A DNA stretch of 64,000 bases from Pocillopora verrucosa. Lineage: Eukaryota; Cnidaria; Anthozoa; Scleractinia; Pocilloporidae. A program made the translations under genes and the position numbers. The notes beneath the pieces are model-generated. The model worked only from the letters and a program-made list of their open reading frames with translations. It had not been told where the DNA came from and did not search any database. Numbering within the stretch: the first letter of the stretch is position 1; the number at the start of each line of letters is the position of its first letter. Shown here one piece after another: positions 1 to 64,000 of the stretch. The stretch spans positions 16,236,219 to 16,300,218 of the forward strand of contig NC_089322.1 in the NCBI RefSeq assembly GCF_036669915.1, read 5' to 3'.

Positions 1-1344
1 CAAGAGAACTTGAAAGAAAATGGCTAGAATCAGCAACTTGCCTTCTAATTTTTCTAGGACAGTTTCAAAGAATTGTTGATTCATCACTTCAGAAATGTGA
101 TTGTGTGAGCTTTTATTAAGTTATAGTAATAGGACTGAGTGGAGTCCAATTCGGTCTATAATCATACGAGTGATTGACAAAATCGGACGACTACGAACGG
201 GGAGTCCCATTTGTCAATCACTAGTTTACGAAAGAAACTAGACATCGGTTATACGTTTTCATGAAAAGACAACGGTTCAGTCGCCGAAATGCGCGACAAC
301 AGCGCTTGCATATGACGCGCATTGTCCATTAACACAGGCATGACATGTCATCTGTTCTATTCAATTGTCCAGTTACAAGCATGACATCTGCACTGTCCAA
401 TTGGTGCTCAAATCGAGCTGGTGATAACCAATCACATGCAGGAATTTTGTTATAGTTTTGACAGACCACAAAATCGATTTCAAACGAGATTAAGCTTTGT
501 AACCGCTTAAAGATTTAGGAGTATTATTAAGGCAAAAAAAAAACATTTCTGCGAAATAAATGTACAGTGGCATTGATTAATTTAAATTGCTGATGATAAA
601 TTTTACTTATCAACTTTACATTTTTCCAACAAGTAGTAGGCTTTTCCGTGAGCATATTTTGGTAGAGTTTTGGTTAAGTTAAATAATAGTAATTCTCTCA
701 TCAAATGAAGCATACCTTTGTATCAAAGTTTTAAATTAACACATTGACAGCAGCTTGCATGATTAAGCTGTAAACAATTCAACAATTTCGTAGTGCTTCG
801 TTACTTTTGGAGGAACAACATTTAAAATGTTATTAGAAACCGTCTAGAGACTGAGGAGTGTTTTGAATGCATCAAGTTTGCATTTCTATTTAGGTATTTT
901 ATGCATGCAGGAGTTTTCATTAATAAGCTTCTTTAAGTATTATGACAGTGTCGATTGATTGAATGAATTACAGATATTACAGGATATTTTCCATTGTATT
1001 CATGAACTGTTCGACAGCGCTTATCCTTTAAGTTTCTATAGCATTGACTATTGATAAAACAAATATCTTATTGAAAGCATTGTGAATAAATGTACTCGTC
1101 TGATTTTCAAACGTGTGTTACTGTGCAACAAGAATGGCTCCACGAGTAATAGATGAATTATCTTTTTGCTGTCCTAAAAACTCTTCTTTGGATGAAGAAG
1201 GGTATTTAGGATTATTTTTGATTTTGGCAGATTGCATCAGTTGAAAGCTAAGATGTAAAGTTCACAAGAACCCCTTCTGCCTTACTTGGTTCAGTTTAAG
1301 AGCCAAGTTAACCAAGATGTTGTCTTGCACATTTTTATTGTTCA
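1..1344 (+). repeat. Tandem-unit spacer: 3' flank of an off-window TRIM copy
   Basis: The first bases (caagagaacttgaaagaaaa) match the DNA about 100 bp after the stop codons of the TRIM copies ending at 13712, 49964 and 58744. The homology continues through the whole stretch, so a further TRIM gene ends just left of the window. No coding exon is visible here. The segment belongs to the repeated unit also seen at 8673, 13713, 18724, 34302, 49965 and 58745. Confidence 0.85.
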
Positions 1345-1516
1345 GAGACAGAGAAAATTAGATGAAGTTACAGGGAGGAATGGGGAGGCTGATGGTTTGG
1401 GAGGCATTCCAGCTTCACAGCTTCCCCTCACCACACCCGTAGAAAGAAGAGATATTCCTCAACAACTGAGCGTGACACTGGAGTAAATCGTGGGCCAACT
1501 GGATGTGCTTACACAG
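1345..1516 (+). pseudogene. Orphan POC1 penultimate exon, broken (spacer 0)
   Basis: After a polypyrimidine tract ending ttcag, the frame reads RQRKLDEVTG and later PLTTPVERRDIPQQLSVTLE. This precedes the conserved centriolar POC1 C-terminal motif (LEHIxGQLDVLTQ in the better copies). Here gag-taa puts a stop right after the TLE motif, and the splice donor after acacag reads tc instead of gt. POC1 is a WD40 centriole/cilium protein with a C-terminal coiled coil; no WD40 exon is present in the window. It is a dead exon carried along by tandem duplication. Confidence 0.7.
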
Positions 1517-2192
1517 TCTTTTGTTGTGGAAACATTTCTGAACAAGGAATTATTTTAGAAACCAAGAACCTTGGGGGTGGGGACGGGGGATACACTACTG
1601 TTAATGACCTCATCACGCTGTTATTCATTGGGAAAATACTAGGAGTTGAAGGGGTACCCAAGTCAGGGAGAAAAGAGCAAAAAGGTATGGCCTGATGAAA
1701 AGTTTACACCTATCAGCCATCAATCAATATCTATTTTAAAACACCCTTCCCTAAACAAGACACAAGACAGAAACGGGGAGCACGGCTTTCGTGCACTCAA
1801 TTTTAGTTAGTTCCTTTTTATCAGTATTTAAGAGGCATAGGTTCATTTAGTCCTAATGAGGCCCGTTGGGGGGGGGGGGGGGGGAAGGTGGTGGAGGAAA
1901 CACTACAGTTGCTCTTTCTCTCTTCCCCCTCCCCTTAGAAAAAGGAATACCTGATCGCGAGGTGGGGTTCATTTCTGAAACAGCAATTAGCTGTCAAGTC
2001 CATGGCTCCCGTCGGGAAAAAGGTTATGAACAGTCTCATATGAGTTTTTTGTTGTACAGAGACGAGGCAAAGATTTCGTGCAACATGGAGATGTATTAGC
2101 TTACGCTTAAACTCAATGATATTTGACTTTTTTACGACATTTTTGGTGTTGGGGAGAGATTTTCATATTCATTGAGCCACTTTTTGTTGCAG
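1517..2192 (+). other. Intronic spacer with poly-G tract
   Basis: This stretch separates the two orphan POC1 exons. It holds a run of about 18 G near 1868-1886 and the conserved block with gggaaaaaggt and gtacagagacgag that precedes the last exon in other units. No coding exon was recognised. Confidence 0.6.
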
Positions 2193-2297
2193 AGGGTTTC
2201 AATTTTGGAACATAGGCTTACAAGGACTGAGAATAAACTACGAGAATGCCTGAATAACCAACAGAAAATAACTCTACAGATCAGGCCCAACGAGTAG
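2193..2297 (+). pseudogene. Orphan POC1 last exon (spacer 0)
   Basis: A ttgcag acceptor is followed by an open frame containing [27 protein letters not shown] and a stop after RPNE. This is the C-terminal coiled coil characteristic of POC1A/POC1B. The frame is open, but the upstream exon in this unit has a stop and a dead donor and there is no WD40 part, so it cannot make POC1. Confidence 0.72.
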
Positions 2298-3439
2298 TGC
2301 AATACAGCATCAGTATCTAGAGACCTAATCATTAGTCATGTTCAGAATTCTTTTAAGACTAGTCTTTGTATGGTAATATTGTAAACTGTAAAAAAAATTT
2401 TTAATTAAGTGTCAAAAGTAGTCATGAATATAGTCGTAGGCATTGATTTAGCTTGACTGTAGTCTGTCATTGGTTTAGAGAGCCTATGCCTCCCTCTTGA
2501 CCAATCAGGTACGAGCCTTATCATGATCGAGTGTTGGAGTTGGGCCATTCGTATATTTTCAGCGCTTCAGGCTCTTTTCAGTTTTTTTTCTTTGAGTTAT
2601 CTCGGGCATTTTGTCATATTTCTTCTGTTAGAGCAGTTTTCAACTAAGTATCTAAAGTGATGCTGGATTGCTTTGGTTTTGCTTTACTTTGTTGTGTGAT
2701 TGGTCCAGAAAACTCACGTCACAATCTCAACCAATTAAATGTAAATCTAAACCTTTTGTTCTGATTGGTAGTTGTTACTACTTAGGTTTTGGTTTTTGGA
2801 TACTCAATTTAAAAAAGCTTGATGATTGGCAGTAGTGATCACTTTGGATTTGGTTGTAGGACACTCAGCTGAAATGTACTTTTCAAGAATACAGAGGTTT
2901 ATATCGCTATGTACAAATCATAAGTTACTAAGGCAACATCAGAACTACAATTAGATTAATAAACTATTTATACCGACCTTTACTGTATGTTTTGAATGAG
3001 AACTTGTTTTACATTTAGTTAAAGGTTGAAATAGCGTTTCTGTGAGCTGACCAATGTGCTAGTGTTTTCTGCATTTGATGTTTTTGTGTGTTTTAAAATT
3101 GCTTTTGGTTTAAATACGTATTCAGTAACCATAGATCTGGACTAAACAGAACATTATTTGTCCGTTGTTGAACACAAGTTTATAATATCTCATACGAGTG
3201 ACAGATATTGTCGACACTTGAGGATAAATTGGTATTAACCCACGGCCAATTAGTGCCCTCTCAGGCTTGTCAAAAAGGTTTTGAGTAACTGGACTATGAT
3301 ACAAAGAAGGCAGCACTAAAAAGTTTTATTACCATCATTTTCATGCTTCCATGCTTGTTTCCGGCTTAATGTAACAAACCTGCCTTCTGTGTAGAGAGGG
3401 CTTATCTAGAATTGCTACGCATTAGGTTTTACTTCAAAC

Positions 3440-3440
<1 letters not shown>
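2298..3440 (+). other. Spacer 0, region between POC1 and FHA-RING scraps
   Basis: Homologous to 16013-17580, 28258-29400, 45322-46770 and 60945-62510. Compared with those units it lacks the E2F-like ttttcccgcgc block (a deletion near 2755) and the roughly 340-bp segment seen at 17097-17436. Several CCAAT/ATTGG boxes remain at 2695-2870. No gene seen. Confidence 0.55.
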
Positions 3441-4170
<730 letters not shown>

Positions 4171-6444
4171 CTCCCCCCCCCTCCTCCCCCTCCCCCCCAT
4201 CGATTAATAAATATCGCTCCCTTAGCCTAGCTAGATTGATTTTCCCTTTCCTTAAGTTAATCTCCCTGATTGCGCTGCTTGAGTATTACTTCCCGTTTAA
4301 GGAGGTAAAAGTGTACCTTTCAAGTAGCCTTCCTAAGTTTGTTATTGGAGCCTAGTTAAGTGGGCAACTCCTTCATCTCTAGTCCCTCTTTTTTCGCCCA
4401 TTATTCCCCACCCTTCCCCCCGCACCCCCTTCTCACGCGCCGTTTATATTTGTTGAACCGGAAGGCTGATGTTTGAAAGCTGCATGGTCACAAGAATTAA
4501 CTGAAAATAGTGTGACAGAGAAGAATTGCAGCTGAGCGGTTTTTTATTTCTTTTTGGGCGAATGTGCAAATCGAAAAAAAAACCAGAGTTGAACAAGAGA
4601 AAGAGATGTTAGCGCACCGCTCTGTGCTTTTGGAGTGAGCACTTACGTTAATTTTTTTTTTCACTGATATTTTTAGTATAGCTTTACCGACAATGAGGAA
4701 CTGCCCGTAGTCTAGTGTTGTTTATTGCTAAATAAAATGCTGTAGTTTGGTTTGAAATGTTCATACAGGTTTGAACTAGTTCAAGTTCCCTAAACACAAA
4801 TAACACGTTGACTGAACGCAAATCAACTTGATATTCGTTACGTTTCGTTAACCTTTTTCGTCACGAGACAAAATCATTTACCAGATTTTAGCTGTTTAGA
4901 ATATCAATTAACGTATTCTAATAGCTCTGTCTTACTATCTTTTCCTTTTAAAATGGTTCAAATCGAAGATTCATGAAGCTATCAATATAGAACGGTCGGA
5001 GTTTGCTCAACAGACTAAATTGTATAATCTATTGTCACGCCAGCAAAATCATAAAAAGTTTGAAGTCATTACGAAGAAGGAAATTAGGAAGGAAAGTGCG
5101 AGATGCTTTTATATTTCTATGCTTTGGAACATCTTATTAGAAGAAGTAAGCCGGAGTCTTTAATGGTCTGGTCAAGACTTGAGACGTCGGAAATGAGACT
5201 TAAGAGTCGGCTATGTTCTGAAACTTCACGTTTTATCTTATAAACTCAACTTGATCTCCCTCTCTGTCACACTGTCACTAGTCTCACGCTCTGGTCCATC
5301 TTATTTTAAATATATAATATGATCCTATTGTTATACCATCTGTCACTTAACGCAAAACATCAACCGGAAATCAATTAACGCTGAATAATTTCTAATAATT
5401 TCACCTAAGAAAGAAAGAGTACTTTTGACCAATTTCAGAAAGCAGAAGGGCCTTCTGCAGCATTACTTATTGAGAGCTCTAAATTGTTTTTCAACGTTTT
5501 TCCATAAACCAACAAGGTTTTATTTACTTACTACAAAAGATAATAAAATGGGAAAAGTTTGAGGCGAAACTTTTTTCCGATGCAAAATGCCTTGGACCGC
5601 TCTCACAGAGATTGCCACCTATTGAAAATAGTGCTGCAGAGAAGAATTGCAGCCGAGCGTTTTCTTTTCCTCTTTAACTTTCAACTAAATTTACTTGACA
5701 CAACTATGCACCTACCCGTCCCCTAACACAACATTAACCCTAAGTTGTTATTAGTTGACTGTTTTTGGGTTAAGGGAAGGGTAGGGTCGCAATTCCTTTG
5801 ACATTGATCCTAGCCCACGAGCCGCACCAAATGCGATACGCAAACGAATCAAAATAGGTTACAACCTTTAGAGAGCTAGTTTCCCTTAACATAGGTAAAC
5901 AGACTTTACCTTTTCGTTAGTCTGCTCTCGTGACAGCTCTTGAAAACCAGACATCCGTTAATTATTTCTCTCACGCTTCATTAGAAACAATGAAATCCAG
6001 AACTGATGCTATCAAATGCCGCTCTAGAGAACACACGATCTCTTCTGAAGAGATCCGATTCGCTGCTTTTAATAGAATACTGATTATTTCTCGTGTGGTG
6101 TCAAACAAGTTTCTCGGAATCCCAAACTCATTAAACGGCTGTAAATGTAGCGATGATAAAATCAGGTAGATGGTTTATTTCCAAACTTTCGTAGCATGTT
6201 GTTTTTCATGATACAGCAGGTAGAGCGACACATTCGGTCACGCTATGGAATCGATTTTAGTACGCTGTGATAGAGAAAGTAGACAGTATGTGAATAAAAC
6301 TGAAATGTTAAACTGTCAATCTCTGCGCGAAGATCACGCGATCCTACAGAGATCTGATTCGCTGCTTTAAATAGTATGCTAATCCAAGTTCAGTTTCTCG
6401 GAATCTCAAACAAAACAAAGCTGTGTTTTTATCTGCAATTCGTG
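4171..6444 (+). other. 5' flank and leader of TRIM copy 1
   Basis: Two tandem leader modules lie here. The first (near 6049-6170) has gctgcttttaatagaa, ttctcggaatccc and then atcaggtagat, a possible splice donor at 6166-6168. The second (near 6349-6440) has gctgctttaaatagtatgc, ttctcggaatctc and the ATG. A TATA-like TTTAAATAG lies at 6366-6374. The would-be acceptor before the ATG reads atctgcaattc, without AG. The motif gagaagaattgcagc occurs twice (near 4520 and 5640). Otherwise no gene seen. Confidence 0.5.
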
Positions 6445-8672
6445 ATGGAGTCGCTTCTAAAAAACCTCAAAGAGCATGTAACATGTTCGATTTGTTTCGA
6501 TACTTACACTAAACCAAAGACCATCGCTTGTCTTCATACGTTCTGTTGTGAATGCCTGGAGAGAAATGCACTAACGAGCCAAAAACAAGGGTTTTATCCA
6601 TGTCCCGAGTGTCAGGCACAAATTGGCATTCCCGAAGGAAATCGCTTTGATGATCTACCGAGCAGTTTTCTGCACAACAGTTTGTTGAGTCTTCTTGCTG
6701 TTCGACGCAGTGGCAAAGGAAAGGAGATCAGCTGTAGTACATGCCAGAAGAAGAGCGCTGAGATCAACTACTGCTTTGATTGCGAGAAGTTTATGTGCCC
6801 AGACTGTGTGAATGCACACGAAGTGTTTCGAGAAACTATGTTTGAGGGACACAAAGTCACACCAGTGCAACAGTTTCAAGCCGCAGACTACGAGGCCTTG
6901 TTGAAAAGGCAGTCATTTTGCTCAGAGAATTACCACAAAAAAGATGTGATTCGTTTTTTTTGCGTTGACTGTCAAAGGTGTGTATGTCAAGTTTGCATCG
7001 CCACAGATCACAAAAGCCACGATGTTGTTCCGCTTGAAAAGGCAGCTGACGATGAAAAAGTAAACATCATTGCCAGAGCGCAGCTGGTCAAAGGGAAGAA
7101 AGAGGCTTGCCGAGGTGTTATTCGTGAATTTGAGAAGATGGAACTTGAGTTAGAAACGAACATTACCACAGCTAAACGCCAAGTCTCTCAAGCAACCGAA
7201 CAGATGATGGGAAAGCTTCGCCAACTGGAGCGCGAAGCCATTTCTGCCCTCGAGAAGACTCGCGTGTCAAGGATTGAGAAATTGACTTCTGTAAAAGCAT
7301 CGGTTGTCTCTTTCGAAAAGCAAATTGACCAAGCATTTGAGTTCAGTACCAACCTGGTTCAAAGAAGCTCAAGTTCAGACATAATGCAAAACAGGAAAAA
7401 TGTAGAAGAACGAATCGAAGACCTCATGAAGACCTCAATGCCAGCACTTCCCGTTAGCTCGTTTATAGAATTTGTGACGACATGTGAACTAGAGAGTTTG
7501 AGTCTGGGATTTACGAGATTCAGCGAAACTGATGTGCAAGGATCGGACGTGGAAGGTCTGGATCGGACGTGGAAGGTCTGGATCAGAATTTTCAAGCTGG
7601 TGTAGAGGCAGACCTACTAATTTGTCCCAAGACAAGCGAAGGAGAAATCAGAAACACTCAACACACAGATCGTGTTGAAATACACATGAACCCTGCGGAT
7701 CAGGTGACGAGTTTGGCGACGAGTGAAAAAGAAGATGGAAATTTCCAAGCAAAATTTGTAGCAAAAGTACCAGGTACTTATAAAATGGAAGTAAAGATAA
7801 ATGGACAGAAACTTGCCAAGAGTCCATTTTCTATTCCGGTAAAAGTACGAGAGTTCAATGTTGTAGGCAAGTTGGACGTTCAGGGAGAAATGCTGCAAGG
7901 TCCAGCCGGCATTGCAGTGAACAGTAAAGGCGATATTGCTGTGGCTGATTATGAAGGTCACTGTATACTGGTATTTGATGAGATAGGAAAGTTTGTGCGA
8001 AAACTTGGTTCTTATGGAGACAAGAATGGACAATTAAATAAACCAGACGACGTCACGTTCCTAAACGATGACGAGATTCTGGTGGCGGATCAATGTAATC
8101 ATCGAATACAGCAGTTGAATGTACATACAGGAAACTTTGTGAAAAGCTTTGGAAAAAAGGGAAGTGGAGATGGAGAGTTTAAGAATCCTGGAAGTGTTTG
8201 TATCACAAGTGATAGACGTTTTATCGTTGTAACGGAGTATTCTAACAACAGAATTCAGGTGTTTACAATGGATGGTGAACCAGTGTTTAAGTTTGGAGAC
8301 AGCGGCCCAGAAAGGCTGGATCATCCACTCAGTTGCGTTTGTTACGAGGAAAAGTTCATTGTAACTGACAAGGTTAATAACTGTGTGAAAGTGTTTGATG
8401 AGAGAGGACAGTTTTTGTACAGGTTTGGAGAAAAAGGAAACGGTGATGGACAGTTGAATGAGCCGTATGGCTTATGTGTTGACAAACATAACAATGTTTT
8501 CTTGTGTGAGAAGGGGAATAATCGCATTCAACAGTTTACACAGGAAGGAACTTTCACTGGAAAGACAAGTACTAATATCCAATTCCAAGGGTCCTGGAGT
8601 GTTACCAAAATGCTAGATGATCGGGTTTTGGTCACAGACTACAAAGGGAAAGAAGTTTACATTCTGAAATGA
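6445..8672 (+). pseudogene. TRIM-NHL copy 1, frameshifted by a 20-bp duplication
   Basis: Homologous over its whole length to the intact 735-residue copies. From the ATG at 6445 (MESLLKNL) the frame encodes a C3HC4 RING, two B-boxes and a coiled coil. An exact 20-bp tandem duplication at 7541-7580 then shifts the frame, and translation stops at 7605 after about 13 junk residues. The filamin-type Ig domain and six NHL blades continue open in the other frame to 8672, but that part has no ATG of its own near its start. As written the locus can make only a RING/B-box/coiled-coil protein of about 386 residues without the substrate-binding NHL propeller. All zinc ligands are intact and there is no other lesion, so the break looks recent. 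A sequencing or assembly error is possible. Confidence 0.85.
7541..7580. repeat. 20-bp exact tandem duplication
   Basis: gatcggacgtggaaggtctg occurs at 7541-7560 and again at 7561-7580. The intact copies have one version at this place. Twenty is not a multiple of three, so the duplication causes the frameshift in TRIM copy 1. Confidence 0.97.
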
Positions 8673-9920
8673 ATGCCCAATTTTGAAAGTAACTATCAGT
8701 TCTTTGTAAGCAAACCTTTTGCGAATATCTATAAGTTTTATTGTTTTATTAATTTACGGAAAATTGTGACATGAAAGAGAAATCGAAAGAAAATGGGTGG
8801 AATCGGCAATTTGCTCTCTAATTTTTTTAGGAGAGTTCAAAGAATTGTCGATTCATCACTTCAATAATGTGATTGTTTGTGCTTTTAATTAATTATAGTA
8901 ATAAGACTGAATGGAGTCCAATTTGGTCTGTAATCATATGAGTGATTGAGAAAATCAAATGACTGGGAAGTTGGAGTCCCATTTGTCAATCACCAGTTTA
9001 AGAAAGAAACTAGACATCGGTTATACGTTTTCATGAAAAGACAATGGTTCAGTTGCCGAAATGCGCGAGACAACAGCGCATGCATATAACACACACTATT
9101 CACTTACACAGGCATGACATGTCAACTGTTCTATTTAATTGTCCAGTTACAAGCACTGTCCAATTGGTCTAGTGATAACCAATCACATGCAAGAATTTTT
9201 TTAGAGTTTTGATTGACCACAAAATTAAGCTTTGTAACCACTTAAAGATGTAGGAGTGTTGTAAGGGCAAAAAATGCATTTCTGCAAAATAAATGTACAG
9301 TGGCATTGATTAATGTAAATTGTTGTTGCTAATGTTTACTTATCAGCTTTACATCTTTCAGCATGTTAAAGTAGACTTTTCTGTGAGCATATTTTGGCAG
9401 AGTTTTAGCTAAGTTAAATAATAGTAATTCTCTCATCAGATGGAGCACGCCTCTGTATCTAATTTTTTAATTATCACATTGACAGCAGCTTGCATGATTA
9501 CATTGTAAACAATGTAAACAATTTTATAGTACTTTATTGCTTTTGGAGGTAAAGCCTTTATTTAAAGAGGGTGGCACTTAATAGCCAAAGGCTAATAAAC
9601 TTGTGGCCCTCAAAGAGGAATGACATTTAAAATATTGTTATAGAAACTGTCTAAAGGCTGAGGAGTGTTTTGGATGCATCAAGTTTGCATATCTATTTAG
9701 GTATTTTGTACATGCAGGAGTTTTCATGAATTTTTGCGACGGGAAAAAGGTCATGAACGGTCTCATATGAGTTTTTTGTTGTACAGAGACGAGGCAAAGA
9801 TTTCGTGCAACATGGAGAGGTATTAGCTTACGCTTAAACTTAATGATATTTGACTTTTTTACGACATTTTTTGGTGTTGGGGAGAGATTTTCATATTCAT
9901 TGAGCCACTTTTTGTCGCAG
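8673..9920 (+). repeat. Spacer 1, TRIM 3' flank with internal deletion
   Basis: Homologous to 13713-15000 and 49965-51200, but the unit jumps at about 9735 straight to the DNA just before the POC1 last exon, so the POC1 penultimate exon is gone. A roughly 70-bp extra segment near 9549-9618 (taaagcctttatttaaagag ... ggccctcaaagagg) is absent from the other units and may be a small insertion. No gene seen. Confidence 0.6.
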
Positions 9921-10025
9921 ACCGTATTAATTTTTGATCAAAGGCTGACGAGGACTGAGAATAAACTACGAGAATGCCTGGATAACCAACAGAAAATAAC
10001 TCTACAGATCAGACCTAACGAGTAG
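9921..10025 (+). pseudogene. Orphan POC1 last exon (spacer 1)
   Basis: A tgtcgcag acceptor is followed by [19 protein letters not shown] and a stop after RPNE. It is the POC1 C-terminal coiled-coil exon, open but without any upstream POC1 exon in this unit. Confidence 0.7.
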
Positions 10026-11507
10026 TGCAATACAGCATCAGTATCTAGAGACTTAATCATTGGTCATGTTCAGAATTCTTTTAAGACTAGACTTTGTATG
10101 GTAATATTGTAAACTATATAAGAAATTTTCAACTAAGTGTCGAAAATAGTCATGGATATAGTCATGGGCATTGGTTTAGCTTGACTATAGTCTGTTATTG
10201 GTTTAGAAAGCCATTGTCGCCTTCTTGACCAATCAAGGGTCAAAAAGAAATCTTCGCCAAAGTTGTAGGGCCATCTTCATATATTAAACTCAGAGGCTTG
10301 TTTCTTAAAAGTACCGGTAACTTAGCGGGCCACAAACCCTATTTTATAGTTAATATTTAAAGAATAGAGAAGCTGGTTCGGATACCCTAACCAGTCCATT
10401 TTAAATATTTTATTGATAGTTTAACTGAATAATTTTCAAAATTTTTTAAAGCCTATTTTGATTGTAAACAGAACTGCTTTACAGGCCTCATAAGGTATCA
10501 GGCCTTTCAAGAGAAAGTCCCCCACTTATTACACTTCCTAAACTTGTTATTTAGACTAGCAAACCCATTTTGAAGTACTTGTTCCTACAATCAAGTACCG
10601 GACTACAACAAACGAGACCAAGACTTTATGAAACTTCCAACTGAATGCTAATAAACCTGTCAATCTTGTAATACTTTTTTTAACTTTTAGTTTATCCAGA
10701 AGTGGTGGAGGTCGCACAGGTCATGTTTTTATCCCCCCCCCCTTCTTTCCCCCATCGATTAATAAAGACCGCTCCCTAAGCTTAGTTAGATTGATTTTTC
10801 CTTTCCCAAAGTTAATCTCCCTGAATGCGCTGCTTGAATATTACTTCCCGTTTAAGGAGGTAAAAGTGTAGCGTTTACCAGTTCAATTAGCCTTCCTAAG
10901 TTTGGTATTGGAGCTTAGTTAAGTGGGCGACTCCTTCATCTCTAGTCCTTCTTTTTTTCACCCAGATTTTACCTTTTCGTGAGTCCGCTCTCGTGACAGC
11001 TCTTGAAAACCAGACATCCGTTAATTATTTCTCTCACGCTTCTTCAGAATCATTGAAATCCAGAACTGATGCTATCAAATGCCGCTCTAGAGAACACACG
11101 ATCTCTTCTGAAGAGATCCGATTCGCTGCTTTTAATAGAATACTGATTATTTCTCGTGTGGTGTCAAACAAGTTTCTCGGAATCCCAAACTCATTTAACG
11201 GCTGTAAATGTAGCGATGATAAAATGAGGTAGATGGTTTATTTCCAAACTTTCGTAGCATGTTGTTTTTCATGATACAGCAGGTAGAGCGACACATTGGG
11301 TCACGCTATGGAATCGATTTTAGTACGCTGTGATAGAGAAAGTAGACAATATGTGAATAAAATTGCAATGTAAAACTATCAATCTCTACGCGAAGATCAC
11401 GCGATCCTACAGAGATCTGATTCGCTGCTTTAAATAGTATGCTAATCCAAGTTCAGTTTCTCGGAATCTCAAACAAAACAAAGCTGTGTTTTTATCTGCA
11501 ATTCGTG
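10026..11507 (+). other. Spacer 1 remainder and 5' leader of TRIM copy 2
   Basis: From about 10230 the unit has lost the promoter-like module and resumes in intron-1-like DNA of the FHA-RING scrap, ending with ttttagttta and ccagaagtggtgg near 10690. The TRIM leader follows. It has two tandem core modules, the first with gctgcttttaatagaa near 11125 and an atgag/gtagat donor-like site at 11228-11231, the second with TTTAAATAG at 11429-11437. As in copy 1, the pre-ATG acceptor is lost (atctgcaattc). Confidence 0.5.
11429..11437 (+). promoter_or_regulatory. TATA-like box before TRIM copy 2
   Basis: TTTAAATAG, preceded by gattcgctgc, lies 71 bp before the chosen ATG. The same box is at 6366-6374, 32015-32023 and 47678-47686, and is lost in copy 6 where the sequence reads ttcgctgatagaatgc. 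A related box (TTTTAATAG) lies about 300 bp further upstream. Its role is inferred from sequence and position only. Confidence 0.35.
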
Positions 11508-13712
11508 ATGGAGTCGCTTCTAAAAAACCTCAAAGAGCATGTAACATGTTCGATTTGTTTCGATACTTACACCAAACCCAAGACCATTGCTTGTCTTCAT
11601 ACGTTCTGCTGTGAATGCCTGGAGAGACATGCACTAACGAGCCAAAAACAAGGGTTTTATCGATGCCCCGAGTGTCAGGCACAAATTGGCATCCCCGAAG
11701 GAAATCGCTTTGATGATCTGCCGAGCAGTTTTCTGCACAACAGTTTGTTGAGTCTTCTTGATGTTCGACGCAGCGGCGAAGGAAGTGAGATCAGCTGTAG
11801 TACATGCCAGAAGAAGAGCGCTGAGATCAACTACTGCTTTGATTGCGAGAAGTTTATGTGCCCCGACTGTGTGAAAGCACACGAAGTGTTTCGAGAAACT
11901 ATGTTTGAGGGACACAAAGTCACACCAGTGCAACAGTTTCAAGCCGCAGACTACGAGGCCTTGTTGAAAAGGCAGTCATTTTGCTCAGAGAATTACCACA
12001 AAAAAGATGTGATTCGTTTTTTTTGCGTTGACTGTCAAAGGTGTGTATGTCAAGTTTGCATCGCCACAGATCACAAAAGCCACGATGTTGTTCCGCTTGA
12101 AAAGGCAGCTGACGATGAAAAAGTAAACATCATTGCCAGAGCGCAGCTGGTCAAAGAGAAGAAAGAGGCTTGCCGAGGTGTTATTCGTGAATTTGAGAAG
12201 ACGGAACTTGAGTTAGAAACAAACATTACCACAGCTAAACGCCAAGTCTTTCAAGCAACCGAACAGATGATGGGAAAGCTTCGCCAACTGGAGCGCGAAG
12301 CCATTTCTGCCCTCGAGAAGACTCGCGTGTCAAGGATTGAGAAATTACATTCTGGAAAAGCATCGGTTGTGTCTTTTGAAAAGCAACTTGACCAAGCATT
12401 TGAGTTCAGTAACAACCTGGTTGAGAGAAGCTCAAGTTCAGACATAATGCAAAACAAGAAAAATGTAGAAGAACGAATCGAAGACCTCATCAAGACCACA
12501 ATGCCAGCACTTCCGGCTAGCTCGTGTGTAGAATTTGTGACGACATGTAAACCAGAGAGTTTGAGTCTGGGATTTACGAAATTCAGCGAAACAGATGTGC
12601 AAGGATCGGCCGTAGAAGGACTGGATCAGAATTTCCAAGCTGGTGTAGAGGCAGAGTTACTAATTTGTCCCAAAACAAGGGAAGGAGAAATCAGAAACAC
12701 TCAGCACACAGATCGTGTTGAAATACACATAGACCTTGCTGATCAGGTGAGGAGCTTGGTGACGAGTGAAAAAGAAGATGGAAATTTCCAAGCAAAATTT
12801 GTAGCGAAAGTACCAGGTATTTATAAAATAGAATTAAAGATAAATGGAGAGAAACTTGCCCGGAGTCCATTTTCTATTCTGGTCAAAGCACGAGAGTTAA
12901 ATGTTATAGGCAAGTTGGACGTTCGGGGAGAAAAGCTGCAAGGTCCTGCCGGTATTGCAGTGAACAGTAAAGGTGTTATTGCTGTGGCTGATTATGAAAG
13001 ACACTGTATCCTGCTATTTGATGAGAAAGGATTTTGGTATGAATTTGGTTCTTATGGAGACAAGAATGGACGATTAAAGAATCCAGCTGACGTCACATTC
13101 CTCAACGATGACGAGATTCTGGTGGCAGATGACTCTAATCACCGAATACAGCAGTTGAATGTACACACAGCGAACTTTGTGAAAAGCTTCGGAAAAAAGG
13201 GAAGTGGAGATGGAGAGTTTGAGAATCCTGTAAGTGTTTGTATTACAAGTGATGAACGTTTTATCGTTGCAGTGGATTTTAATAACAGCAGAATTCAGGT
13301 GTTTACAATGGATGGTGAACCTGTGTTTAAGTTTGGAGACAGCGGTCCAGAAAGGCTGGATCATCCCACCGACTGCGTTTGTTACGAGGAAAAGTTCTTT
13401 GTAGCTGACATGAATAATAACTGTGTGAAAGTGTTTAATGAGAGAGGACAGTTTTTGTACAAGTTTGGAGAAAAAGGAAACGGTGATGGACAGATGGATA
13501 AGCCGTATGGCTTATGTGTTGACAAACATAATAACCTTTTCTTATGTGATTGGGGAAATAATCGAGTTCAACAGTTTACATTGGAAGGAACTTTCACTGG
13601 AAAGACAAGTTCAAATATTCAGTTTGGATGGCCGTGGAGTGTCACCCCAATGCTAGATGATCGGATTGTGGTCGCAGACTTCGGAAAGAAAGAAGTTTAC
13701 ATTCTGAAATGA
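11508..13712 (+). CDS. TRIM-NHL E3 ubiquitin ligase, copy 2 (TRIM2/3/71-like)
   Basis: Predicted cytoplasmic RING-type E3 ubiquitin ligase of 734 residues. Numbering from the longer frame opening at 11439: RING C37-C40-C52-H54-C57-C60-C76-C79; B-box 1 about 118-162; B-box 2 with C182, C196, C199, C204, C207, H212 and H215; coiled coil about 220-365; filamin/Ig domain about 400-505; six NHL blades about 508-757. The domain order is that of TRIM2, TRIM3 and TRIM71. I chose the start at residue 24 (MESLLKNL) because RING proteins of this family begin just before the RING, and because the upstream ATG abuts a TATA-like box (11429-11437). Blade 1 is unusual: GFWYEFGS replaces the GKFVRKLGS of the other copies. 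Single coding exon. Domain calls are secure; ligand and substrates are unknown. Confidence 0.94.
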   Translation: MESLLKNLKEHVTCSICFDTYTKPKTIACLHTFCCECLERHALTSQKQGFYRCPECQAQIGIPEGNRFDDLPSSFLHNSLLSLLDVRRSGEGSEISCSTCQKKSAEINYCFDCEKFMCPDCVKAHEVFRETMFEGHKVTPVQQFQAADYEALLKRQSFCSENYHKKDVIRFFCVDCQRCVCQVCIATDHKSHDVVPLEKAADDEKVNIIARAQLVKEKKEACRGVIREFEKTELELETNITTAKRQVFQATEQMMGKLRQLEREAISALEKTRVSRIEKLHSGKASVVSFEKQLDQAFEFSNNLVERSSSSDIMQNKKNVEERIEDLIKTTMPALPASSCVEFVTTCKPESLSLGFTKFSETDVQGSAVEGLDQNFQAGVEAELLICPKTREGEIRNTQHTDRVEIHIDLADQVRSLVTSEKEDGNFQAKFVAKVPGIYKIELKINGEKLARSPFSILVKARELNVIGKLDVRGEKLQGPAGIAVNSKGVIAVADYERHCILLFDEKGFWYEFGSYGDKNGRLKNPADVTFLNDDEILVADDSNHRIQQLNVHTANFVKSFGKKGSGDGEFENPVSVCITSDERFIVAVDFNNSRIQVFTMDGEPVFKFGDSGPERLDHPTDCVCYEEKFFVADMNNNCVKVFNERGQFLYKFGEKGNGDGQMDKPYGLCVDKHNNLFLCDWGNNRVQQFTLEGTFTGKTSSNIQFGWPWSVTPMLDDRIVVADFGKKEVYILK

Positions 13713-15170
13713 ATGCCCATTTTTGAAAGTAACTATCAATTCTTCGTAAGCAAACCTTTTGCGAATATCTGTAAGTTTTATTGTTTTATTACTTTACGGA
13801 AAACTGTGACATGTCACGTGTCACAAGAGAACTTGAAGGAAAATGGCTAGAATCAGCAACTTGCCTTCTAATTTTTCAAGGACAGTTTCAAAGAATTGTT
13901 GATTCATCACTTCAGAAATGTGATTGTGTGAGCTTTTATTAAATTATAGTAATAGGACTGTGTGGAGTCCAATTCGGTCTATAATCATACAAGTGATTGA
14001 CAAAATCGGACGACTACGAACGGGGAGTCCCATTTGTCAATCACTAGTTTAAAAAAGAAACTAGACATCGGTTATACGTTTTCACGAAAAGACAACGGTT
14101 CAGTCGCCGAAATGCGCGACAACAGCGCTTGCATATGACACGCATTGTCCATTTACACAGGCATGACATGTCAACTGTTCTATTCAATTGTGCAGTTACA
14201 AGCATGAGACCTGCACTGTTCAATTGGTGCTCAAATCGAGCTGGTGATAACCAATCACATGCCGGAATTTTGTTATAGTTTTGACAGACCACAAAATCGA
14301 TTTCAAACGAGATTAAGCTTTGTAACCGCTCAAAGATTTAGGAGTATTATTAAGGCAAAAAAAAAAAACACATTTCTGCAAAATAAATGTACAGTGGCAT
14401 TGATTAATGTAAATTGTTGATGATACATTTTACTTATCAACTTTGCATTTTTCCAGCATGTAGTGGACTTTTCCCTGAGCATATTTTGGTAGAGTTTTGG
14501 TTAAGTTAAAGAATAGTAATTCTCTCATCAAATGAAGCATGATTTGTATCAAATTTTTAAATTAACACATTGACAGCAGCTTGCATGATTAAGCTGTAAA
14601 CAATTCAACAATTTCGTAGTGCTTCATTACTTTTGGAGGAATAACATTTAAATTGTTATTAGAAACCGTCTAAAGACTGAGGAGTGTTTTGAATGCATCA
14701 AGTTTGCATTTCTATTTAGGTATTTTATGCATGCTGAGTTTTCATTAATAAGTTCCTTTAAGTATTATAAAAGTGTCGATTGATTGAATGAATTACAGAT
14801 ATTACAGGATATTTTCCATTGTATTCATGAACTGTTCTAAAGTGCTTATCCTTTAAGTTTCTATAGCATTGACTATCGATAAAACAAATAACTTATTGAC
14901 AGCATTGTGAATAAATGTACTTGTTTGATTTTCAAACGTGTGTTACTGTGCAACAAGAATGGCTGCATGAGTAATAGATTAGTTATCTTTTTGCTGTCCT
15001 AAAAACTCTTCTTTGGATGAAGAAGGGTATTTAGGATTATTTTTGACTTTGCCAGATTGCATCAGTTGAAAGCTAAGATGTAAAGTTCACAAGAACCCCT
15101 TCTGCCTTACTTGGTTCAGTTTAAGAGCCAAGTTAACCAAGATGTTGTATTGCACATTTTGATTGTTCAG
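13713..15170 (+). repeat. Spacer 2, TRIM 3' flank
   Basis: Near-identical to 49965-51422 and 58745-60179 and close to 1-1344. It holds the palindromic motif cacgtgtcac near 13816, attata-rich DNA and no recognisable exon. Confidence 0.75.
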
Positions 15171-15341
15171 AGACAGAGCAAATCAGATGAAGTAACAGGG
15201 AGGACTGGAGAGGCTGATGGTTTGGGAGGCATTCCAGCTACACAGCCTCCCCTCACCACACCCCTAGAAAGAAGACATATTCCTCTACAACTGAGCATGA
15301 CACTGGAGTAAATTGTGGGCCAGCTGGGTGTGCTTATACAG
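15171..15341 (+). pseudogene. Orphan POC1 penultimate exon, broken (spacer 2)
   Basis: A tgttcag acceptor is followed by RQSKSDEVTGRTGEADGLGG and PLTTPLERRHIPLQLSMTLE, then TAA. The donor position reads acag/tctt. It shares both the stop and the dead donor with the copies at 1345, 51423 and 60180. Confidence 0.72.
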
Positions 15342-15919
15342 TCTTTTGTTGTGGAAACATTTCTGAACAAGGAATTATTTCAGAAACCAAGAGCCCTGGG
15401 GTTGGGGACGGGGGATACACTCCTGTTAATGATCCCATCATGCTGTTATTCATCGGGGAGAATACTAGGGGTTGAAGGGGACCCATGTTAGGGAGAAAGG
15501 AGCGAAAGGGTGTGGCCTGATGAAAAGTTTACACCTATCAGCTATTAATCAATATCCATTTTAAAACACCATTCCTTTAGCCTGGATCAGGTGCCGGGGG
15601 TGGGGAGGTAGGGAAAAGATGGTGGGGAAGCACTCTAGTTGCTCTTTCTCTCTTCCCCCTCCCCCTAGAAAAAGGAATACCTGGTCGCGAGATGAGGTTC
15701 ATTTCTGAAACAGCAATTAGCTATCAAGTCCATGGCTCCCGTCGGGAAAAAGGTCATGAACATTCTTATATGAGTTTTTTGTTGTACAGAGACGAGTGAA
15801 AGATTTCGTGCAACGTGGAGATTTATTAGCTTACGCCTAAACTCAATGATATTTGAGTTTTTTACGATATTTTTTGGTGTAGGGGAGAGATTGTCATATT
15901 CATTGAGCCACTTTTTTGT

Positions 15920-16012
15920 TTGGAACAAAGTCTGACTAGGACTGAGAATAAACTACGAGAGTGCCTGGATAACCAACAGAAAATAACTCTACAGATCAGA
16001 CCTAACGAGTAG
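15920..16012 (+). pseudogene. Orphan POC1 last exon, acceptor deleted (spacer 2)
   Basis: The frame contains [11 protein letters not shown] and ends after RPNE. The acceptor and first codons present in other units (ttgcag/acagtttcaat) have been deleted, giving cttttttgtttggaac. The same lesion is in spacers 7 and 8. Confidence 0.68.
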
Positions 16013-16404
16013 TGCAATACAGCATCAGTATCTAGAGACTCAATCATTAGTCATGTTCAGAATTATTTTAAGACTAATTTTTGTATGGTAATATTGTAAA
16101 CTATAAAAGAAATTTTCAATTGAGTGTCGAAAGTAGTCATGGATATAGTCATGGGCATAAGTTTACCTTGACTGTAGTCTGTTATTGGTTTAGAGAGCCT
16201 ATGCTGCCCTCTTGACCAATCAAGTACGTGCCTCATCATGATCGAGTGTTGGAATAGGGCCATTCGTATATTTCCAGCGCTTCAGGCTCTTTGCTAGTTT
16301 TTCTTTTGAGTTATCTCTGGCCTTTTGCTATATTTCCTTTTCTAGAGCAGTTTCCAACTGAGTATCGAAAGTGATGCTGTATTGCTTTGGTTCTGCTTTA
16401 CTTC

Positions 16405-16675
16405 TTTGTGTGGTTGGTCCACAGAAACTCAGAAAGACTCGCGTCACAATCTTAACCAATCATATGTAAAACTAAGACCAAACACGACCTGATCACTCGC
16501 GTTTTCCCGCGCTTTAAGGGGGTTGGCTGTTTCTACTCTGAGTTCTCATTGGCTAATAATCATGGAAATCTTTTTCTGATTGGCAGTTGTGATTACCTTG
16601 GTTTTGGTTTTTCGATACTGAATTGAAAAGTGCTCGATGATTGGCAGTTGTGATCACTTTGGATTGGGTTGTAGG
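16405..16675 (+). promoter_or_regulatory. CCAAT/E2F-like promoter module (spacer 2)
   Basis: Within about 270 bp there are several CCAAT or ATTGG boxes (ggttggtcc, aaccaatca, cattggctaat, two copies of tgattggcagttgtgat) and one E2F-type ttttcccgcgc at 16502-16512. It lies between the POC1 last exon and the FHA-RING scrap, where the FHA-RING gene's promoter would be expected. The module recurs at 28608, 45686 and 61370. Confidence 0.4.
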
Positions 16676-18160
16676 ACACTCAGTTGAAATGCGCTTTTTT
16701 TAGAGTACAGTGTTTTATATCTATGTGTAAATATCACATAAAGTTACTAAGTCAATGGCAGAACTACAAGTAGATTAATGAAATATTTTTACCTACCTTT
16801 GCTGTATGTTTGGAATGAGAACTTGTTTTACATTTAGTCGGAGGTTGAAATAGCTTTTCTATTAGCTGATTTTATTTGCTGGTGTTCTCTGTATTCAATG
16901 TTCTTATGTGTTTTAAAATTGTTTTTCGTTTAATACGTATTCAGTAACTTTAGACCTAGACTAAACAGAACGTTATTTGTCCGCTGGTGGATACGAGTTT
17001 ATAATATCTCTCACAAAAGAGAGATGTTGTCGACACTCGAGGATAAATTTGTATCAACCCACGGCCATGTATGCCTTCTCAGGGTTGTCAAAAAGATTTT
17101 GTGTAACAGCCGTCAATTCAGTGTCAATACCACGTTTTATTCGATCCGATCAACTACGATCTGCACACTGTTCGAATACAATGCTGTATGATAAATCCTT
17201 TCAAACAAGTAAGTGTCCTTTTCCGTAACCTTGAAAAGTGCTACAATATCCGTAATGGTTCCGTAATGTTCTTTTTCTTCGATGTAAGTCTAGTTAAACG
17301 ATCCTCATCCGAAAAATAAAAGCGAAAATAACAAGCGATGAAAACACACGTGCGCTGAGATTTAACGTAGTGTCGAATGGCAAAATCTCGGCAGAGACTA
17401 GGCCTAGTGCTTAGGGAACCTACCATTTACATTTAGAGTAACTGAACTGTGATACAAAGAAGGCCGAATAAAAAAGTTTTATTTACACCACTGTCATGCT
17501 TCCATGCCTGCTACTGGATTAATGTAACAAATCTGCCCTCTATGTAGAAAGGGCTTATCTAGAAATGTTACATATTATCTTTTTCAACCTTTCAAATGCC
17601 GAACAACAACAGCATCAGGGGGCAAAATATCTTGTTTGGTGCATACACTGTCCGAACTGACTGGTTTCCGAAACGCAGAATGATTCCGAATGAATTGGGT
17701 TCCCTTGGGGAAGGAATAAGCGATGGGAGCCTTTATCACCGAGTGAAGTACTATGGTATGGGTACATGATAGAGAGGTAGGGGTAGTAAAGGTAAAGATA
17801 GGGCCACTTGACCCAGAAAAAGGGGTGCAGGGTACTAGACAGAGAGGTAAATACTCTGGGAAGATTTTTAAGGGGGTGGTGTGGGTTTATAAAATAGAAA
17901 TATGCAGAAATAAACAACAACAACAACAACACCTGATGCCTCTTTCACCTCATTAGCAGATAATATTTTGTCTGTAACTCTGAAGTAGGATCAAGATCAA
18001 AGCCCGATCTTGTTTAACTGATTTTGCATGAAGATTATCATCCTTCTGCCAAGGGTCAAAAAGAAATTTTCGCCGTAGGGGTAAGGCCATCTTCATAGAT
18101 TAAGTTCAGTGACCTGTTTCTTGAAAGTACCGGTAACCAGGAGCCCATAAGTAATGAGCT
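16676..18160 (+). other. Spacer 2: unit-specific segment and FHA-RING scraps
   Basis: Includes the roughly 340-bp segment (17097-17436) absent from spacer 0 but present in spacers 6 and 8. The FHA-RING remnant runs from atgccgaacaacaacagcat near 17597 to the exon-1 end scrap (ggttcccttggggaaggaat near 17697), then intron-1-like DNA with a (CAA)n tract near 17910-17930. The unit is cut at about 18160, where it is fused directly to the third NHL blade of TRIM copy 3. Confidence 0.55.
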
Positions 18161-18723
18161 CCGAATACAGCAATTGAATGTACAGACAGGGAACTTTGTG
18201 AAAAGCTTTGGCAAAGAGGGAAGTGGAGATGGAGAGTTTGTGTCTCCTGTAGGTGTTTGTATTACAGGTGACGGACGTTTTATCGTTGTAACGGAGTTTG
18301 CTAACAGCATAATTCAGGTGTTTACAATGGATGGTGAACCTGTGTTTAAGTTTGGAGACAACGGCCCAGAAAGGCTGGATCATCCCACCAGCTGCGTTTG
18401 TTACAAGGAAAAGTTCTTTGTAACTGACAAGAATAATAACTGTGTGAAAGTGTTTGATGAGAGAGGACAATTTCTGTACAAATTTGGGACACGGTGATGG
18501 ACAGATGGATACGCCGTATGGCTTATGTTTTGACAAACATAACAACGTTTTGGTATATGATGCGAGGAACATTCGCATTCAACAGTTTACTCTGGAAGGA
18601 GCTTTCACTGGAAAGACAAGTTCAAATATTCAATTTGGATTGTCCTGGAGTGTTACCTCAATGTTAGATGATCGGATTTTGGTCACAGGCTTCCGCGGAA
18701 AAGAAGTTTACATTCTGAAGTGA
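18161..18723 (+). pseudogene. TRIM-NHL copy 3, 5'-truncated NHL fragment
   Basis: Homology to the intact copies starts abruptly at ccgaatacagcaattgaatg, about two blades into the NHL propeller, and runs to the normal stop. RING, B-boxes, coiled coil, filamin domain and first blades are gone, together with the 5' half of the spacer, so one deletion removed both. A second lesion is an 8-nt deletion near 18487 (aatttgggacacggtgatgg against a longer sequence with gagaaaaaggaaac), which shifts the frame before blade 5. No initiating ATG is available. Clearly a dead gene fragment, although its blade loops show the same kind of variation as the intact copies (for example FAN and ARN). Confidence 0.9.
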
Positions 18724-20343
18724 ACGTCCATTTCTGAAAGCAACAATCAATTTTTCAAAAGCAAACCTTTAGCAAATATCTTTGAGTTTTATTACTTTAT
18801 TAATTTACGGAAAATTGTGACATGTCATTTGTCGTAAGAGAATTGGAAAGAAAATGGCTAGAATCAGCAACCCGCCTTCTAATTTTCTTTGGAGAGTTCA
18901 AAGAACTGTTGATTCATCATTTCGGTAATGTGATTGTTTGTGTCGTATATTGATAATAGTAATAGGATTGAGTGGACTCCAATCTGATCTCTAATCGTAC
19001 TAGTGATTGACAAAATCAGACGGCTGCAAAGTGAGAGTCAGATTTGTCAATCAATAGTTTAGAAAGCAACCACCCATTGGTTTTATGTTTTGTATTTCCG
19101 ATCCCATTGGCCCGAGGGCACTTGCGATTACTTGTTTATCACATAAAGGGAAAATTTTTTGAGGGAATTGCATTTGCGCACAATGTCTACATGATTTAGC
19201 CCTTTCAATACTGCTACTAATGTCAAAACAGATCTAACTGACCAATAGATTCAATGAACATTTTATTCTGAAAGTACAGTTACCAACATCACACGGCTTC
19301 ATTCAGTTAAATTGCAATCAATAACTGGTTGCCACCTACAGCAAAAAGACTCAATCAGCATCAAGTGATTTAAGAAAAAATGCATTCTGTCTTATCCAAT
19401 CAGTATTCAGTAATTTTGCCCCACTTTTGATAATACAAAAAAATCAACAGAGCGTGCATATGATGAGAACTGTTTACTTACATCGGCATGACATGTCAAC
19501 TGTTCTATTCAATTGTCCAATCGCAAGCATAATGCATACACAGTCCTATTGGTGTTCAAATTGGGCCGGTATTAACCAATCACGTGCAAGAATATAGTTT
19601 TGATAAAGCATGAAATCAATTTCAAACGAGAATAAGCTCTATAACCGCTTAAAGACATAGGAGTATTTTAAAGGCAAAATATACATTTCTGCAAAGTAAC
19701 TGTACAGTGGTACTGAGTAGTGTTAATTGTTGCTGATAATTTTTACTTATTTACTTTATATATTTTCAGCAGGTTTAAGTAGACTCTTCCATGAGCATAT
19801 TTTGGGAGACTGATAGTTGAGCTCGATAATATTAATTGACTTGTCAGATGGAGCATGCTTTTACATCCAATTCTTTAATGACCACTCATGGACAGTGGCT
19901 TGCATGATTAAGCTGTAAACAATTTGACAATTTCTTAGTACTTAGTTGCTTTTGGAGGAATTACGTCTAAAATGTGATTAGAAATCATCTTAAGACTGAG
20001 AAGTGTTTTGAATGCATGAAGGTAGCATTTCTATTTAGGTTTTTCATACATGGATGAATTTTTAAGAATAAGTTTCTTTAAGTATTATAAAAATGTAAAT
20101 TGATCGAATGAATTACTGATATTATAGGATATTTTTCACCATATTCACTGTTCAACAGTTTTTTGTTGTACTTAAAACTCTCCATTGGATGAAGTAAGCT
20201 ATTGAGAATTATTATTTGACTTTGCCAGATAGCATCAAATGAAAGCTAAGAGTTGAAGTTCACGAGAAATCCTTCCACCTCACTTGGTTTAGTTGAAGAG
20301 CAAAGTTAACCAAGATGTTGTCTTGCAAATTTTCATTCGTCAG
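18724..20343 (+). repeat. Spacer 3, TRIM 3' flank, older form
   Basis: Diverged from spacers 0, 2, 7 and 8. It retains a roughly 350-bp segment (about 19079-19440, with ctgtcttatccaatcagtat) shared only with spacer 5 (34960-35280). This marks spacers 3 and 5 as a separate, probably older subfamily. No exon recognised. Confidence 0.6.
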
Positions 20344-20512
20344 AGACAGAGCAAATTAGATGAAGTAACAGGGAGGACTGGGGAAGCTGATGGTTTGGGA
20401 GGCATTCCAATTACACAGCCTCCCCTCACCACACCCCTGGAAAGAAGAGATATTCCTCCAAAACTGAGCATGACACTGGAGCTCATTGTGGGCTAGCTGG
20501 ATGTGCTAACAC
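20344..20512 (+). pseudogene. Orphan POC1 penultimate exon, broken (spacer 3)
   Basis: The frame has RQSKLDEVTGRTGEADGLGG and PPKLSMTLELIVG, reading through the site where the other subfamily has TAA. It then meets its own TAG (gggctagctgg for gggccagctgg), and the donor reads acacg/tttg. An independent inactivation of the same exon. The POC1 last exon is missing from this unit. Confidence 0.7.
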
Positions 20513-20770
20513 GTTTGGTGTGCAAACATTTCTGAACAGGGAAGTATTTTAGAAAACCAAGCGCCTTGGGGGTGGAGTGGGATGCACTCCTGTTAATGAC
20601 CCCATCATGCTAACACACATTGAGGAGAATACCAGGGGTTGAAGAGGGACCCATGTCAGGGGGAAAGAAGCAAAAGAGTTTGGTCCAATGAAAAGTTTAC
20701 ACATATCAACCACGGATCAATATCCATTTTAAAACATCCTCCCTCCAACAAGACACGAGTACGAGTCTTA

Positions 20771-21150
20771 GGCAGTGTTCACACTTGGTGCCCGGGCACT
20801 AGTACCCGGGCACCGGCACAAAATGGTGCTGTGTTCAGACACACGGTACCCAGTCTGAAGATATGTTCACATTCAATAAACAGAGCACACGCTCACTATT
20901 GAAATCTCGAGTGGGACAAGGAATTGTGGGTACGAAAACAAGTGGTTTGTGGGTAAAGTGCCAGGGCACCAACGAAAAATGTGTTCACACAAGGACTCAG
21001 TGCCCAGTTTAGTGCCCGAGTACAAGGTCTCGCACCGGCACCGTGCCCGAATTCTGGCGTGGGTACCAGGAAAAAAGGTGTGTTCACATTGGTGCCCGGC
21101 GTAGAATAGAACCCGGGCACGGTGCCCGGGCACCAAGTGTGAACACTGCC
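20771..21150. mobile_element. 380-bp PIF/Harbinger-type MITE
   Basis: The left end ggcagtgttcacacttggtg is the exact inverted complement of the right end caccaagtgtgaacactgcc, and the inverted repeat extends through cccgggcac. Flanking TTA is duplicated at 20768-20770 and 21151-21153. The paralogous site near 44547 reads gacttagaaacggg with a single TTA, which is the empty site. A 3-bp TWA duplication is the PIF/Harbinger signature. No transposase; the interior is full of ggtgcccgggcacc-like repeats. Confidence 0.9.
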
Positions 21151-21153
21151 TTA

Positions 21154-21762
21154 GAAACGGGGGGCACGGCTTTTGGGTACCCATTTTAAGAATACACTGT
21201 TTTATATCTGTGTGTACATATCATATAAAGTTACTATGGCAATATAAGAACCGCAATCAGATTAATTAATTAATTAATTAACTATTATTACCGACCTTTG
21301 CTGTATATTCAAACTTTCACGATGCCACACAACGACAGCATCAAGGGGAAAAATTCCCTATTTTGTGCATACACTGTCCGAACAGACTGGGTTCGGAAAC
21401 ATCTAAATTCAATTAAAAGTACAAAACTTTGCATGCTGATCAACACAGTTCGCGCGTATCGAGCCTACGAGCGATGTGAGCATGACAGAGATCCGCGAGA
21501 AAACAAAACATCACTTTCACATTCATTCCTCATATCCGTTATCCTTTTCCCTATTCCTGATTTTGCTAACGAGAAGTTACACCCGAGCTTTTCCGATCTT
21601 GTCCGAACGATTTCCGAATATCGTGTCGTACTGTTAAAATGGCCGCTTGGAGAGTACTTCAAGAACACAGTCAAGAAGAATCTTGAAGTGGTATGAGAGG
21701 CTTTTGCACACTGAAACAGAGGAGAAAAATGCTCCGTCTGCAGAGGGTCGAAGGTAATTGCT
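21154..21762 (+). other. Upstream of FHA-RING gene A
   Basis: Begins with the DNA that follows the promoter module in other units (gaatacactgttttatatct), then a (TTAA)n-like run near 21262-21282. It continues with atgccacacaacgacagcat near 21320, the original of the scrap kept in every spacer. A 132-codon frame (21298-21696) overlaps it but resembles nothing I know. Part may be a 5' exon of the FHA-RING gene. Confidence 0.35.
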
Positions 21763-24700
21763 ATGATCCATCTCTACAACCAGAAAAAATTTTGCCGAAA
21801 ACCGACTGTCACTCGTCTCGGACCCAGTGATGAATATTCAGATGTTGTTATTGACAGTGTGATATCTCCTTTAATGATCAGTCGTGTTCACGCTGAAATT
21901 CATTTCAGCAATGGAAAATTCAGAATTGATTGTAAAGGACTGAACGGGCTGCTAGTCAACAAAACAAAGCGTAGCTCTGCTGTCCTATGCGATGGTGATG
22001 TTGTTGTCTTTGGAGGTGCTGGCGTTAAAACGAAAGAAGGACAGAGTTTGTCAGCTTACGATTCGGAGCATGTGTATGTTTTTCATGAGGTTTGCCAGAA
22101 TGATTCTGAAGAAGTGGGCTCCCTTGGGGAAGGAACAAGCGATGGAAGCGTGCGAAGGCGAAGCAAACGGAAAAAGCCCGCATCACCAAGTGAAGGAGTG
22201 AGGTAATTGGGTACATAACACTCAGAAGTAGGGGTAGTAATGATGGAGGTAGGGTCACTTGACCTAGAAAAGGAGTGTAGGGTACTAGACAGAGAAATAA
22301 ATACTCTGGAAAAAAATTTCAAGGGGGTGGTGTGGGTTGAGATCATAGAAATTACAACAACCTCTTGCCTCTTTCGCTCCCTTAGCAGATACTATTTTGT
22401 CTGTAACTCTTAAGCGGGATCAAGATCATACCCCAGTTTTTTATTATTTTGTGATTTTGCATGAAGACTATCATCTCTCTTCCAAGGGTCAATTATACAT
22501 TTTCCCCAAAGGTGTAGGGGCATCTTCATATCTTAAGTTGGGGGGCCTGTTTCTTGAATTACTGTCCCAGTAACTTAACAGGCCCCAAACCATATTTTAA
22601 AGTCAATATTTAAAGCCAATAGAGAAGCAGATTCTGACACCCTAACCAGTTCATTTTAAATATTTTGTTGATAGTTGTATTGTATAATTTTCACAACTTC
22701 TGAAACCCTCATCTTGAATGAAAACAGACGGCTGTACAGGCCTCTTAAGTTACCAGGATCATCCAGAAACAGGTTCCCACTTATTACACCTCCTTAACAT
22801 AACCATTTTGTTGTATGTGTTCCTAAAATCAAGTTCCAGACTGTTACAAATAAGACCAAGTGTCAAGACCTAATCTGAACTTCCTTTTGAATGCTGATAT
22901 GTTTGTCAAACTTCTAAATAAATATTTTTGTCATTTTCAGTTCTCCATGTGAAAAGAAGACTAAAGGCAGCATGGAAGATAAGCAGGTAGATAAACTTGG
23001 GCTTCTGATTTAATGATTATCAAGTGGCAAATTACTATTTTTTTATATCATTTTTAAAGAAAAGGCAAAGAGAAAACAAATTTACCTTATATCTTTACCA
23101 CTGAAATTAAATTTATAGGGTTATAACCCTAAGGACAGGTTATTTTCAGAGATCTAACCCAAACCATGGCTTTACACATTCAGTGGATCCAAGGCTTTCT
23201 CTATAACAGGGTTGTTGATTTCATTAAATTGTCATCTCCATCTACTGTTAGCTTTTGGCCCTCTTGACAATGTTCACCAAAACAAATGTTCAGATGAAAG
23301 TTCTAGCTAAATTGAAGATTATTTAGGATGAGGTCTTGTGAAATAATGGCTAAACTTTGTTTAAATAATCAGATCAAGACAGTAACTTCTATGGATAAGT
23401 TTTAGTACCGTGTATTCGAATATTTACCAGATAGCATATGGACATTATAAATTTACAGACTATAATAATCACTTCTGGAAATCCAAGAGTTAAAAGAGAT
23501 GAATTTTACATTTTATTAGGATTATCAATTTCTCAGGGTATCATTGAGTGAAGTACATTGTGTTCTGTGGCATGTATCAAAACCATGAATATTCTTTTCC
23601 AATCCCAGGTTTTTGAAGTTGATCAAAAAGCTGATCCAAAGGAAGAAGTAAACATCAGTGAAGGTACATTTAACTCCAAGAAGTGAATTAAACTGAACTT
23701 TATCTTATGTAATGTTACAAATGTAGGATGCAACTCTCCACTGAAGGCATCTGTCTATTGTTGAAGGGATGTGAAGAAAAAAGCCCTTAATGCCACTTTT
23801 GATAAAAAAGAGTAAATAAAGTCTGTTTGCAAGCAAAGTGACCCAACTAGTGGGAGATTATTCTGGCTTCCTTAGCATGAAGCAACTAGGAGTTTCACCA
23901 CTCCCCCCCTAGATGGGATATCAGCTCATCACAAGGTTACCCCCCCAGCATTTCATCAGGCTTCCATGAAAATTTTTCTGGTACCCAGTTATACTTCTCT
24001 TACTTTCGATTTAATGCTACATGACTTTGTATATTCTCCATCAAAATTGCAAGTATTCCTCCAACAAAAGTCTGGGAGAAAATTATTATCAATTGCATTA
24101 ATGGTTACATAGCCAGGGCTCATGTTAAATTTTTATTTCATATAGTAGATGACAGCAGATCAAAGAAGTGCCTGAAAGATTTAAATGAGGGGCTACTTTG
24201 TTGTATCTGTCGTGAACTGATAGTATTGGTGCACACTTTGCCTTGCTCACACACTTTCTGTTTTGGTTGTATCAGGGACTGGCTTTGGTGAGACATATCA
24301 CAGAGCATTTTTTTAGTTCTAAAGTCATCTTAACCCGTAACCTTTTAACCCCTAAGGGTGATTAGCATCTAATTTCTCCTTACAATATCACCCTTAAATC
24401 ACACATTAAAGTTGTGAGAATAAAAGAAACAATCAGCAACTTAAGAAGTCCTTGATTGTGAAACAAATTCTCCTTGTCAGCACCTTTGGGAATGTATAGA
24501 GAAAAGTATGGAGAATATACATACTGATGTTTGGGTGTAAAGGTTTAAGGTAAATCTGTTTGGTCATGTGAAATAATTTGACTGCACATTATTCAACCAC
24601 ACACAATAGTAGAATGTTTTGATTCAGAAATAACAAAATAGTCATAGGTCAAACAGAGTCATTATTTCATAAAAACTTGTGTAATCTTGAATTGCAAAGG

Positions 24701-24955
24701 CATAATGTGTGGACTCTATCCTATTGGTTCTTAAATCGAGCTTCTAACCAATAACATTTGAGAATTTTATTTCAGTTTGATTTACTAATGTGATTGTATT
24801 GATTGATTAATAATTGAAAGAGTGCTAAGAATAAAATGACATGTTAATGAAGCAAAAAGTATTAAAGTTATTTTTCTCATTTTCTACTTAGTCATTCAAA
24901 AGACTGTCCAAACTGTAGAGCAAAGGCTCAACTCAAGTCTGCTGTACCAGTGAAG
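21763..24955 (+). CDS. FHA-RING E3 ubiquitin ligase A (RNF8/CHFR-like), multi-exon
   Basis: Five in-phase exons: 21763-22202, 22941-22986, 23609-23663, 24146-24287 and 24892-24955, each with AG acceptor and GT donor, giving about 249 residues. Residues 1-105 form an FHA domain (phosphothreonine reader) with S40-R41-x-H43 and the N61-G62...N66 turn. RRRSKRKK (131-138) is a likely nuclear signal. The C3HC4 RING spans an intron: C199-C202-C214-H216-C219-C222-C233-C236, complete. An FHA followed by a RING is the layout of RNF8 and CHFR, nuclear ligases of the DNA-damage and mitotic checkpoints; which one is closer cannot be settled here. The 5' end is uncertain. Compared with copy B it has lost a downstream 27-codon exon, so the C-terminus may be altered. 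Introns carry several MITEs. Confidence 0.72.
24334..24545 (+). mobile_element. About 210-bp MITE in intron (family M1)
   Basis: Starts ccttttaacccctaagggtg, continues agcatctaatttctccttac, and ends gatgtttgggtgtaaagg, a loose inverted copy of the start. The same family recurs inverted at 24966-25172 and direct at 26419-26628, and at matching places in copy B. Confidence 0.55.
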
Positions 24956-24965
24956 GTGAGTGAAT

Positions 24966-25172
24966 CCTTTACACCCTAACATCAGTATGCATATTCTCCA
25001 TACTGTTTGCTCTACATTTCCTAAAGTGCTGACAAGGAGAAATTGTTGAACAATCAAGAGCTTCTTTAGTCAGTGATTATTTCCTGTATTTTCATGACCT
25101 TAATGTGTGATTCAGGGATGATATTGTAAGGAGAAATTAGATGCTTGTTACTCTTAGGGTTCTAAGGGTTAT
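24966..25172 (-). mobile_element. About 210-bp MITE, opposite orientation (family M1)
   Basis: Reverse complement of the element at 24334-24545: starts cctttacaccctaacatcag and ends aaattagatgcttgttactc then ttagggttctaaggg. It sits directly after the donor of exon 5. Counterpart at 37771-37980. Confidence 0.55.
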
Positions 25173-25975
25173 CAGTTGAAGGGGTGATTAGAAAAGAGCC
25201 TTAAGGTTATTTTTTATGGAACACCAACTTCTTTCTTTTTTGCAACGTAATACAGAACAATGTGGAAGGAGAATCTTGTAGTTCATCACAAGTCATTTAA
25301 GGCTTTTTTTTCTCTCCACTTCTTCAATTTTGCTTGTGCAGTTAGTGAAAGTTAAGGTGAATTGTATTCTATAAGACATTCTCATGTTATTTAAGGGTCA
25401 TGTTTTGTCAGATTGTAGCATCGTAGAATAGGGGTGGATTTTAAACACTGTACTTGAGATGCATTTCCTTGTCTGTCGAGACCAGTCTCTGTCTGGTCTA
25501 GATGCATTCTCTGCAAGTTTAACATGCATATTTTGTGGCTCAGTTAATATCCACCAATATTTACCAACACTTTGGTGAATAATTGTTTTGATATATACCA
25601 TACAGAAACCAAAAAAAATTAGTTCATTTCTGTCAATATGACGAAAAATGGTTGAAATTAATTTTGTCTCTTCACCTGCTTGGCAGTGAATAGTACTTGC
25701 TGATCTCTTCTGAACAAAGGAATCAGTGTACATGAAAAGCACTATTCACCTCTGTGATATTTTCTGACAAGTGATGTTTGCATGTGTAAGATTCTTTGTG
25801 AACTGCTGTGTACAAAAGATTAAAAAAGCAAAATCAGTATTGCTTTTTCATGTCATTTCACTTTTGTTTATAGAAAATTGCATGTAATATTTTTTTTGTC
25901 AATTCTCTGAAACATATCAGATATTTTTGTCTTCAAGATTGTTCTTGTTTGTTTGTTTTTAATTTTTAGCTGCTT

Positions 25976-26185
25976 AACCCTTTCACTCCCAAGATCTAAT
26001 TAGTAATTCTCCTTACTATACGCCATACAATTCTTATGATGTTAGTTCAGAGAATTTGGTATTGGATCAACTAATAATCCCATGATTGACATTCTTCTCT
26101 ATTCTTGTCACTTCCCTGCTTGATATTGTATTGATATTGTAAGGAGAAATTCTGTCTTGGTCACTTGTGGGAGTGAAAGGGTTAA
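25976..26185. mobile_element. piggyBac-type MITE, TTAA flanks
   Basis: TTAA then CCCTTTCACTCCCAAG at the left and cttgtgggagtgaaaggg then TTAA at the right, with inverted ends extending to about 44 bp (ctcctta / taaggag). Ends starting CCC and flanked by TTAA fit the piggyBac superfamily. It is about 200 bp with no coding capacity. The same insertion is in copy B at 39253-39463, so it predates that duplication. Confidence 0.75.
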
Positions 26186-26240
26186 GCCTCCTACATGTGA
26201 CTGGTAGTGTGTTAAATAGCTTTTTGTGATGCTTTCAGTG

Positions 26241-26340
26241 CTACTGACTCCCACAGAAAAAGAGCAGCATCCCCATCTGTACCCACACCCCATACTCATG
26301 ACCCCCTCTAAGGACTGCACCTGAAGAGGCTGCTCCCAAG
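26241..26340 (+). other. Candidate exon of FHA-RING A, damaged
   Basis: Lies between gctttcag and gtaagt splice signals and is conserved with 39517-39619. In B one frame is open throughout (ATDSHRKRAASPSVPTPHTH...). In A that frame has TAA (ccctctaagg for ccctccaagg) and a 1-nt loss (gctgctccc for gctgctgccc). Phase does not match the preceding exon, so its coding status is doubtful. Confidence 0.35.
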
Positions 26341-26418
26341 GTAAGTCTGGACAAGCTGTGAATTCATCAAATAGGAAATTATAAGATTAAATAAGAAGAT
26401 TAAATATGAGATGGCAGC

Positions 26419-26628
26419 TTAACCTGTTCTCTTAAGAGTGATTAGCATCTAATTTCTCCTTTCAATATCACCCCTGAATCAAACATTAAGGTCATGAGAA
26501 AGTAGGAAATGATCACAAACTAAAAAACCCTCTTGATTGTTAATCAAATTCTCCTTGTCAGCACCTAAGGAAATATGTAGAGAACAGTAGGGAGAATATG
26601 TATGCTAATGTCAGGGAGTGAGGGGTAA
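26419..26628 (+). mobile_element. About 210-bp MITE (family M1), third copy
   Basis: Shares agtgattagcatctaatttc and the ending gctaatgtcagggagtgagg with the family M1 elements. Counterpart at 39701-39909 in copy B. Confidence 0.5.
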
Positions 26629-26629
26629 A

Positions 26630-26875
26630 TGTCTAGAGCTCTGAGTTAAAGACTTGGACATGTTGCTGTGTTCTTGGGTGATACACTTTACTTTCACAGC
26701 ACCCCTCTCCACCCAGGATTATAAATGGGTACTGCTGTCAAGGAAACCTGACAAAATGTGGGGGGGGGGGGGGGGGTTCCAATGGACTGACATCCAATCT
26801 GGGGAGGGGGGAGGTGTAAAACCAAAACCTAAAAATCTCCTGGACCAACCAGATGAAAAGAAAATAACATGAGCA
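26630..26875 (+). mobile_element. SINE-like element
   Basis: Contains the order seen in many metazoan SINEs: a 'cttgggtgatacacttta' box, 'ctctccacccaggattataa', 'atgggtactgctgtcaagg' and 'caatggactgacatccaatc', then a G-run. The G-run at 26760-26776 is expanded. The same copy is in locus B at 39908-40140. Family name not assigned. Confidence 0.55.
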
Positions 26876-27126
26876 GCTAATGAGAACTAACAGTGAAAAC
26901 AAACAAACTGACTGAGGAGTGAGAAAACATGAGTTATCAGGCCACACCTGATTGGAGTTTTGAGTCTGATTGGTCCAGAAAGTGACGTAAATTTTCTTGA
27001 CCAATCACAGAGTGAAGTGAATTAAAACCAAAACAATCTTGGATCACCTTTACATTCAATTCATTATTGCTTGAAAATGCTGAATATGTTTAAAAAGGTT
27101 CTTAATTAATTTGTTTGATTTTACAG

Positions 27127-27214
27127 GTCAGAGCTGCAGCAGAGCCCAGAAATCTTGCTATTATGAACCCAGAAGTGGTGGAAGTTGGGCCTGGCATGTT
27201 TTCAATTCCCTCAG
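27127..27214 (+). other. Candidate downstream exon of FHA-RING A
   Basis: After tttgattttacag an 88-nt open frame reads VRAAAEPRNLAIMNPEVVEV and GPGMFSIPS, ending at a gtaccc donor. It is in phase with the end of exon 5 (24955). Its second half (cccagaagtggtgg...) survives as a scrap in spacers 0, 1, 4, 7 and 8. No family recognised. Locus B lacks it because its unit jumps from about 43240 to sequence matching 27366. Confidence 0.45.
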
Positions 27215-28131
27215 GTACCCTTTTAACACTTGTTCCTCTGGGGCTGGTCATCATTTATTGTGGGGGGAGGGGTTGGGGGTGAGGGCAAAGGGAGGGATGG
27301 AGGATTTTGGTTGTGTTACCTGATCTCTCCATAAGGCTTTGCTATATTTTTTGATCCCTCTTCTCATAAGCAGTCAATTGTTCTATAGTCCCCTTAATCA
27401 TCATCAGCAGTCCATTGCAGGCGATGTTGACTAAGAAACAGTTAAGTGCTGCAGGCACATTGATGCACTGCAAGTCCAGCGTGTGAGCAGCACAATCTAC
27501 TGCAATGGTTGCATTTAAGACTATCAGTTGTTGGTGTGTGCCTCCTTTCGTGAGCTGCTTGATACTCCATTTGTGACAGCTGATTCCCCTCCACTATATC
27601 CAACCCCATCAATAAATAATGACTGTCACCTTGATAAGATTTTTCAATGATTTTTACTTTCCCAAACTTAATCTCACTGGATGCACTGCTTTTATTAGTT
27701 TCTGTTTAAGGAGATAATAGTATAGCACCTACCTAACTTAGTTGCTTTTGCAGGAATTGCATTTGAAATGTATTGAGAAACTGTCTTTAGACTGAGGGGT
27801 ATTTTGAATGCATCAAGTTGGCATTGCTATTGAGGTATTTTATGCATGCAGGAGTTTTCATGAACAAGTTCCTTTAAGTATTATGAAAATGTAAATTGAA
27901 AGAATGAATTACTGATATTATAGGATACTTTTCACTGTACTCATGAACTGAGTACAGTTCTCCTTTAGGTTCAGATAGTGTTGACCATTGTTAAAGTGAT
28001 ATCTTGCTGAATGCATTGTGGATGGAGATGCATTAGCTTACGCTTAAACTCAATGATATTTGAATTTTTTCATGACATTTTTTATTGTTAGGGAGAGATT
28101 GTCATATTCATTGAGCCCCTTTTTCTTGCAG
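27215..28131 (+). other. Junction from FHA-RING A back into spacer DNA (spacer 4)
   Basis: Unique-looking intronic DNA (with counterpart at 43255-43560) passes into TRIM 3' flank sequence near 27735 (ttgcttttgcaggaattgca), which is normally found soon after a TRIM stop. The POC1 penultimate exon is deleted here, as shown by the jump near 28020. No gene seen. Confidence 0.5.
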
Positions 28132-28257
28132 ACAGTTTCAATTTTGGAACAAAGGCTGACGATGACTGAGAATAAACTACGAGAAAGCCTGGATAACCAA
28201 CAGAAAATAACCCTACAGATCAGACCTGACGAGTGGCGCAATACTGTGTCAGTATAA
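28132..28257 (+). pseudogene. Orphan POC1 last exon, best-preserved copy (spacer 4)
   Basis: A ttcttgcag acceptor is followed by [40 protein letters not shown] and a stop. This copy reads past the stop used in all others (gagtgg for gagtag). It is very close to the C-terminal coiled coil of POC1A/B. No partner exon is present in this unit. Confidence 0.75.
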
Positions 28258-28607
28258 AGCGACTTAATCATTAGTGAAGACTAGCCCCTGTATGGTAATA
28301 TTGTAAAATATGAGAGAAATTTTCAACAAGTATCGAAAATAGTCATGGGCATTGGTTTAGCTTGACTATAGTCTGTTATTGGTTTAGAAAGCCTATGCCG
28401 CCCTCCCGACCAATCGGGCACGAGCCTAATCAAGATCGAGTGTAGAGTAGGGCCATTCGCATATTTCCAGCTCTTCAGTCTCTTTGCCAGTTTTTTTCTT
28501 TGAGTTATCTTTGGCATTTTGTTATATTTCCTTTGTTAGAGCAGTTTCCAATTGAGTATCAAAAGTGATGCTGGATTGCTTTGGTTTTGCTTTACTTTGT
28601 TGTGTGA

Positions 28608-28860
28608 TTGGTCCAGAAAACTCGCGTCACAATCTTAACCAATCAAATGTAAAACTAAAACCAATGATTACATTGTCACTCGCGTTTTCCCGCGCTTTAA
28701 GGAGGTTGCCTGTTTCTACTCTGTGTTCTCATTGGCTAATAATCACGATAACCTTTTTTTCTGATTGGCAGTTGTCATCACTTTGGATTTGTTTTTTCGA
28801 TACTCAATTGAAAAGAGCTCGATGATTGGCAGTTGTGATCACTTTGGATTGGGTTGTAGG
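28608..28860 (+). promoter_or_regulatory. CCAAT/E2F-like promoter module (spacer 4)
   Basis: tgattggtcc, aaccaatca, cattggctaat, two gattggcagttg boxes and one ttttcccgcgc (28685-28695). Same order and spacing as the modules at 16405, 45686 and 61370. Confidence 0.4.
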
Positions 28861-30140
28861 ACACTCAGTTGAAATGCGCTTTTTGAGAATACAGTGGTTT
28901 ATATCTATGTGTAAATATCATAAAAAGTTACTAAAGCAATATCAGAACTACAAGGAGGTAAATAAACTATTTATACCAACCTTTGCTGTATGTTTGGAAT
29001 GAAAACTTGTTTTACATTTAGTCAGAGGTTGAAGTAGCTTTTTTGTGAGCTGATTTTATGTGCTGGTGTTCTCTACATTCGATGTTCTTTTGTGTTTTAA
29101 ATTGTTTTAAGTTCAAATACGTATTCAGTAACTATAGATCTAGACTAAACAGAACATTATATGTCCGCTGGTGGATGCAAGTCAATAATATTTCTCACGA
29201 GTGAGAGATATTGTCGACACTCGAGGATAAATTTGTATCAACCCGCGGCTAAATGATACAAAGCGACTGTGATACAAAGAAAGCAGCATTAAAAAGTTTT
29301 ATTCCACCATTGTCATGCTTCCTTACCAGTTACTGGCTTAATGTAACAAACCTGCCCTCAGTGTAGAAAGGGCTTATCTAGAGTTGTGACGTATAGGTTT
29401 TACATCAAACTGAATGATTCTGCAAAGTAAATGATTCTGAATGAGGTGGGTTCCGTTAGGGAAGGAACAAGCGATGAAAGCTAGTATCACCAAGTGAAGT
29501 ACTAAGGTATGGGTACATGACATAGAGATAAGGGTAGTAAAGATGGAGATAGTTCTATTGGACTCAGAAAAAGGAGTGCAGGGTGCTAGACAGTGAGGTC
29601 AGTACTCGGGAAAAATTTTTTAAGGGGGTCGTGTGGGTTTGGATCACATTCTTAGCGGATACTTATTTGGCTCTAAGTCCTAAGCAGGACCAGGGACAAA
29701 CCCCAGTTTTTCATTACTGATTTTGCATCAAGACTATCATCTTTCTGCCAAGGGTCCAAAAGAAATCTTCGCCAAAGTTGTGGGGCCATCTTCATATATT
29801 AAATTCAGGTGCTTGTTTCTTAAAAGTACCGGTAACTTAACGGGCCACAAAACCTGTTTTATAGTTAATATTTAAAGGATAGAGAAGCGGGTTTGGATAC
29901 CCTGACCAGTCCATTTTTAATATTTTGCTGATAGCCGGTTAAACTGTATAATTTTCAAACTTCTTTATAGCCCATCTTGATCAAGTACCAGACTGCAACA
30001 ATCGAGACCAAGTGTCAAAGACTTTATTAAACTTCCTACTGAATGCTGATAGACCTGTCAATCTTGTGATATTTTTCAAATTTTTAGTTCACCCAGAAGT
30101 GGTGGAAGTTGCGTCAGTAATGTTTTTATGCCCCCCCCTC
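28861..30140 (+). pseudogene. Spacer 4 with FHA-RING scraps
   Basis: The exon-1 end scrap (gaatgaggtgggttccgttag near 29440-29505) is followed by intron-1-like DNA and the exon scrap cacccagaagtggtggaagt near 30089. The FHA and RING are missing, as in the other collapsed spacers. Confidence 0.5.
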
Positions 30141-32093
30141 CCCATCGATTAATAACAACTGCTCCCTTAGTCAGATTGATTTCCCCTTTCCCAAACTTAA
30201 CCTCTTTGAATGCGCTGCTTCTGTTACTTTCCGTTTAAGGAGGTAAAAGTGTAGCATTTACCTTTCAGCCTTCCTGACTGCCCGTAGTCTAGTGCTGTTA
30301 TCGCCGGTTACACTAAATAAAATGCTGTAGTTTGGTGTGAAATTTTCATAAAGGTTTGAACTAGTTTAAGTTCTCTGAACTCAAATATAAAAGAACATAA
30401 ACCAATGTTAAAAAAAAAAGTTAATCGTTAACACAGTGACCGAACACAAATCAACGTGATATTCGTTACGTTTTGTTTACCTTTTTCGTCACGAGACAAA
30501 ATCATTTTCCAGATTTTAGCCATTTAAAATGTTTAGAGTATCAATCGATGTATTCTAAAAGCTCTGTCCTGCTATCTTTTCTTTTTAAAATGGTTCAAAT
30601 CTAAGATTTATAAAGCAACCAGTATATAACGGTCGGCGTTTACTCGACAGATAATGTGCACAATTTACTGTCACGCTAGCAAAATCACCAAAAGTTTGAA
30701 GTCCCTACGGCGGAGGAAATTAGGAAGGAACATGCAAGATGTTTTTGTATTTCTAAGCTTTCGAACATCTTACTAATGGAATCAGCCGGAGTTTTTAATG
30801 GTCTGATCTGCACTTGAGAAATATCACCCAAGTAAGAAAGAGTACCTTTAACCAATTTCAGAAAGCTTTCTAACAGGTGCTTTAAATAAATTATGGCGAA
30901 CCTCTGAATAAACACCTATCAAAATTGAAATCCTTTCCCAACCCTATAGATATCACACAATTAAGGAATACAAACGATTTCTTGCAGCATGCAGTGTGTT
31001 ACGAGGAGCAAGCTTGTCACCTATTCAAATTTTCGATGTCGCAAGAGGTCAAAAGAGGAATTCTACAGCTTTGATTATTGAGATGTCTCAATTGTTTTTT
31101 AAGGTATTTCCAGAAACCAATGTGGTTTTATTTACTTACTTAAAAAGATAATAAATGATAGATAATAGAAAAAGATAATAAAAGTTTGAGGCAAAACTCT
31201 TTTCCGATGCAAAATGCCCTGGACCGCTGTTACAGAGACTGCCACTTATTGAAAATAGTGTGCCAGAGGAGAATCGCAACCGAGCGTTTTTTTTTCCCCT
31301 TTAACTTTCACCTAAACTTACTTGACACAATAACTGCAACAATTGGTTGTCTATGTGACCAACTGTGCACCTACCCCTCCCCTAACCCAACATTAACCCC
31401 AACTTGTTATTAGTTGAGTGTTTTTGGGTTAGGGGAGGGGTAAGGGCGCAATTCCTTCAACATTGATCTTGGTCCACGAGCCGCACCAAATGCAAACGAA
31501 TCAAAATAGGTTACAACCTTTAGAGAGCTAGTTTCCCTTAATATAGGAAAGCAGATTTTACCTTTTCGTTAGTCTCTCGTCACAGCACATGAAAACCAAA
31601 CATCCGTTAATTGTTTCTCTCACGCTTCCTTAGAAACATTGAAATCCAGAGCTGAAGCTATTAAATGCTGCTCTAGAGAACACAAGATCTCTTCTGAAGA
31701 GATCCGATTCGCTTCTTTTCATAGAATCCTGATTATTTCTCGTGTGGTGTCAAAGACGTTTCTCGGAATCCCGAACTCACTAAACGGTGGTAAATGTAGC
31801 GACGATAAAATGAGGTAAATGGTTTATTTCCAAACCTTCGTAGCATGTTGTTTTTCATGATACAGCGGGTAGAGCGACACATTCCGTCACGCTATGAAAT
31901 CGATTTTACTACGCAGTGACAGAGAAAGCAGACGATAGGTGGATAAAATTCCAATGTAAAACTGTCAATCTCTGCGCGAAGATCACGCGATCCTACAGAG
32001 ATCTGATTTGCTGCTTTAAATAGAATGCTAATACAAGTTCAGTTTCTCGGAATCTCAAACGAAACAGGGCTGTGTTTTTCTCAGCAATTCGTG
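30141..32093 (+). other. 5' flank and leader of TRIM copy 4
   Basis: Homologous to 4180-6444 and 54640-56536. It contains a minor direct repeat (gataataaatgatagataat near 31148), the gagaatcgcaaccgagcg motif near 31268, and two leader modules with a TATA-like TTTAAATAG at 32015-32023. This copy has the strongest splice signals for a 5' intron (31815-32084). No separate gene seen. Confidence 0.5.
31815..32084 (+). other. Candidate 270-bp 5'-UTR intron of TRIM copy 4
   Basis: The donor reads atgag/gtaaat and the acceptor tgtgtttttctcag/caattc, with the ATG 9 nt after the acceptor. The donor is kept as gtagat in copies 1 and 2. The acceptor AG is present in copies 4 and 5 but lost in copies 1 and 2 (atctgc) and copy 6 (ctcaac). 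Inferred from splice consensus only. Confidence 0.4.
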
Positions 32094-34301
32094 ATGGAGT
32101 CGCTTCTAAAAAACCTCAAAGAGCACGTAACATGTTCGATTTGTTTGGATACTTACACCAAACCCAAGACCATTGCTTGTCTTCATACGTTCTGCTGTGA
32201 ATGCCTAGAGAGACATGCACTAGCGAGACAAAAACAGGGGTTTTATCCATGCCCCGAGTGTCAAGCACAAATTGGCATCCCTGAAGGAAAGCGTTTTGAT
32301 AATATGCCGAGCAGTTTTCTGCACAACAGTTTGTTGAGTCTTCTTGCAGTTCGACGCAGCGGCGAAGGAAATGAGATCAGCTGTAGTACATGCCAGAAGA
32401 AGAGCGCTGAGATCAACTACTGCTTTGATTGCGAGAAGTTTATGTGCCCAGACTGTGTGAAAGCACACGAAGTGTTTCGAGAAACTATGTTTGAGGGACA
32501 CAAAGTCACACCAGTGCAACAGTTTCAAGCCTCAGAATACGAGGCCTTGTTGAAAAGGCAGTCATTTTGCTCAGAGAATTACCACAAAAAAGATGTGATT
32601 CGTTTTTTTTGCGTTGACTGTCAAAGGTGTGTATGTCAAGTTTGCATCGCCACTGATCACAAAAGCCACGATGTTGTTCCGCTTGAAAAGGCAGCGGACG
32701 ATGAAAAAGCAAACATCATTGCCCGAGCTGAGCTCGTAAAAGAGAAGAAAGAGGTCTGCCGAGATGTTATTCGTGAATTTGAGAACACGGAACATGAGTT
32801 GGAAACAAATATTACCACAGCTAAACGCCAAGTCTCTCAAGCAACCGAACAGATGATGGGAAAGCTTCGCCAACTGGAGCGTGAAGCCATTACTGTCCTC
32901 GAGAAGACTCGCGTGTCAAGGATTGAGAAATTACATTCTGGAAAAGCATCGGTTGTGTCTTTTGAAAAGCAACTTGACCAAGCATTTGAGTTCAGTAACA
33001 ACCTGGTTGAGAGAAGCTCAAGTTCAGACATAATGCAAAACAAGAAAAATGTAGAAGAACGAATCGAAGACCTCATCAAGACCACAATGCCAGCACTTCC
33101 GGTTAGCTCGTATGTAGAATTTGTGACGACATGTGAACCAGAGAGTTTGAGTCTGGGATTTACGAAATTCAGCGAAACTGATGTGCAAGGATCGGTCATG
33201 AAAGGACTGGATCAAAATTTTCAAACTGGTATAGAGGCAGAGCTACTAATTTGTCCCAAAACAAGCGAAGGAGAAATCAGAAACACTCAGCACACAGATC
33301 GTGTTGAAATACACATGGACCCTGCGGATCAGGTGAGGAGTTTGGCGACGAGTGAAAAAGAGGATGGAAATTTCCAAGGAAAATTTGTAGTGAAAGTACC
33401 AGGTACTTATAAAATAGAAGTAAAGATAAATGGACAGAAACTTGCCAAGAGTCCATTTTCTATTCTGGTTAAAGCACGAGAGTTAAATGTTGTAGGCAAG
33501 TTAGACTTTCAGGGAGAAACGCTCCAAGCTCCAGCCGGCATTGCAGTGAATAGCAAAGGTGTTATTGCTGTGGCTGATCATAGAGGTCACAGTGTCCTGG
33601 TATTTGATGAGACAGGAAAGTTTGTGCGAAAACTTGGTTCCTATGGAGACAAGGATGGACAATTAAACAAACCAGACGATCTCACGTTCATAAACGATGA
33701 CGAGATTCTGGTGGCGGATCAATTGAATCACCGAATACAGCAGTTGAATGTACAGACAGGGAACTTTGTAAAAAGCTTTGGAAAAAAGGGAAGTGGAGAT
33801 GGAGAGTTTACGAATCCCGTAAGTGTTTGTACTACAAGTGATGGATGTTTTATCGTTGTAACAGAGTATGTTAACAGCAGAATTCAGGTGTTTACGATGG
33901 ATAGTGAACCTGTGTTTAAGTTTGGAGACAGCGGCCCAGAAAAACTGGATCGTCCAGTCAGCTGCGTTTATTGCAAGGAAAAGTTCTTTGTAACTGATCT
34001 CAGAAATAACTGTGTGAAAGTGTTTGATGGGAAAGGGCAGTTTTTGTACAAGTTTGGAGAAAAAGGAAACGGTGATGGACAGATTTATTCCCCTTATGGC
34101 TTATGTGTTGACAAAGATAACAACATTTTCTTATGTGAGAAGGGAAATAATCGCGTTGAACAGTTTACATTGGAAGGAACTTTCATTGGAAAGACAAGTA
34201 CTAATATTCAATTTGGATGGCCCTGGAGTGTTACCCCAATGCTAGATGGTCGGATTTTAGTCACAGACTTCAAAGAGAAAGAAGTTTACGTTCTGAAATG
34301 A
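32094..34301 (+). CDS. TRIM-NHL E3 ubiquitin ligase, copy 4
   Basis: Intact 735-residue member of the array, single coding exon. Domains are as in copy 2: C3HC4 RING (CSICLDTY ... CPEC), B-box 1 (CSTCQKKSAEINYCFDCEKF), B-box 2 (FCSENYHKKDVIRFFCVDCQ), coiled coil, filamin/Ig and six NHL blades. Loop residues after the VAD/VTD motif differ from the sister copies (HRG, QLN, YVN, LRN, KGN, FKE). The start is placed at MESLLKNL; a 23-residue upstream extension exists but would begin right after the TATA-like box and lies in the candidate intron. It is the only intact copy in the window whose 5' donor and acceptor both fit consensus well, so it may be the best expressed; this is inference. Confidence 0.95.
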   Translation: MESLLKNLKEHVTCSICLDTYTKPKTIACLHTFCCECLERHALARQKQGFYPCPECQAQIGIPEGKRFDNMPSSFLHNSLLSLLAVRRSGEGNEISCSTCQKKSAEINYCFDCEKFMCPDCVKAHEVFRETMFEGHKVTPVQQFQASEYEALLKRQSFCSENYHKKDVIRFFCVDCQRCVCQVCIATDHKSHDVVPLEKAADDEKANIIARAELVKEKKEVCRDVIREFENTEHELETNITTAKRQVSQATEQMMGKLRQLEREAITVLEKTRVSRIEKLHSGKASVVSFEKQLDQAFEFSNNLVERSSSSDIMQNKKNVEERIEDLIKTTMPALPVSSYVEFVTTCEPESLSLGFTKFSETDVQGSVMKGLDQNFQTGIEAELLICPKTSEGEIRNTQHTDRVEIHMDPADQVRSLATSEKEDGNFQGKFVVKVPGTYKIEVKINGQKLAKSPFSILVKARELNVVGKLDFQGETLQAPAGIAVNSKGVIAVADHRGHSVLVFDETGKFVRKLGSYGDKDGQLNKPDDLTFINDDEILVADQLNHRIQQLNVQTGNFVKSFGKKGSGDGEFTNPVSVCTTSDGCFIVVTEYVNSRIQVFTMDSEPVFKFGDSGPEKLDRPVSCVYCKEKFFVTDLRNNCVKVFDGKGQFLYKFGEKGNGDGQIYSPYGLCVDKDNNIFLCEKGNNRVEQFTLEGTFIGKTSTNIQFGWPWSVTPMLDGRILVTDFKEKEVYVLK

Positions 34302-34568
34302 GTACCCAATTTTTGAAAGGAACAATCAATTCTTCGTAAGCAAACCTTTTGCGAATATCTTTAGGTTTTTATTACTTTCAATTATTAATTTACGGAAAAT
34401 TGTGACCTTTCATGTGTCGCAAGAGAATTCGAAAGAAAATGGCTAGAATTAGCAAATTACCTTCTAATTTTTCTTAGAGAGTTCAAAGAATTGTCGATGC
34501 GTCACTTCATTAATGTAATTTTTTGTGTTGTGAGTTGATTATAGCGGAAGGACTGAGTGGAGTCCAAT
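34302..34568 (+). repeat. Spacer 5, TRIM 3' flank (first part)
   Basis: Homologous to 18724-18990. Ends in gagtccaat, where a solo LTR interrupts the unit. Confidence 0.65.
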
Positions 34569-34855
34569 TGTTGGAAACTGTACGATACGTTAATTATTCC
34601 TATTTGATTGACATTGATGAGTGATTTCGTTTATCTACACATAACCAAACAATATGTATGTGGCACGAGTTTTATCGCCCCATATATGGCACTGTTCTAC
34701 GTGTTTACAACGGGACGTTGAGTGTGTGTTTCCTTCGAATAAGTCGAGAGTTGTGAGTGGGAGTTAACCGAAGCATTTTAGTAAAATCTTCAAATCAAGT
34801 GAATAACTCGTGAGTTAATAAGGAAGCATGGTACAGCTTTTTCACGTTTTCGACA
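34569..34855. mobile_element. 287-bp solo LTR
   Basis: Starts TGTTGGAAAC and ends TTTTCGACA (TG...CA termini) and is flanked by a 4-bp duplication CAAT (34565-34568 and 34856-34859). Every other spacer reads gtccaattcggtct with a single CAAT, giving a clear empty site. No internal retroelement coding region. Class (Gypsy or BEL/Pao) not resolved. Confidence 0.75.
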
Positions 34856-35844
34856 CAATTCGGTCTCTAATCATTCTGGTGAGTGACAAAATCGGACAAC
34901 TGCAAAGCGGGAATCCGATTTGTCAATCACGAGTTAGAAAGCAAGCAGACATCAGTTATACGTTTAGTATCTGTAATCACATAGGCTCGAGGGCACTTAT
35001 GATTACTTTTTTATCACATTAAGTGCTAAATTTTTGAGGGAATTGCATTCACGCACGATTTCCGTGGAATGAAGCCCTTTCAATACCGCTACAAATGTCA
35101 AAACACTGATCAATAGACTCGATGAACATTTTATTCTCAAAATATAGTTAACAACGGCTTCACTCAGTTAAGCCAATCAATACCTAGTTGCCGCTAACAG
35201 CAAAGAGGTTCAATCAGCAGCAAGTGACTAAGAAAAGATTCCCTTTTCCTCAGCCAATCAGCATTCAGTAATTTTGCCCCGCACGTGATACGTAAAACAT
35301 AAAAAAAAAAAAACAGTTAACTCGCCGAAATGCGCGACGACAGCGAGTGCATATGATGTGCCCTGTCCACTTACACAGGCATGATATGTCAACTGTTCTA
35401 TTCAATTGTCCAATTACAAGCATGACACCTACGCTGTTCATACATTATAAATTAATTGAATAAATTACTGATATTGTAGGCTATTTTCCACTGTATTCAT
35501 GAACTGTTCTTCAGTGCTTACCCATTAGGTTTGTATAGTGTTGGCCATTGTTGAAACAAATATCTTACTGAATCCATTGTTAATAAATTTACTCGTTTGA
35601 TTGGCAAAAGTGTGTTACTGTGCAAAAAGAATGGCTACCTGAGCAATAGATAAATTTTCTTGTTTTTTTGCACTAAAATCTCTTCTTGGATGAAGTAGCC
35701 TATTTAGGATTTTATTTTGACTTTGCCAGATTGCATTAGTTGAAAGCTAAGATGTGATGTTCAAGACTACCCCTTCCGCCTGACTTGGTTCGGTTTAAGA
35801 GCAAAGTTAACCAAGATGTTTTGTTGCAAATTTTCATTGTTCAG
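34856..35844 (+). repeat. Spacer 5, TRIM 3' flank (second part)
   Basis: Shares the roughly 350-bp ancestral segment with spacer 3 (ctcgagggcacttatgatta ... gccaatcagcattcagtaat). A direct jump near 35440 drops about 600 bp that other units keep. No gene seen. Confidence 0.55.
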
Positions 35845-36015
35845 AGACAGAGCAAATTAGATGAAGTAACAGGGAGGACTGGGGAGGCTGATGGTTTGGG
35901 AGGCATTCCAGCTTCACAGCCTCCCCTCACCACACCCCTGGAAAGACGTAATATTCCTCCACAACTGAGCATGACACTGGAGCACATTATGGGACAGCTG
36001 GATGTGCTAACACAG
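35845..36015 (+). pseudogene. Orphan POC1 penultimate exon, intact frame (spacer 5)
   Basis: 57 codons between a tgttcag acceptor and a cacag/gttggt donor, starting RQSKLDEVTG and ending TLEHIMGQLDVLTQ. It is in phase with the last exon that follows in other units (TVSILEQRL), and the joined motif is the hallmark of POC1A/B. This is the best copy in the window, but its unit lacks the last exon and has no WD40 part, so it remains an orphan. Confidence 0.75.
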
Positions 36016-36577
36016 GTTGGTCGTGAAAACATATCGGAACAGGGAATTATTTGTAGAAACCAAGAGCCTTGGGTGTGGGGTGGGGATGCACTTCTGGTAA
36101 TAACCCCATCACACTGCCATGCATTGGGGAGAATACCAGAGGTTGAAGGGGGACCATGTCAGGGGAAAACGGGCAAAAGGGTGTGGCCCGATGAAAAGCT
36201 GACACATATCAATTACTAATCAATATCCATTTTAAAACATCCTTAAACAAGACAAGAGACTTTGAAACGGGGGGCGTGGCTTCCATACTGTATTCAATTT
36301 TTGTTAGTTCCTTTTACCAGCCTTTGAGAAGCATGGTCTCTTTTATCCTGAATCAGGAATTTTTTAAGGGGGGGGGGGGGGTGGGTGGTGGGAAAGCACT
36401 ACAATCGTTCTCTCTCTACCCTCCCCCTTGAAAAAGGACTTCCTGATTGCAAGATTTACTCTACCCTTTCCTTGAAAAAGGACTACCTGATAGCAATATT
36501 AAGCTCATTTCTCCAACAGCAATTGGCTGTTAAGTCCATAACCGTCTTTGGGGAAAAAGGTCATGAACAGTCTCGTT
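36016..36577 (+). other. Spacer 5 remainder
   Basis: Post-exon DNA with a G-run near 36367-36382 and a short local duplication (ccttgaaaaaggact at about 36426 and 36471). It ends abruptly at gaacagtctcg, where homology switches to intron DNA of the FHA-RING locus. Confidence 0.5.
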
Positions 36578-38756
36578 CTGGCTAAATTGAAGATTATTTA
36601 GGATGAGGTCTTGTGAAATAATGGCTAAACTTTGTTTAAATAATCAGATCAAGAAAGCAACTTCTATGGATAAGTTTTAGTACCGTGTATTCGAATATTT
36701 ACTAGATAGCATATGGACATTATAAATTTACAGACTATAATAATCACTTCTGGAAATCCAAGAGTTAAAAGGGTATCATTCAGTGTAGTACATTGTGTTC
36801 TGTGGTATGTATCAAAACCATTAATATTCTTTTCCAATCCCAGGTTTTTGAAGTTGGTCAAAAAGCTGATCCACAAGAAGAAGTAAACATCAGTGAAGGT
36901 ACATTTAACTCCAAGAAGTGAATTAAACTGAACTTTATCTTATGTAATGTTACAAATGTAGGATGCAACTCTCCACTGAAGGCATCTGTCTATTGTTGAA
37001 GGGATGTGAAGAAAAAAGCCCTTAATGCCACTTTCAATAAAAAAGAGTAAATAAAGTCTGTTTGTAAGCAAAGTGACCCAACTAGTGGGAGATTATTCTG
37101 GCTTCCTTAGCATGAAGCAACTAGGAGTTTCACCACTCCCCCCCTAGATGGGATATCAGCTCATCACAAGGTTACCCCCCCCCCCCCAGCATTTCATCAG
37201 GCTTCCCTGAAAATTATTCGGTACCCAGTTATACTCCTCTTACTTTCGATTTAATGGTACATGACTTTGTATATTCTCCATCACAATTGCAAGTTTTCCT
37301 CTAGCAAAAGTCTGGGAGAAAATTATTATCAATTGCATCAGAGGTTACATAGCCAGGGCTCATGTTAAATTTTTATTTCATATAGTAGATGACAGCAGAT
37401 CAAAGAGATGCTTAAAAGATTTAAATGAGGAGCTACTTTGCTGTATCTGTCGTGAACTGATGGTATTGGCACACACTTTGCCTTGCTCACACACTTTCTG
37501 TTTTGGTTGTATCAGGGACTGGCTTTGGTGAGACATATCATGGAGCATTTTTTTAGTTCTAAATTCATCTTAACCTGTAACCTTTTTAACCCCTAAGGGT
37601 GATAAGCATCTAATTTCTCCTTACAATATCACCCTTAAATCACACATTAAAGTAGCAAGAATAAAGGAAACAATCCCCATTATTATTTTTCTTGTTTCTA
37701 CTTAGTCATTCAAAAGACTGTCGAGCAAAGGCTCAACTCAAGTCTGCTGTACCAGTGAAGGTGAGTGAATCCTTTACACCCTAACATCAGTATGCATATT
37801 CTCCATACTGTTTGCTCTACATTTCCTAAAGTGCTGACAAGGAGAAATTGTTGAACAATCAAGGGCTTCTTTAGTCAGTGATTATTTCCTGTATTTTCAT
37901 GACCTTAATGTGTGATTCAGGGGTGATATTGTAAGGAGAAATTAGATGCTTGTTACTCTTAGGGTTCTAAGGGTTATCAGTTGGAGGGGTGATTAGAAAA
38001 GAGCCCTAAGGTTATTTTTTATGGAACACCAACTTCTTCTTTCTTTTTTGTGAGGTAATACAAAACAATGTGGAAGGAGAATCTTGTAGTTCATCACAAG
38101 TCATTTAAGGCTTTTTTTTTCTCTCCACTTCAATTTTGCTTGCTCAGTTAGTGAAAGTTAAGGTGAATTGTATTCTATAAGACATTCTCATGTTATTTAA
38201 GCGTACTGTTTTGTCAGATTGTGACATCCTAGAATAGGGGTGGATTTTAAACACTGTACTTGAGATGTATTTGCTTGTCTGTCAAGACCAGTCTGTGTCA
38301 GGTCTAGATGCATTCTCTACAAGTTTAACATGCATATTTTTGTGCTCTTATCAGTGAACTGCGCTATAAACTTACTCAATGACTCAATTCTTATTCACAT
38401 GTAAACAATTTTTTTTTTCATTTCTGTGACATGTCCTGTATTTTGCATATCAGAGACAAGGATTTAATTGTAATGATAATGAGTAAGTGCTAAGCTTTCT
38501 GTTTGACCTTCCAGGTGCTAGACAATACAATAAACAAAGTAGCAGAAGAAGTTCTTTCTCCAGAGGGACTTGAAGAAAGGCAGCTGAAAATTCAGGTGAG
38601 CAGTGATTTGAAAAAAACCTTCCACTTTTGTTGTTGCAGTTAAGTTTTGTATTTGATCTTTTAATAAACAAATTCTTATGAACTGAACATATCATTCCTA
38701 TAGCATTTTTCTTGTCTTTCTAACATAATTAAAACAAATAATTAACAATTGTATTT

Positions 38757-39023
38757 CACCTCAGTGGAGGTGAACAATGGTGGATATTTACCTTGCCATT
38801 TTGTGGCTCAGCTAATATCCGCCAATATTCACTAACACTTTGGTGAATAATTGTTTTGATATATACCATACAGAAACCAAAAAAAATTAGTTCATTTCTG
38901 TCAATATAACAAAAAATGGTTGAAATTAATTTTTTCTCTTCACCTGCTTGGCAGTGAATAGTACTTGCTGATCTCTTCTGAACAAAGGAATCAGTACACA
39001 TGAAAAGCACTATTCACCTGTGT
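38757..39023. repeat. Hairpin-forming dispersed repeat
   Basis: cacctcagtggaggtgaaca and ggtggatatttacc face gctaatatccgcc about 45 bp later, and gtgaatagtact faces agcactattcacc further on. A partial copy is in locus A (25537-25765), where the left third was removed with the neighbouring exon. Typical of a palindromic MITE; family not assigned. Confidence 0.45.
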
Positions 39024-39252
39024 GATATTTTCTGACAAGTGATGTTTGCATGTGTAAGATTCTTTGTGAACTGCTGTGTACAAAAGATTAAAAAAGCAAA
39101 ATCAAATTTACCAGTATTGCTTTTTCATGTCATTTCACTTTTGTTTATAGAAAATTGCATGTAATATTTTTTTCGTCAATTCTCTGAAACATATCAGATA
39201 TTTTTGTCTTCAAGATTGTTCTTGTTTGTTTGTTTTTAATTTTTTAGCTGCT

Positions 39253-39463
39253 TAACCCTTTCACTCCCAAGATCTAATTAGTAATTCTCCTTACTATATG
39301 CCATACAATTCTTATGATGTTAGTTCAGAGAATTTGGTATTGGATCAACTAATAATCCCATGATTGACATTCTTCTCTATTCTTGTCACTTCCCTGCTTG
39401 ATATTGTATTGATATTGTAAGGAGAAATTCTGTCTTGGTCACTTGTGGGAGTGAAAGGGTTAA
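39253..39463. mobile_element. piggyBac-type MITE in copy B
   Basis: Same insertion as 25976-26185 with TTAA/CCCTTTCACTCCC ends; shared by descent through the segmental duplication. Confidence 0.72.
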
Positions 39464-39907
39464 GCCTCCTACATGTAACTGGTAGTGTGTTAAATAGCTT
39501 TTTGTGATGCTTTCAGTGCTACTGACTCCCACAGAAAAAGAGCAGCATCCCCATCTGTACCAACACCCCATACTCATGACCCCCTCCAAGGACTGCACCT
39601 GAAGAGGCTGCTGCCCAAGGTAAGTCTGGACAAGTTGTGAATTCATCAAATAGGAAATTATAAGATTAAATAAGAAGATTAAATATGAGATGGCAGCTTA
39701 ACCTGTTCTCTTAAGAGTGACTAGCATCTAAATTCTCCTTTCAATATCACCCCTGAATCAAACATTAAGGTCATGAGAAAGTAGGAAATGATCACAAACT
39801 AACAAACCCTCTTGATTGTTAATCAAATTCTCCTTGTCAGCACCGAAGGAAATATTTAGAGAGCAGTAGGGAGAATATGTATACTAATGTTAGGGAGTGA
39901 GGGGTAA

Positions 39908-40140
39908 ATGTCTAGAGCTCTGAGTTCAAGACTTGGACATGTTGCTGTGTTGTGTTCTTGGGTGAGACACTTTACTTTCACAGGGTTCTCTCCACCCAGG
40001 ATTATATATGGATACTGCTGTCAAGGAAACCTGATGAAATGCTGGGGGGTAACCTGCAATGGACTGACATCCCATCTGGGAGGGGGGGGGATGTAAAACC
40101 AAAACCTAAAAAATCTCATAGACCAACCAGATGAAAAGAA
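39908..40140 (+). mobile_element. SINE-like element in copy B
   Basis: Counterpart of 26630-26875, here better preserved: cttgggtgagacactttact, ctctccacccaggattatat, caatggactgacatcccatc. Confidence 0.55.
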
Positions 40141-40194
40141 AATAACACGAGCAGGTGATAAGAACTGACAGTGAAAACAAACAAACTGGCTGAG

Positions 40195-43100
40195 CCCAGG
40201 TAAAAATATAAGGTGGGATCCCGCCAATCCCACCTGGGATCCCAGGTGTGTCCCGGGTGGGATCCCGCCTTTTTCAGGTGGGATCCCGGGTGGGATTATG
40301 GAACATCCCGCATGGGATCCCACCTGGGATTATGGAACATCCCGCATGGGATCCCACCTGGGATTATGGAACATCCCGCATGGGATCCCACCTGGGATTA
40401 TGGAACATCCCGCATGGGATCCCACCTGGGATTATGGAACATCCCGCATGGGATCCCACCTGGGATTATGGAACATCCCGCATGGGATCCCACATGGGAT
40501 TATGGAACATCCTGCATGGGATCCCACCTGGGATTATGGAACATCCTGCATGGGATCCCACATGGGATCCCGCCTTAAATTCCTAATAGCATCCCACCTG
40601 GGAAAGCACATCCCGGGCAGGATTAAACCTAGAATCCCACCAATCCCTCTTGGGATCCTGCCTCAAATTTCAGATAGTTTCCCACCTGGGAAATCATATC
40701 CAAGGCGGGATTGCATCTGGGATCCTGCCAATCCCAGTTTAGACCCTGCATAAAATTACAGATGGCCTCCCACTTTCAGAAAAATCCTTTGAGGGATCCT
40801 GTTTATCACTGGAGACCACAGATTTATAAAATGTACCAGATAGGATATCTTATCAATTCCTTTTGTAACCTAATCCGTAAAATTAAGAGGATAAATATTT
40901 TCTAGGTGAGCTATAGACCCCATCAATCCACTGAGGGTCCAAAACTTTCCAACTAGGTATAGAACATACTGACACCTCCAATGGGATCCCATTGTCTTAC
41001 CAAGCTGTTGATCATAAATGATTCAAACAGTACATGAATTCACAGACTACATGTGATAAAGATCTCATAATTTATTTGCAATGAACCAGCATGTGTTTGA
41101 TATGTTTCATTAACAAATTTCTTAACCGAACATTGTTAAATAATAACAGCACAACTCAGCATATAACTTTTTCTTCATCATTTAAGCAGACCATCTACAG
41201 TGTAATAAGGCTCCACGTTTAAAAAAATTGGCTGATGTGTATCAAAGAATAGAAGAAAGACAAAACCTCAATAATTCATGTTATCAAAATTTTGACAAAG
41301 GTACTGATTGAAAGTCTGCTCTCTCTTCAGTCGAATTGTTCAAAGCAAAGCAAGGTCAGAATGTTCCCAAATGTGACTAAAGTAATCTTGAAACCTTACT
41401 CATAGATTTATTTCATTGTAAAGTGTAAGCTTAGGAAACTGCAGCATGCAAGTGACCAATTCGATTCTCAGAATTATTTGAGTTTCAGTTGCGCTGAGCG
41501 TTAGGTAAGCTTAATCCAAGCCGTTATTTCTATTCTTTGATAAGATTTTGATCACGTAACGAATATGGCAATTTGTACTCACCACAAACTTCTAAAAATC
41601 CTAGCTTTAAATGGCCACTCGATCGTTGTTTGAACCAGTCGATATGTCAACTGTTAATTGTCCCTTCTTTTAATTCCACGGCGCCAACGACTTTCTTTTC
41701 ATTTAAAACTCTCACGCTGTTCTCGTTTTCCCATTGAACCACAATAAAACTCATCTTTAGAAGTGTTATATTACGCAAAACAATTGAGAAAAGAAACAAC
41801 TTCAAGCAAGAGCGGTTAACCGACGAAAAGTACATTCAAAGATGAGCGCCAAATGGAGTTTTCTTTGTTTCCGATCACGGGCATGATCACGTGGACCTTT
41901 TAGCAAAGAGAATCCGCTGGCTTGACCCATTGTAGTCTCAAGAGAAACGCGCAACATTATTCTGTCTCTTCTGATCGGTTCTCCTCTCATGTTTTGATGA
42001 TGACATAAATAATGATGTGAATTCACTCTATGTAGAAATAATCGACAAGAATCAAACAAGAATGCACGATTTGTGGCCGAACGTTTTCGAGGAAAGAAAG
42101 ACTCGAAACCCACTTGAGTTATGTTCACGGCGAAGGTGAGAAACAACACAAGCCAATCACATTAGGAAGTATAAGAGATACCTAGATGATCCCAGTGTAC
42201 CAGTACCCAAATCAACAAGGCTTGACCACAACAAGCGTTCAGCAACACGTTCCAACACAGCTAGCCATCTCGATTCCTCAGTCGGTCTTTCCACTGAACT
42301 AGCAGTGGTGCCAACAGAGTCGAGTGCGTCTCATAACGGAGAAAACATTTGCACGAGAGACAGAAGCAACTACATGCGATTACAGAGGTGCATTGGAATT
42401 CTCGTCTGCAAATGGTTTTGCACAGTCCGAAGTGTTCCCGAGCTTGGAAAGGGGTGGAGAGGACGAAGATACAAGGTTGTCATTTTATACTACAAGTAAA
42501 ATTTTATACCAGACCTACAAGGTATAGAAAAATTTTGTTGATCGCTGACTCAGAGAAGAACAACAAGTAAACTTTAGAGCTGTTATTATTGAACTGTGAC
42601 TTGTACTTTTCATTTGTATGTAAAGAAGGAATTGTATTTTGCACCAAAAATATAAAGAAGTAATATTTTTTAGGAGGTCCAGTGATTGGGACATTTAAGA
42701 AATTAAGTAATGAAAAGAAACTCGGTTTGTACTTCTCACTACTAACAAGGCTTGTTTTAAAAATATTTTCAGATCAGAGTTTCAATTAAAGCAAATTGAA
42801 GAAGTCATTTAAAAGGTGTATTTTCTCGAAGGGAACAGTGACCACCTCTGTCTTGTCCGCATGCCAAATATTTGCGGAGTGTGTGGATGATCCATAAGTA
42901 TTGGAACTCTCACAAAAATGTTTTGTAAGAATAAAAACAGAAAAACAATATTTTCGTGGGTGGGATAAAGAATCCCAGGTGGGATATGTAAATCCCGACC
43001 AGGATCCCAGGTAGAATGCATAAGTCCCACCTAAGATCCCGGGTGGGATGCAGGAATCCCGCATTAAATGCGGGATCCCAGGTGGGATCAAATTTTCATC

Positions 43101-43215
43101 CCAGGTGGGAAAGGTGGGATCCCACCACCTAGGGCGGGATCCCACCATTCCCACCTGGGATCCTGGGTGGGATTGCCGGGATCCCGCCTATATCCCGCCT
43201 GACATTTTACCTGGG
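40195..43215. mobile_element. 3-kb foldback-like element rich in GGGATCCC
   Basis: Termini CCCAGGTAAAA at 40195 and its inverse TTTTACCTGGG ending at 43215, each followed inward by arrays of gggatccc/ggtgggat motifs (40205-40760 and 42955-43200). The insertion falls exactly where locus A reads ctgactgaggagtgag near 26912, so it arrived after the duplication. The 2.2-kb interior has only short frames (under 120 codons) with no recognised transposase. No clean target duplication seen. Superfamily unknown; probably a non-autonomous DNA transposon. Confidence 0.6.
40292..40565. repeat. 34-bp minisatellite, eight copies
   Basis: Unit gggattatggaacatcccgc followed by atgggatcccacct, period exactly 34 bp, starting at 40292, 40326, 40360, 40394, 40428, 40462, 40496 and 40530. 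The first five are identical apart from flanks; the last three carry cacatgggat or catcctgcat variants. Being a period not divisible by three, it is open in three frames as a low-complexity ORF, which is not a gene. Confidence 0.95.
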
Positions 43216-44111
43216 AGGGGCAAGAAAATGAGAGTGATCAAGATGAGATCATTAGCAGTCAATTTACTATAGTCCACTTTAATCATCATCGGCAGTCCAT
43301 TGCAGGTGATGTTGACTGAGAAACAGTTAAGTGCTTTAGGGGCATTGATGCACTGCAAGTTCAGCATGTGAGCAGCACAGTCTACTGTAATGGTTGCATT
43401 TAAGACTGTCAGTTGTTGGTGTGCCTCCTTTTGTGAGCTGCTTGAAACTCTTCTTTTTTAGTAAGATTTTTCAGTGATTTTTTACTTTCCCAAACTTCAA
43501 TTTCCCTTAATGCATCGCTTTTATTAGTTTCCGTTTAAGGAGATAAAAGCATAGCATCTACCTACCTTATTTGCTTTTGCAGGAATTGCATTTGAGATGT
43601 ATTTAGAAACCGTCTATAGACTGAGGAGTGTTTTGATTGCATCAAGTTGCAATTGTTATTTAGGTATTCCATGCATGCAGGAGTTTTCATGAACAAGTTC
43701 CTTTAAATAGTATGAAATATCAATTGATTGAATGAATTACTGATATTATAGGATACTTTTCACTATGCTCATGAACTGAGTACAGTTCTCCTTTAGGTTC
43801 AAATAGTGTTGACCATTGTTGAAGTGATATCTTACTGAATGCATTTTGAATAAATTTATTTGTTTGATTTGCAAAAGTGTGTTACTGTGCAACAAGAATG
43901 GCTGCATGAGTAATGGTAAGTTATCTCTTTTGTTGTATTAAAATCTCATCTTTGGATGAAGTAGGCTATTTAGGATTATTTTTTTGACTTTGCCAGATTG
44001 CATCAGTTGATAGCTAGGATGTGAAGTTCATGAGAACCCCTTCCACCTTACTTGGTTCAGTTTAAGAGCCAAGTTAACCAAGATGTTGTCTTGCAAATTC
44101 TCACTCTTCAG
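43216..44111 (+). other. Junction after the 3-kb element and start of spacer 6
   Basis: Homologous to 27366-27960 of unit A (ctttaatcatcatcggcagt, ttgcttttgcaggaattgca), then the POC1 intron region. The stretch of unit A that holds the 27127 exon is missing. No gene seen. Confidence 0.5.
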
Positions 44112-44292
44112 AGACAGAGCAAATTAGATGAAGTAGCAGGGAGGATTCAGGGGAGGCTGATGGTTTGGGAGGCATTCCAGCTACACAGCCTCTGCCAGGG
44201 CCCTCACCACACCCCTGGAAAGGAGAGATATTCCTCCACAGTTGAGCATAACTCTGGAGCCCATTGTTGGCCAGCTGGATGTGCTCACACAG
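44112..44292 (+). pseudogene. Orphan POC1 penultimate exon, frameshifted (spacer 6)
   Basis: Acceptor cttcag and donor cacacag/gttagt are intact. Two insertions relative to 35845-36015 break the frame: 2 nt at ggaggattcagggg and 8 nt at cctctgccagggccctc. LEPIVGQLDVLTQ is still readable at the end. Confidence 0.7.
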
Positions 44293-44963
44293 GTTAGTTG
44301 TGGAAAAAAATTTGTGAACAGGGAATTGCTTTGGAAACCAAGAGCCTTGGGGGGTGGGGACGGGGGATGCACTCCTGTTAGTGACCCCATCACGCTGCCA
44401 TTCATAGGGGAGAATACCAGGGGTTGAAGAGGGACCCGTGCTAGGGGGAAAGGAGCAAAAGGTGTGGCCCAATGAAAAGCTTACACATATCACCTATCGA
44501 TCAATATCCATTTTAAAACACCCTTCCTTTAACAAGACACAAGACTTAGAAACGGGGGACACAGCTCTCGTGTACTCAATTTTTGCTAGTTCCTTTTACC
44601 AGTCTTTGAGAACCATAGATTCATTAAGCCTGAATCAGGCGGTCTTCTTCTCTTTTTTGGGGGGGGGGAGGGAGGGGGATGGTATGGAAGCACCACAGTT
44701 GCTCTTTCTCTTTTCCCCCTCCCCCTTGAAAAAGGAATACCTGATCGCAAGATGGAGCTCATTTCTGAAACAGCAACTGGTGACCAAGTCCGTGGCCCTC
44801 GTCGGGAAAAAGGTCACGAATAGTCTAATATGAGGTTTTTATTGTACAGAGACGAGGCAAAGATTTGATGCAACAAGGAGATGTATTAGCTTATGCTGAA
44901 GCGAAAATATTTTTTAGAGTAAGGGAGATACTCTGATATTTATTGCGCCGCCTTTTGTTGCAG
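44293..44963 (+). other. Spacer 6 intronic DNA
   Basis: Contains a G-run near 44660-44670 and the ccctcccccttgaaaaagga block. It separates the two POC1 exons. No gene seen. Confidence 0.55.
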
Positions 44964-45068
44964 ACAGTTTCAGTTTTGGAACAAATGCTGACGATGACTG
45001 GGAATAAATTACGAAAATGCCTGGGTAATCAACAGAAAATAACTCTACAGATCAGACCTAATGAGTAG
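44964..45068 (+). pseudogene. Orphan POC1 last exon (spacer 6)
   Basis: A gttgcag acceptor is followed by TVSVLEQMLTMTGNKLRKCL and a stop after RPNE. Spacer 6 is one of the units with both POC1 exons and both splice sites, but its penultimate exon is frameshifted. Confidence 0.7.
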
Positions 45069-45101
45069 CGCGATGCGGCGTCAGTATAAAGAGACTTAAT
45101 C

Positions 45102-45315
45102 GAGGGTCTCAATGGGGTGATGGCTTTTACGGCTAACGGTTAAAATTTTGGCCAATTTACGGCTAACGGTTAACACCTTTCCATTGTTTCCCCCAGACAT
45201 ATTGTTTGCGGTAAACTTTTTTTACGACTAACGGTTAAAATTTGTCAATTTTTACGCCTAACGGCTAAATTTTTTGGCCGTTCTACGGCTAACGGTTATC
45301 CCCATTAAGACCCTC
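45102..45315. mobile_element. 214-bp element with TTAATC target duplication
   Basis: Inverted ends GAGGGTCTCAATGGGG and CCCCATTAAGACCCTC, flanked by TTAATC at 45096-45101 and 45316-45321. Paralogous units read agagacttaatcattag with one TTAATC (for example near 10048 and 52306). The interior has five copies of a motif close to tacggctaacggttaa. No coding capacity. Superfamily not identified. Confidence 0.85.
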
Positions 45316-45321
45316 TTAATC

Positions 45322-45685
45322 ACTAGACATTTTCAGAATTCTTTTAAGACTAATATTTGTATGGTAATATTGTAAACTATGAAAGAAATTTTCAATTGAG
45401 TGTCGAAAGTAGTCATGGATATAGTCATGGGTATTAGTTTACCTTGACTGTAGTCTGTTATTGGTTTAGAAAGCCTATGCCGCCCTCTTGACCAATCAGG
45501 TACGAGCCTTATCAAGATCGAGTGTGGAGTAGGGCCATTCGTATATTTCCAACGCGTCAGGCTCTTTGCCAGTTTTTTTCTTTGAGTTATCTTTGGCATT
45601 TTATTATATTTCCTTTATTAGAGCAGTTTCCAAATGAGTATCAAAAGTGATGCTGGATTGCTTTGGTTTTGCTTCACTTCGTTGT
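45322..45685 (+). other. Spacer 6 between last POC1 exon and promoter module
   Basis: Conserved unit DNA (ttttaagactaatatttgta, gaccaatcaggtacgagcct). No gene seen. Confidence 0.5.
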
Positions 45686-45945
45686 GTGATTGGTCCAGAA
45701 AACTCGTGTCACAATCTCAACCAATCAAATGTAAAACTAAAACCAAACACGACTTGGTCACTCGCGTTTTCCCGCGCTTTAAGGAGGTTGCCTGTTTCTA
45801 CTCTGTGTTCTCATTGGCTAATAATCATGGTAACCTTTTTTCTGATTGGCAGTTGTCATCACAACTGGATTTGGTTTTTCGATGCTCAATTGAAAAGTGC
45901 TCGACGATTGGCAGTTGTGATCAATTTGGATTTGGTGATCCAGTT
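45686..45945 (+). promoter_or_regulatory. CCAAT/E2F-like promoter module (spacer 6)
   Basis: tgattggtcc, caaccaatcaaatg, cattggctaat, tgattggcag, cgattggcag and ttttcccgcgc at 45767-45777. A local duplication of gtgatcaatttggatttgg lies at its right edge. Confidence 0.4.
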
Positions 45946-47040
45946 GTGATCAATTTAGATTTGGACACTCGATTGAAATTCGCTTTTTGAGAATACAGTG
46001 TTGTATATCTGTGTGCATGTACATATCATATAAAGTTACTAAGGCAATACCAGAACTACAAGTAGATTAATAAACTATTTATACCTACCTTTGCTGTATG
46101 TTTGGAATGAGAACTTGGTTTACATTTAGTCGGAGGTTGAAGTAGCTCTTGTGAGCTGATTTTATTTTCTGGTGTTCTCTGTATTCAATGTTTTTATATG
46201 TTTTAAAATTGTTTTTGGTTTAAATACGTAGTCAGTAACTATAGATCCACGGCCAAGTAATGGCTTCTCATGGTTGTCAAAAAGATTTTGTGTAACAGCC
46301 GTCAATTCAGTGTCAATTCCACGTTTTATTCGATCCGAACAAATACGCTCAGCACACTGTTTGAATACAATACTGTATGACAAATCCTTTCAAAGAAGCA
46401 AGTGTCCTTTTCCGTAACCTTGAAAGGTGCTACAATATCCGTAATGATTTCGTAATGTTCTATTTCTTCGATGTGAGTCTAGTTAAACGATCCTCATCCG
46501 AAAAATAAAGGCGAGAATAACAAGCGATGAAAACATACGTGCGCCGAGGTTTAACGTAGTGTCGAATGGCAAAACCTCGGCAGAGACTGGCCCGAGTCCT
46601 CAGGGAAGATACCGCTGACATTTAGAGTAACTGGACTGTGATACAAAGAAGGCCGCACTAAAAAGTTTTATTTCCACCATTGTCATGCTTCTATGCCTGT
46701 TACCGGCTTATTGTAACAAACCTGCCTTCTATGTAGAAAGGGCTTATCTAGATTGTTATGTATTATCTTTTTCAAACTTTTAAATGCCGATTAACAACAG
46801 CATTAGGCGTCAAAATCTCCTATTTGATGCATACACTGTATTCAAACAGCCTTGGACCGAAGGTGAGACCACATCAGCTTCACCCTCTGTTTGGCTGTCA
46901 CCGAGCGCTTGAAAAGAGAAGAACTTAGCTAAGAAGCTGATTCCTCCATCTACTTTCAACCGAGTCTCTTTTTTTCCCCTCATCATCCCACCCTCCCTTC
47001 CCCCGTTCTTTTCGCATGTGTTGAACCGGAAGACTGATGT
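45946..47040 (+). other. Spacer 6 with FHA-RING 5' scrap
   Basis: Carries the roughly 340-bp segment also in spacers 2 and 8 (about 46270-46625) and the atgccgattaacaacagcat scrap near 46784. At about 46840 it jumps to TRIM 5' flank DNA (tattcaaacagcc ... tgttgaaccggaag), so the rest of the FHA-RING remnant is lost. Confidence 0.5.
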
Positions 47041-47756
47041 TTGAAAGTTGCACAAGTTTCTTGGAATCTCAACTCACTATACGGCGATAAATATAGCCAT
47101 GATAAAATGAGGTGGATGGTATAATTTCAAACGTTTGCAGCGTGTTCTTTTCGTGATACAATGGCTAGAGCGACACATTCGGTCACGCTATCAGGGAATC
47201 GATATAGTTACGCAGTGATGGAGAAAGTAGACAGTAGGTGAATAAAATTGAAATGCAAAACTGTCAATCTCTGTGCAAAGATCACATGATTCTCAAGGGA
47301 TCTAATTCGCTTCTTTAAATATAATTCAGTTTCTCGGAATCTCAGACAAAAGAAGGTGTGTTTCTCTCAGCAATTCGTAATGGAGTCGCTTCCAAAAAAC
47401 CTCTCTAATAATTTTCGTGTGGAATCAAAAAAAGTTTCTCGGAATCCCAAACTCACTAAACGGCGGTAAATGTAGCGATGATAAAATGAGCTAGATGGTA
47501 CATGAACAAACGTTCCCAGCGTGGTGTATCTCGTGATACAGTTGCTACAGCGACACATTCGGTCGCGCTATGAAATCGATTTTACTGCGCAGTGATAGAG
47601 AAAGTAAACAATAGGTGAATAAAATTGTAATTCAAAACTGTCAATCACGCGATCCCTACAGAGATCTGCTTCGCTGCTTTAAATAGAATGCTAATCCAAG
47701 TTCAGTTTCTCGGAATCTCAAACAAAATAGGGCTGTGTTTCACTCAGCAATTCGTG
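47041..47756 (+). other. Duplicated 5' leader of TRIM copy 5
   Basis: The leader occurs twice. The first pass (47060-47404) ends with the start codon region of a TRIM gene; the second (47405-47756) leads to the real copy 5. The TATA-like TTTAAATAG is at 47678-47686 and the acceptor ctcag before the ATG is intact. Confidence 0.55.
47381..47470 (+). pseudogene. TRIM start-codon stub fused to leader DNA
   Basis: tgtttctctcag/caattcgta is followed by ATG and MESLPKNL, matching the first eight codons of the TRIM genes. The frame then runs into leader sequence (attttcgtgtggaatc) and stops after 29 codons. It is a footprint of an unequal crossover or deletion that removed almost a whole TRIM copy. 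Confidence 0.75.
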
Positions 47757-49964
47757 ATGGAGTCACTTCTAAAAGACCTCAAGAAACATGTAACATGCTC
47801 GATTTGTTTGGATACTTACACCAAACCGAAGACCATTGCTTGCCTTCATACGTTCTGCTGTGAATGCCTGGAGAGACATGCACTAACGAGCCAAAAACAA
47901 GGGTTTTATCGATGCCCCGAGTGTCAGGCACAAATTGGCATCCCTGAAGGAAAGCGTTTTGATAAACTTCCGAGCAGTTTTCTGCACAACAGTTTGTTGA
48001 GTCTTCTCGCCGTTCGACGCAGCGGCGAGGGAAATGAAATCAGCTGTAGCACATGCCAGAAGAAGAGCGCTGAGATCAATTACTGCTTTGATTGCGAGAA
48101 GTTTATGTGCCCAGAGTGTGTGAAAGCACACGAAGTATTTCGAGAAACTTTGTTTCAAGGACACAAAGTCACACCAGTGCGACAGTTTCAAGCTACAGAC
48201 TACGAGGCGTTGTTGAAACGGCAGTCATTTTGCACCGTTAAGTATCACGAGAAAGAAGTAACAAAGTTTTTCTGTGTGGGCTGTCAAAGCTGCGTGTGTC
48301 AGGTTTGCATCGCCACTGATCACAAGAGCCACGATGTTGTTCCGCTTGAAAAGGCAGCGGACGATGAAAAAGCAAACATCATTGCCAGAGCAAAGCTGGT
48401 CAAAGAGAGGAAGGAGGTCTGCCGAGGTGTTATTCGTGAATTTGAAAACACGGAAAATGAGTTGGAAACGAACATTACCACAGCTAAACGCCAAGTTTCC
48501 CAAGCAACCGAACAGATGATGGGAAAGCTTCGCCAACTAGAACGTGAAGCCATTACTGCCCTAGAGAAGACTCGCGTGTCAAGGATTGAGAAATTACATT
48601 CTGGAAAAGCATCGGTTGTCTCTTTGGAAAAGCAACTTGACCAAGCATTTGAGTTCAGTAACAACCTGGTTGAGAGAAGCTCAAGTTCAGACATAATGCA
48701 AAACAAGAAAAATGTAGAAGAACGAATCAAAGACCTCATCGAGACCACAATGCCTGCACTTCCGGTTAGCTCGTGTGTGGAGTTTGTGTCGACATGTGAA
48801 CCAGAGAGTTTGAATCTGGGATTTACGAAGTTCAGCAAGACAGATGTGCAAGGATCGACCGTGGAAGGACTGGATCAGAATTTCCAAGCTGGTGTAGAGG
48901 CAGAGCTACTAATTTGTCCCAAATCAAGCGAAGGAGAAATCAGAAACACTCAGCACACAGATCGTGTTGAAATACACGTAAACCCTGCGGATCAGGTGAG
49001 GAGCTTGGTGACGAGTGAAAAAGAAGATGGAAATTTCCAAGCAAAATTTGTAGCGAAAGTACCTGGTCCTTATAAAATAGAATTAAAGATAAATGGACAG
49101 AAACTTGCCCGGAGTCCATTTTCTTTTCTGGTCAAAGCACGAGAGTTAAATGTTATAGGCAAGTTGGACGTTCAGGGAGAAATGCTGCAATGTCCTGCCG
49201 GCATTGCAGTGAACAGTAAAGGTGTTATTGCAGTGGCTGATCTGAATCGTCATTGTATCCTGGTATTTGATGAGACAGGAAAGTTTGTGCGAAAAATTGG
49301 TTCTTATGGAGATGAGAATGGACAATTAAAGAATCCAGCTGAGGTCACGTTCCTCAACGATGACGAGATTCTTGTGGCAGATGAATATAATCACCGAATA
49401 CAGCAGTTTAATGTACAGACAGGAAACTTTGCGAAAAGCTTTGGAAAAAAGGGAAGTGGAGATGGAGAGTTTGAGAATCCTGTAAGTGTTTGTATTACAA
49501 GTGATGGACGTTTTATCGTTGTAGCGGATTTTAATAACAGCAGAATTCAGGTGTTTACAATGGATGGTGAACCTGTGTTTAAGTTTGGAGACAGCGGTCC
49601 AGAAAGGCTGGATCATCCCATCGACTGCGTTTGTTACGAGGAAAAGTTCTTTGTAGCTGACATGAATAATAACTGTGTGAAAGTGTTTGATGAGAGAGGA
49701 CAGTTTTTGTACAAGTTTGGAGAAATAGGAAATGGTGATGGACAGTTGAATCAGCCGCATGGCTTATGTGTTGACAAACATAATAACGTTTTCTTATGTG
49801 ATTGGGGAAATAATCGAGTTCAACAGTTTACATTGGAAGGAGCTTTCACTGGAAAGACAAGTTCAAATATTCAGTTTGGACGGCCGTGGAGTGTCACCCC
49901 AATGCTAGATGATCGGATTGTGGTCACAGACTTCAGAAAGAAAGAAGTTTACATTCTGAAATGA
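47757..49964 (+). CDS. TRIM-NHL E3 ubiquitin ligase, copy 5
   Basis: Intact 735-residue copy, single coding exon, same domain order as its sisters. B-box 2 has a sharply divergent patch (48231-48303): FCTVKYHEKEVTKFFCVGCQ where others have FCSENYHKKDVIRFFCVDCQ, with all zinc ligands kept. B-box 1 also reads CPECVKAHEVFRETLFQGHK. NHL loop residues are LNR, EYN, FNN, MNN, WGN and FRK. The patch against an otherwise nearly identical background suggests gene conversion from another paralog or selection. Start at MESLLKDL, preceded by an acceptor-like cactcag. Function as for copy 2: RING ligase with unknown substrate. Confidence 0.95.
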   Translation: MESLLKDLKKHVTCSICLDTYTKPKTIACLHTFCCECLERHALTSQKQGFYRCPECQAQIGIPEGKRFDKLPSSFLHNSLLSLLAVRRSGEGNEISCSTCQKKSAEINYCFDCEKFMCPECVKAHEVFRETLFQGHKVTPVRQFQATDYEALLKRQSFCTVKYHEKEVTKFFCVGCQSCVCQVCIATDHKSHDVVPLEKAADDEKANIIARAKLVKERKEVCRGVIREFENTENELETNITTAKRQVSQATEQMMGKLRQLEREAITALEKTRVSRIEKLHSGKASVVSLEKQLDQAFEFSNNLVERSSSSDIMQNKKNVEERIKDLIETTMPALPVSSCVEFVSTCEPESLNLGFTKFSKTDVQGSTVEGLDQNFQAGVEAELLICPKSSEGEIRNTQHTDRVEIHVNPADQVRSLVTSEKEDGNFQAKFVAKVPGPYKIELKINGQKLARSPFSFLVKARELNVIGKLDVQGEMLQCPAGIAVNSKGVIAVADLNRHCILVFDETGKFVRKIGSYGDENGQLKNPAEVTFLNDDEILVADEYNHRIQQFNVQTGNFAKSFGKKGSGDGEFENPVSVCITSDGRFIVVADFNNSRIQVFTMDGEPVFKFGDSGPERLDHPIDCVCYEEKFFVADMNNNCVKVFDERGQFLYKFGEIGNGDGQLNQPHGLCVDKHNNVFLCDWGNNRVQQFTLEGAFTGKTSSNIQFGRPWSVTPMLDDRIVVTDFRKKEVYILK

Positions 49965-51422
49965 ATGCCCATTTTTGAAAGTAACTATCAATTCTTCGTA
50001 AGCAAACCTTTTGCGAATATCTGTAAGTTTTATTGTTTTATTAATTTACGGAAAACTGTGACATGTCACGTGTCACAAGAGAACTTGAAAGAAAATGGCT
50101 AGAATCAGCAACTTGCCTTCTAATTTTTCAAGGACAGTTTCAAAGAATTGTTGATTCATCACTTCAGAAATGTGATTGTGTGAGCTTTTATTAAATTATA
50201 GTAATAGGACTGAGTGGAGTCCAATTCGGTCTATAATCATACGAGTGATTGACAAAATCGGACGACTACGAACGGGGAGTCCCATTTGTCAATCACCAGT
50301 TTAAAAAAGAAACTAGACATCGGTTATACGTTTTCACGAAAAGACAACGGTTCAGTCGCCGAAATGCGCGACAACAGCGCTTGCATATGACACGCATTGT
50401 CCATTTACACAGGCATGACATGTCAACTGTTCTATTCAATTGTCCAGTTACAAGGATGACATCTGCACTGTCCAATTGGTGCTCAAATCGAGCTGGTGAT
50501 AACCAATCACATGCCGGAATTTTGTTATAGTTTTGACAGACCACAAAATCGATTTCAAACGAGATTAAGCTTTGTAACCGCTCAAAGATTTAGGAGTATT
50601 ATTGAGGCAAAAAAAAAACACATTTCTGCAAAATAAATGTACAGTGGCATTGATTAATGTAAATTGTTGATGATACATTTTACTTATCAACTTTGCATTT
50701 TTCCAGCATCTAGTAGACTTTTCCGTGAGCATATTTTGATAGAGTTTTGGTTAAGTTAAATAATAGTAATTCTCTCATCAAATGAAGCATACCTTTGTAT
50801 CAAATTTTTAAATTAACACATTGACAGCAGCTTGCATGATTAAGCTGTAAACAATTCAACAATTTCGTAGTGCTTCGTTACTTTTGGAGGAATAACATTT
50901 AAATTGTTATTAGAAACCGTCTAAAGACTGAGGAGTGTTTTGAATGCATCAAGTTTGCATTTCTATTTAGGTATTTTATGCATGCAGGAGTTTTCATGAA
51001 TAAGTTCCTTTAAGTATTATGAAAGTGTCGATTGATTGAATGAATTACAGATATTACAGGATATTTTCCACTGTATTCATGAACTGTTCTAAAGTGCTTA
51101 TCCTTTAAGTTTCTATAGCATTGACCATCGATAAAACAAATATCTTATTGACAGCACTGTGAATAAATTTACTTGTTTGATTTTCAAACGTGTGTTACTG
51201 TGCAACAAGAATGGCTGCATGAGTAATAGATTAATTATCTTTTTGCTGTCCTAAAAACTCTTCTTTGGATGAAGAAGGGTATTTAGGATTATTTTTGACT
51301 CGGGCAGATTGCATCAGTTGAAAGCTAAGATGTAAAGTTCACAAGAACCCCTTCTGCCTTACTTGGTTCAGTTTAAGAGCCAAGTTAACCAAGATGTTGT
51401 ATTGCACATTTTGATTGTTCAG
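49965..51422 (+). repeat. Spacer 7, TRIM 3' flank
   Basis: Nearly identical to 13713-15170 and 58745-60179, so these units duplicated or were homogenised recently. No exon recognised. Confidence 0.75.
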
Positions 51423-51593
51423 AGACAGAGAAAATCAGATGAAGTAACAGGGAGGACTGGAGAGGCTGATGGTTTGGGAGGCATTCCAGCTACACAGCCT
51501 CCCCTCACCACACCCCTAGAAAGAAGACATATTCCTCTACAACTGAGCATGACACTGGAGTAAATTGTGGGCCAGCTGGGTGTGCTTATACAG
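51423..51593 (+). pseudogene. Orphan POC1 penultimate exon, broken (spacer 7)
   Basis: RQRKSDEVTGRTGEADGLGG, then TLE followed by TAA and a dead donor (acag/tctt). Same defects as the copies at 1345, 15171 and 60180. Confidence 0.72.
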
Positions 51594-52183
51594 TCTTTTG
51601 TTGTGGAAACATTTATGAACAAGGAATTATTTTAGAAACCAAGAGCCCTGGGGTTGGGGACGGGGGATACACTCCTGTTAATGACCCCATCACGCTGTTA
51701 TTCATCGGGGAGAATTCTAGGGGTTGAAGGGGACCCATGTTAGGGAGAAAGGAGCGAAAGGGTGTGGCCTGATGAAAAGTTTACACCTATCAGCTATTAA
51801 TCAATATCCATTTTAAAACACCCTTCCTCTAGCCTGGATCAGGTGCCGGGGGTGGGGGGGGGGGGGAGGGAGAGAAAAGATGGTGGGGAAGCACTATAGT
51901 TGCTCTTTCTCTCTTTTTCCCCCCCCCCCTAGGAAAAGGAATACCTGGTCGCGAGATGAGGTTCATTTCTGAAACAGCAATTAGCTATCAAGTCCATGGC
52001 TCCTGTCAGGAAAAAGGTCATGAACAGTCTTATATGAGTTTTTCGTTGTACAGAGACGAGTCAAAGATTTCGTGCAACGTGGAGATTTATTGGCTTACGC
52101 CTAAAGTCAATGATGTTTGAGTTTTTTACGATATTTTTTGGTGTAGGGGAGAGATTGTCATATTCATTGAGCCACTTTTTTGT
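51594..52183 (+). other. Spacer 7 intronic DNA
   Basis: Poly-G and poly-C tracts (near 51854-51868 and 51920-51930). No gene seen. Confidence 0.5.
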
Positions 52184-52276
52184 TTGGAACAAAGTCTGAC
52201 TAGGACTGAGAATAAACTACGAGAGTGCCTGGATAACCAACAGAAAATAACTCTACAGATCAGACCTAACGAGTAG
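52184..52276 (+). pseudogene. Orphan POC1 last exon, acceptor deleted (spacer 7)
   Basis: [11 protein letters not shown] frame ending after RPNE; acceptor missing as in spacers 2 and 8. Confidence 0.66.
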
Positions 52277-53700
52277 TGCAATACAGCATCAGTATCTAGA
52301 GACTTAATCATTAGTCATGTTCAGAATTATTTTAAGACTAATTTTTGTATGGTAATATTGTAAACTATAAAAGAAATTTTCAATTGAATGTCGAAAGTAG
52401 TCATGGATATAGTCACGGGTATTAGTTTACCTTGACTGACGAAAAATTAAAAGCAAAAATAACAAGCGATGAAAACACACGTGCGCTGAGATTTAACGTA
52501 GTGTCGAATGGCAAAACTTCGGTAAAGACTGGGCCTAGTGCTTAGGGAACCTACCATTTACATTTAGAGTAACTGAACTGTGATCCAAAGAAGGCTGCAT
52601 AAAAAAGTTTTATTTACACCATTGTCATGCTTCCATGCCTGTTACCGGATTAATGTAACAAACCTGCCCTCTATGTAGAAAGGGCTTATCTAGAAATGTT
52701 ACATATTATCTTTTTCAAACTTTCAAATGCCGAACAACAACAGCATTAGGGGCAAAATGTCTTGTTTGGTGCATACACTGTCCGAACTGACTGGTTTCCG
52801 AAACGCAGAATGATTCCGAATGAATTGGGTTCCCTTGGAAGGAACAAGCGATCGGAGCCTGTATCACCGAGTGAAGTACTATGGTATGGGTACATGAGAG
52901 AGAGGTAGGGATGGTGAAGATGGAGATAAGGCCACTTGACTTAGAAAAAGGGGTGCAGGGTATTATACAGAGAGGTAAATACTCTGGGAAAATTTTTTAA
53001 GGGGGCGGTGTGGGTTTAGATCAAAGAAATATGCACAAATAAACAACAACAACATCAACACCTGATGCCTCTTTCGCCTACTTAGCAGATGACATTTTGT
53101 CTGTAACTCTTAAGCAGGATCAAGATCAAAGCCCAGTCTTGCATAACTGATTTTGCATGAAGACTATTATCTCGCTAACAAGGGTCAAAAAGAAATTTTC
53201 GCCGTAGGAGTAGGGCCATCTTCATAGATTAAGTTCAGGGACCTGTTTCTTGAAAGTACCGGTAACCAGGAGCCCATCAGTAATGGCTCCCGCGGTAACT
53301 TAGCGGGCCCAAAACGATATTTTAAAGTTATTATTTAAAGAATAGAGAAGCAGGTTCAGATACTCTAACCAGTCCATTTTCTATCTTTTGCTGATTTTTC
53401 AAACTTTTGAGAAGCCCATCAAAATTGCTTAACAGGTCTCTTAAGTTACCAGGACATTTGAGAAAAAGTCCCCCACTCCTTACACTTCTTAAACTTGTCA
53501 ATAAGACAAACAACCCATTTTGTAATACTTGCTCCTACAATCAAGTTAGTACCAGACTGCGACAAAAAAGACCAAGTGTCAAGACTTTATCTGAACTCCC
53601 TACTGAATGCTGATAGACCTGTCAATCTTGTAATATTTCTTTAATTGTTAGTTCACCCAGAAGTGGTGAAAGTTGGGCTGGCGATGTTTTTAATTCCTCA
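52277..53700 (+). pseudogene. Spacer 7 with FHA-RING scraps
   Basis: At about 52438 the unit jumps over the promoter module straight to gaaaaattaaaagc DNA. Then come atgccgaacaacaacagcat near 52728, the exon-1 end scrap near 52810-52884, intron-1-like DNA, and the exon scrap cacccagaagtggtgaaagt at about 53653, with TGA in the frame used by 27127. Confidence 0.5.
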
Positions 53701-55396
53701 GGTACCCTTTTAATAGTTATTCCCCTGAGGCCAGTCGTTTATTTTAGCAGGGGGGAGAGGACTGCCAATTTCCAAAGTCCCCCTTAATACTCTGTTGGCG
53801 AGAGCTAATTCCCACCACTATATCCCCCCCCCCCCCACCGTCGATTAATAACAACCACACCCTAAGTTAGATTTTTCATCGATTTTCCCTTTCCCAAAGT
53901 TAATTTCCCAGAATGTGCTGCTTCTATTACTTTCCGTTTAAGGAGGTAAAAGTATAGCCTCTACCTTTCAATTAACCTTCCTAAGTTTGCTATGGGAGGA
54001 GATGGTAAGGGGAATAAATTGCGCATGGGTGGTTTGTGTTGCACAAAAACGGTGCAAGCTGCAAGGAAAAAGCAAAGTGCCCATAGAAATAATGGGCTTT
54101 TAGATTCTATGCCATTCACAGACTTTGCATTTTATCCTTAAGCACCGTTCAGAGCGTTAGAAAAGGAAAGAGCCGCAGGGTATTTAGAGAACATGAACTC
54201 TATTCAAACAGCTATGAACAGAGGGCGAGACCACACCAGCTTCACCCTCTGTTAGGCTGTCACCGTCACTCTTGAAAAGAGAAAAGCTTAGTTAAGAAGG
54301 TGACTCCTTCATCTCCTTTCAATTGAGTCCCTTTTTTTCAGCCATTATCCCTTCCCCCCATTCTCCCACTCCGTTCACATTTGTTGAACCGGAAGGCAGA
54401 TGTTTGACAGTTGCATGGTCACAAGAATGAAGTGAAAATAGTGTGGCTGAGGAGAATTGCAGCCGAGCGTTTTTTTTTTCCTTTTGGGCGAAGTCCGTCG
54501 CGCAAGTCTAAAAAAAACTAGGAGAGCTACCAAAAAAAAGGAAAGATAAAGATGTTCACGCGCCGCTCTGAGCCCTCGGAGTGAGCACTAACATTAATTT
54601 TTTCTTCACTGATGTTTTTCGACTCGCGCAACGGATTTTACCGAAAAGTGGGGACTGCCCGTAATCTAGTGCTGTATCGCCGGTTACGCTAAATAAAATC
54701 CTGTAGTTTGGTTTAAAATGTTCATACAGGTTTGAACTAGTTTGAACTCCGTTTACTCAAATATAAAAGAGCAGAGACCAATTTTTAAAAAAGAGTTAAT
54801 TATTCACACGTTGACCGAACGCTAACAATGTGATATTCGTTACGTTTTGTTCACCTTTTTCGTCACGAGACAGAATCATTTGCTAGATTTTAGCAGTTTA
54901 AACTGTTTATAGTATCAATCTGTGTATTCTAAAAGTTCTGTCCGACTATCTTTTCTTTTCAAATGGTTCAAATCTAAGATTTTTGACGCTACTAACTGAG
55001 AACAGTTGGGGTCAGTCAAGGTCGGACTTTGCTCAACAGACTAATTTGCATAATCTGCTGTCACGCTAGGAAAACAAAAATTTGAAGTCACTACGGCGAA
55101 GGAAATTAGGAAGGAAAGTGCAGGATGTTTTGATATTTCTATGCTTTCGGAAATCTTATCAGAGGAAATCAGCCAAAGTTTTTATTGGTCTAGTCTGGAA
55201 TTGAGAAATATCACCTAAGAAAGAAAGAGTACTTTTGACCAATTTCAGAAAGCTTTCTAAAGGCCCGTTTAAACGATTTCAACATTTGACAAACATTCAT
55301 TCAACAAAAGGGCCTTCTGCAGCTTTGAATATTGAGAGCTCTCAATAATCCTCAGTCCTCAATCCTTAATCCTCGAGAACTAGGTATCGAGGTATC
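53701..55396 (+). other. 5' flank of TRIM copy 6 (first part)
   Basis: Homologous to the DNA before copies 1 and 4, with extra sequence at 53990-54190 (gcgcatgggtggtttgtgtt) shared with 63820-64000. A transposon-end-like segment cccgtttaaacgatttcaac lies at 55264-55283, bounded by ggcccg and gggcc. No gene seen. Confidence 0.45.
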
Positions 55397-55905
55397 GAGG
55401 GCCTCAGTTTTAGTGTTTACTTATGCTAATAAGAAAAATCAGCCTCGAAACTGCTGTGTTCAGAGTGTACAGAGAAGGTTTACGAAGAGAGTGGATTGAA
55501 AATACCTTTCCACAAGTTCCCAGAAGACAGAGATCTGTTCACAAAGTGGATAGTCGCGATACGGAGAGATGTTGGATGAGATGGAAATATCTGCTTCCAC
55601 GCAGTCCTTCACTCTGAGAGAGAACAAACCCCATGAGCTGCAAGGCCATGACAATCATTGTTTTCAAACCATAAATCCGAAAGATTTCTTACCGTTTGCA
55701 AAGTTACGCTTTTGTGGAGGATCCTTTGCAGTTATCATCTCGACATTGCAGCCAAAACTTCAACTCTGAATTTTTTAATTGACTGGGATCTTAGTTTTTA
55801 AGTGAAGACGATATTCTCGGAAGTTCTATAAGTGGAAGAGATTCCAGCAGTTCTGAGGGATGATTTTCTTATTAGCATAACTAAAAACTAAAATCGTGGC
55901 CCTCA
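55397..55905 (+). mobile_element. THAP-domain element remnant with long inverted repeats
   Basis: The left end gagggcctcagttttagtgt ... ttatgctaataagaaaaatc is mirrored at the right by gattttcttattagcataac ... aaaatcgtggccctca, inverted repeats of about 45 bp. Between them a broken frame reads FHKFPEDRDLFTKWIVAIRR (55505-55566), the core of a THAP zinc-finger domain, with stops and frame changes on both sides. THAP domains occur in P-element transposases and in host proteins. At about 510 bp this is a dead, internally deleted copy. No target duplication seen. Confidence 0.65.
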
Positions 55906-56536
55906 ATGCCTACGCTACCCTCCCTAATCCACGATCCACACCAAATGCGACACACAAACGAATTAAAATAGGTTATAACCATTAAGCTAGGTTCCGTTCT
56001 CAGAAGAAAGCAGATTTTACCTTTCTGTGACAGCACATGATAACCAGACATTTGTTTATTGTTACTTTCTCACGCTTTCTTAGAAACATTGAAATCCAAA
56101 ACTGAAGCTATCAAATGGCGCTCTGGAGAACACGAGATCTCTTCTGAAGAGATCCGATTCGCTGCTTTTAATAGATTACTGCCTATTACTCGTGTGGTGT
56201 CAACAAGTTTCTCGGAATCCCAAACTCACTAAACGCCGGTAAATGTAGGGACGATAAAATGAGGTTGATGGTTTATTTCCAAACCATCGTAGCATGTTGT
56301 TTTTCGTGATACAGTGGCTACTGCGACACATTCGGTCACGCTATGAAATCGATTTTACTACGCAGTCACAGAGAAAGTTCACAATAGGTGGATAAAATTG
56401 CAATGTAAAACTGTCAAACTCCGCCCGAAGATCACGCGATCCTACAGAGATCTGATTCGCTGATAGAATGCTAAGCCAAGTTCAGTTTCTCAGAATCTCA
56501 AACAAAACAGAGCTGTGTTACTCTCAACAATTCGTG
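55906..56536 (+). other. 5' leader of TRIM copy 6
   Basis: Two leader modules as in the other copies, but the proximal TATA-like box is deleted (ttcgctgatagaatgc for ttcgctgctttaaatagaat) and the acceptor reads ctcaac. The distal gctgcttttaatagat near 56160 remains. Confidence 0.5.
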
Positions 56537-58744
56537 ATGGAGTCGCTTCTAAAAAACCTCAAAGAGCATGTAACATGTTCGATTTGTTTGGATACTTACA
56601 CTAAACCGAAGACCATCGCTTGCCTTCATACGTTCTGCTGTGAATGCCTGGAGAGACATGCATTGACGAGACAAAAACAAGGGTTGTATCCATGCCCCGA
56701 GTGTCAGGCACAAGTTCGCATCCCTGAAGGAAATCGCTTTGATAATCTGCCGAGCAGTTTTCTGCACAACAGTTTGTTGAGTCTTCTTGCTGTTCGACAC
56801 AGTGGCGAAGGAAGCGAGATTAGCTGTAGTACATGCCAGAAGAGGAGCGCTGAGATCAACTACTGCTTTGACTGCGAGAAGTTTATGTGCCCAGACTGTG
56901 TGAAAGCACACGAAGTCTTTCGAGAAAGTATGTTTGAGGGACACAAAGTCACACCAGTGCAACAGTTTCAAGCCGCAGACTACGAGGCCTTGTTGAAAAG
57001 GCAGTCATTTTGCTCAGAGAATTACCACAAAAAAGATGTGATTCGTTTTTTTTGCGTGAACTGTCAAAGTTGTGTATGTCAAGTTTGCATCGCCACAGAT
57101 CACAAAAGCCACGATATTGTTCTGCTTGAAAAGGCAGCCGACGATGAAAAAGTAAACATCATTGCCAGAGCGCAGCTGGTCAAAGGGAAGAAAGAGGCTT
57201 GCCGAGGTGTTATTCGTGAATTTGAGAAGACGGAACTTGAGTTAGAAACGAACATTACCACAGCTAAACGCCAAGTCTCTCAAGCAACCGAACAGATGAT
57301 GGGAAAGCTTCGCCAACTGGAGCGCGAAGCCATTTCTGCCCTCGAGAAGACTCGCGTGTCAAGGATTGAGAAATTACATTCTGGAAAAGCATCGGTTGTG
57401 TCTTTTGAAAAGCAACTTGACCAAGCATTTGAGTTCAGTAACAACCTGGTTAACAGAAGCTCAAGTTCAGACATAATGCAAAACAAGAAAAATGTAGAAG
57501 AACGAATCGAAGACCTCATCAAGACCACAATGCCAGCACTTCCGGCTAGCTCGTGTGTAGGATTTGTGACGACATGTAAACCAGAGAGTTTGAGTCTGGG
57601 ATTTACGAAATTCAGCGAAACAGATGTGCAAGGATCGGCCGTAGAAGGACTGGATCAGAATTTCCAAGCTGGTATAGAGGCAGAGCTACTAATTTGTCCC
57701 AAAACAAGCGAAGGAGAAATCAGAAACACTCAGCACACAGATCGTGTTGAAATACACATAGACCCTGCGGATCAGGTGAGGAGCTTGGTGACGAGTGAAA
57801 AAGAAGATGGAAATTTCCAAGCAAAATTTGTAGCGAAAATACCAGGTACTTATAAAATAGAAGTAAAGATAAATGGACAGAAACTTGCCCGGAGTTCATT
57901 TTCTATTCTGGTCAAAGTTCGAGAATTAAATATTGTAGGCAAGTTGGATATACATGGAGAAATGCTCCAAGGTCCAACCGGCATTGCAGTGAACAGCAAA
58001 GGTGTTATTGCTGTGGCTGATTCTGAAGGTCACTGTATCCTGGTATTTGATGAGACAGGAAAGCTTGTGCGAAAAATTGGTTCTTATGGAGACAAGGATG
58101 GACAATTAAAGGATCCAGTCGACGTCACATTCCTAAAGGATGACGAGATTCTGGTGGCTGATCAATGTAATCACCGAATACAGCAGTTGAATGTACAGAC
58201 AGGGAACTTTGTGAAAAGCTTTGGAAAACTGGGAAGTGGAGATGGAGAGTTTAAGAATCCTGTAAGTGTTTGTATTACAAGTGATGGACGTTTTATCGTT
58301 GTAGCGGATTTTAATAACAGCAGAATTCAGGTGTTTACAATGGATGGTGAACCTGTGTTTAAGTTTGGAGACAGCGGTCCAGAAAGGCTGGATTATCCCG
58401 CCGGCTGCGTTTGTTACGAGGAAAAAATCTTTGTAACTGACAAGAATAATAACTATGTGAAAGTGTTTAATGAGAGAGGACAGTTTTTGTATAAGTTTGG
58501 AGAAAAAGGAAACGGTGATGGACAGATGAATAAGCTTGATGGCTTATGTGTTGACAAACATAATAACGTTTTCTTATGTGATGGGGGAAATAATCGAGTT
58601 CAACAGTTTACATTGGAAGGAACTTTCACTGGAAAGACAAGTTCAAATATTCAGTTTGGATGGCCGGGGAGTGTCATCCCAATGCTAGATGATCAGATTG
58701 TGGTCACAGACTACATAAAGAAAGAAGTTTACATTCTGAAATGA
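56537..58744 (+). CDS. TRIM-NHL E3 ubiquitin ligase, copy 6
   Basis: Intact 735-residue copy with the full RING, B-box 1, B-box 2, coiled coil, filamin/Ig and NHL order. Most of the coiled coil is near-identical to copy 2 (same ASSCV and CKPESL residues), so those two shared sequence recently, while the 3' part resembles copies 4 and 5. It looks mosaic. NHL loops: SEG, QCN, FNN, KNN, GGN, YIK. The start at MESLLKNL keeps the family N-terminus. Its proximal promoter box and 5' acceptor are damaged, so expression may depend on the distal leader; this is inference. Confidence 0.95.
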   Translation: MESLLKNLKEHVTCSICLDTYTKPKTIACLHTFCCECLERHALTRQKQGLYPCPECQAQVRIPEGNRFDNLPSSFLHNSLLSLLAVRHSGEGSEISCSTCQKRSAEINYCFDCEKFMCPDCVKAHEVFRESMFEGHKVTPVQQFQAADYEALLKRQSFCSENYHKKDVIRFFCVNCQSCVCQVCIATDHKSHDIVLLEKAADDEKVNIIARAQLVKGKKEACRGVIREFEKTELELETNITTAKRQVSQATEQMMGKLRQLEREAISALEKTRVSRIEKLHSGKASVVSFEKQLDQAFEFSNNLVNRSSSSDIMQNKKNVEERIEDLIKTTMPALPASSCVGFVTTCKPESLSLGFTKFSETDVQGSAVEGLDQNFQAGIEAELLICPKTSEGEIRNTQHTDRVEIHIDPADQVRSLVTSEKEDGNFQAKFVAKIPGTYKIEVKINGQKLARSSFSILVKVRELNIVGKLDIHGEMLQGPTGIAVNSKGVIAVADSEGHCILVFDETGKLVRKIGSYGDKDGQLKDPVDVTFLKDDEILVADQCNHRIQQLNVQTGNFVKSFGKLGSGDGEFKNPVSVCITSDGRFIVVADFNNSRIQVFTMDGEPVFKFGDSGPERLDYPAGCVCYEEKIFVTDKNNNYVKVFNERGQFLYKFGEKGNGDGQMNKLDGLCVDKHNNVFLCDGGNNRVQQFTLEGTFTGKTSSNIQFGWPGSVIPMLDDQIVVTDYIKKEVYILK

Positions 58745-60179
58745 ATGCCCATTTTTGAAAGTAACTATCAATTCTTCGTAAGCAAACCTTTTGCGAATAT
58801 CTGTAAGTTTTATTGTTTTATTAATTTACGGAAAACTGTGACATGTCACGTGTCACAAGAGAACTTGAAAGAAAATGGCTAGAATCAGCAACTTGCCTTC
58901 TAATTTTTCAAGGACAGTTTCAAAGAATTGTTGATTCATCACTTCAGAAATGTGATTGTGTGAGCTTTTATTAAATTATAGTAATAGGACTGAGTGGAGT
59001 CCAATTCGGTCTATAATCATACGAGTGATTGACAAAATCGGACGACTACGAACGGGGAGTCCCATTTGTCAATCACCAGTTTAAAAAAGAAACTAGACAT
59101 CGGTTATACGTTTTCATGAAAAGACAACGGTTCAGTCGCCGAAATGCGCGACAACAGCGCTTGCATATGACACGCATTGTCCATTTACACAGGCATGACA
59201 TGTCAACTGTTCTATTCAATTGTCCAGTTACAAGCATGACATCTGCACTGTCCAATTGGTGCTCAAATCGAGCTAGTGATTTTGTTGTAGTTTTGACAGA
59301 CCACAAAATCGATTTCAAACGAGATTAAGCTTTGTAACCGCTCAAAGATTTAGGAGTATTATTAAGGCAAAAAAAAAACACATTTCTTCAAAATAAATGT
59401 ACAGTGGCACTGATTTATGTAAATTGTTGATGATACATTTTACTTATCAACTTTAAATTTTTCCAGCATGTAGTAGACTTTACCGTTAGCATATTTTGGT
59501 AGAGTTTTAAAGTTAAATAATAGTAATTCTCTCATCAAATGAAGCATACCTTTGTATCAAATTTTTAAATTAACACATTGACAGCAGCTTGCATGATTAA
59601 GCTGTAAACAATTCAACAATTTCGCAGTGCTTCGATACTTTTGGAGGAATAACATTTAAATTGTTATTAGAAACCGTCTAAAGACTGAGGAGTGTTTTGA
59701 ATGCATCAAGTTTGCATTTCTATTTAGGTATTTTATGCATGCAGGAGTTTTCATGAATAAGTTCCTTTAAGTATTATGAAAGTGTAGATTGATTGAATGA
59801 ATTACAGATATTACAGGATATTTTCCACTGTATTCATGAACTGTTCTAAAGTGCTTATCCTTTAAGTTTCTATAGCATTGACCATCGATAAAACAAATAT
59901 CTTATTGACAGCATTGTGAATAAATTTACTTGTTTGATTTTCAAACGTGTGTTACTGTGCAACAAGAATGGCTGCATGAGTAATAGATTTATTATCTTTT
60001 TGCTGTCCTAAAAACTCTTCTTTAGATGAAGAAGGGCATTTAGGATTATTTTTGACTTTGGCAGATTGCATCAGTTGAAAGCTAAGATGTAAAGTTCACA
60101 AGAACCCCTTCTGCCTTACTAGGTTCAGTTTAAGAGCCAAGTTAACCAAGATGTTGTATTGCACATTTTGATTGTTCAG
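58745..60179 (+). repeat. Spacer 8, TRIM 3' flank
   Basis: Nearly identical to spacer 7 and spacer 2 apart from small gaps (for example about 25 bp missing near 59280). No exon recognised. Confidence 0.75.
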
Positions 60180-60350
60180 AGACAGAGCAAATCAGATGAA
60201 GTAACAGGGAGGACTGGAGAGGCTGATGGTTTGGGAGGCATTCCAGCTACACAGCCTCCCCTCACCACACCCCTAGAAAGAAGACATATTCCTCTACAAC
60301 TGAGCATGACACTGGAGTAAATTGTGGGCCAGCTGGGTGTGCTTATACAG
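60180..60350 (+). pseudogene. Orphan POC1 penultimate exon, broken (spacer 8)
   Basis: Frame RQSKSDEVTG and LERRHIPLQLSMTLE, then TAA; donor acag/tctt. Same lesions as spacers 0, 2 and 7. Confidence 0.72.
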
Positions 60351-60851
60351 TCTTTTGTTGTGGAAACATTTCTGAACAAGGTATTATTTTAGAAACCAAG
60401 AGCCTGGGGTTGGGGACGGGGGAAACACTCCTGTTAATGACCCCATCACGCTGTTATTCATCGGGGAGAATACTAGGGGTTGAAGGGGACCCATGTTAGG
60501 GAGAAAGGAGCGAAAGGGTGTGGCCTGATGAAAAGTTTACACCTATCAGCTATTAATCAAGCACTATAGTTGCTCTTTCTCTCTTCCCCCTCCCCCTAGA
60601 AAAAGGAATACCTGGTCGCGAGATGAGGCTCATTTCTGAAACAGCAATTAGCTATCAAGTCCATGGCTCCCGTCGGGAAAAAGGTCATGAACAGTCTTAT
60701 ATGAGTTTTTTGTTTTACAGAGGTGAGTCAAAGATTTCGTGCAACGTGGAGATTTATTAGCTTACGCCTAAACTCAATGATATTTGAGTTTTTTTACGAT
60801 ATTTTTTGGTGTAGGGGAGAGATTGTCATATTCATTGAGCCACTTTTTTGT
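60351..60851 (+). other. Spacer 8 intronic DNA
   Basis: Shortened relative to spacer 7 by a deletion near 60560 that removed the poly-G tract. No gene seen. Confidence 0.5.
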
Positions 60852-60944
60852 TTGGAACAAAGTCTGACTAGGACTGAGAATAAACTACGAGAATGCCTGG
60901 ATAACCAACAGAAAATAACTCTACAGATCAGACCTAACGAGTAG
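60852..60944 (+). pseudogene. Orphan POC1 last exon, acceptor deleted (spacer 8)
   Basis: [20 protein letters not shown] frame ending after RPNE; acceptor missing as in spacers 2 and 7. Confidence 0.66.
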
Positions 60945-61369
60945 TGCAATACAGCATCAGTATCTAGAGACTTAATCATTAGTCATGTTCAGAATTATTT
61001 CAAGACTAATTTTTGTATGGTAATATTGTAAACTATAAAAGAAATTTTCAATTGAGTGTCGAAAGTAGTCATGAATATAGTCATGGGTATTAGTTTACCT
61101 TGACTGTAGTCTGTTATTGGTTTAGAGAGCCTATGCTGCCCTCTTGACCAATCAAGTACGTGCCTCATCATGATCGAGTGTTGGAATAGGGCCATTCGTA
61201 TATTTCCAGCGCTTCAGGCTCTTTGCTAGTTTTTCTTTTGAGTTATCTCTGGCCTTTTGTTATATTTCCTTTTCTAGAGCAGTTTCCAACTGAGTATCGA
61301 AAGTGATGCTGTATTGCTTTGGTTCTGCTTTACTTCTTTGTGTGGTTGGTCCACAGAAACTCAGAAAGA

Positions 61370-61620
61370 CTCGCGTCATAATCTTAACCAATCATATGTA
61401 AAACTAAGACCAAATACGACCTGATCACTCGCGTTTTCCCGCGCTTTAAGGGGGTTGGCTGTTTCTACTCTGAGTTCTCATTGGCTAATAATCATGGAAA
61501 CCTTTTTTCTGATTGGCAGTTGTGATTACCTTGGTTTTGGTTTTTCGATACTGAATTAAAAAGTGCTCGATGATTGGCAGTTGTGATCACTTTGGATTGG
61601 GTTGTAGGACACTCAGTTGA
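61370..61620 (+). promoter_or_regulatory. CCAAT/E2F-like promoter module (spacer 8)
   Basis: aaccaatcatatg, cattggctaat, two attggcagttgtgat boxes and ttttcccgcgc at 61434-61444; same layout as at 16405. Confidence 0.4.
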
Positions 61621-63522
61621 AATGCGCTTTTTGAGAGTACAGTGTTTTATATCTGTGAGTAAATATCACATAAAGTTACTAAGTCAATGGCAGAACTACA
61701 AGTAGATTAATAAAATATTTTTACCTACCTTTGCTGCATGTTTGGAATGAGAACTTGTTTTACATTTAGTCGGAGGTTGAAGTAGCTTTTCTATTAGCTG
61801 ATTTTATTTGCTGGTGTTCTCTGTATTCAATGTTCGTATGTGTTTTAAAATTGTTTTTCGTTTAAATACGTATTCAGTAACTATAGATCTAGACTTAACA
61901 GAACGTTATTTGTCCGCTGGTGGATACGAGTTTGTAATATCTCACAAAAGAGATGTTGTCGACACTCGAGGATAAATTTGTATCAACCCATGGCCAAGTA
62001 ATGCCTCCTCAGGGTTGTTAAAAAGATTTTGTGTAACAGCCGTCAATTCAGTGTCAATACCACGTTTTATTCGATCCGATCAACTACGCTCTGCACACTG
62101 TTCGAATACAATGCTGTATGATAAATCCTTTCAAACAAGTAAGTGTCCATTTCCGTAACCTTGAAAAGTGCTAAAATATCCGTAATGGTTCCGTAATGTT
62201 CTTTTTCTTCGATGTAAGTCTAGTCAAACGATCCTCATCCCAAAAATAAAAGCGAAAATAACAAGCGATGAAAACACACGTGCGCTGAGATTTAACGTAG
62301 TGTCGAATGGCAAAATCTTGGCAGAGACTGGGCCTAGTGCTCAGGGAACCTACCATTTACATTTAGAGTAACTGAACTGTGATACAAAGAGGGCCGCATA
62401 AAAAAGTTTTATTTACACCATTGTCACGCTTCCACGCCTGTTACCGGCTTAATGTAACAAACCTGCCCTCTATGTAGAAAGGGCTTATCTAGAAATGTTA
62501 CATATTATCTTTTTAAAACTTTCAAATGCCGAACAACAACAGCATTAGGGGGCAAAATCTCTTGTTTGGTGTATACACTGCCCGAACTGACTGGTTTCCG
62601 AAACGCAGAATGATTCCGAATGAATTGGGTTCCCTTGGGGAAGGAACAAGCGATGGGAGCCTGTATCAGCGAGTGAAGTACTATGGTATGGGTACATGAT
62701 AGAGAGGTAGGGGTAATAAAGATGAAGATAGGGTCACTTGACCCAGAAAAAGGGGTGCAGGGTATTAGACAGAGAGGTCAATGCTCTAGGAAAAATTTTT
62801 AAGGGGGCAGTGTGGGTTTAGATCATAGAAATATGCAGAAATAAACAACAACAACAACAACAACACCTGATGCCTCTTTCGCCTCCTTAGCTAATATTTT
62901 GTCTGTAACTCTTCAGCAGGATCAAGATCAAAGCCCAGTCTGGTATGACTGATTTTGCATGAAGACTATTATCTTGCTAACAAGGGTCAAAAAGAAATTT
63001 TCGCCGTAGGAGTAGGGCCATCTTCATAGATTATGTTCAGGGACCTGTTTCTTGAAAGTACCGGTAACCAGGAGCCCATAAGAAATGAGCTCCCGTGGTA
63101 ACTTAGCGGGCCCAAAACGATATTTTAAAGTTATTATTTAAAGAATAGAGAAGCAGGTTCAGATACTCTAATCAGTCCATTTTCTATCTTTTGCTGATAG
63201 TTTTAGTTTATATTTTTCAAACTTTTGTGAAGCCCATCAAAATTGCTTAACAGGTCTCTTAAGTTACCAGGACATTTGAGAAGAAGTCCCCCACTCCTTA
63301 CACTTCTTAAACTTGTCAATAAGACAAGCAAACCCATTTTGTAATACTTGTTCCTACAATCAAGTTAGTACCAGACTGCGACAAAAAAGACCAAGTGTCA
63401 AGACTTTATCTGAACTCCCTACTGAATGCTGATAGACCTGTCAATCTTGTAATATTTCATTAATTGTTAGTTCACCCAGAAGTGGTGAAAGTTGGGCTGG
63501 CGATGTTTTTAATTCCTCAGGT
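61621..63522 (+). pseudogene. Spacer 8 with FHA-RING scraps
   Basis: Contains the roughly 340-bp segment of spacers 2 and 6 (about 62010-62360), atgccgaacaacaacagcat near 62527, the exon-1 end scrap ggttcccttggggaaggaac near 62627, a (CAA)n tract near 62845-62863, intron-1-like DNA and the exon scrap cacccagaagtggtgaaagt at 63473. FHA and RING coding parts are absent. Confidence 0.55.
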
Positions 63523-64000
63523 ACCCTTTTAATAGTTATTCCCCTGAGGCCAGTCGTTATTTAACAGGGGGAGAGGACAGTCAATTTTCCAAAGTCCCCC
63601 TTAATACTCTGTCGGCGAGAGCTGGTTCCCACCACTATATTCCCCCCACCATCGATTAATAACGACCACACCCTAAGTTAGATTTTTAATTGATTTCCCT
63701 TTCCCAAAGTCAATTTCCCAGAATGCGCTGCTTCTATTACTTTCCATTTAAGGAGGAAAACGTATAGCGTCTACCTTTCAATTAGCCTTCCTAAGTTTGC
63801 TATGGAAGGAGATGGTAAGGGGAATAAATTGCGCATGGGTGGTTTGTGTTGCACAAAAACGGTGTAGGCTGCAAGGAAAAAATAAAATTACCCGTAGAAA
63901 TAATGGGATTTCAGATTCTATGCCATTCACAGACTTTGCATTTTATCCTTAAGCACCGTTCAGAGCGTTAGAAAAGGAAAGACCCGCGGGGTATTTAGAC
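63523..64000 (+). other. Spacer 8, start of the 5' flank of an off-window TRIM copy
   Basis: Follows 53701-54185 closely (gcgcatgggtggtttgtgtt, tccttaagcaccgttcagag). By analogy the next TRIM gene would start roughly 2.4 kb beyond the window. No gene seen in this stretch. Confidence 0.6.

Follow-up and report, generated by a model that had tools for sequence, protein, structure and literature searches.

A tandem array of TRIM-NHL genes

The window analysed here, 64,000 nucleotides of the coral Pocillopora verrucosa, lies within a tandem array of TRIM-NHL genes, for which a genome search found 24 intact copies at C11:16.08-16.60 Mb. The parts follow in the order RING, two B-boxes, filamin repeat and six NHL blades, and the intact copies are single-exon. 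Copies lie on the same strand, broken ones beside intact ones, and some recent pairs are near-identical. Copy 1 (6442..8669, + strand; tblastn and Pfam) is split across two overlapping reading frames, the first (6442-7584) running from the RING up to the start of the filamin repeat and the second (7560-8669) holding filamin and NHL. Copy 2 (11505..13709, + strand; C11:16247723-16249927 in the genome search) is a single-exon coding region with RING, two B-boxes, filamin repeat and six NHL blades (Pfam, genome search), and is our reference for residue numbering. Its NHL propeller spans 12888..13709 (+ strand, residues 462-735; Pfam NHL, AlphaFold2, Foldseek). The span first singled out, 12940-13712, is indeed the NHL domain of this copy (ORF 11421-13712); base 12940 is not a codon start, and reading 12940-13712 in frame 1 gives nonsense. 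Copy 3 (18162..18720, + strand) is an NHL-only fragment in two frames (tblastn, with Pfam for the first part), and copies 4 (32091..34298), 5 (47754..49961) and 6 (56534..58741), all on the + strand, are intact TRIM-NHL coding regions (Pfam, genome search, tblastn). Copy 6 and the copy at C11:16090380 have exactly the same coding DNA.

Across the whole genome, 61 of 511 candidate matches were scored, and 53 of these 61 have stop-free full-length frames. The array interval accounts for 30 rows, of which we kept the 24 intact copies; the six rows left out correspond to five loci that carry stops, are truncated or have split frames, copy 1 of the window among them. Codon models used 23 copies, one of the 24 being an exact duplicate that was left out. 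Further paralogue sets came from C13 (8 of 17 rows), C8 (8 of 8) and an inverted group on C11 (5 of 5), and a single C10 row was left aside.

RING and two B-box stretches are present in copies 2, 4, 5 and 6 (Pfam). The zinc-ligand Cys and His residues of the RING and B-boxes are kept: all 29 Cys and His of copy 2 within the first 200 columns are invariant among the 23 distinct copies. A candidate coiled-coil region, at about residues 199-362 of copy 2, separates B-box 2 from filamin. The NHL repeats of copy 2 match PF01436 (Pfam, E 9.2e-30), and the AlphaFold2 model of this domain has a mean pLDDT of 76.9 and a propeller-like strand order. The 23 best Foldseek rows are all NHL domains (TM-score by query 0.74-0.79), the best matches being those of Thin, TRIM2, Brat and TRIM71/LIN41. 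C-terminal NHL repeats with a predicted six-bladed propeller place the array proteins, as modelled, in TRIM-NHL class VII / Subfamily C. In copies 2, 4, 5 and 6, Pfam searches to E 0.001 gave no SPRY or PRY match. The passages of PMC2533329 on domain order describe human TRIM71 as R-B1-B2-CC-IGFLMN-NHL(6) and TRIM2/3 with one B-box. The array proteins share with TRIM71/LIN41 and TRIM2/3 the RING, B-box(es), filamin repeat and six-bladed NHL propeller, but differ from them in forming a tandem array of 24 intact single-exon copies.

A ring of variable positions on the propeller

The original observation was that the two or three residues following each VAD/VTD motif change from copy to copy in every blade. 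The residue triplets that it quoted for each blade agree letter for letter with the translations of copies 1, 2, 4, 5 and 6. The first two residues (x1 and x2) vary in all blades; the third varies in blades 1 and 6 (entropy 0.61 and 1.64), but is nearly fixed in blades 2-5 (0 to 0.25). Among the 24 intact copies, mean entropy is 2.06 bits at the 12 x1 and x2 positions and 0.36 in the remainder of the NHL domain (AUC 0.988, p 1.3e-9); 11 of these 12 positions rank in the top 16 of 737 alignment columns by variability. The pattern was nevertheless incomplete, as it missed the residues flanking the blade-opening proline (P-1 and P+1), whose entropy is 0.79 to 2.27. The four positions P-1, P+1, x1 and x2 in each of the six blades define a ring of 24 positions, which supplies 15 of the 16 most variable columns and stands out from the rest of the NHL domain (AUC 0.986, p 1.1e-16). 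Within the array, gaps in the ring occur only at blade 1 x2, in four near-identical copies.

On the + strand of copy 2, the ring codons of blade 1 lie within 12939..12998 (P-1 at 12942, P+1 at 12948, x1 at 12993, x2 at 12996), together with P-2 at 12939, a LIN41 contact homologue outside the ring. Those of blade 2 lie within 13080..13136 (13080, 13086, 13131 and 13134, in the same order, + strand), of blade 3 within 13224..13283 (13224, 13230, 13278, 13281; + strand), and of blade 4 within 13362..13415 (13362, 13368, 13410, 13413; + strand). Blade 5 has its ring codons within 13500..13556 (13500, 13506, 13551, 13554; + strand) and blade 6 within 13629..13685 (13629, 13635, 13680, 13683; + strand).

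We assigned the face of the propeller from loop topology in the AlphaFold2 model and from published contacts of zebrafish LIN41 (DrLIN41), not from coordinates. The consulted parts of PMC5908797 place 14 RNA-contact residues of DrLIN41 on the upper face of its NHL domain, the face on which NHL domains bind RNA (PMC5908797, PMC9070667, in part). The variable ring of the array coincides with these positions: 13 of the 14 contact homologues lie inside it and the fourteenth is a residue adjoining it, and the 14 homologues are themselves highly variable (AUC 0.977, p 1.8e-10). The variable sites thus cluster on one face of the propeller, as predicted, by topology rather than by coordinates.

Selection and recombination

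The ring evolves with an excess of amino-acid changes. In codon models that we scripted ourselves, and whose site posteriors stand without calibration by simulation, ring omega was 4.5, 4.9 and 5.1 on three trees (LRT 47, 50 and 55 against 1), and 4.80 with per-blade trees (LRT 39.5). The rest of the NHL domain gave 0.56-0.58, the RING-to-filamin part 0.31-0.43, and the opposite-face loops a dN/dS of 0.36. The expected dN/dS above 1 was found at the 12 sites first noticed (6.6, LRT 30.1) as well as for the 24-site ring (4.9, LRT 49.5), and the low value of the opposite-face loops, with 13 of 14 contact homologues in the ring, agrees with the proposal of one face evolving as a recognition surface. 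Tree-free counts give the same picture: ring pN/pS is 2.50 over 253 pairs and 2.27 over 11 disjoint nearest pairs, versus 0.28 and 0.41 for the opposite face and 0.28 and 0.36 for the RING-to-filamin part. When the ring was shifted by -12 to +12 residues, with true ring sites removed, the 24 sham rings yielded 0.22-1.09, against 4.91 for the true ring. We reject general surface variability on account of these shams and of the opposite-face loops, and relaxed constraint because omega is far above 1.

The signal is strongest at the homologues of the LIN41 contacts in the window's array, where pN/pS reaches 3.96 (253 pairs) and 2.88 (11 disjoint nearest pairs). Their omega of 18.6 (LRT 64.4) is inflated because the synonymous estimate there is low (0.43 of that of the rest); the other ring sites have an omega of 1.8, which is not significant (LRT 3.4). 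Sites with a posterior of at least 0.95 number 33, of which 26 are in the NHL domain, 11 of these outside the ring; the other seven come before that domain, and six of these fall in the filamin repeat. A dN/dS above 1 is concentrated on the binding-type face, with some selected sites elsewhere, chiefly in the filamin repeat, and the ligand-type face is very probably under diversifying selection. The youngest copies (>99% identical) differ by 18 distinct amino-acid changes, ten before the NHL domain, five in it outside the ring and three in the ring; these three exceed the ring's share of columns (24/737), yet are no majority.

A selected ring was found in all four sets tested (45 genes). Ring omega in the other sets was 2.1-2.6 (C8), 3.9-4.8 (C13, where three of the 24 ring positions were dropped for gaps) and 4.1-4.3 (inverted C11), with LRT values of 5.8 to 20.7; over all C8 pairs, ring pN/pS was only 1.15. 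Among pairs >85% identical, pN/pS of the LIN41 contact homologues versus the whole ring was 1.53 versus 1.64 in C8, 1.68 versus 2.04 in C13 and 1.45 versus 1.62 in inverted C11. As the contacts are not more selected than the ring in these three sets, the exact LIN41 footprint is no general rule. By entropy, the contacts are more variable than other ring sites in the window's array (p 0.006), in C8 (p 0.019) and, marginally, in inverted C11 (p 0.055), whereas C13 shows no such extra entropy (p 0.39).

Recombination between copies is extensive and mixes blades. The trees of the N-terminal part and of the NHL domain have only two of 20 splits in common, and none of 500 permutations was as low as observed in the incompatibility test. 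Recombination as sole cause of the ring signal is rejected, since per-blade trees and tree-free counts agree.

What the ring may recognise

We lean, with moderate confidence, towards reading this array of predicted TRIM-NHL E3 ligases as a germline-diversified intracellular recognition family with a non-self protein target. The ring face would bind the target, with different copies binding different targets, a coiled coil would dimerise the protein, and the RING would ubiquitinate the target or signal. The immune or self/non-self role proposed originally would follow from the selection pattern and from analogy with other families. The array may then represent a restriction-factor-like or sensor family using the NHL propeller as variable module in place of the vertebrate B30.2/SPRY. 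It resembles finTRIMs and TRIM5alpha in lineage-specific duplication, in selection on ligand loops of the C-terminal domain and in its recombination signal; positive selection on finTRIM B30.2 loops is described in the available part of PMC2657112. The C-terminal B30.2/SPRY of finTRIMs and TRIM5 was not found by Pfam in copies 2, 4, 5 and 6: unlike that beta sandwich, the variable module here is an NHL propeller, and the host animal is not a bilaterian.

The targets would most likely be fast-evolving non-self proteins, viral, bacterial or from symbionts, given the nearly neutral charge of the ring. Its net charge is -2 to +5 across the 24 copies, versus +8 at the same 24 positions of DrLIN41, and this favours a protein over an RNA backbone as the target, a preference taken from charge alone. 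We dropped ring aromatic content as an argument for protein over RNA, since F/W/Y residues (4 to 8 of 24 in array copies) are about as frequent as in LIN41 (5 of 24).

The ring might instead recognise RNA (viral, transposon or host mRNA) in the style of LIN41 or Brat, its variation setting RNA specificity. We consider this possible but rather doubtful. It would account for the position of the contact homologues, 13 of 14 in the ring and the last adjoining it, and for their higher omega in the window's array (18.6 versus 1.8, LRT 3.4, at other ring sites), and published NHL domains bind RNA on this very face (PMC5908797, PMC9070667, as excerpted). The NHL-like domain of human TRIM56 restricts viruses by binding RNA, viral RNA included, and binds proteins too (PMC11768893, in part). 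TRIM56 shares with the array proteins the RING, two B-boxes, coiled coil (here a candidate) and NHL-like propeller, but carries a disordered region in front of the NHL-like domain, in the place of their filamin repeat, and the portion of PMC11768893 consulted describes no tandem array or selected ring. Against RNA stands the charge of the ring, which weakens simple LIN41-like hairpin binding. The basic upper-face contact residues of LIN41/TRIM71 RNA-hairpin binders were not found, either among the copy 2 contacts, where 0/14 residues are identical to DrLIN41, or in the ring charge of the 24 copies; unlike that of TRIM71/LIN41 and TRIM2/3, the ring is positively selected and not basic. Moreover, RNA binding of the Brat kind is considered improbable for TRIM2/TRIM3, whose groove is less polar (PMC9634614, in part).

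Specialisation of duplicated E3 ligases on different endogenous protein substrates could also produce positive selection; such neofunctionalisation of the ring, without any pathogen, we find unlikely. In humans, NHL TRIMs act in homeostasis and development (PMC9634614, in part), and outside the ring purifying selection prevails on average in the intact array genes. Yet vertebrate group 1 TRIMs, to which NHL TRIMs belong because group 2 is defined by SPRY, evolve slowly, with an average human-mouse Ka/Ks of 0.13 (PMC2533329, in part). The same-strand array, with its broken and near-identical copies and its blade shuffling, looks more like a birth-and-death arms race.

Corals have colony allorecognition. 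That recognition between colonies, or genome conflict with selfish elements, drives the ring is less probable still, as Pfam matches of the scanned copies include no extracellular or membrane domain. A parallel, and a precedent for our main reading as well, comes from fungal HNWD receptors (HET-E, HET-D, HET-R), which use positively selected residues on the interaction face of a WD40 propeller for allorecognition and exchange sequence both within and between members of the family (PMC12222747, PMC4986451, both in part). These differ in having WD40 instead of NHL repeats and an NLR architecture instead of a RING; their repeats are nearly identical within a protein, whereas the blades within one array protein differ and exchange is seen between paralogues. 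An artefact, in which relaxed constraint, a mutation hotspot, misalignment or recombination mimics selection, is highly improbable: recombination is real and the codon models are home-made, but relaxation cannot yield an omega of 4.5-5, in the array the ring exceeds the rest in synonymous rate by a factor of just 1.1-1.2, tree-free counts and per-blade trees agree, shifted shams carry no signal, and gaps are confined to one position in four copies.

On the broadest reading, reef-building corals may hold a large, germline-encoded and recombining repertoire of E3-ligase receptors, with the NHL propeller as hypervariable non-self sensor independently re-creating the solution of B30.2 TRIMs and WD40 NLRs; on this broader proposal our confidence is evenly divided. 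Its independent counterparts would be vertebrate B30.2 TRIMs and fungal WD40 NLRs. Until now, the NHL propeller has mostly been seen as a module that binds RNA or protein in development. Among vertebrate TRIMs, those lacking SPRY form the conserved group according to the excerpted text of PMC2533329, so that specialists on the family would not expect selection of this kind in an array of NHL TRIMs. Among the open-access papers listed, subscription journals being mostly outside this search, none reports NHL propellers under positive selection in an expanded family of TRIMs. Accounts of cnidarian immunity usually centre on Toll-like, NLR and lectin families (e.g. PMC10236652, in part), and in two further cnidarian papers the passages containing 'trim' concern only the trimming of reads or alignments (PMC5094078, PMC12005167). 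The selected ring offers defined residues and genes that can be tested as coral sensors of viruses, bacteria and algal symbionts. It also shows which NHL positions vary in nature while open frame and scaffold are kept, which bears on how NHL domains come to bind new ligands. In merulinid corals, NHL-repeat and B-box orthogroups are expanded (PMC11639872, in part).

Variable positions and selection in the array

Across the 24 intact TRIM-NHL copies of the array at C11:16.08-16.60 Mb, variability, measured as per-column entropy, concentrates in a ring of 24 propeller positions, four per blade. We defined these from the anatomy of the repeat: P-1 and P+1 flank the blade-opening proline, and x1 and x2 follow the VAD-type motif. 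Mean entropy was 1.83 in the ring vs 0.30 elsewhere in the NHL domain (AUC 0.986, p 1.1e-16), a p value that is not blind, the four-position set having been fixed after inspection of the window copies, the LIN41 contacts and the ranked list. The ring supplied all of the ten most variable of the 737 columns, and 15 of the top sixteen. Two sets have an independent origin: the contacts come from the literature, and x1,x2 from the original prediction, which had noticed in five window copies that the residues after each VAD/VTD motif change from copy to copy; every triplet it quoted is present in the translations.

Selection was assessed with a self-written codon model (MG94-type rates, transition bias, position-specific base frequencies), with synonymous rate and omega estimated separately for each named codon set. 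On trees of the whole gene, of the NHL domain minus the ring and of the part before the NHL domain, ring omega was 4.50, 4.90 and 5.12 (LRT 47, 50 and 55 vs omega 1), while the three trees gave 0.56-0.58 for the remainder of the NHL domain and 0.31-0.43 for the part before it. At x1,x2, predicted to evolve as part of a recognition surface, dN/dS indeed exceeded one (omega 6.6, LRT 30.1); P-1,P+1 had omega 3.9 (LRT 19.6) and the opposite-face loops (58 residues) 0.36, all on the NHL-minus-ring tree. When the ring was shifted by -12 to +12 residues and true ring sites were taken out (leaving 18 to 24 sites), the 24 sham sets gave omega of 0.22-1.09, against 4.91 for the true ring. Tree-free pN/pS was 2.50 in the ring and 0.28 on the opposite face over 253 pairs, and 2.27 and 0.41 over 11 disjoint nearest pairs. 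A posterior for positive selection of at least 0.95 was reached at 33 of the 737 sites: 26 in the NHL domain, including 15 in the ring, and seven before it, six of which are in the filamin repeat. In copy 2, our numbering reference, these six are residues 369, 381, 389, 391, 409 and 444 (window 12609-12836), possibly a second variable surface.

The copies also bear marks of recombination. Only two of 20 splits are common to the N-terminal and NHL trees, the closest relative switches from blade to blade in many copies, and compatibility between nearby sites far exceeds that under permutation (in each of four tests, none of 500 permutations attained the value observed). A recent pair, 99.5% identical, differs in a short patch at residues 664-668 that includes two ring changes, from which we infer exchange of a small tract. 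With one tree per blade, ring omega was 4.80 (LRT 39.5). The 18 distinct amino-acid changes of the youngest copies comprise three in the ring, five elsewhere in the NHL domain and ten before it.

Three other paralogue sets show the same pattern: eight genes on C8, eight on C13 (21 positions) and five in the inverted group of C11. Respectively, ring entropy AUC was 0.876, 0.926 and 0.905, and ring omega 2.1-2.6 (LRT 5.8-8.4), 3.9-4.8 (LRT 18.6-20.7) and 4.1-4.3 (LRT 9.5-9.6). Among pairs more than 85% identical, uncorrected ring pN/pS was 1.64, 2.04 and 1.62; for C8 it was 1.15 when every pair was included.

Face of the propeller and the LIN41 contacts

A single-sequence AlphaFold2 model of the filamin end and NHL domain of copy 2 (mean pLDDT 76.9) had as top Foldseek matches the NHL domains of Thin, TRIM2, Brat, TRIM71 and LIN41. 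Positions x1,x2 lie within the loop joining the second and third blade strands, and P-1,P+1 at the entry of the preceding blade's loop into the first strand. Strand 2-3 loops and loops entering strand 1 lie on one face of a propeller. This loop topology and geometry place the variable sites on a single face, as predicted, and the LIN41 contacts agree.

In Kumari et al. 2018 (PMC5908797), the RNA stem-loop site of zebrafish LIN41 is on the 'upper' surface, opposite the filamin domain, and the residues touching the stem-loop or stacking include C563, R564, R581, S582, R611, K628, D629, Y658, W660, R676, R707, F722, R752 and R770. These 14 contacts were located in the chain with an offset of 415 (residue letters agree in 14 of 14). 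One occupies P-2 and the rest P-1, P+1, x1 or x2; their copy 2 homologues are residues 479, 480, 497, 498, 526, 543, 544, 574, 576, 593, 622, 636, 666 and 684. Within the NHL domain, entropy is elevated at these homologues (AUC 0.977, p 1.8e-10), and 11 of the 14, vs one of 58 opposite-face sites, had a posterior of at least 0.95. Their omega of 18.6 (LRT 64.4) is inflated, their synonymous rate being estimated at just 0.43 times that of the rest; the ring without them had omega 1.8 (LRT 3.4, not significant at 5%). Extra variability exactly at these listed contacts is no general rule across paralogue sets: by entropy, p was 0.019 for C8, 0.055 for the inverted C11 group and 0.39 for C13, and by pN/pS the contacts did not exceed the whole ring in pairs more than 85% identical of these sets.

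Putative function of the variable face

Each copy would dimerise, its propeller face gripping a target and its RING tagging that target or setting off a signal. Ligase function is probably kept, because all 23 distinct copies retain the same RING and B-box Cys/His residues. Ring net charge is -2 to +5 in the coral array copies vs +8 in LIN41, which speaks for protein targets, or RNA contacts unlike those of LIN41, and against phosphate clamping. The aromatic content of the ring does not discriminate between protein and RNA targets.

An array with fast turnover whose binding face is under positive selection fits the pattern of host-microbe conflict, as described for finTRIM and TRIM5 in vertebrates (PMC2657112). 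The same selection pattern is reported for fungal HNWD receptors in allorecognition (PMC12222747, PMC4986451), and TRIM56 shows that antiviral activity is possible for a TRIM carrying an NHL-like domain (PMC11768893). Among vertebrate TRIMs, group 1 is described as highly conserved and group 2 (SPRY) as dynamic (PMC2533329); NHL TRIMs lack SPRY and thus do not belong to group 2. An expansion of NHL-repeat orthogroups is reported for some corals (PMC11639872), and among the open-access papers listed in targeted searches there was no report of positive selection on the NHL face. We rate the array as a putative TRIM recognition family that differs from the known ones in its variable module, the NHL propeller.

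Genomic setting

A search of the genome (353 Mb, 52 contigs) with copy 2 (735 residues) gave 511 candidates, 61 of which were scored; 53 of these 61 were stop-free and spanned 730 residues or more of the query. Among them are the 24 array copies (DNA identity 89-100%, with one exactly identical pair), five inverted copies at C11:15.47-15.56 Mb (81% identical), eight on C8, 15 on C13 and one on C10. Runs of NHL matches at C2:11.2-15.7 Mb and C13:3.3-6.4 Mb, with many open frames of 700-800 residues, are absent from the 61 scored matches and are candidates for additional paralogue sets.

The window spans C11:16236219-16300218, and its six TRIM-NHL copies are all on the + strand. Copies 2, 4, 5 and 6 are intact single-exon genes encoding RING, two B-boxes, a filamin repeat and NHL repeats; copy 1 (6442-8669) is split across two frames and copy 3 (18162-18720) is a fragment, both adjoining intact copies as in birth-and-death evolution. 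Between TRIM copies sits an FHA-domain open frame (21715-22206, +; Pfam E 1.9e-9). It is seen again at seven other sites within 260 kb of array sequence, two of which span just 40 residues, and an FHA gene may therefore be part of the duplicated unit. A tandem repeat at window 40279-40568 (34-base unit, 8.5 copies, 97% matches) is followed by an 88-base array (40555-40773). The host is very probably an anthozoan, in keeping with the two dense clusters of GFP-like proteins at C1:0.67-0.88 Mb and 28.36-28.79 Mb; among the matches listed, all 74 GFP-family exon matches are on C1, and the closest relative with a solved structure of one such exon is amFP486, a sea-anemone protein.
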